From contig CADAEZ010000001.1 of assembly GCA_902787145.1 (NCBI GenBank), positions 84,813-148,812 on the forward strand: DNA of 64,000 nucleotides, given 5' to 3'. Source of the stretch: an uncultured Ruminococcus sp. (GTDB lineage: Bacteria > Bacillota > Clostridia > Oscillospirales > Acutalibacteraceae). Of the stretch, positions 1-64,000 are shown piece after piece; the first letter of the stretch is position 1, and the number at the start of each line of letters is the position of its first letter. The position numbers and the translations under genes were made by a program. The notes beneath the pieces were generated by a model. It did not search any database. It saw nothing but the letters and a program-made list of their open reading frames with translations, and had not been told where the DNA came from.

Positions 1-465
1 CTTGCCCTTTGGCTGAAAGAGATCGCGCTTGTTGCGGACAGCCTCGTAAATCCTGTCGTAATCGCAAACGATACCGGCGAGGTCTACGGGGATGATAACC
101 TTGGTGTGTTCGTTGATAGCGGCTTCCATTTTGTCGTAGTCCATCTCGAAGGTGCCGGGCTTGCAGTCGATCATAACAGGCTTTGCGCCGACATGATATA
201 TAACGGAACAGGTGGCGGTGTATGTATATGCCGGGAGGATAACCTCGTCCTGAGGGCCTACTCCCAGAATACGCAGTGTCATCTCGGCACAGGAGGTCTG
301 TGACGAGAGACATACAGCCTGACCTGTGTGACAATATTCTCCTATTTTTTTCTCAAAAAGCTTTGTCTTTGGGCCGGTGGTTATCCAGCCGGATTCCAAA
401 ACTTCCTTGACTGCTTCGATTTCATCTTTACCTATATCAGGCGGTGAAAACGGAATATTCATCAT
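1..465 (-). CDS. DegT/DnrJ/EryC1/StrS-family aminotransferase, N-terminal part (cut by window edge)
   Basis: Reading the minus strand from an ATG ending at 465 (MMNIPFSPPDIGKDEIEAVK) gives 155 in-frame residues to the window edge. The start region (GWITTGPKTKLFEKK), the SSQTSCAEM stretch and the PAYTYTATC stretch are typical of PLP-dependent sugar aminotransferases that act on keto-sugar nucleotides. The catalytic lysine would lie outside the window. A weak GAGGG sequence precedes the start, and a second ATG follows directly at 462. It is probably linked to cell-surface sugar synthesis, as the neighbouring glycosyltransferase is also on this strand. The substrate cannot be told from this fragment. 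Confidence 0.85.
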   Translation of the reverse strand, partial: MMNIPFSPPDIGKDEIEAVKEVLESGWITTGPKTKLFEKKIGEYCHTGQAVCLSSQTSCAEMTLRILGVGPQDEVILPAYTYTATCSVIYHVGAKPVMIDCKPGTFEMDYDKMEAAINEHTKVIIPVDLAGIVCDYDRIYEAVRNKRDLFQPKGK

Positions 466-610
466 ACAAAAATTCCCTCTTTACCCATTTTAAATACAGA
501 TATAAATCCGAACATAAATATACACATATATTATACTACCAAAAGTGAAAAAAGTAAAGGGTTTTTTTCTTTATTAGAAACTTATTGCTCTTTTTGTCAG
601 TAATACACAA

Positions 611-642
611 AAAGAAACCGGTTCAAAACAAACTGAACCGGT
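611..642 (-). terminator. Rho-independent terminator of the GT2 gene
   Basis: A 9-bp perfect stem, ACCGGTTCA (617-625) with TGAACCGGT (634-642), lies just after the stop codon of the minus-strand glycosyltransferase. On the minus strand it is followed by TTTCTTTTTG. Confidence 0.8.
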
Positions 643-645
643 AAA

Positions 646-1584
646 TTATTTTTTTCTTGTTAAAATTTCCTTGGCGATATATATCGGGCGCTGTTTGCTC
701 TGGATATAGGTCTTGGCGAGATAAGAGCCGATGATTCCGATACAGAAAAGCTGGATTCCGCCGAGCAGGAGTATAAGCGCGACGATGGTGGCGTATCCGC
801 TGATTGCTACGTTGAACCAGATTCGCTGGATAACTACTACAATGAGGTAGACTATACTCGCGAAGGAGGTGAGCATACCCGTGTATGTAGCGAGCTTAAG
901 GGGCTTTGTAGAGAATGCCGAGATGCCCTCAAAGGCGTATCTTACAAGCTTAGTGAAGCTCCATTTTGTCTCGCCGGCGTTACGCTCCTGAACCTCATAG
1001 GGGATGTACTTTGTGTTAAAGCCGATCCAGCTGAAAATACCCTTGGAAAAGCGGTGGTACTCGCCCATTTCGAGAATAGCGTCGGCGACGCCTCTTGTAA
1101 AGGTGCGGAAGTCGCTTGCGTCGGCGTGGAGCTCAACCTCGCTGAGCTTGTTTATGAGCTTGTAGAAGCCCGACTTTAAGCCTGTCATTACCGAGCCTTC
1201 CTTGCGTTTGCTCTGGTAGGCGGCTACGCAGTCGTATTCGGGTTCATTCTCCAGAATTTCCATCATCTCGATTACGACCTCGGGGCGCTGTTGCATATCG
1301 GCGTCGATAAGCGATATGTAGTCGCCTTTGGAGTTCTTGATGCCGGCGTAGATGGCGCTCTCCTTGCCGAAGTTGCGGCTGAAGGATATTACGGTGATGT
1401 CGCTCTCGGTTTTTTCGTTATAGAGTTTCTTTAGTTTATCAATAGTTTTGTCACGGCTTCCGTCGTTTACAAATACAAATTCGTAGTCTATGTCGGTTTT
1501 TGAGAACGCTTTTACGCATTCCTCATAAAAAAGCTCGACGTTGTCCTCTTCGTTGTAACAGGGGACTATAAGTGATAATTTCAT
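646..1584 (-). CDS. Family 2 glycosyltransferase, polyprenyl-phosphate type (GtrB/DPM1-like)
   Basis: 312 residues. The GT-A domain starts at residue 1 (LSLIVPCYNEEDNVELF), has the nucleotide-binding ISLIDADMQQRPEV stretch near residue 95, and ends with two hydrophobic segments near residues 230-255 and 265-290. This is the layout of enzymes that load a sugar from a nucleotide donor onto undecaprenyl phosphate at the inner membrane face (GtrB, YfdH). The product would feed cell-wall or polysaccharide glycosylation. The gene lies downstream of no obvious partner flippase (GtrA), so the acceptor pathway is unknown. Confidence 0.88.
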   Translation of the reverse strand: MKLSLIVPCYNEEDNVELFYEECVKAFSKTDIDYEFVFVNDGSRDKTIDKLKKLYNEKTESDITVISFSRNFGKESAIYAGIKNSKGDYISLIDADMQQRPEVVIEMMEILENEPEYDCVAAYQSKRKEGSVMTGLKSGFYKLINKLSEVELHADASDFRTFTRGVADAILEMGEYHRFSKGIFSWIGFNTKYIPYEVQERNAGETKWSFTKLVRYAFEGISAFSTKPLKLATYTGMLTSFASIVYLIVVVIQRIWFNVAISGYATIVALILLLGGIQLFCIGIIGSYLAKTYIQSKQRPIYIAKEILTRKK

Positions 1585-1654
1585 ACCTTTTGCCTCTTTT
1601 CGGTTTTTCCTTTCTAATTTTACACATAATGAGGCCGTATGTCAAATGAAAGTG

Positions 1655-1683
1655 TTGTTTTATATTGATTTTTATGGTAAAAT
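1655..1683 (+). promoter_or_regulatory. Promoter of the methionine operon
   Basis: TTGTTT (1655-1660), a 17-nt spacer and TAAAAT (1678-1683), about 35 bp before the metF start. No S-box or cobalamin riboswitch fits in the short leader. Confidence 0.55.
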
Positions 1684-1716
1684 CTAAAGAGCGACTTGAT
1701 TTATGAGGTGATACTT

Positions 1717-2574
1717 ATGAATATTATGGATTTATATAAAGATGACAAGACGGTTTTGTCGTTCGAGGTGTTTCCACCCAAGAAAACCTCGCCGATAGAA
1801 TCTGTTTACGGAGCGCTGGAGGAGCTTTGCGCGCTTGATCCGGCGTATATCAGCGTTACCTACGGAGCCGGCGGAACCGCTGCCGACAATACCTGCGCCA
1901 TTGCTTCGAAGATTAAACACGACTACGGTGTTGAGGCTATCGCTCACCTTACCTGCGTAAACAATACAAAGGACGAGGTGCGTGAGGTTTTGCGCCAGTT
2001 TAAGGAGAACGACATCGAGAATATACTGGCGTTGCGCGGAGACATTGTTCCCGGGGTTGAGCCGAAGAAGGACTTTGCCCACGCGAGCGACCTGGCGGAG
2101 TTTATACGCGATTTTGGCGGATTCAATATTGCCGGAGCGTGTTATCCTGAGGTTCACCCGGATTCAAAGGACGAGGTGGAGGATATAATCAACCTTAAGA
2201 AGAAGGTTGACGCCGGAGCAGAGCTGCTGATTTCTCAGCTTTTCTTCGACAACAACAGCTTTTATGAATTCGAAAAACGCTGTCGCCTCGCGGGGATTAA
2301 CGTCCCGATAGAGGCCGGTATTATGCCTGTTGTTAATAAAAACCAGATTCAGAGAATGGTTTCGATGTGCGGAGCGTCACTTCCGGCAAAATTTTCGCGT
2401 ATTATGAACCGCTTTGAACATAATCCCGAAGCGCTCAGAGACGCGGGAATCGCCTATGCCGTCGACCAGTGCGTCGACCTTATCGCCAACGGTGTAAGCG
2501 GAATACACCTGTACACTATGAACAATCCTTACGTGGCGCGCAAGATTACCGAGGCTATCGGAAAATTGATATGA
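1717..2574 (+). CDS. metF: Methylenetetrahydrofolate reductase
   Basis: About 285 residues. It reduces 5,10-methylene-THF to 5-methyl-THF with an FAD cofactor and supplies the methyl group to the cobalamin-dependent methionine synthase two genes downstream. The FEVFPPK N-terminal motif, AYISVTYGAGG, ENILALRGD and the QLFFDNNSFYEF stretch are family hallmarks. I chose ATG 1717 over an in-frame TTG at 1696, because GAGGTG at 1705-1710 is placed correctly only for the ATG. Its stop overlaps the next start (ATGA at 2571), so translation is probably coupled. Confidence 0.95.
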   Translation: MNIMDLYKDDKTVLSFEVFPPKKTSPIESVYGALEELCALDPAYISVTYGAGGTAADNTCAIASKIKHDYGVEAIAHLTCVNNTKDEVREVLRQFKENDIENILALRGDIVPGVEPKKDFAHASDLAEFIRDFGGFNIAGACYPEVHPDSKDEVEDIINLKKKVDAGAELLISQLFFDNNSFYEFEKRCRLAGINVPIEAGIMPVVNKNQIQRMVSMCGASLPAKFSRIMNRFEHNPEALRDAGIAYAVDQCVDLIANGVSGIHLYTMNNPYVARKITEAIGKLI

Positions 2575-3212
2575 CAGACATTACTATTAACAGAGAAGAA
2601 GTCTTGCGTTACCTTGGCGGCGCCGATACCAAGCCCGATTCCTCGATGTACGCTTTGCTTGACGAGTGTGAAAAGGAGTTGTCGGACGCCGCGGCCGCAA
2701 AGTATTTGTATAAAAAAGTAAAGCTTGCGGACAGCGGACTGCTGCTCGGCGAGGATATAAAAAAACATCTTGCGGGCTGCGAGTTCGGTTATGCGGTTTG
2801 CGCTACTCTGGGAGCTTCGGTCGACAGGCTGATTCGCTCCGCGCAGATAAGCGATATGGCAAAGGCGGTTGTGCTGGACGCTATGGCGAGCGCGGCTGTC
2901 GAGAGCGTATGCGCTCAGGTTGACGAGATTATCGCGGACGAGAACAAGGGTAAATACCTTACGTGGAGGTTTGCGCCGGGCTATGGTGATTATCCGATTG
3001 AGCTGCAACAGAAGCTTTTGACCATGCTGGATGCTCCGAGGAAAATCGGACTTTGCGCAAGCAGCGAATATTTGCTTACTCCGTCAAAATCCGTAACCTC
3101 GGTACTCGGGGTAAGCGAGTCGCCGGTTGAGGCCGGGCGCAGGGGATGCGCTGTGTGCAATATGGCGAAAACATGTAAATTCAGAAAGGCTGGAACACGC
3201 TGTGAATTTTAG
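2571..3212 (+). CDS. Stand-alone B12-dependent methionine synthase activation-domain protein
   Basis: 213 residues from ATG 2571, which overlaps the metF stop by four bases. The RFAPGYGDYPIELQQ stretch and TPSKSVTSVLGVS match the AdoMet-dependent activation domain that is fused to the C-terminus of E. coli MetH. Here it is a separate polypeptide, and the adjacent MetH lacks this domain. The likely role is to bind AdoMet and help reductively remethylate oxidised cob(II)alamin in MetH. The C-terminus is rich in cysteine (CAVCNMAKTCKFRK...C), which often appears in clostridial versions. The function of those cysteines is unknown; metal binding is a guess. Confidence 0.9.
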   Translation: MTDITINREEVLRYLGGADTKPDSSMYALLDECEKELSDAAAAKYLYKKVKLADSGLLLGEDIKKHLAGCEFGYAVCATLGASVDRLIRSAQISDMAKAVVLDAMASAAVESVCAQVDEIIADENKGKYLTWRFAPGYGDYPIELQQKLLTMLDAPRKIGLCASSEYLLTPSKSVTSVLGVSESPVEAGRRGCAVCNMAKTCKFRKAGTRCEF

Positions 3213-5565
3213 AGAATGTTTAAAGAACGACTTTATAATCCTTGACGGAGCGACGGGTACAATGCTCCAGAAAAGCGGGCTTAAGCTTGGCGAAATCCCG
3301 GAGACACTCAACATTACTCGCCCCGAAGTCGTAAAGAAAATACATAAAGACTATATCGCCGCGGGAACGCAGATTATAACTACAAATACCTTCGGCGCTA
3401 ACAGATACAAGATGAAGGACAGCGGATTCAGCGTTGAGGAGCTGATAGGCGCCGCAGTCAGAAATGCTCGGGATGCGGCGGACGGAAAGGCGCTCGTCGC
3501 GCTCGAAATCGGCCCTATCGGTCAGCTTTTGGAGCCTGCGGGTTCGCTGAGCTTTGACGAGGCATACGATTATTTCCGGGAGGAAATTCTCGCGGGGACG
3601 GATGTTGACGTTATCTTCTTCGAGACCTTTACAGATCTTTCGGAGGTTAAGGCAGGCGTGCTCGCCGCTAAGGAAAACAGCGACAAGCCCGTGGTTGTTT
3701 CGATGACCTTCGAGGGCAACGGACGTACCTTTGCCGGTGTCAGCGTAGCTTCGGCGGCGCTTACGCTTGAGGGGCTCGGAGTTGACGCTGTGGGCGTAAA
3801 CTGCTCGCTCGGTCCCGACGAGCTGACGCCGATTGTCGAGGAGTTTACCAAATGGACCAATCTGCCGGTTTTTGTTAAGCCGAACGCCGGTCTGCCGGAT
3901 CCAAACAGCAATACCTACAATGTGTTGCCGGAGGATTTTGCGCGTAGTATGAGCCGCATTATCGACTTTGGCTCGGTAAAGCTGGTCGGCGGATGCTGCG
4001 GCACAACTCCGGAATATATCGAAAAGCTGACAGAGGTCGTAAAAACTAAAAAGTATAAAAAAGCGGAACATAACAAAGATACAGCCGTTTGTTCGGCGAC
4101 GACTGTCGTGGAGCTAAGTGAGCCGAGGATTATCGGCGAGAGAATCAATCCAACAGGCAAAAAGCTGTTTAAGGAAGCGCTTAAAAATAACGATATAGAC
4201 TACATCCTCAGTCAGGCGATAAGCCAGGTTAACGCCGGGGCGGATATACTGGATGTCAACGTCGGTCTGCCTGAGATAGACGAAAAACAGATGATGGTTC
4301 GCGTAATAAAGGCTTTGCAGTCTGTGGTTGATGTACCGTTACAAATTGACAGCACAAAGCCGGAGGTTATCGAAGCTGCGCTCAGGATTTATAACGGCAA
4401 GCCGATCGTAAACTCCGTAAACGGCGAGGAAAAATCGCTTGCGTCAGTACTTCCTCTCGTAAAAAAATACGGCGCGTCGGTAATCGGACTTACGCTCGAC
4501 GAAAACGGAATCCCCAAAACCGCCGAGGGAAGATTCAAAATAGCCGAAAGAATCGTAAACAGGGCTAAGGCGATTGGTATCAATCCGAAGGACGTATATA
4601 TTGACTGTCTTACGCTGACTGTATCCGCGGAGCAGGAGGGATGCGAGCAGACGCTCACCGCGCTAAAAAGAGTGAGGGATGAGTTGGGATGCAAGACTTG
4701 TCTGGGTGTTTCGAACATAAGCTTCGGTCTGCCGAACCGCGAGCTTGTTAACCATATCTTCCTTACTATGGCGCTGCAAAACGGACTTACGCTGCCGATT
4801 ATCAATCCCAACGACGAGGCTATGACAGGCGCTGTGATGGCGTATAAGGTGCTCGCGAATATCGACAAAAACTCGGTAAAATATATTGAAAAATACAATA
4901 ACGCCAAGCCGGAGAAACCAAAGGTTATCAGCTCGCGCGTAACGCTTGACGACGCGGTTATAAGCGGACTTAAAAACGAGGCGTCCGGGCTTACAAATAA
5001 TTTGCTCAAGGATACAGACGCTATGAAAATCGTCAATGAGATTCTTATTCCGGCTCTTGACAAGGTCGGAGCGGATTTTGAGAAGGGCAGAATTTTTCTT
5101 CCGCAGCTTATTCAAAGCGCTAACACAGCGCAGGTGTGCTTTGACGAGATAAAAAAACACCTTACGAAAACCGACGGCGCGCCTGTATCCAAGGGAAAAA
5201 TTATACTCGCTACGGTTAAAGGAGATATCCACGATATCGGCAAAAATATAGTCAAGGTTCTGCTGGACAACTATGGATATACCGTGGTTGACCTTGGACG
5301 TGACGTTGAGCCTCAGTTGGTTGTTGATACGGCGATAGAGCAGAATATAAGGCTTATCGGACTATCCGCGCTGATGACAACAACTCTCGGCAGTATGGAG
5401 GACACGATTGCCCTCGTCAGGAATACCGAAGGTCTGGAAAGCTGTAAGATAATGGTTGGCGGAGCGGTACTCACACCCGAATACGCCGAGAAAATCGGAG
5501 CGGATTATTATTGCCGCGACGCAAAGGAGAGCGTAGATACGGCTAAGACAGTTTTCGGAAGCTGA
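3202..5565 (+). CDS. metH: Cobalamin-dependent methionine synthase, lacking the activation domain
   Basis: About 787 residues from GTG 3202, which overlaps the previous gene by 11 bp; an AGAAAGG lies about 12 nt upstream, so the start is fairly but not fully certain. Domains in order: homocysteine/zinc domain (ILDGATGTMLQ; zinc-ligand candidates Cys201, Cys265 and Cys266 in GVNCS and GGCCGTT); pterin/methyl-THF domain (about 320-580; IIGERINPTGKK, QIDSTKPEVIEAAL); and cobalamin cap plus binding domain with the DxHxxG motif GDIHDIGKN, His near residue 677. The family's fourth domain (activation) is absent and is supplied by the upstream gene. It transfers the methyl group from methyl-THF to homocysteine. 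Confidence 0.95.
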   Translation: MNFRECLKNDFIILDGATGTMLQKSGLKLGEIPETLNITRPEVVKKIHKDYIAAGTQIITTNTFGANRYKMKDSGFSVEELIGAAVRNARDAADGKALVALEIGPIGQLLEPAGSLSFDEAYDYFREEILAGTDVDVIFFETFTDLSEVKAGVLAAKENSDKPVVVSMTFEGNGRTFAGVSVASAALTLEGLGVDAVGVNCSLGPDELTPIVEEFTKWTNLPVFVKPNAGLPDPNSNTYNVLPEDFARSMSRIIDFGSVKLVGGCCGTTPEYIEKLTEVVKTKKYKKAEHNKDTAVCSATTVVELSEPRIIGERINPTGKKLFKEALKNNDIDYILSQAISQVNAGADILDVNVGLPEIDEKQMMVRVIKALQSVVDVPLQIDSTKPEVIEAALRIYNGKPIVNSVNGEEKSLASVLPLVKKYGASVIGLTLDENGIPKTAEGRFKIAERIVNRAKAIGINPKDVYIDCLTLTVSAEQEGCEQTLTALKRVRDELGCKTCLGVSNISFGLPNRELVNHIFLTMALQNGLTLPIINPNDEAMTGAVMAYKVLANIDKNSVKYIEKYNNAKPEKPKVISSRVTLDDAVISGLKNEASGLTNNLLKDTDAMKIVNEILIPALDKVGADFEKGRIFLPQLIQSANTAQVCFDEIKKHLTKTDGAPVSKGKIILATVKGDIHDIGKNIVKVLLDNYGYTVVDLGRDVEPQLVVDTAIEQNIRLIGLSALMTTTLGSMEDTIALVRNTEGLESCKIMVGGAVLTPEYAEKIGADYYCRDAKESVDTAKTVFGS

Positions 5566-5578
5566 GAGAATAACAACG

Positions 5579-5618
5579 AGTTCATCAACGACAAACCCGC
5601 CGTTGATGAACTTTTAAT
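5579..5618 (+). terminator. Terminator of the metF-metH operon
   Basis: A 12-bp perfect stem, AGTTCATCAACG (5579-5590) with CGTTGATGAACT (5601-5612), followed by TTTAATAT, directly after the metH stop. Confidence 0.8.
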
Positions 5619-5732
5619 ATCTATAAACTTTTCCAAAGGCGGCATTGGCTGTCGCGGCTCGCGACAAACAAGTTTTCTGATTAAGATTATATTGTCCGCT
5701 CAGTTTCTGCTTTGCAGAACGAGCGATGACTG

Positions 5733-5770
5733 AAAAAATGAGCACAGCAAAAGCTGTGCTCATTTTTTTG
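5733..5770. terminator. Second, bidirectional terminator between metH and the asparaginase gene
   Basis: A perfect 11-bp stem, ATGAGCACAGC (5738-5748) with GCTGTGCTCAT (5753-5763), an AAAA loop, a T-run on the plus side and an A-run upstream that serves the minus strand. The rest of the 5566-6001 gap is AT-rich and I see no gene in it. Confidence 0.8.
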
Positions 5771-6001
5771 GATGAAATTGTGTGAATGCACTTATCGCGG
5801 TGATGATTTTTACATCTCTCGTGTGCAATTATATTATATTAGATATCCAAGCCGAAATCAACAATTCTAGCATAATGTAATTGCGTATGGAGAAACTGTA
5901 AGGGTTAATTCTTTATTGAATTAATGAGAAACAAAAGAGTAACATTTTGTTACGAACAAGCGTTCTAAAATTAAAATAGTATTACAAGACGTTACAAACC
6001 A

Positions 6002-6907
6002 CTATATATTGTAGTTAAGACCGTTGTCAGACACTACCCATAGTTTCATATAAGCGTAGATTGGCGAGGTCTCAGGGAGGACACGGATGCCTAATTCATC
6101 GAAAAGTCGAATGCTTTCATAGGGTTCCTCACTGCCCGCGCCGGTGAGGTAGATGGGCGCCTTGCATGCCTTGCAGAACTCCACAAAATCATGGTTGTAG
6201 GTTGGCAGAGTGCCGGAATGATAGGATTCTATTAGCACGGCTTTGGCGCCGAAGGCCTCGGGATATCTCATTCCCGCGTGAGCCTTTATCCACAGTACAG
6301 ACGAAAGGCGGTTGAGCTTGAATATACCATAGCTGTCTTTTTCAAAATCGCGGATAAGGCGGATGAATGTGTCGTCCTCGAAGCGTCCGAACGGGCCTAT
6401 CGTCGAGCGAATGCTGTCGTCATAGGGAAGATGTGGCAGAAGGTGGCTCGCGAGAAAGATTTCGGAAGATGACCCTGTGTTTTTGTAGCTTACGAACACT
6501 CCGCCGATTTTCTTTTTGATAAACTCAACGGCGTATTTCATATTATCATGTCCGTTAGCTCTTGGATCGCTCAGGATAAAGTTGCTGGACACCAGAACTA
6601 TCGGAATATTGATGTCTCCGTATGCGAGCGCCAGAGCCGCCGCCGAATACTGAAGCGTGTCAGTGCCGTGGGTGACGATAATTCCGTCATAGAGCTCCTC
6701 CAGCAGCCTGTCGTTGACACAGCTTACGAGCTTGGAGATATAATCACCGTCGAGGTGCTCGGATAAAGTGGAATACGGCTCAAACGCCGTGATATCGGCG
6801 TCGATATCCCTTAGCAGTTCGTTGTTCTGAGCCTGGGAGGTAGTGATATAACCGTCCTTAAAAGTGCTTCCTATTGTTCCGCCTGTAAAGATAACCGCAA
6901 GTTTCAT
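6002..6907 (-). CDS. Type I (cytosolic) L-asparaginase
   Basis: 301 residues without a signal peptide. It hydrolyses L-asparagine to aspartate and ammonia. Both active-site threonine motifs are present: TGGTIGS at residues 8-14 and HGTDT at 80-84. The following SDPRANGHDN stretch fits the third conserved block. The end is slightly shorter than the roughly 330-residue AnsA average. It starts 10 bp after the stop of the upstream Fn3 gene on the same strand, so the two are probably cotranscribed, although their functions do not obviously connect. Confidence 0.9.
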   Translation of the reverse strand: MKLAVIFTGGTIGSTFKDGYITTSQAQNNELLRDIDADITAFEPYSTLSEHLDGDYISKLVSCVNDRLLEELYDGIIVTHGTDTLQYSAAALALAYGDINIPIVLVSSNFILSDPRANGHDNMKYAVEFIKKKIGGVFVSYKNTGSSSEIFLASHLLPHLPYDDSIRSTIGPFGRFEDDTFIRLIRDFEKDSYGIFKLNRLSSVLWIKAHAGMRYPEAFGAKAVLIESYHSGTLPTYNHDFVEFCKACKAPIYLTGAGSEEPYESIRLFDELGIRVLPETSPIYAYMKLWVVSDNGLNYNI

Positions 6908-6917
6908 ATTAGTACCC

Positions 6918-7778
6918 TTATTTTACTGTTACTATAATATTTACTGTTTTTTTCTTGTTGTTTTTATATACGCCGGGCTGTACTGTCGCGAGGACTGTCG
7001 CTGTGCCCTTTTTGACGCCTTTGAAGATACCGAAGGAGTCGACCTTGACGATTTTTGTATTAAGAGACTTCCAGCTTACCAGGCCTGTGGCAAAGTATTT
7101 GTCGAGTTTCTCGTAGATGTCTCTGTAGTCAGAGCCTTTCTTGATTGTCAGCGTCATAGGCGCGTCTGTCTTTCTGTCGTAATAGCCGTAAATGTCGTGA
7201 GCCTGAGAGCTTTTCGCGGACTTGCTCTTGCCGTTTACCGCAACAACATAGTATTTGTAGGATTCAATGCTCTTAAGCCCTGTGTCGAGGTATTGTCTCT
7301 TTGCCGAGGCTGCGACAGTCGCTATTTTGGAGAAGCTGTTTTTTGACTTTACCGAGCGATATAGCTTGTAGGACTTAGCGCCTTTGACCTTTGACCATTT
7401 TAGGAGAATGCCCTTCATATCAAAGGTCTCGGCTGCCGTCAGATTCTTGGCGGGTTTAAGGTATTTTATATTGACCGCTTTGGAGTATTTTCCGGAGCCT
7501 TTTACCTTAAAGGTGTATGTTTTGCCGGCAGCCGGCTTTTTGAAGCTGAACTTTGTCTTTGAGCCGGAGTATACTTTTTTATAGCCGGAGCCTTTTTTGT
7601 ACATCAGTGTGTATGTTTTTGTGCCCTTTATCTTGCTCCATTTGAGGGATATGGATTTTGACTTGTTCGAGGCCTTGAGCGTCGGAGTCTTTGTCTTAGC
7701 CGCGGAGAAAATGGTAGCTGAGCTCATAACAATCGCCGCGGATAAAAGCGCGGAAGCGATTATTCTTATTGTTTTCAT
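6918..7778 (-). CDS. Secreted Fn3/Big2-domain protein
   Basis: About 286 residues. I set the start at the ATG ending at 7778, because AAGGTG lies just upstream; an in-frame GTG at 7787 is part of that ribosome site. The signal peptide (about 1-27: TIRIIASALLSAAIVMSSATIFSA) is followed by two Fn3-like modules (each with the ISLKWSKIKGTKTYTLM or ILLKWSKVKGAKSYKLY pattern) and a C-terminal Big2-like module (SLNTKIVKVDSFGIFKGVKKGTATV). It is lysine-rich and basic throughout, which suits binding to the anionic cell wall. There is no sorting signal. It probably has a structural or adhesive role outside the cell. Confidence 0.75.
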   Translation of the reverse strand: MKTIRIIASALLSAAIVMSSATIFSAAKTKTPTLKASNKSKSISLKWSKIKGTKTYTLMYKKGSGYKKVYSGSKTKFSFKKPAAGKTYTFKVKGSGKYSKAVNIKYLKPAKNLTAAETFDMKGILLKWSKVKGAKSYKLYRSVKSKNSFSKIATVAASAKRQYLDTGLKSIESYKYYVVAVNGKSKSAKSSQAHDIYGYYDRKTDAPMTLTIKKGSDYRDIYEKLDKYFATGLVSWKSLNTKIVKVDSFGIFKGVKKGTATVLATVQPGVYKNNKKKTVNIIVTVK

Positions 7779-7924
7779 AAAATTCACCTTATTTCCGATT
7801 GTGTTAAGGCAAAACGCATATGCGGATTGCGCAGTGTTGCTTTAATATTATATTATCACATTAAAATCAAGAAATCTACTGTTTTTTAAAGGAAAATAAA
7901 ATAATAAAGAAAATAGAAAAAGAA

Positions 7925-7950
7925 AAGGGATTGCCGTTCGGCAATCCCTT
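7925..7950 (-). terminator. Terminator of the 391-aa Fn3 gene
   Basis: A perfect 12-bp inverted repeat, AAGGGATTGCCG (7925-7936) with CGGCAATCCCTT (7939-7950), lies 17 bp past the minus-strand stop and is followed on that strand by TTCTTTTTC. Confidence 0.85.
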
Positions 7951-7966
7951 GGTAGTTAATTACTGA

Positions 7967-9142
7967 TTAAGCAACTGTTACGTCAACATAAGCAACGCCT
8001 GAAGCGAGCTTGTTGCCGAAGTCGTAGCCTTCGCCTGCGAGTGCAGCGTTGAGGAGATCAGCAACAGTCTTGTTGAACTTAATCTCGATCTTAGCTGTAC
8101 CTGCCTTAACAGCTTTGAATGTGAGGTCGTCGTTAAGTGTTACAACGTCCTTACCCTCTACTACTGTAACTTCGTATGAAGAACCTGCGGCAGCAGCCTT
8201 AACTGCGTCAGCAGCTACCTTACCCTCTGTGTAGGACTCGCCAACCTTGAGGTTTACGATAGCGTGTACGTTACCGTCTACTGTCTTGTAGCTACCCTCA
8301 GGAACGAAACCGAACTTAACAGGTGTAGCGATAGACTTAACAGAACCCTTAGTAGCAACTACGCTGTAGTTGTAAACTGTGATGTTCTTAGCGTCCGGAG
8401 TTACAACGAAAGATGTTGTCTTAACATCTGTAGTCTTGCCTGTGTTATCAGTTACCTTGTAACCTGTAGCGCCCTTAACAGCAGCCCATGAAAGTGTAAC
8501 TGTCTTCTGGTTCTTGGCTGTAGTAGCCTTTACAGCGCTTACGGCAGCAAGGTATGTAACCTTTGCTGTAGCCTTGGAAGCAACAGACTTGGACTTACCG
8601 TTAACAGCCTTTACAGCGTATGCTGTAGGTGTGCCTGACTCAGCCTTTGTATCAGTGTAGTTGACCTTACCGGTAACGGTTGCTACCTTAGCGAACTTAC
8701 CTGTAGTCTTCTTGAATACCTGATACTTCTTAGCGCCCTTAACCTTTTTCCATGTGAGCTTGATGCCGTTTGATACAGCCTTTGCGGAAGAGATAACAGG
8801 CTTTGTGAGTCTTGTTACCTTAACCTTCTTTGAAGCCTTGCTTTTTGCAGAACCCTTGATTGCTTTTACGCAATACTTATAAGTCTTTCCGGCCTTAGCC
8901 TTCTTATCGGTATACTTAGCCTTCTTAACAGTCTTGATAGCCTTCTTGCCCCTGTATACCTTATACTTCTTGGCACCCTTAACCTTTTTCCATGAAATCT
9001 TGATGCCCTTTGTAACGTTAACAGCCTTAACCTTTGTAGGTTTCTTAACTGTCGCAGCAGAAGCAGATACGCCGCCGATAGCAAGTGTAGAAGCTACCAT
9101 TACGGTTGCGAGAGCTCCGCTGATAATCTTTGATGTTCTCAT
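7967..9142 (-). CDS. Abundant secreted Fn3-repeat protein
   Basis: 391 residues with a clear signal peptide (residues 1-29, ending GVSASA-A). Three Fn3-like modules repeat the pattern IKISWKKVKGAKKYKVY, IKLTWKKVKGAKKYQVF and VTLSWAAVKGATGYKV, followed by a C-terminal domain of about 110 residues ending in a Big2-like strand pattern (LTFKAVKAGTAKIEIKF). Lysine is very frequent. Ribosome site AAAGGAGG, a near-consensus promoter and narrow codon choice (GCT, AAG, GTT, ACC) suggest high expression. It is paralogous in style to the gene at 6918. Probably a cell-wall-associated structural protein; no enzymatic motif seen. Confidence 0.78.
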   Translation of the reverse strand: MRTSKIISGALATVMVASTLAIGGVSASAATVKKPTKVKAVNVTKGIKISWKKVKGAKKYKVYRGKKAIKTVKKAKYTDKKAKAGKTYKYCVKAIKGSAKSKASKKVKVTRLTKPVISSAKAVSNGIKLTWKKVKGAKKYQVFKKTTGKFAKVATVTGKVNYTDTKAESGTPTAYAVKAVNGKSKSVASKATAKVTYLAAVSAVKATTAKNQKTVTLSWAAVKGATGYKVTDNTGKTTDVKTTSFVVTPDAKNITVYNYSVVATKGSVKSIATPVKFGFVPEGSYKTVDGNVHAIVNLKVGESYTEGKVAADAVKAAAAGSSYEVTVVEGKDVVTLNDDLTFKAVKAGTAKIEIKFNKTVADLLNAALAGEGYDFGNKLASGVAYVDVTVA

Positions 9143-9184
9143 TGGATATTCCTCCTTTTAAATTTTCAGATAACAACCTTATCA

Positions 9185-9213
9185 AGTATATCATAACAAC
9201 GATGCAAATGCAA
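9185..9213 (-). promoter_or_regulatory. Promoter of the 391-aa Fn3 gene
   Basis: On the minus strand, -35 TTGCAT (complement of 9208-9213), a 17-nt spacer and -10 TATACT (complement of 9185-9190), about 45 bp before the start codon. Confidence 0.6.
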
Positions 9214-9218
9214 TCGTT
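9198..9218. promoter_or_regulatory. Palindromic operator candidate over the -35 box
   Basis: Arms AACGAT and ATCGTT flank a GCAAATGCA core at 9198-9218, overlapping the -35 element of the Fn3 gene promoter. This is what a repressor site would look like, but no binding protein can be named. Confidence 0.4.
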
Positions 9219-9259
9219 ATTTTGCACAATTAAGCGAATAATCGAACTTTTGGCAATGG

Positions 9260-10105
9260 TTATGTTGCCTTGGTTCTGATTTTATTGTGTAAAATTATTA
9301 ACGCGGCGTAAAAAATGAACAAAACGCCGGATACAATCATCACGTCTACAAGCAGGGAGTTTAAGCAGGTTGTGTACATATCGTTAAGAGACCGCGAGAT
9401 AATTGTCAGCTTATTAAGAGCTCCGCTTATATATACAGACAAAGGAATAATCAGAGTCAAAAGCGCGGACGCGCCCACCGAATAAGCTATATATCTAATT
9501 GACTTGTGCTTCCATTGGTTTGTAAAAATAAATACAAGACAAGCCGCAACAGCTATGATACAGCATACAACAAGCGCGACGGTGAGTCGCAGCGAGTATT
9601 TGGCTATAATATTCTGGATAGCGTCGAAATACTTTAGCTCAATGTTTTTGGTGTAAATCTTGGTGGCTTCGTTGATAAAATAGTTGACATTGCTCTGTGA
9701 ATAATCCTTGCTCGACATATGCTTGGACTGTATATAGGTGTCGAGCGCGGCGCGCAGGCTTTCGTTAAAATGTCTTGGATTAACCTTGAGCTTTTCGCCT
9801 GAGTAGAACTTGTTTATATAATCCTGAACGTCCTCGCGAACGAACACCTCGTCTATAAAGCCCTCAAAAAAGCTTTTGTCAAGTCCGCTGGCGTCGCCGA
9901 GGTTTATAAGGTCGTCGGTGATTTCGTCGCAAAGGTCGGTGTAGTAGTTTGAGTTGTTTAGCGTATCGCTCAAAAAGCCCTTGTTGAGCACTGTAAAACG
10001 CAGTATCGCGCAGATTGAGCCCAATGTAATACAAAGTCCGAGTACAAACGCAAGGATGCCGTAAAGGATCTTTTTAACTTTTTCATTAGATAAGAATTTC
10101 TTCAT
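9260..10105 (-). CDS. Membrane protein of the sortase locus, function unknown
   Basis: 281 residues. Hydrophobic segments lie near residues 14-36, 170-195, 207-230 and 252-275. The first is followed by an outside-facing region of about 130 residues rich in charged and polar positions (SNYYTDLCDEITDDL, DYINKFYSGEKLKV). AAGGAGG precedes the ATG, and the gene begins 11 bp after the sortase stop, so it is the third gene of the operon. I recognise no family. It might help present substrate to the sortase, but that is only inference from position. Confidence 0.65.
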   Translation of the reverse strand: MKKFLSNEKVKKILYGILAFVLGLCITLGSICAILRFTVLNKGFLSDTLNNSNYYTDLCDEITDDLINLGDASGLDKSFFEGFIDEVFVREDVQDYINKFYSGEKLKVNPRHFNESLRAALDTYIQSKHMSSKDYSQSNVNYFINEATKIYTKNIELKYFDAIQNIIAKYSLRLTVALVVCCIIAVAACLVFIFTNQWKHKSIRYIAYSVGASALLTLIIPLSVYISGALNKLTIISRSLNDMYTTCLNSLLVDVMIVSGVLFIFYAALIILHNKIRTKAT

Positions 10106-10116
10106 AAAGCGCCTCC

Positions 10117-10788
10117 TTACTCATATAGGCCCGTGATTGTCGGACCGGAGGTTTTTTCGGCGTAAACAAAGAATCTTTTGTTTGTCAGACCGATGCTGTC
10201 AAAAGGATAGCAGGTGTAGAGGATGAGGTTTTCTTTTTTAGAGTTGAGGTCATAGGCAGATTTATCCTCATCTGTAGTAAGCTTGGTGCCGGTAACGGTG
10301 TATTTGTAGTTGCCGTAGCTGGTGCTGATTTTTACAACATCACCTTTGCTTACATTTTTAAGGCCGTTAAAGAAAGTATTGTTGTGACCCGCAACAAGAA
10401 TAGTGCGGCCGTAGCCGGGGATGAAGCTTCCGGCGTAAATGCCTACTCCGTTCCTGAGAGGAACCTTGCCGTCGCCGAAAAACAGCTTTGCGTCAACGTT
10501 GGTTCCGCTTACGCTTAGTTCGCCGAACTGCTTGCCGATACCGGGAAATTCAACGTCCTCGGCGCTGACAGTTTCGGAGTCCTTGTCGGTAGGAACAAAA
10601 ATATTGTCGTATGCCTTTGAATAATCGACCTGCTTGTCAGACATAAACATACCGGCGACAGACACCGCGTTTCCGATAAAAGGAGCAGATACCGCGAGCA
10701 AACTCAAAAGCATTAGGACGCATAACAGTAACGGATAAAGAGTAAATTTTTTAATTGTTTTCAGAGATTTACTTTTTAACTTTTTCAT
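10117..10788 (-). CDS. Sortase, class D-like
   Basis: 223 residues, with an N-terminal membrane anchor (about 15-40) and an extracytoplasmic catalytic domain. The sortase triad is visible: His135 in AGHNN, Cys193 in LYTCYP, and Arg205 in NKRFF. The spacing and the TCYP motif resemble class D housekeeping or locus-specific enzymes. It would cut a sorting motif between Thr and Gly or Ala and attach the protein to peptidoglycan. Its start lies 7 bp after the stop of the upstream gene, whose product is the most likely substrate. Confidence 0.88.
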   Translation of the reverse strand: MKKLKSKSLKTIKKFTLYPLLLCVLMLLSLLAVSAPFIGNAVSVAGMFMSDKQVDYSKAYDNIFVPTDKDSETVSAEDVEFPGIGKQFGELSVSGTNVDAKLFFGDGKVPLRNGVGIYAGSFIPGYGRTILVAGHNNTFFNGLKNVSKGDVVKISTSYGNYKYTVTGTKLTTDEDKSAYDLNSKKENLILYTCYPFDSIGLTNKRFFVYAEKTSGPTITGLYE

Positions 10789-10795
10789 ACGACAA

Positions 10796-11344
10796 TCAAA
10801 GCCTTTTTCCTTTTATTAAGCCCACGGAGCTAAGAACGAATACTCCGATTAAAACAGAAATCAAAACGAGTGGAATAATATATGCTTCGGCTCCGGTTGC
10901 TTTAATTATGTTGCCGGATTCGTCCATAACGGTGTCGCCGCTTTTTGAGATAATTTTAGCTTCGTTTGTGTCCGAGCCTACCGCTGCCGACATTTTAAGA
11001 ACTCCCGCGGCGGCGCTGGCGTAGTTGAGCAACTTTTGCTTCTGAGCGGCGGAAAGCTCGTTTATGCTCGCTTTGCCGGTTCCTTCAAGAAAAGCTCGGC
11101 CCTCGCCGATAATACCGTTGATACGGGACGCCTGGTCGCTTGTCATATCGATTGTGTTAAAATATGTTTCCGCCTGGTTTATATAGGACGCGGGAACATA
11201 GACGCTGTTTCCTTTCATATTAGCAGGAGCGCGCATATTTGAAAGCACGCTTTGTTCCGATGAGTTGAGTCCGGCGGCAAAAACCGAAATTGAGGAAACA
11301 GAAATAATAATCAGCGCCGAAATTATCGTCAATAGTTTTTTCAT
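10796..11344 (-). CDS. Small secreted membrane-anchored protein, candidate sortase substrate
   Basis: 182 residues. A signal peptide (1-23, SVFA-A) is followed by a helical, Ala/Ser-rich region of about 125 residues, then IKATG at 147-151, a hydrophobic segment (about 155-176) and a short basic tail (KGKRL). This order of motif, hydrophobic span and positive tail is that of a cell-wall sorting signal, but the motif is not LPXTG. First gene of the three-gene minus-strand sortase operon. I recognise no family for the helical part. Confidence 0.65.
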   Translation of the reverse strand: MKKLLTIISALIIISVSSISVFAAGLNSSEQSVLSNMRAPANMKGNSVYVPASYINQAETYFNTIDMTSDQASRINGIIGEGRAFLEGTGKASINELSAAQKQKLLNYASAAAGVLKMSAAVGSDTNEAKIISKSGDTVMDESGNIIKATGAEAYIIPLVLISVLIGVFVLSSVGLIKGKRL

Positions 11345-11544
11345 AATTAATCACCTTTTTCTGTTCTGAAATAAAGATATATATGCAAAATTTAAATAAT
11401 TACACTATACTGCAAATTAAAATTTTAACACAACCGGGTGTAAAAGTAAAGAGGCAATAAATTGAAAAGTAGCTTAATTTAGCTATATATAATGGGATAT
11501 TTTAGGGCAAAAAGGAGAAAAAAATAGGTAAGGGTATTATTATA

Positions 11545-11573
11545 TTGCAATTGAATAGTATTTAGTGTAAAAT
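11545..11573 (+). promoter_or_regulatory. Promoter of the polysaccharide operon
   Basis: TTGCAA (11545-11550), a 17-nt spacer and TAAAAT (11568-11573), about 40 bp ahead of the first gene. The 11345-11613 gap is AT-rich and also holds the start region of the divergent sortase operon. Confidence 0.55.
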
Positions 11574-11613
11574 ACAGAATGAATTTTTATGTGCAAAAAA
11601 AAGAGGTGCCATA

Positions 11614-12375
11614 ATGAATAAAAACAAGAAAGAAAAAAACGAAGTATACGAGATTTCACTCAAGGATATTTTTAAGACGTTTAAGCGGGGACTTTGGCTG
11701 ATGATAGCCTGCGCGATAGTGTTCGGCGGAATGGCTTTCGGGTATTCCAGTCTGTTTATTCCAAAGACCTATACCTCGACGGTTAAGCTTTATGTAAAAA
11801 CTCTGAATGTTGACGGAGGATATCAGGCGCTCAGCGCGTACAACCTCGCGTCGAACAAGGTTAATACTTATATAGAAATGCTTGACTCAAACAACTTCCG
11901 CGAGAAGCTTTCGGACAATCTCGACAACAAGTATACAGCGCTTCAGCTCGGAAGGATAGTGTCTTTCTCCCGTAACGAAGATGAAAATACAGAGGTTTTT
12001 CTGGCTACAATCAGAGCTGATTCTCCGACAGAGGCCAAGATTATAGCAGACAGCGTTGCCGACGTTGCTCCGGGAATTATGTCGGGACTTGACGACGATA
12101 CGGAGCTTAAGATTGTTGATAACGCGACTATCCCGACAAAACCGTCGTCTCCAAATGTATTGAAAAACACAATGATTGCGTTTGCCGGCGGATTTATACT
12201 TGCGCTCATAATCGTATTTGTAAAAGAAGCGCTCGACAATAAGATCAAGTACAACTCGGAGGAGACCGAGCTTCTCGGTATTCCTATTCTTTCGGCTATT
12301 CCTGATTTTAACGGCGAAAGAATCCTTCTTAATGTTACACAGGCGGCCGGCAATACCACAGAAAGCGAGGCGTAA
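11614..12375 (+). CDS. Polysaccharide chain-length regulator (Wzz/CpsC/YveK-like)
   Basis: 253 residues with two membrane segments (about 27-48 and 186-208) that flank an extracellular domain (YTSTVKLYVKTLN, EMLDSNNFREKLS). This is the Gram-positive polysaccharide co-polymerase layout. It partners the tyrosine kinase encoded next, activating it through its cytosolic end and setting the chain length of the polymer made by Wzy. GAGGTG precedes ATG 11614. First gene of a long same-strand operon. Confidence 0.9.
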   Translation: MNKNKKEKNEVYEISLKDIFKTFKRGLWLMIACAIVFGGMAFGYSSLFIPKTYTSTVKLYVKTLNVDGGYQALSAYNLASNKVNTYIEMLDSNNFREKLSDNLDNKYTALQLGRIVSFSRNEDENTEVFLATIRADSPTEAKIIADSVADVAPGIMSGLDDDTELKIVDNATIPTKPSSPNVLKNTMIAFAGGFILALIIVFVKEALDNKIKYNSEETELLGIPILSAIPDFNGERILLNVTQAAGNTTESEA

Positions 12376-12377
12376 TT

Positions 12378-13124
12378 ATGGCTAGGGAAATTAAAAGTAA
12401 AAAGAAAAACAACAATAATAACAAAAGCAACGAAACCCTTATGTTCCAGGTTACGGAATCATATAAAAAAGCCAGAACAAATCTCGTTTATTCCATAATT
12501 AAAAAGGGATGCAAAAAGATTATCATAACAAGCCCGTTTAAGAGCGAGGGAAAAACCACCACTACAATTAACGTGGCAATCGCGCTTTCTCAGCAGGTAG
12601 ATACAAAGGTAATGGTAATCGACTGTGACCTCAGAAGACCTACTGTACATTCGACTATGAACCTCAACTCCGAAAAAGGACTCGCAAACTTTCTTAACGA
12701 CGAGTGCGAGCTTGGCGAGATTATTACTCATTCCGAAAGCGAGAACCTTGACTTTATCACCTTTGGCGCTATTCCGCCGAACCCGTCCGAGCTTTTGTCC
12801 AGCGATAATATGACGGATATGGTGAGAAGGCTGGAGATGGTATACGATTATATTATTTTCGATACTCCTCCTATTAATATGGTTGTTGATATGGTTCCTC
12901 TTATCGGTCTTTCCGACGGTATCGTTATGGTTGTAAGACATAATAACACAACTTATCCCGAACTGAACAGAGCGGTCGAAACAATAAACCGAAACCAGGG
13001 CAAGATTCTCGGAATTATTATCAACGAGATTCCGACGCTTGAAACCGCCAAGGGAGGATATTACCTCTATCGCAGACGCCGCAGAGGAGGCGGATACTCA
13101 AGCTACGAGTCCAACGTGTATTAA
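12378..13124 (+). CDS. Polysaccharide tyrosine autokinase (CpsD/CapB-like)
   Basis: 248 residues. Walker A SEGKTTTT, Walker A' VMVIDCDLRRP and Walker B YIIFDTPP identify a bacterial tyrosine kinase of the ParA/MinD fold. The C-terminus is a tyrosine cluster (YYLYRRRRRGGGYSSYESNVY split between Arg and Gly runs) that would be autophosphorylated. It starts 2 bp after the chain-length gene. No CpsB/YwqE-type phosphatase was found in the operon, so the opposing enzyme must be elsewhere. Confidence 0.92.
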   Translation: MAREIKSKKKNNNNNKSNETLMFQVTESYKKARTNLVYSIIKKGCKKIIITSPFKSEGKTTTTINVAIALSQQVDTKVMVIDCDLRRPTVHSTMNLNSEKGLANFLNDECELGEIITHSESENLDFITFGAIPPNPSELLSSDNMTDMVRRLEMVYDYIIFDTPPINMVVDMVPLIGLSDGIVMVVRHNNTTYPELNRAVETINRNQGKILGIIINEIPTLETAKGGYYLYRRRRRGGGYSSYESNVY

Positions 13125-13159
13125 TATACTGCTTTTCGGCTGAAAGCAGAGGTGATTGT

Positions 13160-14632
13160 TTGTATCGAAAAGATTTGCAGGGATGGCTCAAGCATTTCGA
13201 TTTTTTGCTGCTTGATATAATATCCCTCAACCTATCTATATATATAGCGTTTATAATACAAAAAACATTTATAAAAGTTGAAGATACGTTTCTTTCTTTC
13301 GCTACGGATGAGACGGCTAAGTTTGTTGTTGTCGCCAATATCGCGGCGGCGGTAACGGCGCTGATGCTGCATACGTACAAGAATATTCTTAAACGAGGCT
13401 ACTATAAAGAGCTTGTCAGTGTTATAAAATTCACGGCCACGGTATTTCTTGCTACGGTGCTGTATATATTCTCTTTCGAAAATGATTCGTCCGACAGGAT
13501 CAAGGTTATACTCTATATTTCGGCGGGAATATTCTTTGTGCTGTCCTATGTTATTAGAGTACTGTACAAAAAAATTGTACTGTATAATCTCAGGAACAAA
13601 GAAGGCAGCTCGCTATTGGTAGTAACCACGAGCGATATAGCCGAAGGCGTGCTTAACACGCTGGAGGAAACAATGCTCGGAGAATTTTCGATAAAAGGGC
13701 TCGTTATTGTTGACAGGGATATGACCGGCAGCGAAATTAACGGTTATCCTGTTTTGGCAAACGAGAAGGACGCGGCAGAGTATGTGTGCAGACAATGGAT
13801 TGACGAGGTTTTTGTCAATGTGCATAACGATGATATGTATCCGTACAAGCTTATCGACGAATTTGAGTCTATGGGTCTGGCCATTCACATCCGACTCGCT
13901 AACCGCGAAAAAATGGAGGAAAAGCACCAGCTCGTTGAGCGGCTCGGCGGCTATACGGTGCTTACAACAACTATCAACTACGCTACGCCGATTCAGCTTT
14001 TTGCAAAAAGGTTGTTCGATATTATCGGCGGATTTGTCGGCAGCGTGGCTACATTGCTGCTGTGCGTTTTTGTCGCTCCGATGATATATATTAAGTCTCC
14101 GGGTCCGATTTTCTTTAAACAGGAGAGAGTCGGCAAAAACGGCAAGAAATTTAAGATTTATAAGTTCCGTACTATGTACCTCGACGCCGAAGAGAGAAAA
14201 AAGGAGCTTATGGAAGAAAACCGCGTCAAGGACGGTATGATGTTCAAGCTCGATTTTGACCCAAGAATCATCGGCAGCAAGAAGCTTGACAACGGAAAAA
14301 TCAAAAAAGGAATCGGCGGCTGGCTGAGGAGTTTGTCAATAGACGAGTTCCCGCAGTTCTTTAACGTGCTCAAAGGCGAGATGAGCCTTGTGGGTACGCG
14401 TCCCCCGACAGTGGATGAATGGGAAAAATATGAGCTTCATCACCGCGCCAGACTCGCTATCAAGCCCGGAGTTACGGGAATGTGGCAGGTTAGCGGAAGA
14501 AGCAAGATTACAGATTTCGAGAAGGTTGTCAGACTCGACACTATGTATATCAGAGAGTGGAGTATTCTTCTTGATATTAAAATCCTTTTCAAGACTGTGT
14601 TTACGGTATTGAAAAGAGAAGGTTCAATGTAA
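13160..14632 (+). CDS. Initiating polyprenyl glycosylphosphotransferase (WbaP/CpsE-like)
   Basis: 490 residues from TTG 13160, supported by GAGGTG at 13149-13154. Four hydrophobic segments occupy the first 140 residues, a Rossmann-like middle region follows, and the C-terminal 210 residues are the bacterial sugar transferase domain (KRLFDIIGGFVGS, FFKQERVGKNGKKFKIYKFRTM, SIDEFPQFFNVLKGEMSLVGTRPP). It transfers a sugar-1-phosphate to undecaprenyl phosphate, the first step of the repeat unit. The sugar cannot be read from the sequence. Confidence 0.93.
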   Translation: MYRKDLQGWLKHFDFLLLDIISLNLSIYIAFIIQKTFIKVEDTFLSFATDETAKFVVVANIAAAVTALMLHTYKNILKRGYYKELVSVIKFTATVFLATVLYIFSFENDSSDRIKVILYISAGIFFVLSYVIRVLYKKIVLYNLRNKEGSSLLVVTTSDIAEGVLNTLEETMLGEFSIKGLVIVDRDMTGSEINGYPVLANEKDAAEYVCRQWIDEVFVNVHNDDMYPYKLIDEFESMGLAIHIRLANREKMEEKHQLVERLGGYTVLTTTINYATPIQLFAKRLFDIIGGFVGSVATLLLCVFVAPMIYIKSPGPIFFKQERVGKNGKKFKIYKFRTMYLDAEERKKELMEENRVKDGMMFKLDFDPRIIGSKKLDNGKIKKGIGGWLRSLSIDEFPQFFNVLKGEMSLVGTRPPTVDEWEKYELHHRARLAIKPGVTGMWQVSGRSKITDFEKVVRLDTMYIREWSILLDIKILFKTVFTVLKREGSM

Positions 14633-14645
14633 GGTTGTGATTTAA

Positions 14646-15884
14646 ATGTCATATAAAATTGCTGTAGCCGGTACAGGCTATGTAGGATTGTCAATCGCGG
14701 TGCTGTTAAGTCAGCATAACGAGGTTAAAGCGGTTGACATTATCCCCGAAAAGGTTGAGTTGATTAACAACAAAAAGTCTCCGATCCAGGATGAGTATAT
14801 AGAGAAATATCTCGAAGAAAAAGAGCTTAACCTCGAAGCTACACTCGACGGCGAAAGCGCGTATAAGGACGCTGATTTCGTTGTTATCGCGGCTCCGACT
14901 AATTATGACAGTCAGAAGAACTTTTTCGACACATCGGCGGTTGAGGCTGTTATCGAGCTTGTTATGAAGGTTAACCCGAACGCGATTATGGTTATTAAAT
15001 CCACAATCCCGGTTGGCTATACCGAGCATATAAGGAATAAAACCGGCAGCAAAAATATAATCTTCAGCCCTGAGTTCCTCAGAGAGAGCAAGGCTCTCTA
15101 TGACAATCTTTATCCGAGCCGTATTATTGTCGGCACCGATATGGACGACGAGAGACTGGTTGACGCCGCGCGAGTTTTTGCGGATTTGCTCCGTGAAGGC
15201 GCCGTCAAAGAGGATATCGACACTCTGTTTATGGGCTATACCGAGGCGGAGGCGGTTAAGCTTTTTGCCAATACATACCTTGCTCTCAGAGTTTCGTATT
15301 TTAACGAGCTTGATACCTACGCGGAGATGAAGGGGCTCGACACCCAAAAGATTATTGAGGGCGTATGCCTTGATCCCCGTATCGGCTCTCACTACAACAA
15401 CCCGTCCTTTGGTTACGGCGGATACTGCCTGCCGAAGGATACAAAACAGCTTTTAGCGAATTACAAGGACGTACCTCAGAATATGATGTCCGCTATCGTA
15501 GAAAGCAATCGTACCAGAAAAGACTTTATCGCGGACAGAGTGCTCGAGAAGGCGGGTTATTATTCGGCCAACAGCGTATGGAACGCCGCCAAGGAGCGTC
15601 CGATTACTATAGGAGTGTACCGCCTGACGATGAAGAGCAACTCGGACAACTTCCGCCAGAGCTCGATTCAGGGCGTTATGAAACGACTCAAGGCCAAGGG
15701 AGCTACGGTTATCGTATATGAGCCGACGCTGGAGGACGGAGTGACATTCTTCGGATCTCTTGTAGTCAACGGACTGGAGAGGTTCAAATCCGCCTGCGAC
15801 GCGATTATCGCAAACCGCTACGACAGCTGCCTTGACGATGTAGCCGATAAGGTTTATACAAGAGATATATTTAAAAGAGACTAA
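14646..15884 (+). CDS. ugd: UDP-glucose 6-dehydrogenase family
   Basis: 412 residues. The N-terminal Rossmann motif [13 protein letters not shown], the [14 protein letters not shown] stretch, [11 protein letters not shown] and the catalytic-cysteine motif YGGYCLPKD (Cys261) are all intact. The NAD-dependent double oxidation makes UDP-glucuronate from UDP-glucose; the family also includes ManNAc dehydrogenases, but length and motifs favour UDP-glucose. The product would be epimerised by the enzyme encoded at 31152, giving the polymer acidic sugars. Confidence 0.9.
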
Positions 15885-15885
15885 G

Positions 15886-16356
15886 ATGAGCAGGAAGAAT
15901 AAAAAAGTTTGCTTTGCCGCTTCTTCGGGAGGCCACTACGAGCAGCTGCTTATGCTCAGGCCTCTTATGGACAAGTATCAGAGCTTTGTTGTTACAGAAA
16001 AAACATTATATAACGCAGAGGTAAAAGGTCATAAGACGTATTTTATGCTTCAGGTTAACCGCAAAGAAAAGCTTTTTATTTTCGCGATGATTATAAACGC
16101 GTTCAGATCGCTTTTTGTATTTCTTAAAGAACGCCCCGATGTAGTTATAACAACGGGCGTTCTCGCTATGATACCGATTTGTCTTTTGGCTAAGGTTTTC
16201 CGCAGGAAGCTTATATATATAGAAAGCTTCGCGAAAATCACTTCTCCTACCGAAACGGGAAAATTCCTATATAAGTACGCCGACAGGTTCTATGTTCAGT
16301 GGGAAAGCATGAAGGAGTTCTATCCCGACGCGATTTGCCTCGGCGGTATTTATTGA
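15886..16356 (+). CDS. Alg14-like glycosyltransferase membrane subunit (PssD/CpsF-type)
   Basis: 156 residues. The opening CFAASSGGHYEQL is the Alg14 motif, and there is a hydrophobic stretch near 85-105. In this family the protein recruits the catalytic Alg13-like partner, encoded 10 bp downstream, to the membrane and together they add the second sugar to the lipid carrier. The split pair is typical of Gram-positive capsule loci. Starts one base after the ugd stop. Confidence 0.9.
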   Translation: MSRKNKKVCFAASSGGHYEQLLMLRPLMDKYQSFVVTEKTLYNAEVKGHKTYFMLQVNRKEKLFIFAMIINAFRSLFVFLKERPDVVITTGVLAMIPICLLAKVFRRKLIYIESFAKITSPTETGKFLYKYADRFYVQWESMKEFYPDAICLGGIY

Positions 16357-16366
16357 TGGTGAGATT

Positions 16367-16846
16367 ATGATTTTTATTACGCTTGGATCTCAGAAATTCC
16401 AGTTTAACAGGCTTCTTAAGGCCGTGGACGAGCTGGTCGCGGACAAAAAGACAGACGAAGAGGTGTTCGCTCAGACAGGCTACAGCGACTATGAGCCGAA
16501 GAACTATCCGTTTAAACCGTTTTTAGACCGCGATGAGTTTGCCGAATATACGTCAAAATGCGATGTGTTTATCACTCACGGCGGCACCGGAGCGATTATC
16601 GGCGCGGTAAAAAAAGAGAAGAAGGTTATCGCCGTCGCGAGACTTGCTAAATACGGCGAACACGTCGACGACCACCAGCTTCAGCTTTTGGAGCAGTTCA
16701 GGGAGCTTGGACTGATTTTCGCCTGTGACGACTGCTCTCAGCTTGAGGAAGCGCTGGAATATGTAAAAACTCACGAGTTCAAAAAATACGAGAGTAATAC
16801 CGATACGATAATCGAAAGTATAGACGAGTTTATCACGGGAATATAA
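16367..16846 (+). CDS. Alg13-like glycosyltransferase catalytic subunit (PssE/CpsG-type)
   Basis: 159 residues of GT-B C-terminal fold. MIFITLGSQKFQFNRLL at the start and ITHGGTGAIIGAVKKEKKVIAVAR near residues 65-90 form the UDP-sugar binding site. It works with the Alg14-like subunit immediately upstream. The donor sugar is unknown. Confidence 0.9.
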   Translation: MIFITLGSQKFQFNRLLKAVDELVADKKTDEEVFAQTGYSDYEPKNYPFKPFLDRDEFAEYTSKCDVFITHGGTGAIIGAVKKEKKVIAVARLAKYGEHVDDHQLQLLEQFRELGLIFACDDCSQLEEALEYVKTHEFKKYESNTDTIIESIDEFITGI

Positions 16847-16855
16847 GGAGAATGT

Positions 16856-17737
16856 ATGGATAATATTACGAAAAGTATTATACTGACACCTTTTAATATT
16901 TTGTACAAAATCAGTCCGAAGCTTACGCTAAAAACTCTTTTCAGGCTGAAGCTCGGATATAAGCTTGACTTAAAAGACCCTAAAACCTACAACGAAAAGC
17001 TTCAGTGGATAAAGCTGTATGACAAGAATCCGCTTATGCCGAAATGTTGTGATAAATACGCGGTAAGAGAGTATGTCGAGAGCAAAGGCTGCGGCGAGAT
17101 ACTCAACAATCTTATTTGGGAGGGCTTTAATCCGGAGGATATCCCGTTCGACAAGCTCCCGAAAAAATGCGTAATCAAGGTAACGCACGGCTCTACGTTC
17201 AACATAATCTGTGAGGACACCTCCAAGCTTGACAGAGAAGAGGTTGTCGCTAAGTGTAAAAAATGGCTTAAGGAAAAATTCCTGGCCTGTTACGGAGAGT
17301 GGTTCTACGGCGTTGAACGTCCGAGAGTAATCGTCGAGGATTTTATTGAATCCGATGACGACGAGCCGCTCAAGGATTATAAAATATTCTGCTTTAACGG
17401 CAAGCCGGGATTTATTTGTGTGGATTCGGACAGATTCACTTCTCATAAAAGAGACTTCTATACCTGTGACTGGGAGCTTATGGACGGATACGCCGTAAGC
17501 TACGGCAAATCGGGAAAAACAGTTCCGAAGCCTGAGTGTCTCGACAAACTGTTTGAATACGCCAAGAAGCTTTCCGAGGATTTTCTCCATGTTCGCGTTG
17601 ATTTTTATATCGCCGGCGGAAAGATTTATTTCGGAGAGCTGACGTTTACCAACGGCGCCGGATTCGACAAAATGGAGCCTAAAGAATTTATTTATAAAAC
17701 GGGAGCTATGCTCGAATTACCTATCGGCAAAGAATAA
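16856..17737 (+). CDS. TupA-like ATP-grasp protein, copy 1
   Basis: 293 residues. The pattern PKTYNEKLQWIKLY, KCVIKVTHGS, VIVEDFIE, DYKIFCFNGKPGFI and HVRVDFY...KIYFGELTF matches the TupA-like ATP-grasp family found in polysaccharide loci. TupA itself joins glutamate and glucuronate in teichuronopeptide, so the family may attach an acidic or amino compound to a sugar. The exact substrate here is not known. A second member of the same family is encoded at 24104, with similar motifs but clearly different sequence. Confidence 0.85.
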   Translation: MDNITKSIILTPFNILYKISPKLTLKTLFRLKLGYKLDLKDPKTYNEKLQWIKLYDKNPLMPKCCDKYAVREYVESKGCGEILNNLIWEGFNPEDIPFDKLPKKCVIKVTHGSTFNIICEDTSKLDREEVVAKCKKWLKEKFLACYGEWFYGVERPRVIVEDFIESDDDEPLKDYKIFCFNGKPGFICVDSDRFTSHKRDFYTCDWELMDGYAVSYGKSGKTVPKPECLDKLFEYAKKLSEDFLHVRVDFYIAGGKIYFGELTFTNGAGFDKMEPKEFIYKTGAMLELPIGKE

Positions 17738-17754
17738 CGCGCTGCGGGGTTAAA

Positions 17755-18840
17755 ATGAAAGTTTTAATACTGAACACCATTATTTTTAACAACAACGGTA
17801 TGGCGTTTGTAATCAAGGATTACTACGACGCTATGGATAAGACAGACCTCGACATTGATTTTGTGACAACCAAGGAACCCTCCGATGAATTCAAAGAATG
17901 GTTTAAGCAGAACAACGCGAGATATTATGTTATAAAAAAATCCAATCCGCTTAAATATGTTATGGAGCTTAGAAAGCTCGCCAAAAGAGAAAAATACGAC
18001 CTGGTACACATCCACGGCAACAGCGCTAATATGGCGTTTGAGCTGTTGGGATGCAAGCTCGGCGGAATTAAGCGCAGACTTACGCACGTACACAACACAA
18101 CTACCGACCATCCGGTGATGCACAGGCTTTTGTATCCTTTGTTTTCCGCGCTGTATACCGACGCCTTAGCCTGTGGTCAGGACGCGGGCAAGTGGCTTTA
18201 TAGGGGCAAGCCCTTTGTTGAACTGAAAAACGGACGCGACGTAAATAAATACGCTTATAACGCCGACAAGGCTGCCGAGGTTCGGGCTGAGCTCGGACTG
18301 GCAGATAAAACTGTGATAGGTCATATAGGCGGTTTTCACAGACAGAAGAATCACGATTTCCTGATAGACATATGTAAGTCGGTCAGCGATATGAGGCCGG
18401 AAACCGCGTTCCTGTTGCTCGGAGACGGGGTTCTCAGGAGCGAAGTTGAGCAAAAGGCAAAGACGCTCGGAGTTTACGATAAAATAATCTTTACCGGCCC
18501 CGTCAGCAATACAGAGGATTATATCCAGGCTATGGACGCTGCGGTTTTGCCGTCGCTGTTCGAGGGACTCCCGCTTGTGGCTATTGAGTGGCAGATTAAC
18601 GGAGTTCCGTGCCTTTTTGCGGATACTATTACTCCGCAGTCCAACCTGACAGGGCTGATAGATTTTATGTCGCTTGACGAAGGATCCGAAAAATGGGCGG
18701 AAAAGCTGCTTGCAATAGCTGACAACTCCGATAAAGCCGCGAATGCCGCAATGGCTGTTCCGATAATTCGGGAAGCCGGATTTGATATTAATACGGAAGC
18801 GCGAAAGCTGAGAGATATTTATTTTGAGAGGTCTTTATGA
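17755..18840 (+). CDS. Family 4 glycosyltransferase (GT-B)
   Basis: 361 residues. LVHIHGNSANMAFE in the N-terminal half and IGHIGGFHRQKNHDFLID plus PSLFEGLPLVAIEWQINGVPCL in the C-terminal half give the GT4 profile, including the E-x7-E type donor site. It resembles EpsF-like enzymes of Bacillus exopolysaccharide. Cytosolic, acting on the lipid-linked repeat unit. Its stop overlaps the next start by four bases. Confidence 0.88.
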   Translation: MKVLILNTIIFNNNGMAFVIKDYYDAMDKTDLDIDFVTTKEPSDEFKEWFKQNNARYYVIKKSNPLKYVMELRKLAKREKYDLVHIHGNSANMAFELLGCKLGGIKRRLTHVHNTTTDHPVMHRLLYPLFSALYTDALACGQDAGKWLYRGKPFVELKNGRDVNKYAYNADKAAEVRAELGLADKTVIGHIGGFHRQKNHDFLIDICKSVSDMRPETAFLLLGDGVLRSEVEQKAKTLGVYDKIIFTGPVSNTEDYIQAMDAAVLPSLFEGLPLVAIEWQINGVPCLFADTITPQSNLTGLIDFMSLDEGSEKWAEKLLAIADNSDKAANAAMAVPIIREAGFDINTEARKLRDIYFERSL

Positions 18841-19316
18841 GATTACCCAAAGATTTCAAAGAATTTACCGCCGGTAAAGGCGTAGGCAAGAAAATAGCGA
18901 CTATACTTTTAAACCCCTGTTTTCACTGTGTATGCCTTTTTCGTCTGTCCAATATGTTCTATCGCATACATCTGTCGTTTATCAGCAAGATAATCTGGTA
19001 TATCAACAGACTGTTGTTTCACGCGGATATTGATTACCGCGCCGACCTTGCGGGAGGATTTGTGCTTGTGCACGGACTGGGTACTGTAATCGGTATGAAT
19101 GTAATTTCAAAAGGCAGGCTGAAGGTTTATCAGGGTGTTACAATAGGCGGAAACAGCGGTAAGACGCGTGTGGACAGCGAAGGAAAGGTGTTTCACCAGC
19201 CTGTGTTTGAGGATGACGTAATTATCTATACTAACGCCGGTGTCTACGGTCCGATCGAGATAAAGTCCGGTACAGTAATCAAGGCCGGCGAGATCGTGTC
19301 TCACAGTATTCTATAA
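18837..19316 (+). CDS. Serine-acetyltransferase-like hexapeptide acyltransferase
   Basis: 159 residues, starting at the ATGA overlap. The middle part (DIDYRADLAGGFVLVHGLGTVIG) and the left-handed beta-helix (VYQGVTIGGNSG, VIIYTNAGVYGPIEIKSG) belong to the CysE-like superfamily. It lacks the long N-terminal helical domain of true CysE, as do many capsule-locus members, so sugar O-acetylation is more likely than cysteine synthesis. Which sugar is modified cannot be said. Confidence 0.8.
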   Translation: MRLPKDFKEFTAGKGVGKKIATILLNPCFHCVCLFRLSNMFYRIHLSFISKIIWYINRLLFHADIDYRADLAGGFVLVHGLGTVIGMNVISKGRLKVYQGVTIGGNSGKTRVDSEGKVFHQPVFEDDVIIYTNAGVYGPIEIKSGTVIKAGEIVSHSIL

Positions 19317-19336
19317 AATTTTTGAAAAGTGTTTTT

Positions 19337-20407
19337 ATGAAAAAAATAGTAATTGTTACAAAAAACCTGTTCGGTGGCGGAGCGGAGAGAGTAATCGCTC
19401 AGTTGTCAAATTATTTTGTGTCGCGCGACGCGGAATGTGTGATTATAACTACCGACGACAGGGAGATAGGCTATAAGCTGGACGAGAGAATAGTTATTAA
19501 GCCTATAGGAAAAAAATCAAATAACAGTCTTGTCGACAGGATAAAGCGACTTAAGCAAGTCCGAAAAATCGTAAAGACCGAGAACCCCGATATCGTCCTG
19601 ACAATGCCGGAGGATACGGGAGTTTATATAATTCTCGCTTTGCTCGGAACAAAGTATCCCGTGTATATTTCCGAGAGGAACAACCCGTGGGTGATGCCGG
19701 ATTCCAAGGTTACAAGAGCGCTCAGAAAAATGATGTATCCCTTTGTTAAGGGTATTGTTTTTCAGACGGAAATGGCAAAGTCGTTTTTTTCCGAAAAGAT
19801 ACAGAAGAAAGGCGTAGTATTGCCCAATCCCGTTGACTCGTCGAGGATCCCCGAACGCTTTACGGGAGAAAGAGAAAAGACTGTCGCGGCTGCGAGCCGT
19901 TTATATAAACAAAAGAACTTCCCTATGCTGATAAAGGCGTTTGCGGATTTTAGCAGGGATTATCCCGAATACAATATGGTTATATACGGCGAGGGGCCGG
20001 AGAGAGAAATGCTCGAGCAAATGATTGCGGACTTACAGCTCGGCGGTAAAGTTGAGTTGCCGGGCAGAGAAGACAATGTGCTTGAGCTGATGAACAGTAA
20101 GGCGATGTTCGTGTTATCGTCCGATTACGAGGGAATGCCCAACTCGCTGATTGAGGCTATGTGTATGGGAATGCCGGTAATTTCTACCGATTGTCCGTCC
20201 GGAGGACCGAAGCAGCTTATCGAGAATAAGAAAAACGGTATTTTGGTTGACGTAGGGTCCGACGCTCAGCTCGCGGACGCTATGAGATATATGGCAGCGG
20301 ATAATAATGCCGAAACACTTAGCGATGAAGCTTACAAAATAAGAGGTAAGCTTACGAGCAAACAAGTTTTTGATGATTGGTATGATTATCTGTTCAGTGA
20401 AAAATGA
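19337..20407 (+). CDS. Family 4 glycosyltransferase (GT-B)
   Basis: About 356 residues from ATG 19337; an in-frame TTG at 19322 is less likely, though neither start has a strong ribosome site. KNLFGGGAERVIAQL at the N-terminus is typical, and AASRLYKQKNFPMLIKAF, LPGREDNV and SSDYEGMPNSLIEAMCMGMPVISTDCPSGGP form the nucleotide-sugar site. A second GT4 in the operon, not closely alike to the one at 17755. Confidence 0.88.
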   Translation: MKKIVIVTKNLFGGGAERVIAQLSNYFVSRDAECVIITTDDREIGYKLDERIVIKPIGKKSNNSLVDRIKRLKQVRKIVKTENPDIVLTMPEDTGVYIILALLGTKYPVYISERNNPWVMPDSKVTRALRKMMYPFVKGIVFQTEMAKSFFSEKIQKKGVVLPNPVDSSRIPERFTGEREKTVAAASRLYKQKNFPMLIKAFADFSRDYPEYNMVIYGEGPEREMLEQMIADLQLGGKVELPGREDNVLELMNSKAMFVLSSDYEGMPNSLIEAMCMGMPVISTDCPSGGPKQLIENKKNGILVDVGSDAQLADAMRYMAADNNAETLSDEAYKIRGKLTSKQVFDDWYDYLFSEK

Positions 20408-20431
20408 TGATTTTTGAGTAAAGGATATAAT

Positions 20432-21646
20432 ATGACACTTAAAAAGAATCACTTGATTTTATTTGGTATTATTTTTTATATATTCGCGGCAAGTACTTTT
20501 TTTGACGGAAGTATATTTATCAAGCTTTCAAGAGTATTTGTGGCGGGATTGTTCTTTGTCGTAATTCTCTTGGAGAGACGAGTAAAGATATATGCCTACT
20601 ACATATGGCTTTTAGCCTTTGCTTTGATGTGCGTTTTATCGTGTATATACGCAAAAAACGCTTCTGTCGCTAAAGCCAGCGCGATCACAATGCTGGTTAA
20701 CGCTGGCACGATTATCTCTTTTTTGGGATTGTGCTACTCGTCGGACAGCGAGGATGTTCCGCTTATCGCTATGAAAGCCTTAGCGATTGTTTCCGTTATT
20801 CTGGGATTGTATGTATTCGGCAGATTCGGAGTATTTGTATTCTTGAAGTCCCGTTTTATCGAATCAAACGGATTCAACTCCAACACTCTCGGACTGCATT
20901 CCGCCGTCGGAGCGGTTCTGGCTCTGTGGATATTGATACAGCAAAAGTGCAAGCCTAACTATCGCTGGATTTACTACGTGTGTATGGCTATGAATCTGGC
21001 TTTTGTAGTTTTGACTTCGTCCAGAAAGGCACTTGTACTGCTTCCGGTTTCACTGGGATTGTATTATCTGCTTAAATCAGAATCATGGCTAAAGCTTTTG
21101 GGTAAGGTATTAGTCGTTATAGCGATAGTCGCGGTGCTGTGGATTGCGCTGACGAAGATACCTTTCCTGTATAATCTGGGCGGAAACCGACTTGAACAGT
21201 TGGCTAATACCGTATTTAACGAAGAAAAAGCCGACGGTAGTACCGCGTTCCGTTTCCAGCTTGTTGAATGGGGAATTGACTGGTTTAAACAAAAACCTGT
21301 TTTGGGCTACGGAGCGGATAATTACCGCGTTCTGGTAGGCCATTTGGACACATGGGCAGGTGCCGGGGGTACGTATGCTCACAACAATTTTATCGAGGTG
21401 CTTGTTGACGTCGGCTTAGTTGGATTTATCATCTACTACAGTATGTATTTTGACGTGCTGAGAAGATTCCGCAAGGTAGTTATAAACAAAAACAGCCAAA
21501 AGCTGATTATGGGATGTATATTTATAGCGCTGTTTATATCGGAATACGGTATTGTTTCGTATAACGATAAATACATACAGTTGTTTTACGCTATAGCCTG
21601 GTTTACGATGTGCTGTCCCGAAAAGGAGGAGAATAGAATTGTCTGA
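20432..21646 (+). CDS. O-antigen-ligase/Wzy-type polysaccharide polymerase
   Basis: About 404 residues from ATG 20432, chosen because TAAAGGA lies 7 nt upstream; an earlier in-frame TTG (20414) would place that site inside the gene. Roughly ten hydrophobic segments, with a large outside loop (about residues 260-320, including GWGIDWFKQKPVLGYGADNY-like and THNNFIE-like residues GTYAHNNF). This is the Wzy_C/O-antigen ligase pattern. It joins the flipped repeat units into polymer. Confidence 0.85.
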   Translation: MTLKKNHLILFGIIFYIFAASTFFDGSIFIKLSRVFVAGLFFVVILLERRVKIYAYYIWLLAFALMCVLSCIYAKNASVAKASAITMLVNAGTIISFLGLCYSSDSEDVPLIAMKALAIVSVILGLYVFGRFGVFVFLKSRFIESNGFNSNTLGLHSAVGAVLALWILIQQKCKPNYRWIYYVCMAMNLAFVVLTSSRKALVLLPVSLGLYYLLKSESWLKLLGKVLVVIAIVAVLWIALTKIPFLYNLGGNRLEQLANTVFNEEKADGSTAFRFQLVEWGIDWFKQKPVLGYGADNYRVLVGHLDTWAGAGGTYAHNNFIEVLVDVGLVGFIIYYSMYFDVLRRFRKVVINKNSQKLIMGCIFIALFISEYGIVSYNDKYIQLFYAIAWFTMCCPEKEENRIV

Positions 21647-22634
21647 TATGCCAACAGTCAGCGTTATTGTGCTGTCGTATAAGCACGTAAAATATATCAG
21701 GAAATGTATTGACAGCATCCTGGCGCAGAAGGTGAATTTTGATATAGAAATTGTAGTCGGCGACGACAATTCCAACGACGGTACAAAAGAAATCCTCCTC
21801 GCATATAAAGAGAAGCACCCCGATATTTTTAAGCTTATTATAAAGGATAAAAACGAGGGCGCGGCTAAAAACGGCTACGACGTCAGAAAGGCGTGCAGAG
21901 GTAAATACGTCGCCAATATGGAATCCGACGACTTCTGGTGCGACGAAAACAAGCTCCAAAAGCAGGTTGATTATCTTGAGGCTCACCCCGAATGTTCAGC
22001 GGTCGGAGCGAACTATTATGTTGTTTTCGAGGACGACTCGATAAAGTGCCTGTCGCTTATGCCGTATGAGTGCGACAAGCAGTATTCAATGAATGATTTC
22101 TTTAATAACGGCTTTGTGATTCACACAAATACGCTTTTGTACAGAAACATTATCCCCGTTGACGGAGAAAAGTATGAGAAAGTCCGTTTCTGCGTTCCTA
22201 CTATGGGAGATGTGTTCCAGCGACTTCTTTTATATGATAAGGGATTGATTTACTGTTTTCCGGAGCCGATGCTCTCGCACAGATTAACACCGAACACATC
22301 GTCGAGCTTTCAGGCGGCACAAAAAAACAATGCCAATAAATACACCGATATGATGTTTACAATAACCGAAAACGCCGACGAGTATTTTGAGTATAAATAT
22401 AACTGCAAAAGATTTGTATACAAAAGAATGTCAACTCTTTTGGCGCAGCACTGGCTGCATGAGATAAGGCTTGATAAAAAGGGCTTTAATGAACAGAAAA
22501 AGAGACTTGATACGCGCTATAGAACAGCTATGCCCTTTAAGGCAATGCGAACAATCGCCAAGAGGGGCAGACGAGCGCTTTACCGCAAGACGCATAAAAA
22601 GGAAATGAGAAAATGGGTCAATCAGACAAACTGA
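21639..22634 (+). CDS. Family 2 glycosyltransferase
   Basis: 331 residues from TTG 21639, preceded by AAAGGAGG; an ATG at 21648 is also possible. SVIVLSYKHVKYIRKCIDSIL, EIVVGDDNSNDGTKEI and ANMESDDFWCDENKL show the GT-A fold and the metal-binding DDF-type motif. No membrane segment. It overlaps the polymerase by 8 bp and the flippase by 22 bp, so the three are tightly coupled. Confidence 0.88.
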   Translation: MSDMPTVSVIVLSYKHVKYIRKCIDSILAQKVNFDIEIVVGDDNSNDGTKEILLAYKEKHPDIFKLIIKDKNEGAAKNGYDVRKACRGKYVANMESDDFWCDENKLQKQVDYLEAHPECSAVGANYYVVFEDDSIKCLSLMPYECDKQYSMNDFFNNGFVIHTNTLLYRNIIPVDGEKYEKVRFCVPTMGDVFQRLLLYDKGLIYCFPEPMLSHRLTPNTSSSFQAAQKNNANKYTDMMFTITENADEYFEYKYNCKRFVYKRMSTLLAQHWLHEIRLDKKGFNEQKKRLDTRYRTAMPFKAMRTIAKRGRRALYRKTHKKEMRKWVNQTN

Positions 22635-24070
22635 AAAAACAGGTCTTTTCTGGAATAATATGGAAATTCCTGGAAAGAGGCAGCATACAGATAATAAACT
22701 TTTTGCTGCAGATAGTTCTGGCAAGATTGCTTATGCCCTCGGACTATGGCATAGTCGCCATACTCAATGTGTTTATACTATTCTCGACAACGCTGATTAA
22801 CAATGGTCTGGGCAACGCGATCATCCAGAAAAAAGACGCCGACGACACCGACTTCAACACGATTTTCTATATCCAGCTGGGATTGGCGGCGGTGCTTGTA
22901 GTTTTATTATTTGTTTTCGCGCCGTTTATCGCGGACTTCTACAAAGATCCGAACCTGAGCATTTATCTCAGGGTAATGTCGGTTGTGCTGATTCTGGAGG
23001 CGCTGAGCTCGATTCAGCTTACAGCCCTCAGAAAGTGGCTGCAGTTTAAGAAAAGCTTTTTTGCCAATGTTATCGGCGTAATCGTGCACGGCGGAGTCGG
23101 AATCGCTCTGGCATATATGGGTTACGGCGTTTGGGCGCTGATTATCTCGCAGATTGCTATGAAAATAGCTGTGTTTATAACCCTTCTGCTGCTTGTAAAG
23201 TGGAAGCCGAAAAAACTGTTTTCGTTCGCGAGATTCAAAAGCCTGTTCAGCTACAGCTGGAAGCTTACCGTCGCGTGGATTATAGGTACGCTGCACCAGA
23301 ACTTGTTCTCGCTGGTTATCGGCAAAGTATTCTCCAAGGATGTACTGGGATATTACAACAGAGGACAAAATGTTCCGCAGACCTTTACAACCACGCTTAA
23401 CGAGACAATCTCGAACGTAATGTTCCCGGCGCTTGCCAAGGTGCAGGACGATATAGCCAAGCTTAAAAGCGCGACAAGAAAAATGATGTCGATGACTTCG
23501 TTTTTGGTATGTCCGATAATGGCGGGATTGATTGCCGTATCGGGACCGTTCGTATATCTCGCGCTTACGGCTAAATGGGCGCCCTCGATCCCGATGATGC
23601 AGCTTTTCTGCATTTCGTTCGGAATAAACATTCTAAGCACAGCTAATATGCAGTCCTTTAACGCGATTGGACGTTCGGACACTTTCTTAAAGCTTGAGGT
23701 TATCAAGCGTTCGCTTTCACTGCTTGTATTGCTGCTTACATCGCAGATTAACATTTACGCGGTTATTATCGGATTGGCGTTTATGGGCGTTTTCTCGCTT
23801 GTATACAATACTTTCCCAAACCGAAAGCTTTTGGGATATTCGATAAAGGAGCAGGTTCAGGATATACTGCCGCCGATGATACTTTCGGCAATTATGCTGG
23901 CGGTAATTATGCCGATTCAACTGCTTCCGCTTTCAAATTTGATCACGCTGTTGTTACAGGTTTTCTGTGGCGGAGTGGTTTATATCGGTCTCGCGTTTTT
24001 GTTTAGAATGAAAGCTGCAACATACGTTTTATCTTCAGCTAAAGATTTTCTAAAAAAAGGAAAAAACTAA
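22613..24070 (+). CDS. Polysaccharide repeat-unit flippase (Wzx/PST family)
   Basis: 485 residues, about 14 hydrophobic segments. The start QVFSGIIWKFLERGSIQIINFLLQIVLARLLMPSDYGIVA (split here by the eye at about residue 12-50) is typical of the MOP/PST exporters. It moves the undecaprenyl-linked repeat unit across the membrane to the polymerase encoded two genes upstream. Confidence 0.92.
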   Translation: MGQSDKLKKQVFSGIIWKFLERGSIQIINFLLQIVLARLLMPSDYGIVAILNVFILFSTTLINNGLGNAIIQKKDADDTDFNTIFYIQLGLAAVLVVLLFVFAPFIADFYKDPNLSIYLRVMSVVLILEALSSIQLTALRKWLQFKKSFFANVIGVIVHGGVGIALAYMGYGVWALIISQIAMKIAVFITLLLLVKWKPKKLFSFARFKSLFSYSWKLTVAWIIGTLHQNLFSLVIGKVFSKDVLGYYNRGQNVPQTFTTTLNETISNVMFPALAKVQDDIAKLKSATRKMMSMTSFLVCPIMAGLIAVSGPFVYLALTAKWAPSIPMMQLFCISFGINILSTANMQSFNAIGRSDTFLKLEVIKRSLSLLVLLLTSQINIYAVIIGLAFMGVFSLVYNTFPNRKLLGYSIKEQVQDILPPMILSAIMLAVIMPIQLLPLSNLITLLLQVFCGGVVYIGLAFLFRMKAATYVLSSAKDFLKKGKN

Positions 24071-24103
24071 TCTCTGTCAGCACAAAGCAAACGAGGTGGA
24101 ATA

Positions 24104-24997
24104 ATGAACAGTCCGTTTATCAGAAAGGTAATCAGATATTTATCGGCCAGAAATGTTTTTAACTTTTTGACCGACGAAAAGTATCTTAAAATTTTTTATT
24201 GGGCAAATATGGGGAAAAAACTAAACCTCGATAACCCTCAGACATATAACGAAAAGCTTCAATGGCTTAAACTGTATAACAGAAAAAAAGAGTACACTAA
24301 ATTGGTGGATAAATACGAAGCCAAAAAGATTGTTGCCGACATAATAGGCGATCAGTATATTATTCCAACCCTGGGTGTTTGGAAAAATTTCGGCGATATT
24401 GATTTTAACTCTTTACCTAATCAGTTTGTGCTTAAAACAACTCACGACTCAGGCGGAGTGGTTATATGCAGAGATAAAGAGACTTTTGATATAGAAAAAG
24501 CTAAAAGAATAATTGAAAAATCTCAAAAAAACAACTTCTACCTGATGGGTCGGGAGTGGCCGTACAAGGATGTTGAGCCCAGGATTATTGCGGAGGAATA
24601 TAAGGAGGACGCTAAAACAGAAGAACTGAGAGATTATAAGTTTTTCTGTTTTAACGGATCAGCGAAAGCGTTGTTTATTGCGTCTGACCGACAAAGTGAC
24701 AGCGAAACCAAATTTGATTTCTTTGATATGGACTTCAATCATTTGGATTTTACAAACGGACATCCAAACGCGGATGTATACCCCGATCCTCCCGAAAATC
24801 TAAAACTTATGCAAGAACTAGCGGAGAAATTATCCGTGGGATTTCCTCATGTACGCGTGGATTTTTATGAGGTAAACGGAAAAGTGTATTTCGGAGAATT
24901 AACATTTTTCCATTGGAGCGGCATAGTTCCGTTTGACCCCGAAGAATGGGATTACAAGTTTGGTTCAATGATAGAATTGCCGCAAAAAACACAATAA
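24104..24997 (+). CDS. TupA-like ATP-grasp protein, copy 2
   Basis: 297 residues. It repeats the family blocks seen at 16856: PQTYNEKLQWLKLY, QFVLKTTHDSGGV, RIIAEEYKED, DYKFFCFNGSAKALF, HVRVDFYEV and VYFGELTFFHWSG. The copies differ throughout and are not a recent duplication. The base composition is a little more AT-rich than its neighbours (for example AAAAATTTCGG runs), so separate acquisition is possible. Substrate unknown; a ligase step on a sugar of the repeat unit is the best guess. Confidence 0.85.
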   Translation: MNSPFIRKVIRYLSARNVFNFLTDEKYLKIFYWANMGKKLNLDNPQTYNEKLQWLKLYNRKKEYTKLVDKYEAKKIVADIIGDQYIIPTLGVWKNFGDIDFNSLPNQFVLKTTHDSGGVVICRDKETFDIEKAKRIIEKSQKNNFYLMGREWPYKDVEPRIIAEEYKEDAKTEELRDYKFFCFNGSAKALFIASDRQSDSETKFDFFDMDFNHLDFTNGHPNADVYPDPPENLKLMQELAEKLSVGFPHVRVDFYEVNGKVYFGELTFFHWSGIVPFDPEEWDYKFGSMIELPQKTQ

Positions 24998-25041
24998 AAG
25001 AAATTGTTAGCAGAGTAATAAAATAAAGAAAGAATAGTAAT

Positions 25042-26016
25042 ATGCAAAATACAAAAAGAAATCTTAATATCGAAGGACTGCGCGGAATCGGACTGCTGAT
25101 GGTAGTGGTTTTTCACCTGTTTTTCAGGTATCAGGAGCTGTACGTTGACACAAGCCTTTCGTTTTTCGGGTTTGACAGCCTCGGATTTTTGGGAGTATGT
25201 ATCTTTTTACTGTTTTCCTCGTATTTTTTGTCCGCAAAGCCAAAGGGCGACAAATACAGTATCCTAGCTTTTCTGAAGAAAAAAATACTCAGGCTGTGGC
25301 CGGAATACTTTGTGGGAATTGTAATTATCTTTTTTACGGTCAACCTGAGTCCACTGCCGATTGACAAGCCGAATTATCTCGATTTGTTGTCCAATACGTT
25401 TTTTGTAAACGGCTTTATCGGACAAAAATATATTGACGGAGCCCACTGGTATATCACCATATTGCTGGGAATGACGATTGTTTTCTCGGCGCTGCACAAG
25501 TTCAGGCTGACGGATAAGTGGTTTGTATACCTGATATGGCTCGGATGCAGCGCGGTGTTGCTGAAGGTGAAAATCCCTGTACTGCCGCTTTTGCTGGGAG
25601 GAGGCTACGTCGGAATAATCTGTATCGGAGCAGCGATATATAACCTGAAACAACGTCATGAAAAAATGGATTGCGTTTTTTGGGGAACTACAATCGCCGC
25701 GTCCATCGGATATCTGGTAATCAGCAAGAGTATAATGCAGCTTGTATGTGTGTTTATCGCTGCATTGCTGGTGCTTTTCGCGATTAATACAAAAACCAAG
25801 TTTCTGTCCAACAGGGTTCTTGTGTTTTTGGGAACGGTGTCTTATGCCGTATACATCATTCATCAGAACATCTCGTATGTAATAGAGTATTATCTGACCG
25901 GCCTGTTCGGAAGCTATAACCTTTTTATTCCGTTTATAGCTCTTGTCGCGGCATTGCTTTTGGGAACAGGACTCTACTACCTCATTTTTGCAGTAAGAAA
26001 AAAGTTGGCAATATAG
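25042..26016 (+). CDS. Membrane acyltransferase, acyltransferase-3 family (OafA-like)
   Basis: 324 residues, about ten membrane segments. NIEGLRGIGLLMVVVFHLFF is the family's signature start with the conserved Arg and His, followed by FFGFDSLGFLGVCIFLLFSSYFLS. It moves acyl groups, usually acetyl, onto extracytoplasmic sugars. It fits as a decoration enzyme for the exported polymer. Confidence 0.88.
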   Translation: MQNTKRNLNIEGLRGIGLLMVVVFHLFFRYQELYVDTSLSFFGFDSLGFLGVCIFLLFSSYFLSAKPKGDKYSILAFLKKKILRLWPEYFVGIVIIFFTVNLSPLPIDKPNYLDLLSNTFFVNGFIGQKYIDGAHWYITILLGMTIVFSALHKFRLTDKWFVYLIWLGCSAVLLKVKIPVLPLLLGGGYVGIICIGAAIYNLKQRHEKMDCVFWGTTIAASIGYLVISKSIMQLVCVFIAALLVLFAINTKTKFLSNRVLVFLGTVSYAVYIIHQNISYVIEYYLTGLFGSYNLFIPFIALVAALLLGTGLYYLIFAVRKKLAI

Positions 26017-26037
26017 TCAAAAAAACAGGTGATATTA

Positions 26038-27237
26038 TTGAAAAAAATACTTATGCTGGGCGGTTCGGCTCAACAGGTTGTAGCTATAGAAACCGCGAAG
26101 AGGCTCGGTTATTATACTGTGCTCTGTGATTTTCTTACCGATAATCCGGGGCAGTATGCGGCTGATAAGTTTTATCTTGTAAGCACAACCGACAAGGATG
26201 CTGTGCTTGAGGTCGCGAAAAAAGAAAACGTTGACGGAGTTCTCGCCTATGCCTCAGACCCCGCCGCTCCTTCGGCGGCTTATGTAGCGGAGAAGCTGGG
26301 ACTGCCGACAAATCCGTACAAATCGGTCGACATTCTTTGTAATAAGAGCAAGTTCAGAGAGTTTTTGAGCGAAAACGGATTTTGTACTCCAAAGGCAAAG
26401 GGTTATACCGACGCAAAAAAAGCTGTTGAGGATATCGCGGGCGGAGTTTTTAAGCTTCCGGTTATCGTAAAACCTGTTGATTCCTCCGGCAGCAAGGGTG
26501 TCGGAAAGATCAATCTTGCCGATGAGGCGGAGGATAAAATCGAATACGCGTTTTCCTATTCCAGAGGAAAGGAAATCGTTGTCGAGGAGTTTGTCGAGAA
26601 GTTCGGCTACCAGATTGCAGGCGACGGACTTTCGGTTGACGGAGAGCTTGTGTTCCGCTGCTTTGCCAACGACCATTTTAATCCAAAATGCGTGAATCCT
26701 TTTGTACCGATCGCGGCGAGCTTCCCGTATAATATGCCGAAGGAAGTTCACGACAAGATTCATTCGGAGATACAAAGATTGCTTACAGCGCTCGATATGA
26801 AAACGACTACATATAACTTTGACCTGCGTATCGACAAGGACTGCAACGTCTATCTTATGGAGGTTGCTCCGCGCGACGGAGGCAATTATATTCCGCAGAT
26901 TATCGAGTACGCCACGGGGGTTAACCTTGTTGAGTATTCGGTGCGCGCGGCTATGGGCGAGAAAATCGACTGCAAGATGACTGAGCCCAACGGATTTTAC
27001 GCTTACTATGCTGTTCACAGTCTTAGGGACGGAATATTAAAGGAAATAAAAATCACCGACGAGGGCAGGTCTCATATTATCGAGAACCACATCCTCAATA
27101 AACCCGGTGACGAAATAAAGGCTTTTACAGGAGCCAACACAACCCTCGGCGTTTTGATTATGAAGTTTGATTCTATGGAGCAGATGCTCGATATGACGGA
27201 CAATTCCGAGAAGTGGATCGAGGTTGTGCTGGAGTAA
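26038..27237 (+). CDS. ATP-grasp carboxylate-amine ligase-like protein
   Basis: About 399 residues from TTG 26038 with AGGTG upstream; the in-frame GTG at 26029 is part of that site. The N-terminal Rossmann-like part (MLGGSAQQVVAIETAKRLGYYTVLCD) resembles PurK/carbamoyl-phosphate-synthase relatives. KLPVIVKPVDSSGSKGVGKI and IVVEEFVEK form the ATP site, and LMEVAPRDGGNYIPQIIEYATG the metal site. Such genes occur in capsule loci and may build an unusual amide on a sugar or amino acid. Not a TupA relative. Substrate unknown. Confidence 0.8.
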   Translation: MKKILMLGGSAQQVVAIETAKRLGYYTVLCDFLTDNPGQYAADKFYLVSTTDKDAVLEVAKKENVDGVLAYASDPAAPSAAYVAEKLGLPTNPYKSVDILCNKSKFREFLSENGFCTPKAKGYTDAKKAVEDIAGGVFKLPVIVKPVDSSGSKGVGKINLADEAEDKIEYAFSYSRGKEIVVEEFVEKFGYQIAGDGLSVDGELVFRCFANDHFNPKCVNPFVPIAASFPYNMPKEVHDKIHSEIQRLLTALDMKTTTYNFDLRIDKDCNVYLMEVAPRDGGNYIPQIIEYATGVNLVEYSVRAAMGEKIDCKMTEPNGFYAYYAVHSLRDGILKEIKITDEGRSHIIENHILNKPGDEIKAFTGANTTLGVLIMKFDSMEQMLDMTDNSEKWIEVVLE

Positions 27238-27262
27238 ATAAAACAGTATTGTTGGAGAAAGT

Positions 27263-28213
27263 ATGAAAGAATTCGGCGGCTATATTGAGCTTGAGAAAAA
27301 CAGGGGAGAGCTTTTGCATTCCAAAGCGGTTGCGCTTAATTGTGGCAGAAGCTGTCTTGTGTATCTCGCAAAGGCTAAGAAAATCGAAAAGCTGTATATT
27401 CCGTTTTTCCTCTGTGATTCGGTAAAAAACGTGTGTGACAGAGAGAATATCAAAACAGAGTTTTACCACACAGACGAACGCTTTATGCCCGAAAATCTCA
27501 GCCTCGGAGAAAACGAATGGCTGTATATAGTAAACTACTACGGTCAGCTCGGCGCGTCCGCTATCGAAAAGCTCAGAGAAAAATACGAAAGAATCATCGT
27601 CGATAACGCTCAGGCTTATTTTCAGGAGCCTGTAAGCGGAGTTGATACGTTGTATACCTGCCGAAAGTTTTTCGGCGTGGCGGACGGAGCCTTCCTGTAT
27701 ACAGACACAAGGCTTGACGAAGAGCTTGAAAAGGACTTAAGCTACGACAGGATGAGGTTTTTGCTCGGCAGATTCGAGAAAACCGCCTCAGAGTTCTACG
27801 GTGAGTATGTCGATAACAACAGGCTTTTTAAAAACGAACCTGTAAAAACGATGTCGCGCCTAACCGAAAATTTGCTCAGAGGCGTTGATTATGAATTTGT
27901 CAGAAATCGACGTACAGAGAATTTCAGGCTTCTGCACAACGCGTTTGGGGAGCTGAACAAGCTGAGATTGTCGGCTCCAGAAGGAGCGTATATGTATCCG
28001 CTTTATATCGAAGGCGGAAGCGAAATAAGAAAGCAGCTACAGCAAAAGAAGATATATATACCGACCCTTTGGCCTTATGTTTTCGAGACCTGCGGCGAGG
28101 ACAGCCGGGAGTATAATATGGCTCAGAACATCCTGCCGTTGCCGATCGACCAAAGATACACAACAGAGGATATGGACTGTTTAGTCCGGGAGGTACTGAA
28201 ATGTATAAACTGA
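27263..28213 (+). CDS. DegT-like PLP-fold protein, divergent
   Basis: 316 residues, shorter than the usual 370-390 of this family. LNCGRSCLVYLAKA matches the N-terminal anchor, YIVNYYGQLG and IIVDNAQAYFQ match the PLP-contact region, and YTCRKFFGVADGAFLY sits where the catalytic-lysine motif should be, with a Lys present. Aminotransferase activity is therefore plausible but not certain. It precedes a GNAT enzyme (13-bp overlap) and a canonical DegT aminotransferase, which suggests amino-sugar building. Confidence 0.7.
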   Translation: MKEFGGYIELEKNRGELLHSKAVALNCGRSCLVYLAKAKKIEKLYIPFFLCDSVKNVCDRENIKTEFYHTDERFMPENLSLGENEWLYIVNYYGQLGASAIEKLREKYERIIVDNAQAYFQEPVSGVDTLYTCRKFFGVADGAFLYTDTRLDEELEKDLSYDRMRFLLGRFEKTASEFYGEYVDNNRLFKNEPVKTMSRLTENLLRGVDYEFVRNRRTENFRLLHNAFGELNKLRLSAPEGAYMYPLYIEGGSEIRKQLQQKKIYIPTLWPYVFETCGEDSREYNMAQNILPLPIDQRYTTEDMDCLVREVLKCIN

Positions 28214-28731
28214 GAGAAATCGAACGCAAGGACGTTCCCGTAATCAATAAATGGCGCAACGACAAGACGCTTATTGATTATCTCGGAGCGCCGTTCAGAT
28301 ATATTAACAGCGAGGTCGACAGCAAATGGTTTGACAGCTATATGGCAAACCGTTCCACAGCTGTCAGATGCGCAGTTACATCAGACGACAGCGACGAAAT
28401 ACTCGGACTCGCGAGTCTGGTGTCGATAAATCATATGAACGGCTCGGCTGAGTTTCATATTATGATAGGCAGCAGCGCTGACAGAGGAAAGGGAATGGGT
28501 ACATTCGCGGTAAAGGAAATGCTCAGACACGCGTTTTTTAACCTCAATCTTCACAGAATAGAGCTAAGCGTGGTCGACGGCAACGAAAGAGCAAAGCGTC
28601 TCTACGAAAAAGTCGGATTTGTTTATGAGGGAAAGAAACGCGAGGCAAGATATAAAAACGGCAAATACGCCGATATGCTGATGTATTCTATACTAAAGAG
28701 TGATTTTCTTAAAACAGAGGAGGGCGTATGA
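28201..28731 (+). CDS. GNAT N-acetyltransferase (RimJ/RimL/PseH-like)
   Basis: 176 residues. EFHIMIGSSADRGKGMGTFAVKEML is the acetyl-CoA binding motif A, and HRIELSVVDGNERAKRLYEKVGFVYEG motif B (shown in parts here). The start is inside the previous gene, with GGGAGGT upstream. Placed between two DegT-type genes, it most likely acetylates the amino group they install, as PseH does in pseudaminate synthesis. That role is inference. Confidence 0.82.
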   Translation: MYKLREIERKDVPVINKWRNDKTLIDYLGAPFRYINSEVDSKWFDSYMANRSTAVRCAVTSDDSDEILGLASLVSINHMNGSAEFHIMIGSSADRGKGMGTFAVKEMLRHAFFNLNLHRIELSVVDGNERAKRLYEKVGFVYEGKKREARYKNGKYADMLMYSILKSDFLKTEEGV

Positions 28732-29837
28732 CAAACAAGATTCTTGTAACAAGATCGTCAATGCCTGATTTTGACGAGTATATAGACGAAATAAAGGGTA
28801 TGTGGGACAACTGCTGGCTCACAAATATGGGCCCCAAGCACAAAGAGTTTCAGGCTATGCTTAAGGATTATATGGACGTCGAGAACATCGAGCTGCTCAC
28901 AAACGGCCATATGGCTCTGGAGCTTACTATGCAGGCTATGAATTTGCAGGGCGAGGTTATCACTACTCCGTTCACCTTTGCGTCCACAACTCACGCGATT
29001 GTCAGAAACGGTCTTGAGCCTGTGTTCTGTGATATCGACCCGGATACATACACAATGGACGTAAACAAGCTTGAAAAACTGATTACCGACCGCACAAGCG
29101 CTATTGTGCCTGTGCACGTTTACGGAAATATATGCAATATCGAGGAGATAGACCGCCTTGCAAAGAAGTATAATCTAAAGGTTATCTACGACGCTGCCCA
29201 CACCTTTGGAGAGACCTACAAGGGCGTTGGAATCGGCAACTTCGGCGACGCGTCCTGCTTTAGCTTTCACGCTACAAAGGTGTTTAACAGCATCGAGGGC
29301 GGAGCCGTAAGCTTTAAGGGCGAAAGACTCGGAAAGATTCTTTATGACCTTAAAAACTTCGGTATTCACGGTCCCGAAGAAGTAAGCTCTGTCGGCGCAA
29401 ACGCCAAGATGAACGAGTTCTGCGCCGCTATGGGAATCTGCAACCTGCGTCACCTTGACGAGGAAATCGCAAAAAGAAAAACAGTTGTCGACAGGTATAT
29501 CGACAGACTGTCGGATGTTGCGGGTATTACGGTATGGAAACCTCAGAAGGATGTCAAGCCAAACTACGCATATTTCCCGGCTGTATTTGAGCCCGGTGAG
29601 TTCGGCGCCAGCAGAGAGGAAGTCTTTGCGAAGCTTGCGGACAACGGTATCGGCGCCAGAAAATATTTCTATCCGCTTACCAATACATTCTCGGCGTTCA
29701 ACGGCAAATACAGCGTAGACAAAACTCCGGTCGCGCTGCATATAAGCAAGCGAGTACTGACTCTGCCGCTTTATTCCGATTTAAAGCTTGAGGAAGTCGA
29801 CAGAATCTGCGATATAATACTTAGTATGAAAAACTAA
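28728..29837 (+). CDS. DegT/DnrJ/EryC1/StrS sugar aminotransferase
   Basis: 369 residues, full length. WLTNMGPKHKEFQ, LLTNGHMALELTMQAM, TTPFTFASTTHAIV, YDAAHTFGETYKGVG and the catalytic lysine in SFHATKVFNSIEGG are all intact. It aminates a keto-sugar nucleotide using PLP and glutamate. No 4,6-dehydratase for a dTDP or UDP-keto sugar is visible here, so the keto substrate comes from elsewhere. ATGA overlap with the GNAT gene; last gene before a strong terminator. Confidence 0.92.
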   Translation: MTNKILVTRSSMPDFDEYIDEIKGMWDNCWLTNMGPKHKEFQAMLKDYMDVENIELLTNGHMALELTMQAMNLQGEVITTPFTFASTTHAIVRNGLEPVFCDIDPDTYTMDVNKLEKLITDRTSAIVPVHVYGNICNIEEIDRLAKKYNLKVIYDAAHTFGETYKGVGIGNFGDASCFSFHATKVFNSIEGGAVSFKGERLGKILYDLKNFGIHGPEEVSSVGANAKMNEFCAAMGICNLRHLDEEIAKRKTVVDRYIDRLSDVAGITVWKPQKDVKPNYAYFPAVFEPGEFGASREEVFAKLADNGIGARKYFYPLTNTFSAFNGKYSVDKTPVALHISKRVLTLPLYSDLKLEEVDRICDIILSMKN

Positions 29838-29841
29838 AAGA

Positions 29842-29876
29842 AAACCGTCGTAAAAGCTACGACGGTTTGTTTTTTT
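29842..29876. terminator. Terminator at the end of the polysaccharide operon
   Basis: An 11-bp perfect stem, AAACCGTCGTA (29842-29852) with TACGACGGTTT (29858-29868), followed by G and seven T. It stands between converging genes and may also serve the minus-strand gene. Confidence 0.9.
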
Positions 29877-29892
29877 GCAGCACGCTGCGCTG

Positions 29893-31014
29893 TCACGAGC
29901 GAGGTTTCTTGTTCGCTTTGATTATCTTATACTCATTGATTACCTTTTGATTTCGGCAGAACAGACCTCTTATAAGTCTGTAGATATAGTAAAACGGCAA
30001 AAGGTACGGACGCTTTCTCAGCTTTGGGAAATACTCCAGCATATTGTTTTTGGGAGGAAAGAGCCGGTTCTTTACATATTGTGACTTTGTGCTGTTCGAG
30101 ACGTTTTGCATTACCGAGTGGGTGGCGGTGCCATAGGTTCCGCTGGACAGGATGAAAGTCTCGTCCTCGGAGAAGGAGTCGAAGTCGTTGCGCCTAAACC
30201 ATTTGTCGGCGATAAATCCGATAAGATTTGAAAAATCCAGCAATCCCAGATTATCCAGCTCGTTGCGGATTTTTTCCGTGTCGGCTTTCGGCAAGACAGT
30301 GTTGTTAATAAGGTAAAAGTCCATCATCGACCTTATCCCCGTTCCTCCGTCGGAATGATGCTTGAAAAGATGGACGATTTCGTAGATATAAAAGTCCTCG
30401 ACGTTTAACGAATACTGATGTCCCGTATTTGTGCATCTCAGGAAAACTTCGTCAAAATATGAACGATAGGGAGAATGCATCGGGAAAAGATTGTTGTGCA
30501 GCTCAACCACCATAAACGGAGGTTTAGTAAATGGCATATCATAGTCAATGTCGTGTTTTTTGATTGTATAACCCATTTCGAGCAGGATGTCTCCGGCTTT
30601 GTCGCGGTCTTGCCTGATAAGTATGTCAAGATCGCTCATATATCGCGCTGCCTCAATAGGATACAGGCTGCTGACGTCAAAGCCCTTTACCGGCATAAAG
30701 TCAATATCGTTTTGCTCGAAAGCGGAGCATATCGCGGAGAACTCCTGCCTTTGAATCATATTGCGGTGAACGCACTTATTTCGGTTGTTCTTCCAGTTTT
30801 TGTAAAGCTGTGGTTCGGGTTTATTATTCAGCTGCTCTATGGCATAAAACACAGTGTTGTCGACATTGTGCTTTTTTGTAAAGCTGTGAATAAAATTCCA
30901 GTCAGGCTGAAAATCAGGCTGTAAGGGTACGGTTTCGTTTATAACCGACGACAGAAGGCTGAGCGTGAATTTAATATTTTTAAGAATTTGGGGATGTTCA
31001 ATCCACTCGTCCAT
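29893..31014 (-). CDS. Nucleotidyltransferase-fold protein (NTP_transf_5-like)
   Basis: About 373 residues; I placed the start at the ATG ending at 31014 because CGAGGTGAG lies just upstream, not at the longer ATG at 31047. FMPVKG (about 106-111) followed by YMSDLDILIRQD with the Asp-x-Asp pair at 128 and 130 is the nucleotidyltransferase motif of the PF14907-type family. The rest is helical (FYIYEIVHLFKHHSDGG). Members occur beside polysaccharide and peptide-modification loci, and their chemistry is largely unproved. It is on the opposite strand to the flanking sugar genes. Confidence 0.75.
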   Translation of the reverse strand: MDEWIEHPQILKNIKFTLSLLSSVINETVPLQPDFQPDWNFIHSFTKKHNVDNTVFYAIEQLNNKPEPQLYKNWKNNRNKCVHRNMIQRQEFSAICSAFEQNDIDFMPVKGFDVSSLYPIEAARYMSDLDILIRQDRDKAGDILLEMGYTIKKHDIDYDMPFTKPPFMVVELHNNLFPMHSPYRSYFDEVFLRCTNTGHQYSLNVEDFYIYEIVHLFKHHSDGGTGIRSMMDFYLINNTVLPKADTEKIRNELDNLGLLDFSNLIGFIADKWFRRNDFDSFSEDETFILSSGTYGTATHSVMQNVSNSTKSQYVKNRLFPPKNNMLEYFPKLRKRPYLLPFYYIYRLIRGLFCRNQKVINEYKIIKANKKPRS

Positions 31015-31086
31015 ATTCTCACCTCGATTCCGCAATATATTATACATAAAAACGTAATGATTTACAAGAGGTATATTATTGCGCGG

Positions 31087-31114
31087 TTGACAGGATATAT
31101 AAGTATGATATAAT
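31087..31114 (+). promoter_or_regulatory. Strong promoter for the epimerase/mutase pair
   Basis: Consensus TTGACA (31087-31092), 16-nt spacer, consensus TATAAT (31109-31114), about 38 bp before the epimerase start. Confidence 0.8.
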
Positions 31115-31151
31115 AGTATAAAATCAAAATCTTCTCTGTTTTGGAGGAATT

Positions 31152-32216
31152 ATGAAACAAAAAATTGAACTAAACGGAAAAACTGTTCTGGTTACGGGTT
31201 CTCCCGGATTTATCGGCGCGAACCTGGTTTTGCGATTGCTTAAAGAGATGACCTCGGGCACTATAATCTCGTTTGATTCGATGAACGATTACTACGAGCC
31301 CGAGCTAAAGGAATATCGACTTGAACGGATTGAAAAAGCCGCCGAAAAATCATCGGCTGAACATATTTTTGTAAGAGGAAATCTGGCGGACAAGGCTTTG
31401 GTGGACAAGGTCTTTGCGGACTATAAGCCCGCAGTTGTGGTTAACCTCGCGGCTCAGGCGGGAGTACGGTATTCTATCGATCACCCCGATGTATATATCG
31501 AGAGCAACCTGATCGGGTTCTTTAACATCCTTGAGGCATGCAGACATAATCCTGTAGAGCACCTTGTATACGCCTCGAGCTCAAGTGTATACGGAGGCAA
31601 TAAAAAAGTGCCGTTTAGTGTAGACGACAAGGTTGACAATCCCGTCAGCCTCTACGCCGCGACAAAAAAGAGTAATGAGCTTTTGGCTCACAGCTACAGC
31701 AAGCTGTATAATATTCCGTCTACAGGACTGAGGTTCTTTACGGTTTACGGACCTGCCGGACGTCCCGATATGTTTTATTTCAGCGCTACCAAAAAGCTTA
31801 GCCGCGGCGAGAAAATCCAGATTTTCAACTACGGAAACTGCAAGCGCGACTTTACTTTTATCGACGATATCGTGGAGGGCGTATACCGCGTTATGCAGGG
31901 CGCTCCCGAAAAAGCTACCGGCGAGGACGGACTTCCGCTTCCGCCGTATGCTGTATATAATATCGGCGGCGGAACTCCCGAAAACCTGCTCGATTATATC
32001 AGCACGCTTCAGGAGGAACTCGTAAGAGCAGAGGTGCTGCCTGAGGATTATGATTTTGAGGGACACCGCGAGCTCGTCGGAATGCAGCCCGGAGATGTTC
32101 CTGTTACATACGCGGATTCTGCGGCGCTGGAGAATGACTACGGCTTTACTCCTAAAATAGGGATAAGAGAAGGACTCAGGGCTTTTGCCGAATGGTATAA
32201 GCAGTATTACAGCTAA
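31152..32216 (+). CDS. UDP-glucuronate 4-epimerase (NAD-dependent SDR)
   Basis: 354 residues. VTGSPGFIGANLVLRLL is the NAD motif, YASSSSVYGG and the YAATKKSNE Tyr-x3-Lys give the catalytic site, and the FDSMNDYYEPELKEYRLERI stretch is characteristic of the CapI/LpsL-type UDP-glucuronate 4-epimerases. It would turn the product of ugd (14646) into UDP-galacturonate. GGAGG precedes the ATG. It has its own promoter, so it can be expressed apart from the main operon. Confidence 0.9.
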   Translation: MKQKIELNGKTVLVTGSPGFIGANLVLRLLKEMTSGTIISFDSMNDYYEPELKEYRLERIEKAAEKSSAEHIFVRGNLADKALVDKVFADYKPAVVVNLAAQAGVRYSIDHPDVYIESNLIGFFNILEACRHNPVEHLVYASSSSVYGGNKKVPFSVDDKVDNPVSLYAATKKSNELLAHSYSKLYNIPSTGLRFFTVYGPAGRPDMFYFSATKKLSRGEKIQIFNYGNCKRDFTFIDDIVEGVYRVMQGAPEKATGEDGLPLPPYAVYNIGGGTPENLLDYISTLQEELVRAEVLPEDYDFEGHRELVGMQPGDVPVTYADSAALENDYGFTPKIGIREGLRAFAEWYKQYYS

Positions 32217-32231
32217 AGTGAGGGTTACAGT

Positions 32232-33344
32232 ATGAAATACGATTATCTTATTGTCGGTTCAGGCTTGTTCGGAGCGGTATTTGCTCAGCAGGCTAAGAAA
32301 AAAGGGAAAAAAGTCCTTGTTATAGACAAACGCCCCAATATCGCGGGTAATGTATATACCGAGAAAATCGAAGGTATCAACGTGCACAAATACGGCGCGC
32401 ATATTTTCCACACAAATATAAAGAGAGTTTGGGATTATGTTAATGAATTCGCGGAGTTCAACCGCTTTACAAATTCTCCTGTAGCAAACTATAAGGGCGA
32501 GCTTTTTTCGCTTCCGTTCAATATGTATACCTTTAACAAAATGTGGGGGGTTGTTACTCCCGATGAGGCAAAGGCTAAGATTGAGGAGCAGAAAAAAGAG
32601 ATTACCGGCGAGCCGGAGAATCTTGAGCAACAGGCTATTTCCCTTGTAGGACGCGATATATACGAAAAGCTTATCAAGGGATATACCGAGAAGCAGTGGG
32701 GCAGAGACTGCTCACAGCTTCCGGCTTTTATCATAAAGAGGCTTCCGGTACGTTTTACATTTGACAACAACTACTTTAACGCGCTGTATCAGGGAATCCC
32801 CGTCGGCGGATATACAAAGATGGTCGCTAATATGCTTGACGGTATCGAGGTACGACTCGGCGTTGATTATCTGGAGAACAAGGCGGAGCTGGATTCTCTG
32901 GCTGACAAGGTACTCTACACCGGCGCGATTGACGCTTACTTTGGATATGAGCTCGGCAACCTGGAGTATCGTTCCGTACGATTTGAGAACGAATTACTGG
33001 ATATCGAAAACTTCCAGGGCAACGCAGCGGTAAATTATACCGACAGGGAAACTCCGTGGACAAGAATTATCGAGCACAAGTGGTTTGAGTTCGGAAAAGA
33101 CGAAAACGGAAATGACCTGCCCAAAACAGTTATCAGCCGAGAGTACAGCTCGGAGTGGAAGCCCGGCGACGAGCCTTACTATCCCGTAAACGACAAGAAA
33201 AACTCAGAGCTTTATCAAAAGTACAGAAAGCTTGCCGATAAAGAAGAAAAGGTAATCTTCGGCGGCAGACTCGGCGAATACAAATACTACGATATGGACG
33301 CGGTAATAGATTCGGCTTTGAACTGCGCGGACAAATATTTATAA
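32232..33344 (+). CDS. glf: UDP-galactopyranose mutase
   Basis: 370 residues. The FAD motif YLIVGSGLFGAVFAQQ, the KYGAHIFHTN stretch, YTEKQWGRD and the C-terminal FGGRLGEYKYYDMD are all conserved. It converts UDP-galactopyranose to UDP-galactofuranose with a reduced flavin, supplying galactofuranose to the polymer. It follows the epimerase by 15 bp and ends at a terminator. Confidence 0.95.
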   Translation: MKYDYLIVGSGLFGAVFAQQAKKKGKKVLVIDKRPNIAGNVYTEKIEGINVHKYGAHIFHTNIKRVWDYVNEFAEFNRFTNSPVANYKGELFSLPFNMYTFNKMWGVVTPDEAKAKIEEQKKEITGEPENLEQQAISLVGRDIYEKLIKGYTEKQWGRDCSQLPAFIIKRLPVRFTFDNNYFNALYQGIPVGGYTKMVANMLDGIEVRLGVDYLENKAELDSLADKVLYTGAIDAYFGYELGNLEYRSVRFENELLDIENFQGNAAVNYTDRETPWTRIIEHKWFEFGKDENGNDLPKTVISREYSSEWKPGDEPYYPVNDKKNSELYQKYRKLADKEEKVIFGGRLGEYKYYDMDAVIDSALNCADKYL

Positions 33345-33366
33345 CAATTAAAAAATAATAAATTTT

Positions 33367-33406
33367 GAAAGAATTGCTGTTTTTTACGCAATTCTTTCTT
33401 TTTTTT
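33367..33406 (+). terminator. Terminator of the epimerase/mutase operon
   Basis: An 11-bp perfect stem, GAAAGAATTGC (33367-33377) with GCAATTCTTTC (33388-33398), followed by eight T. Confidence 0.85.
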
Positions 33407-33429
33407 GCCTGTTTATAGGAGGTGAAAAT

Positions 33430-34584
33430 ATGAATACTTTATCAGAGAACATAACTCAGGCGATATCCGATTTTAATTCTATCGCTCAGGCTATAAGAGA
33501 AAAGGGGATTGATATTCCTTCTAATACTCCGACGAGCTCCTACGCCGGGCTTATAAGAAATATCAAAAATCAGCCTGTCTACGGCGTCAGCGGACTGTAT
33601 CAGTCCTCGTCCGAATTGCTTCGTACCGATGACGCGGCCGCGTTGGGATACAGTATAGACAATACCAACGGTACGGTAGAGAGTGATTTTGACGACTTGT
33701 TCCCTTGGAGTGAAACCGAAATCGTAAATGACACTGCCGGTAAATTTGTAAAATTTCCTAGGATGTATTTTCGTATCGGTACAGACGGCCAAAACCGACT
33801 GACAGACATCGCGGTTTCGAAATACCCGTCGGGCGCAGGAGACTGGTATGCGGTGGAGCCGTTTATGTACGGATGTTACGGAGGCAGCGAGACTGACGGA
33901 AAAATCGTCAGCGTCAGCGGCGCTGTGAGGAAATCCAACGAAAGCCGCGCAAGCTACAGAACAAAGTGTTTTGCGAACGGCGAAGACTATTTTCCGATTG
34001 ATCTGTATCATCACACCGTGCTGAAGTTTTTGTGGCTGATTGAATTTGCCGAAAAGGACTCGAAGGCTATAATGAAAGGACGGTGTCAGAGTTCTTCCAA
34101 ATGCAATACCGGAGGAACAGACTCACTGCAAACGCCGAGTGGATTTGACCCTGTTACGGGACAAATGCGATATCATTATATCGAGGACTTTGTCGGCAAC
34201 CTGAGAGAATATATCGACGGAGTTTTTGCCGGAGGAATAGGCAGAACAAATTATGTAACCGCGAATCCCGCGGACTTTACGGACAGTACGGCAAGAAAAT
34301 CTACACTTTGCTATACCGCACCTGACGCGGGCTGTATATCGGCAATAGGCTGGGATTATCAGAACCCCTTCCTGTGTATGCCTCATACATCGGTTGAAAA
34401 CGAGAATTACAATACGTATTTCTGCTGCAGGACAAATAACTATGATGGAAATTATCCTCTGCTCGCGGCAGGATTGGATTATTCCTCGGCTTTACAGGGA
34501 TTTGGTTTGTTCAGATTCAACAATTTTATTCCGGGCGGAAGCTCTCCGACAGTTGGAACCAGATTGTTGAAAAAATCGTCCTAA
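33430..34584 (+). CDS. Phage-tail-like protein with C-type-lectin-like C-terminus
   Basis: 384 residues, no signal peptide. Residues about 8-48 (ISDFNSIAQAIREKG, then SSYAGLIRNI) match a short repeat often seen at the start of phage tail and fibre proteins in Firmicutes. The C-terminal region, about 190-384, has a formylglycine/C-type-lectin look: HYIEDFVGNLREYIDG, IGWDYQN, GLFRFNN and a final VGTRLLKKSS, similar to variable proteins of diversity-generating retroelements. No reverse transcriptase, template repeat or other phage gene is near. GGAGGTG precedes the ATG. It may be an orphan adhesin or phage remnant. Confidence 0.6.
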   Translation: MNTLSENITQAISDFNSIAQAIREKGIDIPSNTPTSSYAGLIRNIKNQPVYGVSGLYQSSSELLRTDDAAALGYSIDNTNGTVESDFDDLFPWSETEIVNDTAGKFVKFPRMYFRIGTDGQNRLTDIAVSKYPSGAGDWYAVEPFMYGCYGGSETDGKIVSVSGAVRKSNESRASYRTKCFANGEDYFPIDLYHHTVLKFLWLIEFAEKDSKAIMKGRCQSSSKCNTGGTDSLQTPSGFDPVTGQMRYHYIEDFVGNLREYIDGVFAGGIGRTNYVTANPADFTDSTARKSTLCYTAPDAGCISAIGWDYQNPFLCMPHTSVENENYNTYFCCRTNNYDGNYPLLAAGLDYSSALQGFGLFRFNNFIPGGSSPTVGTRLLKKSS

Positions 34585-34651
34585 GCACGGATAAAATTAA
34601 CACATCCGCAGATACTGATTAATATATACAAGGCGGTGTGTTAATACGAAA

Positions 34652-34774
34652 ATGTTTTTTGTGTTCGGCGGCATAGTTGCCGCGCTGATAGTCTTTATGC
34701 TTTATTGCTGTATTGTAGTCGCTGCGCGCGAGGACAGGGCTATGGAAGAATACTTTAATCGGCACAATAAATAA
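34652..34774 (+). CDS. 40-residue single-span membrane peptide
   Basis: MFFVFGGIVAALIVFMLY... encodes one hydrophobic helix (about 2-24), a Cys-Cys pair and a charged tail (AAREDRAMEEYFNRHNK). AAGGCGGTG lies 13 nt upstream of the ATG, slightly far. It follows the phage-tail-like gene by 67 bp. Such peptides with a charged tail are common next to phage structural genes, but I cannot name the family. Confidence 0.5.
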   Translation: MFFVFGGIVAALIVFMLYCCIVVAAREDRAMEEYFNRHNK

Positions 34775-34779
34775 GAAAA

Positions 34780-34820
34780 GGGACTTTCGCCTGACGCGAA
34801 AGTCCCCGGTTTCTTTTATC
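34780..34820. terminator. Bidirectional terminator between converging genes
   Basis: A perfect 11-bp stem, GGGACTTTCGC (34780-34790) with GCGAAAGTCCC (34796-34806). Thymine-rich sequence lies on the plus side (TTTCTTTT) and an A-rich run lies before the stem for the minus strand. Confidence 0.85.
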
Positions 34821-34825
34821 TTGAG

Positions 34826-35674
34826 TTAGTCGAAAATTTCGATTCCGACTGTGCATTTGCTGAGAGGCACCTGAGAATCATCCGCTAAATCGGACATAAC
34901 CTCAAAGGTGTTGTCGATAGTTACGTTACCTGTTTTCTTAACCACAAACTTGGCGTAATATACTGTGCCTGTCGAGGTAAAGTCAAGTCCGCTGAGGACT
35001 GAGGCGTTGTAGTAAATCTTGTTGCCCTTGCAGTTTGTAAGCGCTCCCGACTCGGAATCTGCGGTCTTGAATTCAAGGACACTGTTATCAAAGGTTGTGT
35101 AGCCCTGATAGTTGATGAGTACGACAGGAGTTTTGAGGTTGAGTGTCATAGTGATTGTATCACCGACATAGCATTTCTTGCCGTTAACATAGCAGACGTC
35201 ATCGGAGGCGTGCGAGGTATGCTCCTGAGGAGTATAAACCGGGATTTTGTTGCCTTTTTGCTTAGAGGTGCTCTGGCTTTTTGACTTGCTCTTGCTCTTG
35301 CTTTTGGTATTGCTCTTTACAGGTGTGGATTTTGAGGCTGTTGACTTGGATGTTTTGCCGCTTACTGGGCTTTGGGAGATCGAGCCTACGGATTTCGATT
35401 CGGTTTTTTCCGAGCCTGATGCGGTGTGTGACTTGGTCTTGCTTTTTGATTCTTTTCCGGTTTTTTCGGTGTTGTCGGCATTTGATGCTTCCTCGGTTGT
35501 TACGGGGTGGGTGTACTCGACGGTCGTGTTCTGTGTAGCTGTAGCCTGCTCGTTGGCGGAGTTGACGTTGCTTACTATTATATAAGCGCCTACGCCCACA
35601 ACCGCAATCATAGCGATTACGAGAATAGCGAGGACAGCTTTTTCTTTTCCGGTGAATTTACGTTTTTGTTCCAT
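34826..35674 (-). CDS. Membrane-anchored protein with cohesin-like domain
   Basis: About 282 residues; the start is the ATG ending at 35674, 8 nt after AAGGAAG (longer starts at 35698 and 35680 are less well placed). A basic N-terminus and one membrane helix (about 15-38) are followed by a Ser/Lys/Thr-rich linker of some 110 residues and a C-terminal beta domain of about 125 residues. YVGDTITMTLNLKTPV, YTTFDNSVLEFK and STGTVYYAKFVVKK resemble cohesin or bacterial Ig-like folds. It could dock partner proteins at the surface; no dockerin is encoded in the window. Confidence 0.6.
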   Translation of the reverse strand: MEQKRKFTGKEKAVLAILVIAMIAVVGVGAYIIVSNVNSANEQATATQNTTVEYTHPVTTEEASNADNTEKTGKESKSKTKSHTASGSEKTESKSVGSISQSPVSGKTSKSTASKSTPVKSNTKSKSKSKSKSQSTSKQKGNKIPVYTPQEHTSHASDDVCYVNGKKCYVGDTITMTLNLKTPVVLINYQGYTTFDNSVLEFKTADSESGALTNCKGNKIYYNASVLSGLDFTSTGTVYYAKFVVKKTGNVTIDNTFEVMSDLADDSQVPLSKCTVGIEIFD

Positions 35675-35691
35675 AATCATTACTTCCTTTA

Positions 35692-35720
35692 TTGACATTT
35701 TTATAAAATACTTGTATAAT
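35692..35720 (+). promoter_or_regulatory. Consensus promoter of a small RNA
   Basis: Exact TTGACA (35692-35697), 17-nt spacer, exact TATAAT (35715-35720). No gene starts in the next 230 bp, while a terminator occurs about 85 nt after the expected start near 35727. Confidence 0.8.
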
Positions 35721-35726
35721 AGAACT

Positions 35727-35807
35727 ACAAGGAGAGCCGATTAACGGCTAGCCGCAGAGATTAACTAAATAGTCGCCCTGGCTGCAACTTGGGGCGATTA
35801 TTTTTTT
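35727..35807 (+). ncRNA. Small RNA, resembles antitoxin RNAs of type I holin-like toxin loci
   Basis: A transcript of about 80 nt would start near 35727 and end in a terminator: TCGCCC (35773-35778) with GGGCGA (35792-35797), extended by G-U and A-U pairs, then seven T. Near its 5' end AGCCG and CGGCT form a small hairpin. The combination GGAGAGCCGATTAACGG, a middle AACTAAAT and the GCCC/GGGC terminator matches my memory of antitoxin RNAs that lie opposite holin-like toxin (Hol_Tox) genes. The opposite strand here has no intact toxin frame (a stop breaks it), so this is an orphan or decayed locus. Confidence 0.55.
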
Positions 35808-35957
35808 GCGTGTATCTGTAGCTCAAGGTGATTATAACATATATAATATCATATTACAATATTTTTAAACTGTACAAAAATCTTACTTTATTTATAGTGA
35901 AAATAACGGTGGAAAACAATCCTCATAAGTGATAAAATATAATATTGAGGTGGTTTT

Positions 35958-36545
35958 ATGAATATTTGCGTTTACTGCGCTTCGAGCGAGACAATAGATA
36001 AGTCCTACATAAAAGCCGGCGAAGAGCTCGGCAAAAGACTTGCCGAGGGGGGTCATACTCTCGTGTTCGGCGCGGGCAAATACGGCCTTATGGGAGCTGT
36101 CGCGCGCGGCATCAGGCAAAACGGCGGCGAGGCTGTCGGAGTTATACCAAAGTTTTTCGACAATGTTGACGTGACCTTTTGGGATTGCGAGATTATTAAA
36201 ACCGATACGATGCGCGAGCGCAAGCATATTATGGAAGACATCAGCGATGGTTTTATTATGATGCCCGGCGGAGTCGGAACCCTGGAGGAGTACTTCGAGA
36301 TTATCACGCTAAAGCAGCTCGGCAGACACAAAAAACCGATAGCTGTGTATGATGTCAACGGTTATTACCATAAATTGTTCGAATTTCTGCAGTATTCGGT
36401 GGATGAGGGATTTATGAGCAAAGAAGTTGCGAGCCTGTGCTTTTACAGCTCGGATATTGACAAGGTCTTTGAATATCTTAAAAACCCCGACACACATTCA
36501 TATAATAAATATAGCTTTTTGGAGGATAAGGATGGCAAAGACTAA
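35958..36545 (+). CDS. LOG-family phosphoribohydrolase-like protein
   Basis: 195 residues. The PGGVGTLEEYFE motif (about 98-109) and GAGKYGLMGAVARG identify the LOG (Lonely Guy, TIGR00730) family. Characterised members release the base from cytokinin riboside or other nucleoside 5'-monophosphates. Cytosolic. Its physiological substrate in gut bacteria is unknown. The last 14 bp overlap the next gene. Confidence 0.88.
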   Translation: MNICVYCASSETIDKSYIKAGEELGKRLAEGGHTLVFGAGKYGLMGAVARGIRQNGGEAVGVIPKFFDNVDVTFWDCEIIKTDTMRERKHIMEDISDGFIMMPGGVGTLEEYFEIITLKQLGRHKKPIAVYDVNGYYHKLFEFLQYSVDEGFMSKEVASLCFYSSDIDKVFEYLKNPDTHSYNKYSFLEDKDGKD

Positions 36546-36711
36546 CTGCGAATTCTGCGCTCATTATGTGTATGACGAGGAGTACGAGTGCTATACCTGC
36601 GACATCAGCCTCGACGAGGACGAGTACGCGAGGTTTCTGACAAACAGCGTACGCGACTGCAACTACTTTAACCCTTATGATGAGTATAAAATAGTCGAAA
36701 AACAGAATTGA
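36532..36711 (+). CDS. Small Cys-rich protein (DUF6472-like)
   Basis: 59 residues from ATG 36532 with GGAGG six bases upstream. CEFCAHYVYDEEYECYTCDISLDEDEYARF contains four cysteines in two CxxC pairs within the first 25 residues (shown here in one run of motifs: CEFC and CYTC), and a fifth cysteine follows in RDCNYF. This looks like a metal-binding miniature protein. It overlaps the LOG gene and is very acidic. The function is unknown. Confidence 0.75.
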   Translation: MAKTNCEFCAHYVYDEEYECYTCDISLDEDEYARFLTNSVRDCNYFNPYDEYKIVEKQN

Positions 36712-36734
36712 AAAACTATATATATGATATGCTG

Positions 36735-36764
36735 AAAACAGCGCCGAAACAAGGCGCTGTTTTT
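36735..36764 (+). terminator. Terminator after the LOG/small-protein pair
   Basis: An 11-bp stem, AAAACAGCGCC (36735-36745) with GGCGCTGTTTT (36753-36763), ending in TTTTTG. Confidence 0.8.
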
Positions 36765-36807
36765 GTGTATTATTTATTGTAAAAACCCGTTAATAAATAT
36801 AGTATTA

Positions 36808-36834
36808 TTGATAAAAATATGTTATACTTATCAA
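36808..36834. promoter_or_regulatory. Inverted repeat around the amylase -10 region
   Basis: Arms TTGATAA (36808-36814) and TTATCAA (36828-36834) flank a possible -10 TATACT (36823-36828). This could be an operator for a regulator of starch use. It does not match the catabolite-control (cre) consensus that I know. Confidence 0.35.
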
Positions 36835-36872
36835 GTTGTTAAAAAAACAAAGGTTATTAACGGAGGAAAAAG

Positions 36873-39776
36873 ATGAAAAGCATTAAAAAACCGTTAAGTA
36901 TGTTGTTATCACTCATTATGATAATCGGTATGCTTACTATTGTTCAGACAACTGCGGTTTCGGCTGAGAGCGACAAATCTCTTGCTCAGGAGACCGTTCA
37001 GGGCGGAGCGGTGCTGCACTGCTTTAGCTGGTCTTACAACAATATCAAAGCTAAATTGGCTGATATTGCGGCGGCGGGTTATACAGCAGTCCAGACATCT
37101 CCTGTTCAGAGACCGAAGGACTATAACGCGTCATGGACAAATTTAGACGGTCAGTGGTGGAAGCTGTACCAGCCGCTCGGACTTAGTGTGGCCGACGGCA
37201 ACACATGGCTCGGCACAAAGGCGGAGTTGACCGCGCTTTGCGCTAAGGCGGATGAATACGGTATCAAGGTTATCGTTGACATCGTTGCTAACCACCTTGC
37301 CAACAATGGGAACGAGGGAGGTACATACGCATATATCAACAACGGCGTAGAATCCGACCTGAAGAACGCAAATTATTATCACACCAACAACGTCTATACT
37401 AACGAAAACAGCAGATACAATATCACTCAGTATCATATGGGTCAGCCCGATCTCAATACGGGTAACAGCTATATTCAGAATAAGGTTCTTTCTATGCTGA
37501 AGGATTGCGTGGACTGTGGAGTAGACGGTTTCCGTTTTGACGCGGCTAAGCATATCGAGACGCCTGACGACGGCTCGAATTTCAAAAGTGATTTTTGGCC
37601 TGTTGTTATAGACGGCGTTAAAAATTACTGTGAGAACGAAAGCAAGCCCGAACCATTTATGTATGGTGAAATCCTCGGACAGGCGGGTCCGAACTTCCCG
37701 ATAAGCAACTACACAAAGTACTATGCCGTAACCGACAATACAACCGGCAACAACGCGCGTGATAATGTAATTAACAATAACATCTCAGCTCTCAACAGCA
37801 CCTCATATTTCGAGAGTACATCTGCCGATAAATGTGTGCTCTGGGCTGAGTCTCACGACACATATATGGACGGCGCGACCAATAGTGTATCAAATAATGA
37901 TATCAACCGCACATGGGCGGTTGTAGGCTCAAGAGCGGACTCTACATCGCTGTTCCTTGCCCGTCCGAACAGCACAATGGGCGCTGCCGGCTCTGATACA
38001 AACTGGAAGTCCAACGTGGTTACAGAGGTCAACAAGTTTAAGAATCTGTTTGACGGTCAGTCCGAATACATTTCTACAGACCGCAAGGTTTACTACAATG
38101 AGCGCGGCACAAAGGGCGCTGTTATCGTTGTAAAGGACGGCGGAGCAGTACGCCTTAACGCTAACAAACTGGTTGACGGTACATATACAGACCATATCAC
38201 GGGTAATAGTTTTACAGTTTCAAACGGACTTATCTCGGGTAATGTTGATTCCGCTACAGGCGTAGCGGTTGTATACAACGCCGACGATGTTGAGGACGCC
38301 TCGTCATCAGGCTCAGATTCCGACACACTTTACCTAAAGCCAAACACAGGCAGCTATAGCTGGCGCCAGGGTAACGAGCGTTACGCGATGTATTTCTTCG
38401 GCGCCGGCGAGGCGTGGGTTAGTATGACGGATTCCGACAACGACGGTATCTACAGCGGAAAAATTCCATCCGGCGGATATACAAATGTAATATTCTGCCG
38501 AATGAACGGCAACTCAACACAGAACAACTGGAACAACAAGTGGTGCCAGACAGGCGATTTGGACTTGAATCCGACATCGTATGATTTATACACAATCGAC
38601 AACAATGTAACCCAGGACACTAACCCCGCTACCGGTCAGTGGTCAAAGAAGTCTACAGGCGGCACAACAACTTATAACCACTACTTTGGCGATCCCACAT
38701 GGAGTTGGGGAGCAAACTTCTCATACGCGACCGCGACATTCGCATGTAATGACAACTGCAGCGGTTCTCCGTATACAGCTCAGGTACAGCCTGTAGTCGC
38801 GGCAAGCGGCAACGGCGAAAATCATTATACGGCAAAAGCAAAGCTAAACGGCGTTTCCCACAGTGTTACGGCTGTCAGCAATATCAGCGGCAGACTCTAC
38901 CTCAAGCCGAATGATAACTGGAAACAAAATAACGAGCGCTATGCTATGTATTTCTACAACGGCCTCAACACAAGCCAGAATCAATGGGTATCTATGTCTC
39001 AGACAAAGTCCGATGAGGATTGTTATGTAGGCGAAGTACCGACGGGTACATGGACAAACGTAATCTTCTGTCGTATGGACGGTAGTAATTCTACAAACAA
39101 CTGGAACAACGTGTGGAATCAGACTGTAGACGAGGCGCCGCTTGACGGCAATTGCTATACAATCACCAATTCTCCGGCCAACAGCAAGGCTACAGGTACA
39201 TGGGGCGCATACAAGGATATGGACTACTACACAACCGCCGACGGAAGCGAGATTAAACTGAATGATACATTCGAGAGGGATAGCGAGGATACCGTTGATT
39301 TCAGCATTTCCCGAACATTCAGCAACCTGCAGATCCTCGGCGTACAGACTAAGAGCGACAACAGCGAGGACCATTCGATCCGCTTCATAGCTGTTATGAA
39401 AAAAGAAATTCTGCGTGACGCCGAGGACTATGGATTCATTGCGGCGGCGTCAGGCTCACTAAGCAGGGTTAAGGAGAATATCAGTGACCTTACATATGAG
39501 GATGCCGTAAGCGCCGGCAAATATATGTATTCCTGTGCCGAGACAAGCAACAATGTCAGCGGTAACTACGGAGATTATTCCGCAGACACAGGATATAAGT
39601 ACGTGACCTTTACCGTCAACGATATCGGCGATACCAACGGAGTAGCGGTAAAGTTCTATGTAAAGGATAAAAACGGTAACGTTCACTATGCCGATTATCT
39701 CAAGGGCGGAGAAACTTTCAACAACTGCGCAACAGACTGGGAGACATTGGCTGGCTTAATGCAAGGAGGTAACTAA
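36873..39776 (+). CDS. Secreted alpha-amylase (GH13) with two starch-binding modules
   Basis: 967 residues. A signal peptide (about 1-31, AVSA-E) is followed by the GH13 barrel with a complete catalytic triad: nucleophile Asp223 (GFRFDAAKH), acid/base Glu266 (YGEILG) and Asp329 (AESHDTY). Two related modules (about 484-590 and 673-780) share LYLKPN, ERYAMYF, VSM and NVIFCRM...NWNN..QT and resemble CBM25/26 starch-binding modules. A C-terminal domain (about 790-967; LQILGVQTKSDNSEDHSIRF) is of unknown function. There is no dockerin or sorting motif. It hydrolyses alpha-1,4-glucan outside the cell. Confidence 0.93.
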   Translation: MKSIKKPLSMLLSLIMIIGMLTIVQTTAVSAESDKSLAQETVQGGAVLHCFSWSYNNIKAKLADIAAAGYTAVQTSPVQRPKDYNASWTNLDGQWWKLYQPLGLSVADGNTWLGTKAELTALCAKADEYGIKVIVDIVANHLANNGNEGGTYAYINNGVESDLKNANYYHTNNVYTNENSRYNITQYHMGQPDLNTGNSYIQNKVLSMLKDCVDCGVDGFRFDAAKHIETPDDGSNFKSDFWPVVIDGVKNYCENESKPEPFMYGEILGQAGPNFPISNYTKYYAVTDNTTGNNARDNVINNNISALNSTSYFESTSADKCVLWAESHDTYMDGATNSVSNNDINRTWAVVGSRADSTSLFLARPNSTMGAAGSDTNWKSNVVTEVNKFKNLFDGQSEYISTDRKVYYNERGTKGAVIVVKDGGAVRLNANKLVDGTYTDHITGNSFTVSNGLISGNVDSATGVAVVYNADDVEDASSSGSDSDTLYLKPNTGSYSWRQGNERYAMYFFGAGEAWVSMTDSDNDGIYSGKIPSGGYTNVIFCRMNGNSTQNNWNNKWCQTGDLDLNPTSYDLYTIDNNVTQDTNPATGQWSKKSTGGTTTYNHYFGDPTWSWGANFSYATATFACNDNCSGSPYTAQVQPVVAASGNGENHYTAKAKLNGVSHSVTAVSNISGRLYLKPNDNWKQNNERYAMYFYNGLNTSQNQWVSMSQTKSDEDCYVGEVPTGTWTNVIFCRMDGSNSTNNWNNVWNQTVDEAPLDGNCYTITNSPANSKATGTWGAYKDMDYYTTADGSEIKLNDTFERDSEDTVDFSISRTFSNLQILGVQTKSDNSEDHSIRFIAVMKKEILRDAEDYGFIAAASGSLSRVKENISDLTYEDAVSAGKYMYSCAETSNNVSGNYGDYSADTGYKYVTFTVNDIGDTNGVAVKFYVKDKNGNVHYADYLKGGETFNNCATDWETLAGLMQGGN

Positions 39777-39777
39777 G

Positions 39778-39897
39778 TTGAAAAAATACGAATCACCTGA
39801 AATAGAAATATCAAAGTATAAAGACGAAGATATCCTGACCATCAGCGATCCCGATAACAGAAGCGTGGAAGATATCAATAGTATTTGGATTCCATAA
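39778..39897 (+). CDS. 39-residue peptide translated after the amylase
   Basis: TTG 39778 lies 7 nt after AAGGAGGT, one base past the amylase stop. The peptide starts (M/L)KKYESPEIEISKYKDED and ends WIP. Short peptides of the MKKYExPxxE type are frequent in Clostridia; some resemble leader regions of modified peptides, but no modification enzyme is next to this one. The ribosome site is excellent and a terminator follows. Confidence 0.65.
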   Translation: MKKYESPEIEISKYKDEDILTISDPDNRSVEDINSIWIP

Positions 39898-39919
39898 TTA
39901 ATACGTACGGAATAATCAT

Positions 39920-39954
39920 ACCGGGCAACCTGAAAGGCGCCCGGTTATTTTTTA
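39920..39954 (+). terminator. Terminator of the amylase operon
   Basis: A 7-bp stem, ACCGGGC (39920-39926) with GCCCGGT (39939-39945), followed by TATTTTTT. Confidence 0.8.
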
Positions 39955-40048
39955 AAATGCTTTAAAATCTTTGTCAAAAATATTAAAAGAAAATGCGGTG
40001 TCAATATTAAATAATTAATTTTCTTTTGGCGAATTAACCAAAGTTTTC

Positions 40049-40129
40049 AGTGCATTTTTGTGCACTATATCTAATCAACAAAAAAGTTGCACAAAATTGG
40101 GCTACAATACGAGAAAGTGCACAAATATT
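40049..40129. promoter_or_regulatory. Cluster of TGCAC elements upstream of the fibre locus
   Basis: An inverted repeat AGTGCA-N6-TGCACT (40049-40066) is followed by TTGCACAAA (40087-40095) and GTGCACAAA (40118-40126), just before the -35 box. The same TTGCACAAA recurs at 55432-55440, ahead of the promoter of the 1986-aa gene. This suggests a shared regulator. The rest of the 39898-40225 gap is AT-rich and without genes. Confidence 0.45.
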
Positions 40130-40130
40130 A

Positions 40131-40160
40131 TTGACTTTTACCTCCAAAATATTGTAAAAT
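40131..40160 (+). promoter_or_regulatory. Promoter of the SipW-type fibre locus
   Basis: TTGACT (40131-40136), 18-nt spacer, TAAAAT (40155-40160), about 65 bp ahead of the first gene. Confidence 0.6.
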
Positions 40161-40225
40161 GATATAGCAATATTAGATTCAAATAGTGCCTTTGCACCCT
40201 GATTGTACTGTTAAGGAGGGATAAT

Positions 40226-41029
40226 GTGTCTTTAAAATCATATTTTGAAAAAAACCGTAAAAGACTGAGAAAGCGTAAACGACTCATCGCCTTCCTTAGT
40301 ATTTTAGCAGTACTCGGTCTTACGACCGCGACTTACGCGTGGTTTACCGTCAACACATTTGCGGGGGTTGAGGACTTTGAACTTGATATCGCTACAGGCG
40401 AGGATCTTCGTATTTCAATGGAAAACCACGGCTCCGACATCGAGCAGTATGTCCATGTGCTAACTAACCCTATGATAGATTCATATCTTCGTAAATATGA
40501 TACATCCATCAAAGACATGATACTCTCTCCCGTAACAACAACTAACGGTCGTGATTATACATTCCAGCACGGCAGCAAGGCCTCTGAAAACAAGGCTTAC
40601 CTTGAGTTTAAATGTTGGTTTATCGCGACAACTGATATGTACGTCCACCTAACTACCGAAGGAACTGACGATGACGAACACGCCCACATCTTAGGCACAA
40701 GTGTTACAACAAGCTCTCCTGCTCCTCAAAGTGATGTTGTCAAGGCTATCCGAATGAGCTTTGACACCGACGATGGGTACAAGACCTATGAGCCCAACAA
40801 AGGAACACCGGCTACAAGACTGACTACCTTTGATTTGCCCAAGGGAACAATGGATTATAATGATTCAAACCAACTTTTCCATCTTGATAAGCTCACACCA
40901 AAGCAGGCGACCCTTCGTCTTTGGGCAGAAGGTGAAGACCCTGAGTGCGACAACGATGTTCAGCGCGCTAATTTAAAAATCGAGCTTTCTTTCCTCGGTT
41001 GTGACGAAAACGGCAACCCGATTTCATAA
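40226..41029 (+). CDS. SipW-dependent, TasA-like exported protein 1
   Basis: 267 residues from GTG 40226, six bases after AAGGAGGG; the ATG at 40224 is out of frame. A very basic start (RKRLRKRKRL) and hydrophobic core end in ATYAWFTVN (A37-free form: TYAWF at 36-40), the hallmark of leader peptides cut by SipW-type signal peptidase. The mature domain is acidic and ends with WAEGEDPEC (233-241), a signature shared with other proteins of this locus. No wall anchor. Likely a fibre subunit or tip/base protein. Confidence 0.8.
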   Translation: MSLKSYFEKNRKRLRKRKRLIAFLSILAVLGLTTATYAWFTVNTFAGVEDFELDIATGEDLRISMENHGSDIEQYVHVLTNPMIDSYLRKYDTSIKDMILSPVTTTNGRDYTFQHGSKASENKAYLEFKCWFIATTDMYVHLTTEGTDDDEHAHILGTSVTTSSPAPQSDVVKAIRMSFDTDDGYKTYEPNKGTPATRLTTFDLPKGTMDYNDSNQLFHLDKLTPKQATLRLWAEGEDPECDNDVQRANLKIELSFLGCDENGNPIS

Positions 41030-41066
41030 TCAATTGTAAACTGAAAAACCCGAAGGGGTGATAGAA

Positions 41067-41894
41067 TTGGCATTAAGAAAAAAGAATAAACAAATCGATC
41101 CCGCAACTCCTCATGAAGTCGCGAAAATGGGTCATAAGCACGAAGTCGCAGCGGCTAAGGACAAAAAGTCCAGTGTTTACGACCACTTCCACGCTCAGGA
41201 AGAAGCCAAAAAGATTGCGGACGCCAAAAAGCGTAAAAAACGCTATGCGATTATCCTTAGCTCTTTGGTTGCTATCCTGCTTGTAATGTATATCATCTCG
41301 ATGCTCCTTACACAGTGGGGCGACCTCACAATCTCAATCGGCGATCTCTACGACGGTAAGACGATTATGCTTTGTGAGAACTCAGCCTTCGAGGACGGCG
41401 TCGGAGTCAAGCTCAACGGCGGTGTGGTTAAGGAAGTTACCAATATCACCAAGTCGTGGTTGCCCAAGGGTCTCGATACCGAGAAGGACGGACAGCATAA
41501 CGGCAAAAACTACCTCGCCTATACGTTCTATCTCAAGAACACAGGCGACAAGGATTTGGAATACAACTCCACAATGACCGTTACAGGCGTTTCTAAGTCA
41601 GCTGACGAAGCGGTACGTTTCCAGATTTATAAGAACGGCAATGACAATGTCTATGCTAAAGGAACATATAAAGACCGCAAGACTGCCGAGACAGACGCAA
41701 CAAAGTTCGTTGACAACGACACAATTTTAAAAACCGAAAAATCTCCGCTCAAAGCCGGCGCGGTGGACAAATTCACCGTAGTCGTATGGGTAGAGGGTAA
41801 CGACAAAGAATGCGTCGACGCGATCCGCGGAGGCACAGTAAGAAGCCAAATGGTATTCGACGTTGTTCCCGATAATCCGGAGGACGCGAAGTAA
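41067..41894 (+). CDS. Membrane-anchored TasA-like protein without leader cleavage motif
   Basis: About 275 residues from TTG 41067, placed six bases after AAGGGGTG. A cytosolic, charged segment of about 58 residues (HEVAKMGHKHEVAAAKDKK) precedes one membrane helix (about 60-82) and an extracellular domain. There is no [A/S]-W-F motif; TQWGDL is the closest. The outer domain ends with WVEGNDKEC near residue 241, the signature of its secreted neighbours. It may be the membrane anchor or assembly base of the fibre. The unusually long inner segment could contact the ATPase encoded at 44390. Confidence 0.7.
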   Translation: MALRKKNKQIDPATPHEVAKMGHKHEVAAAKDKKSSVYDHFHAQEEAKKIADAKKRKKRYAIILSSLVAILLVMYIISMLLTQWGDLTISIGDLYDGKTIMLCENSAFEDGVGVKLNGGVVKEVTNITKSWLPKGLDTEKDGQHNGKNYLAYTFYLKNTGDKDLEYNSTMTVTGVSKSADEAVRFQIYKNGNDNVYAKGTYKDRKTAETDATKFVDNDTILKTEKSPLKAGAVDKFTVVVWVEGNDKECVDAIRGGTVRSQMVFDVVPDNPEDAK

Positions 41895-42366
41895 GTGAAG
41901 AACGAAGAACGGAGAGTGAAGAGCGTTTATGATATTTCCGGCGAAGGTCCGCTGAGAATAAAAACGCGAGACTTTGCTTTACGGATTATAAAACTCTATA
42001 AGCATTTAACAAACAATTATAATGAGTTTGTAATGTCAAAACAGATTCTACGTTCAGGAACAAGTATTGGCGCAAATGTTGCCGAAGCCGTTTACGGTCA
42101 AAGCAAAAAAGATTTTACAGCGAAACTTGGTGTTTCGCTTAAAGAAACATCAGAAACAGAGTATTGGTTAGATTTACTATATCAATCCGACTATATAAAC
42201 AAATTAGAATTTGAATCGGTTTATGCTGATGCCGAGGAAATAAGAAAAATATTAATCAGCAGCATTAACACAAGCAAAAAGTCGCTTGTAAAAGATTCTA
42301 AGTAAAGTAACAGAAGAACAGATAAAAAATAGTGACTTTTCACTCTTCATTCTTCACTTTTCACTT
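41893..42366. mobile_element. Four-helix-bundle cassette with terminal inverted repeats
   Basis: Arms of 32 bp (41893-41924 and 42335-42366, inverted) match at 25 of 32 positions, all mismatches being transitions; each is a run of GTGAAGAAxGAAGAG-like sequence. They enclose the four-helix-bundle gene. The left arm overlaps the stop codon of the preceding gene, as if the element had inserted at the end of that gene. No transposase is present, so any movement would need help. Confidence 0.6.
41895..42305 (+). CDS. Four-helix-bundle protein (23S rRNA IVP/S23 family)
   Basis: 136 residues from GTG 41895. The pattern FVMSKQILRSGTSIGANVAEA followed by FTAKLGVSLKETSETEYWLDLL (here seen from about 45-95) is that of the S23/IVP four-helix-bundle family, which is often found in rRNA intervening sequences and as free-standing small genes; the Avd protein of retroelements is a relative. 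The first residues (KNEERRVKS) are encoded by the inverted-repeat arm. Its function is unproven, and it seems unrelated to the fibre genes around it. Confidence 0.82.
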   Translation: MKNEERRVKSVYDISGEGPLRIKTRDFALRIIKLYKHLTNNYNEFVMSKQILRSGTSIGANVAEAVYGQSKKDFTAKLGVSLKETSETEYWLDLLYQSDYINKLEFESVYADAEEIRKILISSINTSKKSLVKDSK

Positions 42367-42384
42367 GGAAAAATCAGTATCATA

Positions 42385-42422
42385 CGTTCATCTTTCCTGG
42401 TTGCTGAACAGATGGATGAACG
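42385..42422 (+). other. Leader hairpin of the major subunit gene
   Basis: CGTTCATC (42385-42392) pairs with GATGAACG (42415-42422), about 55 nt ahead of the start codon of the 42476 gene. It may stabilise the mRNA of the most strongly expressed gene; no clear promoter is visible between 42306 and 42475. Confidence 0.4.
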
Positions 42423-42475
42423 ACGATAAATATTATTAAATGCCGAAAAGGCGAAAATTTTAAGGAGGATTCTCT

Positions 42476-43267
42476 ATGAAAACAAACAGAAAGAAGATGT
42501 TATTATCTTCAATCGCTATGCTTCTCGTTGCTCTCGTAGCATTAGGCTCCGCAACATACGCATGGTTCACATCTAACCCGAACGCAACTGCTTCAGGTAT
42601 CTCAATGAAGACCACTGCTGCTGCAGGTCTTGTTATCCGTACAGATACAGATACTACTTGGTCTCATAATGCTGATCTTAATAAGGGCGGCTCAACATTC
42701 AACGCTTCTCCTGTATCACAGGATCAGTCAACACCTGCTAACTTCTGGACAGTACTTGCTACTAGCGCTGACGCTTACGGCGCTAAGAGCGGCGAGTCAA
42801 TGACACCCGCTGTTGCTGGCACAGATTTCTACACAGAGAAGATTTACTGCAGACTTTCCGACGGTTCTGATGCTGAAGCTAATGCTTCCAAGAAAGTATA
42901 CGTAAAGGGCGTTACAATCACTGCTGCTACAGGCGCTACAATGCAGAACTGCATGCGCGTTGCTATTGCTGGACCTAACGGTCTCCTTGGCACATATGCA
43001 CTTTCAACAGCCGGCGCTAACGGCACACTCACAACTGCAGCTCAGACATCCGGATCATTCAATCCTGCTCTCACTGCTACATCAACATCTCTCAACGTTG
43101 ACACAGGCCTCACAGCTCTTGCAGCTTCAGGTTCCGACCTCACAAAGTACATCACAGTTTATGTATACCTCGACGGTCAGGATCAGGATTGCTACTCTGA
43201 TAAGGTTGGTACAGTTAACGCATCTGAGATCATCTCCAGCGTAGCTGTTGATCTTACACTTGCATAA
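42476..43267 (+). CDS. Probable major fibre subunit, TasA-like and SipW-dependent
   Basis: 263 residues with AAGGAGG seven bases before the ATG. The leader MKTNRKKMLLSS... ends in ATYAWFTSN, a clear SipW-type cleavage region. The mature part is Ala/Thr/Ser/Gly-rich with few charges, compact, and carries YLDGQDQDC near its end (about 231-239), a relaxed form of the locus signature. Codon choice is narrow (CTC, GCT, ACA), which suggests the highest expression in the cluster. The combination fits a polymerising subunit such as TasA or camelysin. The signal peptidase gene follows after a strong hairpin. Confidence 0.8.
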   Translation: MKTNRKKMLLSSIAMLLVALVALGSATYAWFTSNPNATASGISMKTTAAAGLVIRTDTDTTWSHNADLNKGGSTFNASPVSQDQSTPANFWTVLATSADAYGAKSGESMTPAVAGTDFYTEKIYCRLSDGSDAEANASKKVYVKGVTITAATGATMQNCMRVAIAGPNGLLGTYALSTAGANGTLTTAAQTSGSFNPALTATSTSLNVDTGLTALAASGSDLTKYITVYVYLDGQDQDCYSDKVGTVNASEIISSVAVDLTLA

Positions 43268-43309
43268 TTAATTGCCGATACTTTTATCGTAATAAATAAT
43301 TAATTATCA

Positions 43310-43337
43310 CCCACGGACTGCTTAGGCAGTCCGTGGG
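43310..43337 (+). other. Strong intercistronic hairpin without T-run
   Basis: A perfect 12-bp stem, CCCACGGACTGC (43310-43321) with GCAGTCCGTGGG (43326-43337), TTAG loop, followed by CAAAACAAAAG rather than T. It lies between the major subunit and signal peptidase genes. It may protect the upstream mRNA or reduce readthrough. Confidence 0.65.
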
Positions 43338-43365
43338 CAAAACAAAAGAATTGGGGAACTATTAT

Positions 43366-44157
43366 ATGAAAAAAAACGTTGTTAAAATTCTGAATATTGT
43401 CGTAACAGTACTTATCGTACTTGTACTGATTGCATCGGCATTTGTACTGGTTTGTACTTTTACTTCAAGAGAAGAAGGCGACGGAGTACCCAATTTTTTT
43501 GGTAAAGCTCCTATAAATGTCCTCACGGATTCAATGAAGGGCGATGGTGAACTCAATTTTGACAAAGGCGACTTGATTCTTTGTGAAGTTGTTAGTCCTG
43601 ACAACCGAGTAGACGCTAAGTATAGCGAGGGTGACGTAGTAACATTTCAGCAAGACGCAGACGGCGACGGCTATAATGACTATGTAACTCATAGAATCTA
43701 CAAGATTAATAAGGATGGAACTTATCAGACTAAAGGTGATAACAACGATACCTACGATCAGGACCCTAAAGGTACTACAGTGTTTTCCAATATACAAGCT
43801 GCAGATGTTGTCGCTGTATATAAGGGTTCAAAAATTGATGGTATTGGTAACTTTATAGGTTATATCCGCAGTCAGGAAGGTTTCTTCCTTGTTGTGCTGC
43901 TTCCTATGATTATCTTTTTCCTATATACCGCTGTTCGTGTAGTAATGAACGCTATGGCTTACAGTAAAGAAAAAGGTTTCGCAAAAGCTCAGGAGGCGAT
44001 CGCTAACGCCGACCTCACTGATGAACAGAAGCAGAAGGCTATTGCCGAGTACCTTGCCGCTCAACAGGGCGAACAGGAACCCGAGCAATCTCCCGCGGAG
44101 GCTCCCGAGACTATCGAGAAGCAGCCGGAGGAGCCGACAGAGTCTGAGGACGCTTAA
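43366..44157 (+). CDS. SipW-type signal peptidase I, copy 1
   Basis: About 263 residues from ATG 43366 (GGGGA upstream); an earlier start at 43333 lies inside the hairpin. N-terminal helix (7-32), catalytic domain and second helix (about 183-208). The catalytic residues are of the archaeal/eukaryotic (ER) S-H-D type: Ser56 in LTDSMKG, His109 in YVTHRI and Asp125 in TKGDNND, where ordinary bacterial enzymes have a Lys. A long Glu/Gln/Pro-rich tail ends the protein. It presumably cleaves the [A/S]-W leaders of the neighbouring proteins. Confidence 0.9.
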   Translation: MKKNVVKILNIVVTVLIVLVLIASAFVLVCTFTSREEGDGVPNFFGKAPINVLTDSMKGDGELNFDKGDLILCEVVSPDNRVDAKYSEGDVVTFQQDADGDGYNDYVTHRIYKINKDGTYQTKGDNNDTYDQDPKGTTVFSNIQAADVVAVYKGSKIDGIGNFIGYIRSQEGFFLVVLLPMIIFFLYTAVRVVMNAMAYSKEKGFAKAQEAIANADLTDEQKQKAIAEYLAAQQGEQEPEQSPAEAPETIEKQPEEPTESEDA

Positions 44158-44208
44158 TGTAACGTAAACGTGTGGTATGTCAGCAGTGCCACATGTTGTA
44201 GTTACATT
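44156..44208 (+). other. Long stem-loop after the signal peptidase gene
   Basis: AATGTAAC (44156-44163) pairs with GTTACATT (44201-44208), with an inner GTGG/CCAC pairing. It starts at the stop codon and is followed by AT-rich sequence ending in TTTATTTTTT. It could be a weak terminator that lowers expression of the ATPase genes. A smaller hairpin, AAAATCC with GGATTTT, is near 44334-44355. Confidence 0.4.
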
Positions 44209-44389
44209 ATCATAAGTATAATAAATATTTATTTTTTATCAAAAGAAAAACATAGAAAGATGAAGATAGCTTTCTTGTCTATTTAATTCGAGGTGCGGCG
44301 CAAAACGCCGGTAATGTTAAGAGTTATCTAACAAAAATCCGAGGTCAGAAGGATTTTAGTCAAGCAAGAAGTTCTTTAAGGAGAAAATT

Positions 44390-45916
44390 ATGGATACAGT
44401 ATTTAAGTTTCTCTTCCAATTTTTAGGACAGTTCTTCGGTTCTATCTGGAACGGAATTGTCTCTATACTCGGAGCGTTCAACATTCCTGAGTATATTTCT
44501 ATCATCACCCGTTATACTACCACCCTCGGCGGACTTGCCTGGGTAGTAGCAATCATCGCGATAGTTCTGCTTTTGGCGGTTATCGGATTATTAGTATTTT
44601 TAATAGTTGTTTCCTTAAAGAAATTCTTTAAGAATAAGCAGGCTCGTAAGGATACAGGCTCGCTTGTTCAGGAGGTTCAGGCACTCAACCGCGAGGTTAT
44701 GCGCCTTAACCTTGAGAAAGACAAGATTCTTTCGATGAAGGTTTCCCAGATCGGTCTTAATCCCAACGAGATTTCCGAGCTCACAGGTGAGGAGCTTGAG
44801 ACTCTTAATCAGGGTGAAGAAGACGGCGACACCGGCGAGGTTCGTTTCCTCAAACTTACTGCTCTCGACGAGGAGTGGGCGGATTATCAGCCGCCTGAGT
44901 ATGATAACGACATCACTCTCCCCGAGTTCTGTGATCGTTTCAGACTTTTCGCTTGCTCAAGACTTGGTCTTTACTATGATATTTCAATGATTCGTCGTTT
45001 CGTATCGGCATTCGCGTCAACAAGACTTATCGTACTTCAGGGTATTTCCGGTACAGGTAAAACCTCTCTTGCTTACGCTTTTGGTAAATACGTATGCAAC
45101 GATTCCGTAATTACACCGGTACAGCCTTCATGGCGTGACCGTTCCGAGCTTTTCGGTTACTTCAACGAGTTTACAAAGAAGTATAACGAGACAGAGCTCC
45201 TTCGTGCTATGTATGAAGCTAACTTTAACGAAAACGTATACCTGGTAATCCTCGATGAGATGAACATCGCGCGTGTTGAGTACTACTTCGCCGAGATGCT
45301 CTCCATCCTTGAAATGCCGAGACGTGACGAGTGGGTAGTAGACCTTGTTCCGTCACAGTGGAAGAATGACCCGAAGCAGCTTCACAAGGGTAAGTTCACT
45401 GTACCGCCCAATATGTGGTATTGCGGTACTATCAACAACGATGACTCGACATTCGCTGTTACTGATAAGGTATACGACCGTGCTATGCCGATTAACATTG
45501 ATACCAAGGGCGTTGCTTTTGACGCTCCGGATACACCTCCTGTTGTTATCAACTATCATCACTTCGAGGATATTCTTAACCAGGCTAAGGCTGAAAACCC
45601 AATCTCCGACGATCTCCTTAACAAGCTCGCTCTCGTAGACGACTACGTAATCGCTCACTTCCGTGTAGCATTCGGTAACCGTATTATGAAGCAGATTAAG
45701 GATTATGTTCCTGCGTACGTTGGTACAGGCGGAACAGAGATTGACGGTCTTGACTACATTCTTGCGCGTAAGGTATTGCGTAAGTTTGAGGCTCTTAACC
45801 TCTCTTATATCCGTGACGAAATTGACGGTCTGATAGCATATATGGATGAATTATTCGGCGAAGAGAACATGGGAGAGTGTAAGGATTACCTCCTCATGCT
45901 CAAGAAGCTTGCATAA
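44390..45916 (+). CDS. Membrane-anchored McrB-like AAA+ ATPase
   Basis: 508 residues. One or two N-terminal membrane segments (strongest at 49-76) are followed by a short coiled coil (about 88-115) and an AAA+ domain of the McrB/MoxR branch: Walker A GISGTGKTS (218-226), Walker B LVILDEMN (285-292), sensor-1 asparagines in GTINNDDSTF (about 349-350), and an Arg-finger candidate at 364. McrB of restriction systems is soluble and has a DNA-binding N-terminus; this one has a membrane anchor instead. The next gene encodes a DUF2357-like protein, the usual McrB partner type. AAGGAG lies before the ATG. Confidence 0.85.
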   Translation: MDTVFKFLFQFLGQFFGSIWNGIVSILGAFNIPEYISIITRYTTTLGGLAWVVAIIAIVLLLAVIGLLVFLIVVSLKKFFKNKQARKDTGSLVQEVQALNREVMRLNLEKDKILSMKVSQIGLNPNEISELTGEELETLNQGEEDGDTGEVRFLKLTALDEEWADYQPPEYDNDITLPEFCDRFRLFACSRLGLYYDISMIRRFVSAFASTRLIVLQGISGTGKTSLAYAFGKYVCNDSVITPVQPSWRDRSELFGYFNEFTKKYNETELLRAMYEANFNENVYLVILDEMNIARVEYYFAEMLSILEMPRRDEWVVDLVPSQWKNDPKQLHKGKFTVPPNMWYCGTINNDDSTFAVTDKVYDRAMPINIDTKGVAFDAPDTPPVVINYHHFEDILNQAKAENPISDDLLNKLALVDDYVIAHFRVAFGNRIMKQIKDYVPAYVGTGGTEIDGLDYILARKVLRKFEALNLSYIRDEIDGLIAYMDELFGEENMGECKDYLLMLKKLA

Positions 45917-46001
45917 TCAACATTTACTTACGGGACGTTAATAAACTTGACGTCCCATAAGGTGTTTTAGGTTTTACAATAGAAAAAGAGGTGAGTGATT
46001 C

Positions 46002-48521
46002 TTGGAAAATTTTGATAAGTATTATCGTTCCTACAAGTACATGCAAAAACACCTCGCTACAGACTTTACCGCTAACTATCTGACAACCAATATGGAGGAT
46101 AACGACAAAGGAGAGGACGTCCTCTCCGGTAAGCTCCATGAAAAGGTTATCGATATGGAATGGGTTACCGCGATTGAGGATACCCTTCCGTATATTGAAA
46201 AGGCGATCGACGAACAGCGCCGATTCATCGAAGAAAGAAACGAAGTTTACAGAGTTGACAAGGCTAAGATTATCAACAAGGATTCTGTAAAACACTTAAT
46301 TCAGCATACAAACTTTATCGACAACATCGAGGACGACGGAAGAGTTACTCCGAATAAGGTGCTCACAATCGAGCGTGAGGACTCATTCGAGACATATGAA
46401 AACCGCTTCCTTATTACATTAATCGAGAACGCGCTCAACTTTGTTGCGGATAAATACCGCAAAATGGTTGACGCGCCGACAGATACATTCGACAAGGTCG
46501 AGATTGAACGTGATATGGAGCTCAACAACCAACACGTTACATTCAAGATCGAATATTCAAACGAGGTTCGCGACGCCAAGGCTGACGACCTCGACATTAA
46601 GGATTTTGAGAAGCTCTCCGACTTCGACCGTGTACGTCGTATACGTGAGAAGCTCAACAGCTTTCTCAACACGGATATGATGAAGGCTCTCGCGAAATGT
46701 ATCCGAGTTAAGCCTCCGATCAACCGTACAAACCTTATGACAAAGAACCCGAACTATAAAGCGAGTTTGGATTTGTTCAACTATCTCTATGCCTACAACA
46801 AGCCCGGCTACGAGATTATCGGAAGAGACTTCTCCGGTAAGATGGATAAAGAAGTTCAGCAGGGTATGTATATGTCCATGGGCTTCCAGCACTTTATGGT
46901 TGCGATTTCCACCAACCCGGCGCTCAAAAAGCTGCTCGAGGAAAGATACCAGGAGCGTAAGGCGCGTCAGCAGGGCGGTCAGGACTCCGAAACTCTTGAG
47001 CTCGTAGAGAAGGTTCGTAAGGAAGAAATGAAGCTCCGCTTGCAGGAAATCCGTGAGCGTGAGAAAATCATTCGTGATCAAAAAGCCGAAATCGCAGCTC
47101 TCAAGCGTGAGATTGAGAAGCGCGACAAGCAAATTGAGTCATTAAAGAGCTCGATAAAGGCTCTCGAAGAGGAAGTCAAGAACCTCCGCAACCAGATTCA
47201 GCAGCTTAAGGCTGAGCTTATCAAGGCCAAGGAGAGAATCGAAGAACTCGAAGCCAAGGTTAAAGAACTCGAAGCTCGTATCGAAGAACTTGAGGCTCAG
47301 GTTGCCGCTCTCGAAGCCAAGGTTGCTGAACTCGAGAAGATTAAGGCGGAACTCGAAGCTAAAATCGCCGAGCTTGAGCAGATTATCGAGGAGCAAAAGG
47401 CAAAAATCGCCGAACTCGAAGAAATCGTTGCTCAGCAGAAAGCCCGTATCGAGGCTCTCGAGGCATATGTTGCCGAACTCGAACAAACTAAGGCAGAGCT
47501 CGAAAACAGAGTATCAAACCTTGAAGCTGAGAACGCACAGCAAAAAGCAACAATCGAGTCCCAGGCGGCTACAATTACAGAACAGAAAGACGCAATCGCG
47601 GCATTGGAGACAGAGATCTCCGGAGCCAAACAGCAGATTGCCGAGATTACAGATACACTTTCGCAGCGTGACAAGACAATCTCCGAGCAGAGTGCGAAGA
47701 TTGACGGTCTTAATAAGAACATTGATGACCTCAGCCACACGCTCGCTGATGAACGTGACGCCAGAAAGAAAGAGGTTGCAGACCTCAACAAGAGCTTTGA
47801 TGACGAGAGAAAATCTATCTCTGAAAAGCATACTAAGGAAATCGAGAAGCTTAACAGTGAGCACAAATCCGCAATGGATAAGCTCGATAAGCAGAAGGAA
47901 GCCGAAAAGGCTAAGATTCAGAAAGACGCCGACAGCCGCGTAAAGGCTGCTCAGAAAGAAGCCGACAAGAAGGCTAAGGACGAAATTAAACGCCAGGTTA
48001 CAAAAGCTCAGGCAGAGGCAAAGAAGGCCGCTAAGAAGGCTAACGATACCGCCGCTATGTACAAGAAAGAGCTTAAGATTGACCGCGGTAATGATGGACT
48101 TTTCAAGTACGACTTCACACTCGGCGCTCTCGGACTCCAGGCGCTCAAGGCACATACAATTGCCGAAACCGGCACAGACCTCGGCGCTTTGCCGCATACA
48201 AATGCTTTAAACAGTCTTTTCATAGTAAAGGACAACCGCAAAATTACTGTATGCAAGGGTTCCTTCAACCACCTCGAAGTCCTCAAAAACTTCAGAGGCA
48301 GCACAAACTTTGACGACTGCAAGGTTTTCCTCAAGGAAACTCTCGAAAATGTCGACAAAAGCTGTGCTTATATCACATACAAAACAATGGATAAGAATTA
48401 TATGAGCAACTTCGTAAGCTTCCTCTCCACCGAGGCGGGCTTTATGAACACTCAGCTTTTCCATAACAAAGGCCAGAAAAACGGTAAATCAATTATCGGT
48501 ATCTATTACTACAGAGGTTAA
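46002..48521 (+). CDS. DUF2357-like protein with very long coiled coil
   Basis: 839 residues from TTG 46002 (GAGGTG upstream). The N-terminal third (about 1-330) has the DUF2357-type motif IEREDSFETYENRFL near 125-140, as in McrC-like partners of McrB ATPases. About residues 335-700 are an almost unbroken coiled coil (repeated LEAKVAELE units). The last 150 residues form a separate globular domain (FNHLEVLKNFRGST, IIGIYYYRG). I see no PD-(D/E)xK nuclease motif. No signal peptide, so it is cytosolic; it likely works with the membrane ATPase, from which it is 85 bp away. Confidence 0.78.
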   Translation: MENFDKYYRSYKYMQKHLATDFTANYLTTNMEDNDKGEDVLSGKLHEKVIDMEWVTAIEDTLPYIEKAIDEQRRFIEERNEVYRVDKAKIINKDSVKHLIQHTNFIDNIEDDGRVTPNKVLTIEREDSFETYENRFLITLIENALNFVADKYRKMVDAPTDTFDKVEIERDMELNNQHVTFKIEYSNEVRDAKADDLDIKDFEKLSDFDRVRRIREKLNSFLNTDMMKALAKCIRVKPPINRTNLMTKNPNYKASLDLFNYLYAYNKPGYEIIGRDFSGKMDKEVQQGMYMSMGFQHFMVAISTNPALKKLLEERYQERKARQQGGQDSETLELVEKVRKEEMKLRLQEIREREKIIRDQKAEIAALKREIEKRDKQIESLKSSIKALEEEVKNLRNQIQQLKAELIKAKERIEELEAKVKELEARIEELEAQVAALEAKVAELEKIKAELEAKIAELEQIIEEQKAKIAELEEIVAQQKARIEALEAYVAELEQTKAELENRVSNLEAENAQQKATIESQAATITEQKDAIAALETEISGAKQQIAEITDTLSQRDKTISEQSAKIDGLNKNIDDLSHTLADERDARKKEVADLNKSFDDERKSISEKHTKEIEKLNSEHKSAMDKLDKQKEAEKAKIQKDADSRVKAAQKEADKKAKDEIKRQVTKAQAEAKKAAKKANDTAAMYKKELKIDRGNDGLFKYDFTLGALGLQALKAHTIAETGTDLGALPHTNALNSLFIVKDNRKITVCKGSFNHLEVLKNFRGSTNFDDCKVFLKETLENVDKSCAYITYKTMDKNYMSNFVSFLSTEAGFMNTQLFHNKGQKNGKSIIGIYYYRG

Positions 48522-48523
48522 TT

Positions 48524-49843
48524 ATGAAACACGCAGGGGAAAGCAGGCGTCTGTTTATGACTAAAAACTTAATATTGATGCTTGTTATCCTTGTTGTAGG
48601 TGTATTAGCAGTCTGGTCGTGGTTTACTGTTCACATGGATGTAACGGCAAGTGGATTGAGCGTTCAGGTTCGATATCCAAATGAGATTTCATTGGCTCCC
48701 GTGGTTTCGTATTATAACGCTGATGGGTCATTTAATCATGAGGGCCCCGGCGCTTTTGACGGAACGCTAAACTTTCCTATTAATCCTGAAGATAAGTATA
48801 TTTTCACCAAGGATTGTACCGGTGACGGCGAGACATTAATTGTTCCTGATTTTAGCGTTCTTAAAGATAAAGATAAAGCGGTAAAAGAAGGACGAATCGT
48901 TAATGTTAACGGCACATGGGAAGAAGCTATGTCCAATCTTGATATAAAGAAGATTAAAGAGAACAATCCCGAAACTGAGTTGGAAGCTCGTTATATGGAA
49001 TTTCCGTTTTACCTTCGTTCATCTACAAAGAGTTTCAGTATCGCTTCTATGTGCTGTGTTAAATCGGATACAGAGAAAACCAGCAACGGCAGTTTAGCTG
49101 ACGCAATCACCGATACTTCGAACGCAAAGAAGAGTTCCTATGGAAACTTTAATTCCGACGCATTAGTCGGAGCGATTCGTGTTGCGTTCCTAACACAGGC
49201 AGTTACTGATGTCACTCAGTCATTTAACAACGGCGCGGTAACATCTTCAACCGCTACATTGCAAACTTCAGCAAATTCTCAGCCTGTAGGCAGAGAGCTC
49301 ACAATGCTGTGGGTTCCCAGACCCGATATACATCTTGATATTTCCAATACAGGTCGAACAGATGATTGGGGTATCTCAACAGGCGTTTTGCCAACTACAG
49401 TTCTTCCTCATGAGGCAGAAAATCGTTGTTATACGCATGATTTTTATCTTCCGTCTTCGAATTCCGGTGTAACACAAGAATCGTACGCAGCCAAAGGTAC
49501 AGTCGGCAACGGTCCTGTTGTAAAAAACAAAGGCACAGGCGTTGCGCTTAAAGGCGAGGATGATTTAGGCTCTGCTTTTTTGGTTACAGACAAGGACAGA
49601 GTAACAACAAGAAATTACCCGGTTTTGGGAAAAGAATTTGATGTTTCATCTTCTCTTTCTTACAGAGATTATGTAAACGCTATCAGCCTTACCAGAGACA
49701 GCACTATACCTGAGTCTGATACTAACAAAGACAATTACTATGTTTACAGAATTACGATGAGGGTATGGATAGAAGGTACCGATTCAGAAGCTCGCCGAGC
49801 AATGGACGGCGGTGGATTTAGCATTCACATGGAAATCAAATAA
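48524..49843 (+). CDS. SipW-dependent, TasA-like exported protein 2
   Basis: 439 residues, starting two bases after the coiled-coil gene. The leader ends in AVWSWFTVH, with Ser-Trp in place of Ala-Trp. The mature domain has LSVQVRYPNEISLAPV and WVPRPDIHLD stretches and ends with VWIEGTDSEA (about 414-423), the locus signature without its final cysteine. No anchor motif. Probably a minor subunit of the fibre. No other family is recognised. Confidence 0.75.
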   Translation: MKHAGESRRLFMTKNLILMLVILVVGVLAVWSWFTVHMDVTASGLSVQVRYPNEISLAPVVSYYNADGSFNHEGPGAFDGTLNFPINPEDKYIFTKDCTGDGETLIVPDFSVLKDKDKAVKEGRIVNVNGTWEEAMSNLDIKKIKENNPETELEARYMEFPFYLRSSTKSFSIASMCCVKSDTEKTSNGSLADAITDTSNAKKSSYGNFNSDALVGAIRVAFLTQAVTDVTQSFNNGAVTSSTATLQTSANSQPVGRELTMLWVPRPDIHLDISNTGRTDDWGISTGVLPTTVLPHEAENRCYTHDFYLPSSNSGVTQESYAAKGTVGNGPVVKNKGTGVALKGEDDLGSAFLVTDKDRVTTRNYPVLGKEFDVSSSLSYRDYVNAISLTRDSTIPESDTNKDNYYVYRITMRVWIEGTDSEARRAMDGGGFSIHMEIK

Positions 49844-49874
49844 TCTTAATTATCCATAAAAAAGGGGTGAGAGA

Positions 49875-51140
49875 ATGGCAGAAAAGCATAAAGACCACAT
49901 TGCGATGTTAAAAAGCCTAAAAAAACAGCGCAAATATTTATCTGTGCAATTTTTCCTTTCCATCATCTCTTTAATAATTGCATTGACTGTATTTATTACA
50001 AGTTCGATGTCTTGGTTTGCTGTAAAAACAGCAAAGTTTGATGTTACAAATTTCTCTCTTGAGTGCGGAAAGGGACTTCGTGTAAACGACAGCGGTACCA
50101 GTGATTTTCAGTTGAAAAATGTCACAAAATACATTCTCCCCGCTTCTTCGGTCAACGGTAGAAACTTGTTTTTCCCGACTGACGGTTCGGATTTTTCCGA
50201 TAAAACAAAAGAGATAACTTATAGAAGCGCTAATGTCGGCGATAAGAATCAGAATTATATTCAGATTGATTTTGATCTTACAGCTCAGGCGAACAATACC
50301 GCGCTTTATATTAACGAAGAAAAAACCTTTATGAAGGTTAAAACTCAAATTTCAGATGCCAGCACTACTCTTGCTGCTCCTCTCAGGATGGCAATTTGGT
50401 CATCTGTTACAGACAGTGACGATATTCCTATGGCGCCGGTAGTTTTTAATCCTACCGGAAAAACATACACAACAGCGGCAGTCGAGAGTGTCGACCGTTC
50501 TTCGGGTAAAATTACGGGTAGTACGGGACGCCAGGTTTCTCACGCGTTCTCGGATTACGCATATGGCGGTGAGCCTGTTGCGGTTCTTTCAAAGGGTGTA
50601 GAAACTCACTTCTCGGTTATTATTTGGCTCGAGGGCGCTGACCCCAAGTGTACATATGAAAAAATGAGAGCAAAAGATATTATAATGGGTCTTGCGTTTA
50701 CTACATCTTGGGATAAGACTCAGGTAGTTCGCTTCAAGACAGACGAAACATGGATAACCGACTTGATTGGATCCGGATCGAACCACCACGCTCTTTCACT
50801 CCATTACAAGGATCATGACACCGGAGAGATTACCGACTTCGATATGTATCCTTATAATGAATCAGAATCGGAATGGTTCTGTAACATGCCGGGTGATATG
50901 ACAAATGAAGTATCGTTTGTGCTTACTCCTGGTAAGGATTCTGTCAACCAGAACACATATGAGTTTACGAAACACGACGTAAACGGTTCGTCAACTCTGG
51001 ACCGCGGTGTTAACAGGCTTTATGTTGCCAAGGGTTCTGCCGCATCAAATACAAGACAGTGTACAGGTCATTGGGTACCGCTTGGTGATAGCGATGGCGG
51101 CGGAAATGACAGCGGCGATATTGACGGTGACGATTTCTAA
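49875..51140 (+). CDS. SipW-dependent, TasA-like exported protein 3
   Basis: 421 residues, AAGGGGTG before the ATG. Leader ends in SSMSWFAVK. The first 265 mature residues are TasA-like and close with IIWLEGADPKC. A C-terminal part (about 275-410; FKTDETWITDL, ALSLHYKD, EWFCNMPGDM) has the spacing of a carbohydrate-binding-like beta domain, as in the next gene, and an acidic Asp/Gly tail ends the protein. Likely a fibre subunit with an added functional domain. Confidence 0.75.
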   Translation: MAEKHKDHIAMLKSLKKQRKYLSVQFFLSIISLIIALTVFITSSMSWFAVKTAKFDVTNFSLECGKGLRVNDSGTSDFQLKNVTKYILPASSVNGRNLFFPTDGSDFSDKTKEITYRSANVGDKNQNYIQIDFDLTAQANNTALYINEEKTFMKVKTQISDASTTLAAPLRMAIWSSVTDSDDIPMAPVVFNPTGKTYTTAAVESVDRSSGKITGSTGRQVSHAFSDYAYGGEPVAVLSKGVETHFSVIIWLEGADPKCTYEKMRAKDIIMGLAFTTSWDKTQVVRFKTDETWITDLIGSGSNHHALSLHYKDHDTGEITDFDMYPYNESESEWFCNMPGDMTNEVSFVLTPGKDSVNQNTYEFTKHDVNGSSTLDRGVNRLYVAKGSAASNTRQCTGHWVPLGDSDGGGNDSGDIDGDDF

Positions 51141-51169
51141 TGATATTTTACAGATAAGGAGGTGTCACT

Positions 51170-53206
51170 ATGAAAAAATCTTTTAACATAAAAAGCAAAC
51201 TTGGCAGAAAAAACGCGATTCTATCATTAGTGGCACTTATCCTCATTATGCTTACTTTTGTAAGTGTGTCATACAGCTGGATTGAGGAAGTTTCCAACGT
51301 TGAACTTACATCAAATGATGACGCTCAACAGACTCCTCTACATATTAGTAACAAAAAACTTGATTCAGATGTTGAAATCATTAACGACACCCAGCATTCT
51401 GTTATTGATCTTAACTCGTATTTCTACAGATCCGGTGATATGCATCTTTCCGCTTGCTATAGCAACGGTACTGATTTTAAATTCCCGTTTTCGGGTAGTT
51501 CAACATCAAACTATCGTGACGGTACAAAGGATGACGCCAACACAAACTACCTGAGCACTACATTCAGGGTTAAGTCTGTGGGCGCGGCAACATCGTATTG
51601 GTTCGAGAAGATTTCCGGTAAGGATAACTTCTTCTATAAGCAAAACTATACAAACGCAACAGATCCGGATACAAAAGAAAGAGTTGTAAGCAATACTCAG
51701 TCTGCGGACTCGAATGTTGAGCAGTATATACGCGCATCTATTACGGTAAACGGCGCGACTACTGTATATGCGTTTAATAATACAGGCGAATATAAAACCG
51801 CGTATAATACTACTTGTGCTGACGAAGATAAAAAATCCGTCAGAGACTATATGTATTATGACGAGAGCTTTTATAACTCTAACCCCTTGGGATCATATAA
51901 AAGAAGCTCTAATCCGGATAATAAGACAAATAAATTTAACCAGGGCTCCGGAGATAACCTGAATGGTAATACACTGTTTACAGTCGGTAAGGATAAAACA
52001 GTTACTGTCACTGTAAAAATTTGGCTCGAAAAGGGTGCTTCTGTAAACTCAATAGATTTTTCCAATATCAACCTTCAGCTCACCTCATCCTGGGCAAAGA
52101 CCAGACGTATCTATGTTCGTGATATGACAGTTAATGAATATGATTCCGGATTGGGATCAACGGGGACTAAATGGCTTGGTAATTCCAACGGAAAGCTTTA
52201 CTGGGCTATTAAAGACGATTCTGTTTCCGGCGGAATCATACATTTTGATGCTATGACGAGCTATGGCAATGGTATATATTATATAAATATTCCTGCAGTT
52301 TATAACGGTATGGAATGCATATTGTATCGTTGTAACAATGCGTGGAGCGTCGGAAATCATACCGACTCAAACGGCGTTAGTTATTGGGATAAATGGGAGA
52401 ATACAGCATTCCCAAATACATTTCACAGCGAGACTTTCTCGGTGTTCAGCCATAAGTACGCTACTTGGGAAGAGACTACAAACAACTTTTTCTTTATAGA
52501 TTCAGCTGAATTTGAGACATTGGGAGATACCCCGCACGCTTATCTTTGGGATCACAATTCAGAGTATACGGGTGGAGTTAACGCAAAAGTTGTTAAGAAT
52601 GCTAACTGGCCCGGAAAACCAATGACAAAACTGGCAACAACAACAAATAGTAAGAGTATTCGAGTATGGGAGAATTTCTTTGCTTCAACCTATGACAGAG
52701 CAGTACTCAGTGACGGTCGAGGCGGAGAGAATGACTCTAAAGGTTTACAAACTCAGGATTTGTGGGTTGGAAGTTCCCAGTATAATAATTACTTTGATAT
52801 GTCAACACTTTCGTGGCATAATTCAAAAGATTACTTTACTTACACTGATTGTTTTGTTATAGGAAACTTTAACCAAGAAAGCGGTCATACTACTAAAATA
52901 CGCATGGCGTATAATACGAATTTCGAGAATTCAGGTTCAACCTGGTTTATTTGTAAATTTTATAATAAGTCAGATAATGCACAGTACTTCTTTAAAATCT
53001 ATGATCAGGCACAAGGAACGAGTTACGGTCGCCCCAGCGGATGGCAGCATTGGGCATCCGGTTCAATCTCTGATGGTTATATGAGAAATATTGGAGCGAG
53101 TAATAACGAAGGTGATCTTGTCTGGATTAAAGATTTAAGTAAAGGAATGTACAAAATTTACTACGACTATAATTCACATAAAATGGAATGGTGGCCTAGT
53201 AGCTAA
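51170..53206 (+). CDS. SipW-dependent exported protein 4 with starch-binding-like modules
   Basis: 678 residues, TAAGGAGGTG before the ATG. Leader ends in VSYSWIEEV. A TasA-like part (to about 300, with VKIWLEKGA as a relaxed signature) is followed by two carbohydrate-binding-like domains. The second, about 440-535, has FFFIDSAEF, HAYLWDHN, NWPGKPMTKL and LQTQDLWV, which matches the CBM26 starch-binding pattern well. The first, about 305-420, is more distant (LYWAIKDD, MECILYRC). It could give the fibre its starch affinity, in line with the amylase encoded 11 kb upstream. Confidence 0.8.
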   Translation: MKKSFNIKSKLGRKNAILSLVALILIMLTFVSVSYSWIEEVSNVELTSNDDAQQTPLHISNKKLDSDVEIINDTQHSVIDLNSYFYRSGDMHLSACYSNGTDFKFPFSGSSTSNYRDGTKDDANTNYLSTTFRVKSVGAATSYWFEKISGKDNFFYKQNYTNATDPDTKERVVSNTQSADSNVEQYIRASITVNGATTVYAFNNTGEYKTAYNTTCADEDKKSVRDYMYYDESFYNSNPLGSYKRSSNPDNKTNKFNQGSGDNLNGNTLFTVGKDKTVTVTVKIWLEKGASVNSIDFSNINLQLTSSWAKTRRIYVRDMTVNEYDSGLGSTGTKWLGNSNGKLYWAIKDDSVSGGIIHFDAMTSYGNGIYYINIPAVYNGMECILYRCNNAWSVGNHTDSNGVSYWDKWENTAFPNTFHSETFSVFSHKYATWEETTNNFFFIDSAEFETLGDTPHAYLWDHNSEYTGGVNAKVVKNANWPGKPMTKLATTTNSKSIRVWENFFASTYDRAVLSDGRGGENDSKGLQTQDLWVGSSQYNNYFDMSTLSWHNSKDYFTYTDCFVIGNFNQESGHTTKIRMAYNTNFENSGSTWFICKFYNKSDNAQYFFKIYDQAQGTSYGRPSGWQHWASGSISDGYMRNIGASNNEGDLVWIKDLSKGMYKIYYDYNSHKMEWWPSS

Positions 53207-53236
53207 TATATTATAATCGATTAAGGTGGTGATACC

Positions 53237-54487
53237 ATGAATACAACTAAAAAGCTCGCGGTTCTTTGCATGGCAGCATTTATGGCTGTTGTCTGTGTAA
53301 TGCCGTCAACGTTTTCGTGGTATGCCCACAGCGGAAAGAACAGCGGTGACGCGTTTAAGGTGCAGGAATCTTTGATTCCGGTATCGAGTAGCTCGAATTT
53401 TTCGTCATCTAAAGTAACTCACAAGAAAGTTGACAAATTCGGAGTGGGAGACACAACTGTTTCAAAGGTTAATTTTGCAAGCAGTTCAACCAAGATTCAG
53501 TATTACAAGTCTACTTTCGACAATTCAAGCGGTTCCGGTGATGTATATGTGGACTTGGAACTAAAGAACGTCAGAAACAACAGCGGCGTCATGGTTGGCG
53601 TAACAAATCCTGTTGTTACAGAAAAAGGTTTTAATATCTCAAAAACTCCGGCAACAAACGATACAACAAGAGTTTATTTTATACCGACATCAAACTACAG
53701 TTCTTTCTGGTGGAATACGACTTCGTCCAGTAGTAGCTTTGATATGAATATCTGTTATTCTACAGGTTCAGGTGACCCGGTGAAAGAAAAAATGACTGTT
53801 CTTAGTAACACAAACTCCAATTTCAAAGATGGAGCTACAGGTGCGACAGCATCATATGTATGTTACTATGATTTGCCAAACAATACTACATCTTTCTTCT
53901 TCTTTAATCATTGGTATAATATTGCGACCGATAACAAGGACTGGAACCGTACTCCTGATATAAACGAGCTTATTCCCGGATCAGTATACAGCCTTAACGG
54001 TAAGAATATAGAGGATTCATATAAGTTGTTTAATTCAACTGTTAAAACTGATGTTGTAGCATTAAATTCCTACTATTCAGAAGCTAAGCTCAGCGTCGGC
54101 GGTTATATTGACGTCGGTTTGCAGAAAGAGAATGTAAATAATGAGGAAAACTTCACTCCTGATTACTATGGTACTTCAATATCTTATTCAATCCCTTCAG
54201 GCAAACAAAGCATGGCAACCGTAAATACAGACGGTCTTATCACAGCTCATGCCACAACAGATAACGAAACAAATAAGTATATTTTGCTTACAACCAGAGT
54301 TACCGGTGTGCTCGGAGATTATATCGAAAAGGAAACAAAGATTTATATTTCTAATTATATTGCGCAAATGACAATAGCAAAAAACATACGCGTCAAAAAG
54401 GGTGAGACAGTTGATGTTTATTGGTATGTAACTAATAAATTAGGCTTATCCGGCGACATAGCTGCGCAGATATACTGGACAATCTAG
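53237..54487 (+). CDS. SipW-dependent exported protein 5, Ser/Asn-rich
   Basis: 416 residues, AAGGTGG before the ATG. Leader ends in STFSWYAHS. The mature protein is rich in Ser, Asn and Thr; its last 110 residues include KQSMATVNTDGLITAHAT and VDVYWYVTNK, like a Big2-type domain. The WxEG signature is absent. One base separates it from the second signal peptidase, so the two are tightly coupled. Confidence 0.72.
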   Translation: MNTTKKLAVLCMAAFMAVVCVMPSTFSWYAHSGKNSGDAFKVQESLIPVSSSSNFSSSKVTHKKVDKFGVGDTTVSKVNFASSSTKIQYYKSTFDNSSGSGDVYVDLELKNVRNNSGVMVGVTNPVVTEKGFNISKTPATNDTTRVYFIPTSNYSSFWWNTTSSSSSFDMNICYSTGSGDPVKEKMTVLSNTNSNFKDGATGATASYVCYYDLPNNTTSFFFFNHWYNIATDNKDWNRTPDINELIPGSVYSLNGKNIEDSYKLFNSTVKTDVVALNSYYSEAKLSVGGYIDVGLQKENVNNEENFTPDYYGTSISYSIPSGKQSMATVNTDGLITAHATTDNETNKYILLTTRVTGVLGDYIEKETKIYISNYIAQMTIAKNIRVKKGETVDVYWYVTNKLGLSGDIAAQIYWTI

Positions 54488-54488
54488 T

Positions 54489-55238
54489 ATGGCTAAGAAG
54501 GAGAAAAAACCCGAAAGTCGGGTTATGAAAGCAGTACGATATAGTAAAAATGCTATTTTTGCCGTTTTACTCGTTGTGCTTGTGGGTATTTTGATAGTCA
54601 CAATGCTGGCCAGAGTAAGCGGCAAATCTCCGTCATTGCTGGGTTTTGCGGTGTATCGCGTAAGTTCGGGCAGTATGGAGCCTACGCTTAAGGTTGGCGA
54701 CGTTATATTATCCCAAAAATGCAATCCCGAGGATTTGGCAGAGGGAGACATTGTCTCGTATGAGGGATCAGTCGGCGAGTTCAAAGATAAAATAGTTACT
54801 CACAGAGTTCAAACTGCCCCATATAAAGAAAACGGAGAATACTATCTGGTTACAAAAGGCGATAATAACCCTGCTGAGGATTCGCCGATATTGTTTAAAC
54901 AGGTATGCGGCAAGATGATCCAAAAGCTGGACTTCCTCGCTATGATATACGATTTCTTTATCACGCCGTGGGGACTAATCTCGATTATATTACTTATTAT
55001 CCTGGCGTTCTTTAACGAGATAATTATTTTCGTAAGCGCGCTGCTTGGAATAGAACCTAAGGACAATAATAATTCTGTTGAGAATATAATCGAAAAATAC
55101 CGCAACGAGAATATTACGAAAGCGCTCGATAATATAGAGATAGACGAGTTGATCGAACAGTCAGGCATATCGAACGAAGAACCCGATTCAGTTTCAGAAG
55201 AATCGGACAATTTTGATAACAAAACAAAAAGTGAATAG
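54489..55238 (+). CDS. SipW-type signal peptidase I, copy 2
   Basis: 249 residues. N-terminal helix (about 20-42), catalytic domain with Ser62 in SSGSMEPT, His105 in IVTHRV and Asp125 in TKGDNNPAED (S-H-D type, no Lys), second helix (about 156-183) and a charged Asn/Glu tail. It is closer to Bacillus SipW in its SGSMEPT motif than copy 1 (TDSMKG), so the two may prefer different substrates. Copy 2 closes the gene block that starts at 48524. Confidence 0.9.
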   Translation: MAKKEKKPESRVMKAVRYSKNAIFAVLLVVLVGILIVTMLARVSGKSPSLLGFAVYRVSSGSMEPTLKVGDVILSQKCNPEDLAEGDIVSYEGSVGEFKDKIVTHRVQTAPYKENGEYYLVTKGDNNPAEDSPILFKQVCGKMIQKLDFLAMIYDFFITPWGLISIILLIILAFFNEIIIFVSALLGIEPKDNNNSVENIIEKYRNENITKALDNIEIDELIEQSGISNEEPDSVSEESDNFDNKTKSE

Positions 55239-55243
55239 TAGTT

Positions 55244-55276
55244 AACGGCAGCATATTTTAGCTGCCGTTTCTTTTA
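55244..55276 (+). terminator. Terminator after the second signal peptidase
   Basis: A 9-bp stem, AACGGCAGC (55244-55252) with GCTGCCGTT (55261-55269), followed by TCTTTTATCTTT. It separates the fibre genes from the 1986-aa gene. Confidence 0.75.
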
Positions 55277-55431
55277 TCTTTGCTCAGAAATCATTGTTAA
55301 TCATTGATTCGTCATAATAACGAAAAAGAATAAAATAAAGCCGCTTTACATAATAAAGAGATAACTATTTATTGTGATAACGCTCAAAAAAAACTATGCA
55401 AAATTATGCAAGTTCACGATTTTTTAAAATA

Positions 55432-55440
55432 TTGCACAAA
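55432..55440. promoter_or_regulatory. TTGCACAAA element upstream of the 1986-aa gene
   Basis: Exact repeat of the 9-mer at 40087-40095. It lies 15 bp before the -35 box, with two TATGCAA-type half sites at 55396-55411. Candidate site for a common regulator of both transcription units. Confidence 0.4.
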
Positions 55441-55455
55441 TCAATTTATGCTTTA

Positions 55456-55484
55456 TTGTTAGAAAAATATATTTATGATAAAAT
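55456..55484 (+). promoter_or_regulatory. Promoter of the 1986-aa secreted protein
   Basis: TTGTTA (55456-55461), 17-nt spacer, TAAAAT (55479-55484). This leaves a leader of about 165 nt before ATG 55658; no known riboswitch was recognised in it. The rest of the 55239-55657 gap holds the terminator and the TTGCACAAA element. Confidence 0.5.
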
Positions 55485-55657
55485 CATTGTATATAACTAT
55501 GGGTAAGTGTGCGCAAAAATGCGTAAACGCTATGGTCAGATAGCAACTTTACCATATATATCTCCGAAAATTGAGTTATACACAAAGATTAAAGGTCAGA
55601 AAAATCTTTGCCGTTTTGATTTTCAATTTTCAATTTAACAAATCGGAGGTTAGATTT

Positions 55658-58600
55658 ATGAAAACAAAGGTTAGAAAAAATACAAAGAGAACAATTTCGT
55701 TTGTTTTGACATTTATGATGTTGTTTTCGATTATGTTTATCGAAGATATTACATATGTAAACGCGTGGAATAATACAACGTGGTATCTCGGAAACGACGT
55801 AAAAAATGTATGGGACAACAGTGCGTCTGCTTGTACGATGACGAAATCAGGTACACAGTACTATTATGACTTTTATCTTAAAAGCACTGACGCAGACGTG
55901 TATTACAGACCTTATGAAAAAGATAATTACGCTATGGGACCGACCGCGGGTAATAACACCAAGGTTACTACCACCGGTACCGCTGGTTCAGGTTATAACG
56001 ACAACAGATGCTGGTATTTTGATACAGCTGACTTAACTACCGCCAACACGTTTTATCAAGTAAGAATCTATATTGATACCGCAGGTAATAACGGAAACGG
56101 TTGGTCGTGGTACTCCGCCACTTCGAAAACAAATCTTACTCCTACTATAACACGTGATAAAACCTCTCTCACGCTTGGAAGTTCCGTTTCTCTTACGGGC
56201 GGATATACAGGCACAAATATTGGTACTGTAAAATATAACTATCAATATTCTACCAATAATTCAACATGGACTACTTTGAATTCGACATCTCAAACAGGAG
56301 CTTATTCTTGGACTCCCTCCTCTACAGGAACTTACTATGTTCGTGTAAAGGCGACAGATACAGGTGTAGTTAAGGGAACAAACGCGCGTTCTGCTCGTGA
56401 ATATTATTCTTCCTCACAAACAATAACAGTCAATCCCGCAGAAACAACCTACACAGTTACAAAAAAATATCAGGTTGGCGGCGGCACTGTAACGAGCGAC
56501 GGAACTCAGTCAGGAATAGGAAGTTCCACACCTACACAAATGGAATTCCCAACCTACAGGGTTGCCAACAATATAGGATATAAACTTACAGGATTCAGCA
56601 CGAGTAATGTAACAATTGTAACTCAGGATTTGACAACAGGTATTATTACAGCCACAGCTTCTTCGTCAACAAACTATATTACAGCTCTTTACGCTAACGA
56701 AGCAGAGTATAAACAATTCTACTTTAAAAAGCCCTCAGGCTGGGGAAATACACTGTACGCATATTTATGGGATAGTTCTACTGTAAATACAAGTACAGTA
56801 AAAAACAAAGAGTGGCGCGGAGCTACTCTTGTTGACGGCGCGTATCAGGCGGCAGCCGACACGAGAACTGATAGCAACGGCCAGCAGTTGGATTTTGTGG
56901 GCAGTTTGCAAATTCAAAACGGCTCAAGTGCTGAAACATATTATTACTACAAGACATACTACATGGATTACGATGGAATTATTTTCAGCGATGACAGCCA
57001 CCAGACGGGCGATCTAGACGCGTCAACCGATAACAGCGGAAAGTATTACGACCAGAGTTCAACTTCATGGAAAGATCTTCCTGCGTCAATGTATACTGTT
57101 TCAGTAAGTGCTGCGGATACTGCTCCGACATATATTAATACTTCACTAACCGGTACGGTTACAGGTACGATTACAGGAGATACTAATGGGGAGGTTTATG
57201 TTAACGGTACTACAGGTAAAACTATTACCGTAACTCCTCCCGCAGGATACAAGATTGATACGACTACTCCGTTTAGCAAGACAGGCAGCGTTACAATTAC
57301 CAACGGAACTGTTTCCACATCCTCTGCGACAACTACAATCAAAGCTACTGCTAACGGCGGTACAGTAACTCCGAATTTTGTTGAAACCTCGCATACAATC
57401 ACGGTAAAAAGAAGATTGTTTACTACGGGCTCAACATCTGCTACTTCAACAACTACCTTATCCCCAACATATACCGCAGGTATTAGTTCGTACGCTACAA
57501 TTTCGCAGCCCGGAGCAACATCAGGTTATTATTCATGGGAAAAATATACTCTTGCCAATGGCGTTCAGGCAAATCCGACGTCTACTACCTTGACTACAAG
57601 AGCAGCTCTTAAGGTCAATGCCAAAACAAGCGGCACGTATGTGGTATACGAGGATTACAGAGAAACTCTCAATACGATTACTTTCAAGAATGACGGACAC
57701 GGAAGTGTTAAGAGAGGTTCAACTACAATTGTCAACGCAGGTGCATCCAACTCAGGAACAACAAAAATCGGTAATATTACCGCTGTTACTATTACCGCTC
57801 AGGCAAGCGAAGGATATGAATTCGATAAATGGGAGATTACGTCCGGCAGCGGAGTAACAATCGGCAGCACAACAACGGCTCAAACAACCTTTAAGGCTTC
57901 GGCAACCGCAACAATAACAGCAAAATTTAAGCCGGTTGCCTATTCGATTGGCGCGTCATTCCCCAGCGGTAACGAATATAATAGCTCTTGCGTAGTAAAT
58001 ACCTACGCTTCTGACGGAACAACACTTAAGACCGGCGGTCAGATTGGCGACACCTTCCAAATCAGGGTAACTCTCGCCAGCGGATATGATGTTGACAGCA
58101 TTACATTTGCAACCGGTACAGGCTACGCAACTCCTACATCGGGTTCAACATCAACCTCGGGGTCAACCAAGATTTATAACTATACACTCGGCAACGGTTC
58201 GGCAGTGGCAACAGTTACGCTCAAGGCTGCGGCAGTAGGCGCTCCGACTGTGCAGATACAAGGACAGACAGAGGACAATACATTCTCTTACGTTACATTG
58301 AACGGAACCGCAGGAAACGCTTCCGGCAATATTGCAAAACTGTTCTATCTCCAGCCCATAAACATTATGGCGACGATTGATTCCTATACTACAGAGACGG
58401 CTGTTTTTTCTGTGAAAAATTCGAATGCGTCGACTACATATTCGACAACAACCGAAAATACCAACAGTACGATGAATCCGCTGACTATCAGTAATTCACT
58501 GGACGGCAGCGCAACATCAACCAGTTATACTACATATCGCATAGATATGACTGTTACCAATGCTCCGGCCGGAGTTACAGCCGCTACGCTGAATAGAACA

Positions 58601-61600
58601 TATTATATACGCATTTATTACAATTCGGCTCAGAAGGCATATCTTAAGATTAAGAACCTTTGTGATTGTACCGTGGAGGAAACCGCGACTACGGCTGAAA
58701 CATATTATGACGTCGGAGCACCGTGGGAAGTTTTCAACTCAACACGTTCACAGGCAATCTCGGATTATAAAGGTACAAATTGGAATCAGTGGCCTGCCTA
58801 CAATTCAACATCCGCTCAGGGAACAACATTGAACACGTATTACAACAACTTAAAAACTAAGTTTAATGACCTGCAGCAGAAGGCAAAGACAACTACTGTT
58901 TATGTTCTTTCAAAGTACCAAAACAATAACAGTAATCAGTTTATGAGCATAAGGAATACACGTATTGGTTCCAGTGCGGAAAATATCGCTCACTTTAACC
59001 ATTGCAGACAATATCACTATTACCTTGACTCATCTACTTATCATAAAGCAGAAAATGTTTCCAGCTCTTCGACATATGTCGATCATCTGATGAGGCTTGA
59101 GGGCTCAGTTCAAAAGAGTGGAACAACATACTATCTTTATAGCTTTACATACGCGGGTCACAGTACGGTTGCTGTTTATGACGCAGCAACTAAAGCGGCT
59201 GCTTATTCAGCGGCAAGAGGTTTGACGGGTACTGTAGGCGGATTGACAGAATTCAAGGATTACTATATCAATGTATACAACACTAATATTAATACAGCGA
59301 CAGTAACATCCGCCAATGACTTTGTTGATTTGCAGTCTTATCGTACGGATGTAACTAAAGCGATTGTTGAGAACGGCGTGACTTATAACGCGACAAATAT
59401 CAGGAATATATTGGGTTTAGCGACTAAGGGTTCTTTAAAAGACAGCAGTCCTACCGCAGATGTTGAGGAGGTATCTTTCGAGATTCAAACAGTAAAGGGT
59501 GGTGATTCATATACCAACCTGCTATCCGGAGAAAGCTGGAAACCGGAATCTCACGGAAGATACAAAGTAAAGTATCAGGTTAGATATAAAAACAGCACAG
59601 ATTCATATACAGGCGGCGGAGCTACATTTACAACCGAGGAGAAAGAGTACTATATTTACGTTGCATGGGATGAAATCAGCGTTTATGTTGATATGAACGG
59701 CAATGTCGGTACTCCTACTCTCAACTTTACATATGATACAAACAAAAACCTGCCGTTTGATATGAATCTTGTCAGCGGAAGTGAATCTATCTATGAGTAT
59801 ACGCTGGATCTTAAGAAGCTGAAGGATGATTATCAAATAGCATATAAGGATAACAATAGTAATTATCAGCCGATAACGATTAACAAGATAACGGTTGACG
59901 GAACTCAGATCGGCAGCACTTACACTGTTCAGACTGACGCTTATATGACAGGTTCTGTATGGTTTAAAGCAAACTCTACTAACCTGACACAGTTTATGAA
60001 TATTTCATCAGCGTCAAGCAAGACGACGTTCCGCGCCGTGGTTGATTCTACCGGAGCGTATATCGAAGACGGCATCAAGAGTGTTTCGGGTACCGGTATA
60101 ATTACAGAAAATGACGGCGCACGCGTTATTGACGGAGTTCACCATGTTGTCTATGCCGCAAAGGATGAGCTGGAATTTGACTTTAGCTACAATGTTAGGG
60201 CAACTGCGAATAAAGAGGTGAAAATCGGAAACACGGTATACTACTTTGATCGTTGGATGAAGATGCAGTCACCCGATGAGGTTTTGGTTACAGTAAACCA
60301 GAGCGATAATACCTTTACTGTTGATAACCTGAGTATGTCTTCATTAACCAATACAGGCGTAGAAAAAACTGACTATAATATTAATAAATGTCCGGTTTAT
60401 AATGACGGCGACTTTACATATGTTGCTGTTTATAAACCTGCCGCAACTACATCTGTAGTACGTGTTGAACTTAACTATAACTTTAAGGATTACAACACAG
60501 ATGACGGAAACTACATCTATGATGAACACAAGGATTTGGCTGACGTAAGCTATACTAAGACTGTCAAGATTCCGATTGGCTCAGGACAGACCTACTCGAA
60601 TTACGCGGCGGTTAAAGGAGCTATAGACACAATCGCATCGCAAAAGAAACCGGTTATTAAGAGTAACTATTTTGATTATAGCTACGAGAATAATTCTGCC
60701 GCCGAGGTTACGACCGGTTCTAACGCCAGCGATTCGGCGAACAGGAAGATTGTTGTTAACGCAAGACTTACCGAGACAGCGCATAAATATAAAATGTATG
60801 TTGTTAAGGATAATACGCAGACACTTGTAAGCGGAAACCACTACTACCAGCAGACCGTTGACCTTGACGCGTCTACATACGGAATCAGCAGCGGAAACGT
60901 ATATTGGTATATTAAAGACGCTGATGATAACGAGGTTGTATTATCTAACGAAAGAACATACACCGCGAGATTTGTCCAGAGTACAGCAGATGCAGGAACT
61001 GACAATATCAAGATTTATCTAAAAGCCGGAACTAAGACCGTAGATAAGACTTCGACAATTATCAACAGCTACAGCGAGACTTATAAGGACGGAGATACCG
61101 ATAAGGTTCGTCACAACTTCTATATAGTTGATTACTTTGACGAGTCTGTAGCTGCAAACGGAGATTTTGTAGGCGCGGGTGTTCTTTACGCGACGACGGA
61201 TCTACAAGGCAACTATCGTCAGCCGGCAGCTGAAACTCAGCTCGCAAGCACGTCAAGTATGAAAACATATATCGCAAACGCTTTGGGGGTTACTTACAAC
61301 AGCTCAACGGACGTGGCTTCTTCAAGTGATACAAAATATGATGTTGAATATGAGCCGCAAACAATTAGCAATGTAGGCTTCCGATACCTGCCGGCAAGCG
61401 GTAAGGAAGGCAAGGATAAACTTAGGTATTCGGAAATGCTAAAGGCATATCAGTATATCTTCGGAGCTCAGATGAACAATTCCCCGAGCTATGAAAATCA
61501 GAAGCTGAGAGTTTATTCATTCTTTATTTATAAGAACAGCAGCAATCAGTATAAGATTGTTGTATCAGGTTCTTATGCGGAAGTAGTGAGATACTATCCT

Positions 61601-61618
61601 CAAAACGAAGCATCATAA
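55658..61618 (+). CDS. Giant secreted multidomain protein with starch-binding-like module
   Basis: 1986 residues from ATG 55658, with CGGAGG eight bases upstream; longer starts lack a ribosome site. The leader ends in YVNAWNN, an [A]-W junction like the SipW substrates. Domains by eye: N-terminal carbohydrate-binding-like region (about 35-150), Ig-like region (about 165-260), CBM26-like module (about 353-455; LYAYLWDSS, NKEWRG, HQTGDLD), InlB/Flg-type repeats (FKNDGHGSVKRG...FDKWEI near 667-757), and long beta-rich parts with YKxxVVxD patterns. Thr/Ser/Asn-rich. There is no sorting motif, S-layer homology domain or dockerin. Probably a large surface adhesin of the fibre system. Confidence 0.75.
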   Translation: MKTKVRKNTKRTISFVLTFMMLFSIMFIEDITYVNAWNNTTWYLGNDVKNVWDNSASACTMTKSGTQYYYDFYLKSTDADVYYRPYEKDNYAMGPTAGNNTKVTTTGTAGSGYNDNRCWYFDTADLTTANTFYQVRIYIDTAGNNGNGWSWYSATSKTNLTPTITRDKTSLTLGSSVSLTGGYTGTNIGTVKYNYQYSTNNSTWTTLNSTSQTGAYSWTPSSTGTYYVRVKATDTGVVKGTNARSAREYYSSSQTITVNPAETTYTVTKKYQVGGGTVTSDGTQSGIGSSTPTQMEFPTYRVANNIGYKLTGFSTSNVTIVTQDLTTGIITATASSSTNYITALYANEAEYKQFYFKKPSGWGNTLYAYLWDSSTVNTSTVKNKEWRGATLVDGAYQAAADTRTDSNGQQLDFVGSLQIQNGSSAETYYYYKTYYMDYDGIIFSDDSHQTGDLDASTDNSGKYYDQSSTSWKDLPASMYTVSVSAADTAPTYINTSLTGTVTGTITGDTNGEVYVNGTTGKTITVTPPAGYKIDTTTPFSKTGSVTITNGTVSTSSATTTIKATANGGTVTPNFVETSHTITVKRRLFTTGSTSATSTTTLSPTYTAGISSYATISQPGATSGYYSWEKYTLANGVQANPTSTTLTTRAALKVNAKTSGTYVVYEDYRETLNTITFKNDGHGSVKRGSTTIVNAGASNSGTTKIGNITAVTITAQASEGYEFDKWEITSGSGVTIGSTTTAQTTFKASATATITAKFKPVAYSIGASFPSGNEYNSSCVVNTYASDGTTLKTGGQIGDTFQIRVTLASGYDVDSITFATGTGYATPTSGSTSTSGSTKIYNYTLGNGSAVATVTLKAAAVGAPTVQIQGQTEDNTFSYVTLNGTAGNASGNIAKLFYLQPINIMATIDSYTTETAVFSVKNSNASTTYSTTTENTNSTMNPLTISNSLDGSATSTSYTTYRIDMTVTNAPAGVTAATLNRTYYIRIYYNSAQKAYLKIKNLCDCTVEETATTAETYYDVGAPWEVFNSTRSQAISDYKGTNWNQWPAYNSTSAQGTTLNTYYNNLKTKFNDLQQKAKTTTVYVLSKYQNNNSNQFMSIRNTRIGSSAENIAHFNHCRQYHYYLDSSTYHKAENVSSSSTYVDHLMRLEGSVQKSGTTYYLYSFTYAGHSTVAVYDAATKAAAYSAARGLTGTVGGLTEFKDYYINVYNTNINTATVTSANDFVDLQSYRTDVTKAIVENGVTYNATNIRNILGLATKGSLKDSSPTADVEEVSFEIQTVKGGDSYTNLLSGESWKPESHGRYKVKYQVRYKNSTDSYTGGGATFTTEEKEYYIYVAWDEISVYVDMNGNVGTPTLNFTYDTNKNLPFDMNLVSGSESIYEYTLDLKKLKDDYQIAYKDNNSNYQPITINKITVDGTQIGSTYTVQTDAYMTGSVWFKANSTNLTQFMNISSASSKTTFRAVVDSTGAYIEDGIKSVSGTGIITENDGARVIDGVHHVVYAAKDELEFDFSYNVRATANKEVKIGNTVYYFDRWMKMQSPDEVLVTVNQSDNTFTVDNLSMSSLTNTGVEKTDYNINKCPVYNDGDFTYVAVYKPAATTSVVRVELNYNFKDYNTDDGNYIYDEHKDLADVSYTKTVKIPIGSGQTYSNYAAVKGAIDTIASQKKPVIKSNYFDYSYENNSAAEVTTGSNASDSANRKIVVNARLTETAHKYKMYVVKDNTQTLVSGNHYYQQTVDLDASTYGISSGNVYWYIKDADDNEVVLSNERTYTARFVQSTADAGTDNIKIYLKAGTKTVDKTSTIINSYSETYKDGDTDKVRHNFYIVDYFDESVAANGDFVGAGVLYATTDLQGNYRQPAAETQLASTSSMKTYIANALGVTYNSSTDVASSSDTKYDVEYEPQTISNVGFRYLPASGKEGKDKLRYSEMLKAYQYIFGAQMNNSPSYENQKLRVYSFFIYKNSSNQYKIVVSGSYAEVVRYYPQNEAS

Positions 61619-61644
61619 TATAAGCAGAAAGCTTGGTGATTATT

Positions 61645-62034
61645 ATGAAAAGAATTATTTGTATAGCTTTAGTTCTTGTGACGGCTCTCGGCGTCATGCT
61701 GACGGGATGTTCTCCCGCGTATGACAAAAGCCCGGATCAATACAATAAAGTTAAATGGGTTGCTCCTGACTATAGCTTCAGGTTTAATACTTCGGACGAT
61801 TGCAAAGGTAATTATAACTATAACGGAAAGAAGTATAACATAAAGGTGGAATTCCACAACACGAGCCTTTCTGTTCAGGATACAGATTTGAACAAAGAGT
61901 TGTTCTTTGCCGACTGGACTTATGAGGACGGCAATAAGCTGTATATCTACAATATTACCTTTAATACTAAGGATTACAAAGAATTTGAGTCAAATTACTC
62001 GGAATTTGTAAGACTTCATCAAGAAAAGCTTTAA
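61645..62034 (+). CDS. Small lipoprotein, function unknown
   Basis: About 129 residues from ATG 61645 (GGTG upstream). A signal peptide ends in the lipobox MLTGC, so the mature protein should be lipid-anchored outside the membrane. The rest is a small beta-rich domain (YNGKKYNIKVEFHNTSL) with many Tyr, Asn and Lys residues. It follows the giant gene by 26 bp, perhaps in the same transcript. No family recognised. Confidence 0.75.
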   Translation: MKRIICIALVLVTALGVMLTGCSPAYDKSPDQYNKVKWVAPDYSFRFNTSDDCKGNYNYNGKKYNIKVEFHNTSLSVQDTDLNKELFFADWTYEDGNKLYIYNITFNTKDYKEFESNYSEFVRLHQEKL

Positions 62035-62040
62035 GTAAAA

Positions 62041-62065
62041 GCGGAAGCGTTCGCTTCCGCTTTTT
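62041..62065 (+). terminator. Terminator after the lipoprotein gene
   Basis: GCGGAAGC (62041-62048) with GCTTCCGC (62053-62060), GTTC loop, five T. Confidence 0.85.
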
Positions 62066-62095
62066 ACGCTTGGAGTTTTGATACGGAGGTATAGA

Positions 62096-63133
62096 ATGAA
62101 AAGATTATATAAATCGGCAGCTGTTTTTCTTGTGTTGCTGATGATAACGACGTTTTTTGCCGGAATTGGGGCGACAGCGCTCACGTTTGATAATTACGGA
62201 GACTATAAATTGGTTTTGACCGAGGAAGATACGTATTATTTGTATTCGTACACCGGAGAAGAAACTCACCTCAATCTGCCGATTACAGTAAACGACAAAC
62301 CGGTTTTGGGAATATACGGAAGCTGTTTTGAAAATTCCGCAATCGAGTCGGTTGTTATCCCTGATAACTATATAACGATAGGGGATTCGGCGTTTTCCAA
62401 CTGTGTTAACTTAAAAAGCATTGTAATTCCGCCTATAATTGAAAGTATAGGAGAGTTCGTTTTTTATAATTGTACGGCGCTTGAAAGCGTTGATATGTCG
62501 CGGGCGACGGAGATAGAGGCTATTCCCTATGGAGCTTTTTCGGGATGTAAGTCTTTACAGAAAATTGAACTTAATCAGAATATAAAAAGAATAAGACAGA
62601 GTACCTTCAGCGGATGTGAATCACTTAAGGATTTCTCAATACCGAACAGCGTACAGAGCTTCGGTAAACATGCTTTCCTTAACTGTGAGTCTCTTACCGA
62701 TATTGTGATCCCTGACGGTGTTGATGAGCTTCCTGAAAATCTTTTCAGCGGATGCCGTTCTCTCAAGACTGTCAAGGTTCCCGAAACGGTTTTGAATATC
62801 AGAAAGAATGCTTTCAGCTGGTGTGAGGCACTGACAACTGTTAATATACCTGAACTTGTCACTGAGATAGAAGACGGTGCATTTACGGGATGCAGCTCTC
62901 TCAAAACTGTCAATATACCGCAAAAGCTCAGATCTATCGGCTACGGTTCATTCAGTAAGTGTGGAAATCTCAGATCACTTATACTTCCAGATACGATAGA
63001 TAATATAAGTGCAAATGCATTCAACGGTTCAAACAGGACTTTGGTTGTAAGATGTTCACCTGATAATAAGTATGTCAAGCATTATTGCAGGATGAATCGT
63101 GTAAAATGCAAGGATATTGAATCTGAAGAATAA
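62096..63133 (+). CDS. Secreted BspA-type leucine-rich-repeat protein
   Basis: 345 residues from ATG 62096 (GGAGGT upstream; the longer 62078 start lacks a site). A signal peptide (about 1-28) is followed by some ten LRR_5/BspA-like repeats of about 23 residues (patterns such as IGDSAFSNCVNLKSIVIP and IEDGAFTGCSSLKTVNIP). It ends with a short basic Cys-containing tail (KYVKHYCRMNRVK). The family occurs as surface adhesins in gut and oral bacteria. No anchor visible. Confidence 0.85.
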   Translation: MKRLYKSAAVFLVLLMITTFFAGIGATALTFDNYGDYKLVLTEEDTYYLYSYTGEETHLNLPITVNDKPVLGIYGSCFENSAIESVVIPDNYITIGDSAFSNCVNLKSIVIPPIIESIGEFVFYNCTALESVDMSRATEIEAIPYGAFSGCKSLQKIELNQNIKRIRQSTFSGCESLKDFSIPNSVQSFGKHAFLNCESLTDIVIPDGVDELPENLFSGCRSLKTVKVPETVLNIRKNAFSWCEALTTVNIPELVTEIEDGAFTGCSSLKTVNIPQKLRSIGYGSFSKCGNLRSLILPDTIDNISANAFNGSNRTLVVRCSPDNKYVKHYCRMNRVKCKDIESEE

Positions 63134-63153
63134 TATCACGGTCATAAAAATAA

Positions 63154-63205
63154 AGGCGGCAGGCATATTTTTTATATGTCCTGTCGCTTTGATAATTATT
63201 TTTTT
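63154..63205 (+). terminator. Terminator after the LRR gene
   Basis: An imperfect stem GCGGCAGGCATAT (from 63156) with ATATGTCCTGTCGC (to 63187), followed by a T-rich run. Confidence 0.65.
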
Positions 63206-63227
63206 AAGAAAGGAGTGAAAAAAGTTT

Positions 63228-63515
63228 ATGAAATATTTCAGTGATGAGCAGATAAATGAGATGAAACAGCGTGTCAGAAGTGAATTTTCACCGAAATCAA
63301 GAGCGGTATATATGATGTACGTCAGCAGGATAGAAGAACTCAACAAGAAATATGATGAAGGAACAGCAAGCAGTAAGGAGCTTTTGCAGGCAATAGCAGA
63401 ATTACAGAGCTTTTCTGAAAGATATGTCCCTCATAACAGTGTTGAGGATAAAAATGATGAAGATGCCGATGCCTATGAGTATGAGAATTATGATTTCCGT
63501 CCTCACGTTTTATGA
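63228..63515 (+). CDS. Small acidic protein, function unknown
   Basis: 95 residues. A helical N-terminal half (EQINEMKQRVRSEF, IEELNKKYDEGTASSKELL) is followed by an acidic Asp/Glu/Tyr tail. GAAAGGAG lies upstream of the ATG. Its 3' end overlaps the convergent TcdA-like gene by 13 bp. No family recognised; it might be a small cytosolic regulator. Confidence 0.65.
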   Translation: MKYFSDEQINEMKQRVRSEFSPKSRAVYMMYVSRIEELNKKYDEGTASSKELLQAIAELQSFSERYVPHNSVEDKNDEDADAYEYENYDFRPHVL

Positions 63516-64000
63516 ATTATGTCCTTGATGACCTCACCTGCAATTATCAGCCCGACTACTGAAGGTACAAAGGCGATACTTGCAGGTGTTATTTTTTTCG
63601 TTGTTTCGTCATACTCTTTGATTTTCGGCTCGATGGGAGTTTCCTTTGAGTACACGACTTTGAGTTTTTTTATTCCACGTTCTTTTAATTCCTTTCGCAT
63701 TACACGTGCAAGCGGGCATACAGATGTCTTGTATATATCTGAGACCTCAAAAAGTGTCGGGTTCAATTTATTTCCTGCACCCATTGATGAAATTATTGGA
63801 GTATTGCTTTTATCCGCCTGCATGACAAGCTGTATCTTTCCGCTGACGGTGTCAATCGCATCAACTATATAGTCATACTGTGAAAAATCAAATGTTTCAG
63901 CGGTTTCGGGTGTGTAGAATATATTATATGTATTTACTCTGATATCGGGGTTTATATCCTCTGCACGGGCTTTTGCGACTTCTGTTTTATATTTCCCGAC
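63503..64000 (-). CDS. TcdA/ThiF-like E1 enzyme, C-terminal part (cut by window edge)
   Basis: 166 in-frame residues, including those upstream of the internal ATG at 63823. Reading from 64000, VGKYKTEVAKARAEDINPDI, YDYIVDAIDTVSGK and SSMGAGNKLNPTLFEVSDIYKTSVCPLARVMRKEL (two parts of one run) match the C-terminal half of TcdA (CsdL/YgdL). TcdA dehydrates N6-threonylcarbamoyladenosine in tRNA to its cyclic form using ATP. The Rossmann N-terminus lies outside the window. Confidence 0.85.
   Translation of the reverse strand, partial: VGKYKTEVAKARAEDINPDIRVNTYNIFYTPETAETFDFSQYDYIVDAIDTVSGKIQLVMQADKSNTPIISSMGAGNKLNPTLFEVSDIYKTSVCPLARVMRKELKERGIKKLKVVYSKETPIEPKIKEYDETTKKITPASIAFVPSVVGLIIAGEVIKDIIHKT

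Follow-up and report, generated by a model that had tools for sequence, protein, structure and literature searches.

The McrB family is largely defensive, and McrBC relatives without an active nuclease are already known (Bell et al., eLife 2024; PMC11090510). In the portion of that paper drawn on here, the name CoCoPALM is given to NxD McrB homologues that are fused to an FtsB-like transmembrane (TM)/coiled-coil segment and linked to signal peptidases, and their analysis is deferred. In the literature searched we found no analysis of CoCoPALMs beyond Bell et al. (2024) and its preprint and, judged by title, nothing on a pair of this type apart from the CoCoNuT paper with its preprint; pairs like it already have a name but have hardly been studied. 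A sequence-only reading of the DNA considered here had maintained that no system like it was described, a claim that the naming of CoCoPALMs overturns. Archaeal threads (Saci_0406, 7pnb) are fibres of the donor-strand type in which an N-terminal signal is cleaved off, and their assembly may be spontaneous or may proceed via machinery yet to be identified (PMC9715654). The consulted portions of the accounts of TasA-type and thread fibres mention neither a motor nor an energy-driven assembly machine (PMC9674648, PMC9715654).

The window, a 64,000-nucleotide stretch of DNA from a gut bacterium, includes a cluster that resembles a surface-fibre gene cluster and contains a McrB-type ATPase gene and a DUF2357 partner gene, both recovered where the sequence-only reading had placed them (Table 1). 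That reading set the pair between exported fibre proteins and SipW-type peptidases. The peptidases stand, with TIGR02228 genes flanking the pair on both sides among proteins with SipW-type signals; the F proteins are called fibre proteins because of these signals, which are predicted from motif and hydrophobicity only, so that their fibre identity is putative.

Table 1. Features of the putative fibre locus (positions in the window)
Feature	Position	Strand	Details
F1, putative fibre protein	40226..41029	+	SipW-type signal; homologous to F3
F2, membrane-anchored fibre-locus protein	41058..41894	+	Without WF signal; predicted cytosolic tail
F3, putative fibre subunit	42476..43267	+	SipW-type signal SATYAWFT; beta-sandwich model
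SipW/archaeal-type signal peptidase, upstream of ATPase	43333..44157	+	TIGR02228, 58.3 bits (cut-off 51.85)
McrB-type AAA+ NTPase	44390..45916	+	508 aa; signature GTINNDDSTF
DUF2357/coiled-coil partner	46002..48521	+	839 aa; TTG start
DUF2357 (McrC N-terminal) region of partner	46140..46961	+	Residues 47-320; Pfam, profile alignment to McrC
Coiled-coil region of partner	46986..48167	+	Modelled helix 329-722 with one break; model
C-terminal alpha/beta domain of partner, FakB/DegV-like	48177..48518	+	Residues 726-839; model, Foldseek
F4, WSWF-signal protein	48524..49843	+	Directly 3' of partner
F5, MSWF-signal protein	49875..51140	+	
F6, YSWI-signal protein	51170..53206	+	
F7, FSWY-signal protein	53237..54487	+	
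Second SipW/archaeal-type signal peptidase	54489..55238	+	TIGR02228, 94.5 bits

The families of F1, F2 and F3 align with one another in profile alignments, that of F2 consisting of relatives only. F3 has a conserved N-terminus and is otherwise highly variable, and a tail motif, [TSV]P[EHQ]x[VL], is seen by eye in 27 of 29 dereplicated rows of the F2 family. Nothing above cut-off was found for F1-F7 by Pfam, or for all but F6 by NCBIfam. The F3 model (pLDDT 83.5) has the archaeal thread Saci_0406 (7pnb) as its best PDB match in Foldseek, a weak one (E 4.2e-3, probability 0.92, TM-score 0.24/0.32); nothing was found at 1e-3, TasA is absent from the best 50 matches listed, and the F3 sequence profile found no fibre structure and no convincing PDB chain. 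Starch-binding fibre tips were considered and rejected, since just two of the 148 loci searched (L066 and L067) have an amylase-type module.

In the ATPase, an N-terminal TM segment is followed by what looks by eye like a short coil, and then by the AAA+ domain. It is matched by Pfam AAA_5 (23.6 bits, cut-off 22) and, below cut-off, by NCBIfam McrB, and a search with the profile of its family recovers structures of E. coli McrB (6hz4, E 1.6e-9). By hydrophobicity, residues 42-82 form its one strong hydrophobic segment; a comparable segment occurs in all 80 ATPase ORFs of more than 490 aa from loci L001-L088, the window copy included, with a lowest 19-residue hydrophobicity mean of 2.94. The membrane-anchored McrB-type AAA+ protein described earlier is thereby borne out. 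In line with the view that the anchor takes the place of a DNA-binding part, the N-terminus is the TM segment, and no DNA- or modified-base-binding N-terminal domain was found among the seven Pfam families listed. The anchor also gives a weak match, below cut-off, to NCBIfam FtsL_Actino (E 9e-4), and a coil following the TM segment is visible by eye in the alignment. None of 20 control McrB loci has a TM segment. It is present in the nearest SipW-less relatives (L186, L199 and L189), so that a membrane anchor by itself does not speak for a function in fibres. The idea that SipW-less variants of the ATPase lack the TM segment was dropped, since eight of nine have it.

All 19 aligned ATPases keep the Walker A, DEMN and NNDD residues unchanged, which points to active hydrolysis. 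NNDDST is likewise present in all 33 ATPases exceeding 500 bits from a second sample of 40 stretches. The ungapped NNDD string can be read as NxD or NxxD; its KVxDRA context, common to most controls, favours NxD, the motif of CoCoPALM ATPases, in which E or D usually comes next.

In the partner, Pfam detects DUF2357 when the N-terminal 323 residues are scanned alone (24.8 bits, cut-off 23.3), which confirms the N-terminus originally proposed; in the whole-protein scan it is not among the best 25 of 32 families, and those 25 are coiled-coil noise by name. DUF2357 was found in 29 of 30 partners at E 0.01. The N-terminal sequence profile gave no convincing PDB chain, and no McrC chain appeared with that profile or among the best 50 Foldseek matches of the partner model. 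A coiled coil of some 365 residues had been expected; it is indeed long, here and in close relatives, and the modelled helix exceeds that figure (residues 329-412 and 420-722), with stretches of pLDDT <50. The long coiled coil is not essential, because partners of 360-379 residues with hardly any coil by eye (L192, L193 and L195) exist, and these keep their SipW neighbours.

The best 11 Foldseek matches of the partner model are FakB/DegV (fatty-acid-binding) structures. Foldseek output gives no aligned range, and the match is assigned to residues 726-839 because the model is alpha/beta there and the matching C-terminus of the partner from L072 hits Pfam DegV; for the C-terminal 160 residues of the window partner, Pfam gives no match at all, even with the threshold relaxed to E 10. 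This C-terminal domain is exchangeable and is missing in many relatives.

No nuclease was detected in the partner by Pfam on its N-terminal 323 or C-terminal 160 residues, by profile alignment to nuclease-bearing McrC or among the best 50 Foldseek matches listed, in agreement with the sequence-only reading. The profile match to McrC spans DUF2357 and stops about where the McrC nuclease begins. Three scanned control partners carry a PD-(D/E)xK nuclease (148-160 bits). The window pair appears to lack this hallmark of McrBC restriction, although a highly divergent nuclease might still be present.

Among 58 loci, 52 gave an ATPase match of more than 500 bits; the other six, truncated or broken, were dropped. 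This cut was set after a gap had been seen between strong matches, which reach about 300 bits or more if near full length, and weak ones of up to 135 bits, and intermediate matches of 224-478 bits were tallied apart. A SipW gene lies within 3 kb upstream of the ATPase in 41 of the 43 loci with at least 3 kb there, and at 3.0-3.2 kb in the other two. The partner follows within 1.2 kb downstream (46/46 loci), a downstream SipW gene is present in 28 of the 38 loci with at least 9 kb on that side, and an ORF with a SipW-type signal occurs near the pair in 41/41. The second sample, hand-picked from the search matches and so neither complete nor random, gave 33 of 40 stretches above 500 bits, with upstream SipW in 30/31, partner in 30/30, downstream SipW in 16/18 and a signal ORF in 29/30. 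SipW was found in none of the 20 control loci, which are weak McrB matches from other families of the same phylum and of which L216, L218, L220 and L226 have less than 3 kb on one or both flanks; one ORF of control L221 matches the signal motif.

The SipW HMM derives from SipW genes found in the relatives, and the regular expression for the signal motif is our own, so both favour finds near relatives; TIGR02228 served as an independent check on the SipW counts. In the family sample a TIGR02228 match (E 1e-10) is present in all 36 ATPase genomes (matches at E 2.2e-133 or better) versus 101 of 264 others (Fisher p 3e-14), eight genomes with weaker matches being counted as ATPase-less. Because 101 of these 264 have the peptidase without the ATPase, the latter is not generally required. 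The counts are not independent, since the loci are related; across many families the arrangement persists at identities as low as 48-53 % for the ATPase and about 23 % for the partner. The neighbourhood survey suggested by the sequence-only reading supports a close and widely conserved link of the pair to SipW-type peptidases and SipW-signal proteins, its relatives lying with fibre-type genes.

A pair of this anatomy, with a hydrophobic anchor, no detectable nuclease and a conserved neighbourhood of SipW-type peptidases and signal proteins, can be read as a CoCoPALM-type McrBC derivative that has shifted from nucleic-acid cleavage to SipW-dependent surface-fibre biogenesis; we put the probability of this reading at about 0.65. 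A role of the pair in making or controlling these fibres is probable. The neighbourhood linkage does not tell which step it drives; its most likely role, we infer, is to handle fibre precursors at the membrane in a nucleotide-driven manner, and it might act as a motor or scaffold. By analogy with McrBC biochemistry, the AAA+ domain would assemble into a hexameric ring at the cytosolic side of the membrane, where the DUF2357 partner would stimulate its hydrolysis. Fibre precursors would be seated in the membrane with their N-terminal tails, long in F2, in the cytosol. The ring may grip or remodel these tails or the signal anchors and time the hand-over of each precursor to the SipW peptidase, and the freed N-terminal strand would then complete the next subunit outside, as in donor-strand assembly. 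Spacing or docking could fall to the coiled coil and to the C-terminal domain, which is exchangeable and in the window resembles FakB. The precursor-handling step is tentative in its details. Rather doubtful is the wider proposition that this would be the first nucleotide-driven assembly machine for SipW-dependent donor-strand fibres, a restriction motor converted to a membrane ring by which precursors are extracted or passed to the peptidase, some members carrying a FakB-like arm that senses lipids.

The same parts could instead form a membrane NTPase switch. It would monitor the state of fibres or precursors via the cytosolic tails, and its output, perhaps a report on lipid state or a signal to gene expression, would pass through the coiled coil and the FakB-like domain. 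The likeness of the C-terminal domain to lipid-binding FakB/DegV proteins, and its exchange or loss in relatives, as expected of a regulatory input, would suit such a sensor; however, the constant neighbour is a peptidase and no conserved regulator gene was noticed next to the pair among four relatives with ORFs listed, and we consider a sensor unlikely. Slightly less likely still is a static scaffold, in which the coiled coil and the ring do no more than fix the place of export, a pole for instance, and nucleotide turnover serves ring assembly and not precursors. The long coiled coil of the window partner and its close relatives is consistent with this, but the near-coil-less partners that retain SipW neighbours, and the invariant motifs of the aligned ATPases, argue against it.

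A membrane-anchored McrBC relative might also guard the surface or act on phage attack, with the fibre operon as its part or trigger, as the largely defensive character of the family (PMC11090510, in the portion cited) could suggest. The AAA+ domain matches the PADLOC candidate PDC-M26A (140.9 bits), but so does a control McrB (188.7 bits), and a defence reading from PADLOC matches was dropped on that account. The pair has no nuclease or other recognised effector, its constant neighbours are SipW and SipW-signal genes, and no defence gene was recognised by eye in the loci of four relatives, all of which makes defence improbable. The SipW-linked ATPases form one clade, which the tree places among membrane-anchored McrB relatives, and such descent would also be expected if the pair were unrelated to the fibres and its position due to chance or inherited synteny. 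That explanation is already disfavoured by the conservation of the arrangement at the low identities given above and by the SipW-free controls, and is very improbable.

If the preferred reading, a shift to surface-fibre biogenesis, is true, the locus would supply the energy-driven fibre assembly machine that the TasA-type and thread accounts, in the portions cited, leave unnamed (PMC9674648, PMC9715654). An anti-viral restriction motor would have been rebuilt as a tool for making surface fibres. Nuclease loss and the gain of a membrane anchor would be traceable on one tree.

To our knowledge, the tapA-sipW-tasA operon of Bacillus subtilis contains no AAA+ pair. The window shares with SipW/TasA fibre systems a SipW-type peptidase with adjacent, predicted SipW-signal substrates; its proteins gave no match above cut-off to the TasA/camelysin family (Pfam and NCBIfam; F6 with Pfam only). 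In the part of the literature cited, the Bacillus operon likewise combines a SipW-type peptidase, substrates with a cleaved N-terminal signal and fibre proteins (PMC9674648). The likeness to archaeal threads is that of the weak Foldseek match of F3 to Saci_0406. With McrBC type IV restriction of E. coli K-12 the pair shares tandem genes for an AAA+ domain and a DUF2357 partner, but it has a TM anchor and neither a nuclease nor a DNA-binding N-terminal domain was found. CoCoNuTs, as described in the portion of PMC11090510 drawn on here, belong to the NxD McrB clade, have coiled coils and are in some cases nuclease-less; the window pair differs in its surface-fibre locus, and the Pfam and NCBIfam matches listed for it, at most the best 25 per scan for the partner, include neither a HEPN nuclease nor a helicase nor an RNA-binding domain. 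It is closest to CoCoPALMs, with an NxD-type McrB homologue (NNDD in the window) bearing a TM segment, a DUF2357 McrC homologue with the coiled coil that is usual there, and signal-peptidase linkage; the CoCoPALM anchor is FtsB-homologous, whereas FtsB homology is weakly seen in that of the window. The cited portion of that paper gives no account of cargo, nuclease state or C-terminal domains, and it is here that the window adds to it: no nuclease could be detected, one domain is FakB-like, a likely cargo is proposed, and a tree sets the SipW-linked group among membrane-anchored McrB relatives.

The AAA+ protein encoded in the window matches Pfam AAA_5 above the cut-off and NCBIfam McrB below it, its family profile retrieves Escherichia coli McrB structures (E 1.6e-9), and there is a single strong hydrophobic segment at the N-terminus (residues 42-82); this bears out the sequence-only reading of a McrB-type ATPase with a membrane anchor. 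The Walker A, DEMN and NNDD residues are invariant across 19 aligned ATPases, which argues for nucleotide hydrolysis by this family. The genome itself (2.0 Mb, 102 contigs, completeness 87.5%) has Ruminococcus and other Clostridia MAGs, several from ruminants, as its closest named relatives.

Features of the fibre locus and its surroundings (window positions)
Feature	Position	Size	Remarks
Alpha-amylase with repeats	36873-39776		Repeats align to L066/L067 terminal modules
23S_rRNA_IVP four-helix gene	41895-42305		Inside fibre operon; Pfam 96.8 bits
SipW-type peptidase	43333-44157		Passes TIGR02228
McrB-type AAA+ ATPase	44390-45916	508 aa	Same-strand gene run 40226-55238
DUF2357 partner	46002-48521	839 aa	TTG start; same-strand gene run 40226-55238
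SipW-type peptidase, second	54489-55238		Passes TIGR02228
Very large ORF	55571-61618	2015 aa	3' of second SipW gene

In the partner, DUF2357 (the McrC N-terminal domain) scores above the cut-off when the scan leaves out the coiled coil. In a profile alignment between the partner family (36 rows) and nine McrC homologues taken from control loci, which are McrB loci of other families in the phylum, residues 47-320 of the partner correspond to 229-457 of the L212 homologue (probability 97). As the PDDEXK_7 nuclease of L212 occupies residues 435-590, the match stops near its start. PDDEXK_7 is present in all three control partners scanned (L212, L220 and L222; 148-160 bits). The window partner is modelled as helical from residue 329 to 722, with one break, and no nuclease was found in it, in keeping with the earlier description.

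The C-terminal domain of the partner (726-839) is alpha/beta in the model (block pLDDT 74-91). FakB/DegV structures form the best 11 rows of a Foldseek search with the whole partner model, including all five with E <= 1e-3, at low TM-scores (0.35 by target length) and in an output that gives no aligned range. No Pfam family matches the last 160 residues of the window partner, even at E 10; the C-terminal 330 residues of the partner in a relative's locus, L072, match Pfam DegV below the cut-off (E 7.9e-5). Many relatives' partners lack the FakB-like domain, and those of L192, L193 and L195 (360-379 residues) are hardly more than DUF2357. The shared core is therefore the membrane-anchored ATPase with DUF2357, the long coil and FakB-like domain being optional.

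At E 1e-20 the ATPase profile matches in 49 of 398 genomes of the phylum sample, strongly only in the window's own genome (the rest at 135 bits or less). Matches occur in 30/295 genomes of the order sample, the best in each reaching at least 300 bits, and in 21/291 of the class sample, six of them weak (121 bits or less). A neighbourhood survey covered 58 named loci, 52 with an ATPase above 500 bits. Among the latter, SipW lies within 3 kb upstream in 41 of the 43 with enough flank, and at 3.0-3.2 kb in the other two; the partner is present in 46/46, a downstream SipW in 28/38 and an ORF with a SipW-type signal in 41/41. A second, chosen set of 40 stretches included 33 above 500 bits, with upstream SipW in 30/31 (all but L197, where SipW lies downstream and no ORF carries the signal motif), the partner in 30/30, downstream SipW in 16/18 and a signal ORF in 29/30. 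Close linkage to SipW is supported for these strong matches. No SipW was found in the seven second-set loci below 500 bits (L186, L187, L189, L199, L200, L210 and L211), and neither SipW nor a TM segment in the 20 control loci, one of which has a signal-motif ORF. At E 1e-10, TIGR02228 is found in 137 of 300 family genomes: 36/36 with the ATPase versus 101/264 without it (Fisher p 3e-14, uncorrected for relatedness). Within this sample, therefore, the ATPase implies SipW, and the reverse does not hold.

In a maximum-likelihood, midpoint-rooted tree of 73 AAA+ domains (44 SipW-linked, nine from SipW-less relatives and 20 controls), the SipW-linked rows group together (support 94/98). Five SipW-less rows (two each from L186 and L199, one from L189) adjoin them, the uniting fork having support 95/93; L187/L200 and L210/L211 lie further out, and the controls are separate. 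Since eight of the nine SipW-less rows have a TM segment, membrane anchoring is probably older than the SipW link, the deeper order being unsure because of several long branches. L186 (7718-11851) and L199 (7531-12103) carry one DUF2357-type gene between two TM-ATPases. Close to the ATPase, these loci and L189 (9062-10402) also encode a large protein whose N-terminus, judged by eye, bears a hydrophobic anchor; in L186 and L199 this protein contains a transglutaminase core. The three loci may represent a second surface-linked variety of the motor. The sole intermediate ATPase without a TM segment, that of L211, lies in one run (1508-13721) with VWA-, PP2C- and kinase-like genes (by eye), perhaps an older conflict-system context. 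By eye, the L200 partner (6709-9213) shows cysteines resembling a zinc ribbon and a C-terminal domain that is repeated; Pfam at 0.01 gave no match.

All seven putative fibre-locus ORFs around the pair (F1-F7) have a hydrophobic segment close to the N-terminus, terminated by a W[F/I/Y] SipW-type signal in six (by eye; F2 has none). Families F1, F2 and F3 are mutually alignable (profile probabilities 99.3, 96.6 and 98.2), F2 across no more than 87 and 123 columns. In F3 the N-terminus is highly conserved and the remainder very variable. The F3 model (pLDDT 83.5) is predominantly beta, and its top PDB match in Foldseek, Saci_0406 (7pnb) from archaeal threads, is a weak one (E 4.2e-3, probability 0.92). 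TasA is absent among the 50 matches listed. TasA fibres and threads are donor-strand assemblies (PMC9674648, PMC9715654). The SipW-type signals, the SipW peptidases and the weak F3-thread match make it likely that these proteins form surface fibres. Of the fibre locus originally proposed, the two peptidases and signal-bearing neighbours stand; fibre identity is putative.

The 23S_rRNA_IVP gene reappears in several relatives' loci in varying slots. The 2015-aa ORF has an N-terminal hydrophobic segment and, as its sole match, InlB repeats below the cut-off. Large fibre-locus proteins in two relatives, L066 (17221-20061) and L067 (14718-17474), end in a module 34-46% identical to the window amylase repeats, hinting that those fibres bind carbohydrate.

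McrC stimulates McrB (PMC11090510), and by analogy the ATPase ring would be stimulated by its DUF2357 partner. The ring could act on fibre precursors at the membrane, coordinating the SipW cut with extracellular strand exchange. A [TSV]P[EHQ]x[VL] motif, conserved in the N-terminal tail of the F2 family (27/29 rows, by eye), is a possible handle. The strongest rival explanation is that the pair senses the state of fibre or precursor and does not drive assembly.

The sequence-only reading knew of no such system, and in this it was mistaken: membrane-linked McrB/DUF2357 loci with signal peptidases have been named CoCoPALM by Bell et al. (PMC11090510). Judged by titles, the literature searched on the name offers nothing relevant beyond the paper itself and its preprint, and nothing relevant joined SipW and McrB. 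The window pair agrees with CoCoPALM on the features tested, apart from FtsB homology of the anchor, for which there is a weak NCBIfam FtsL_Actino match below the cut-off (E 9e-4), and is therefore a new member of this named, scarcely studied kind. To the available text of Bell et al. the current study adds the lack of a detectable nuclease, the FakB-like domain, the nature of the cargo and the TM-anchored relatives without SipW.
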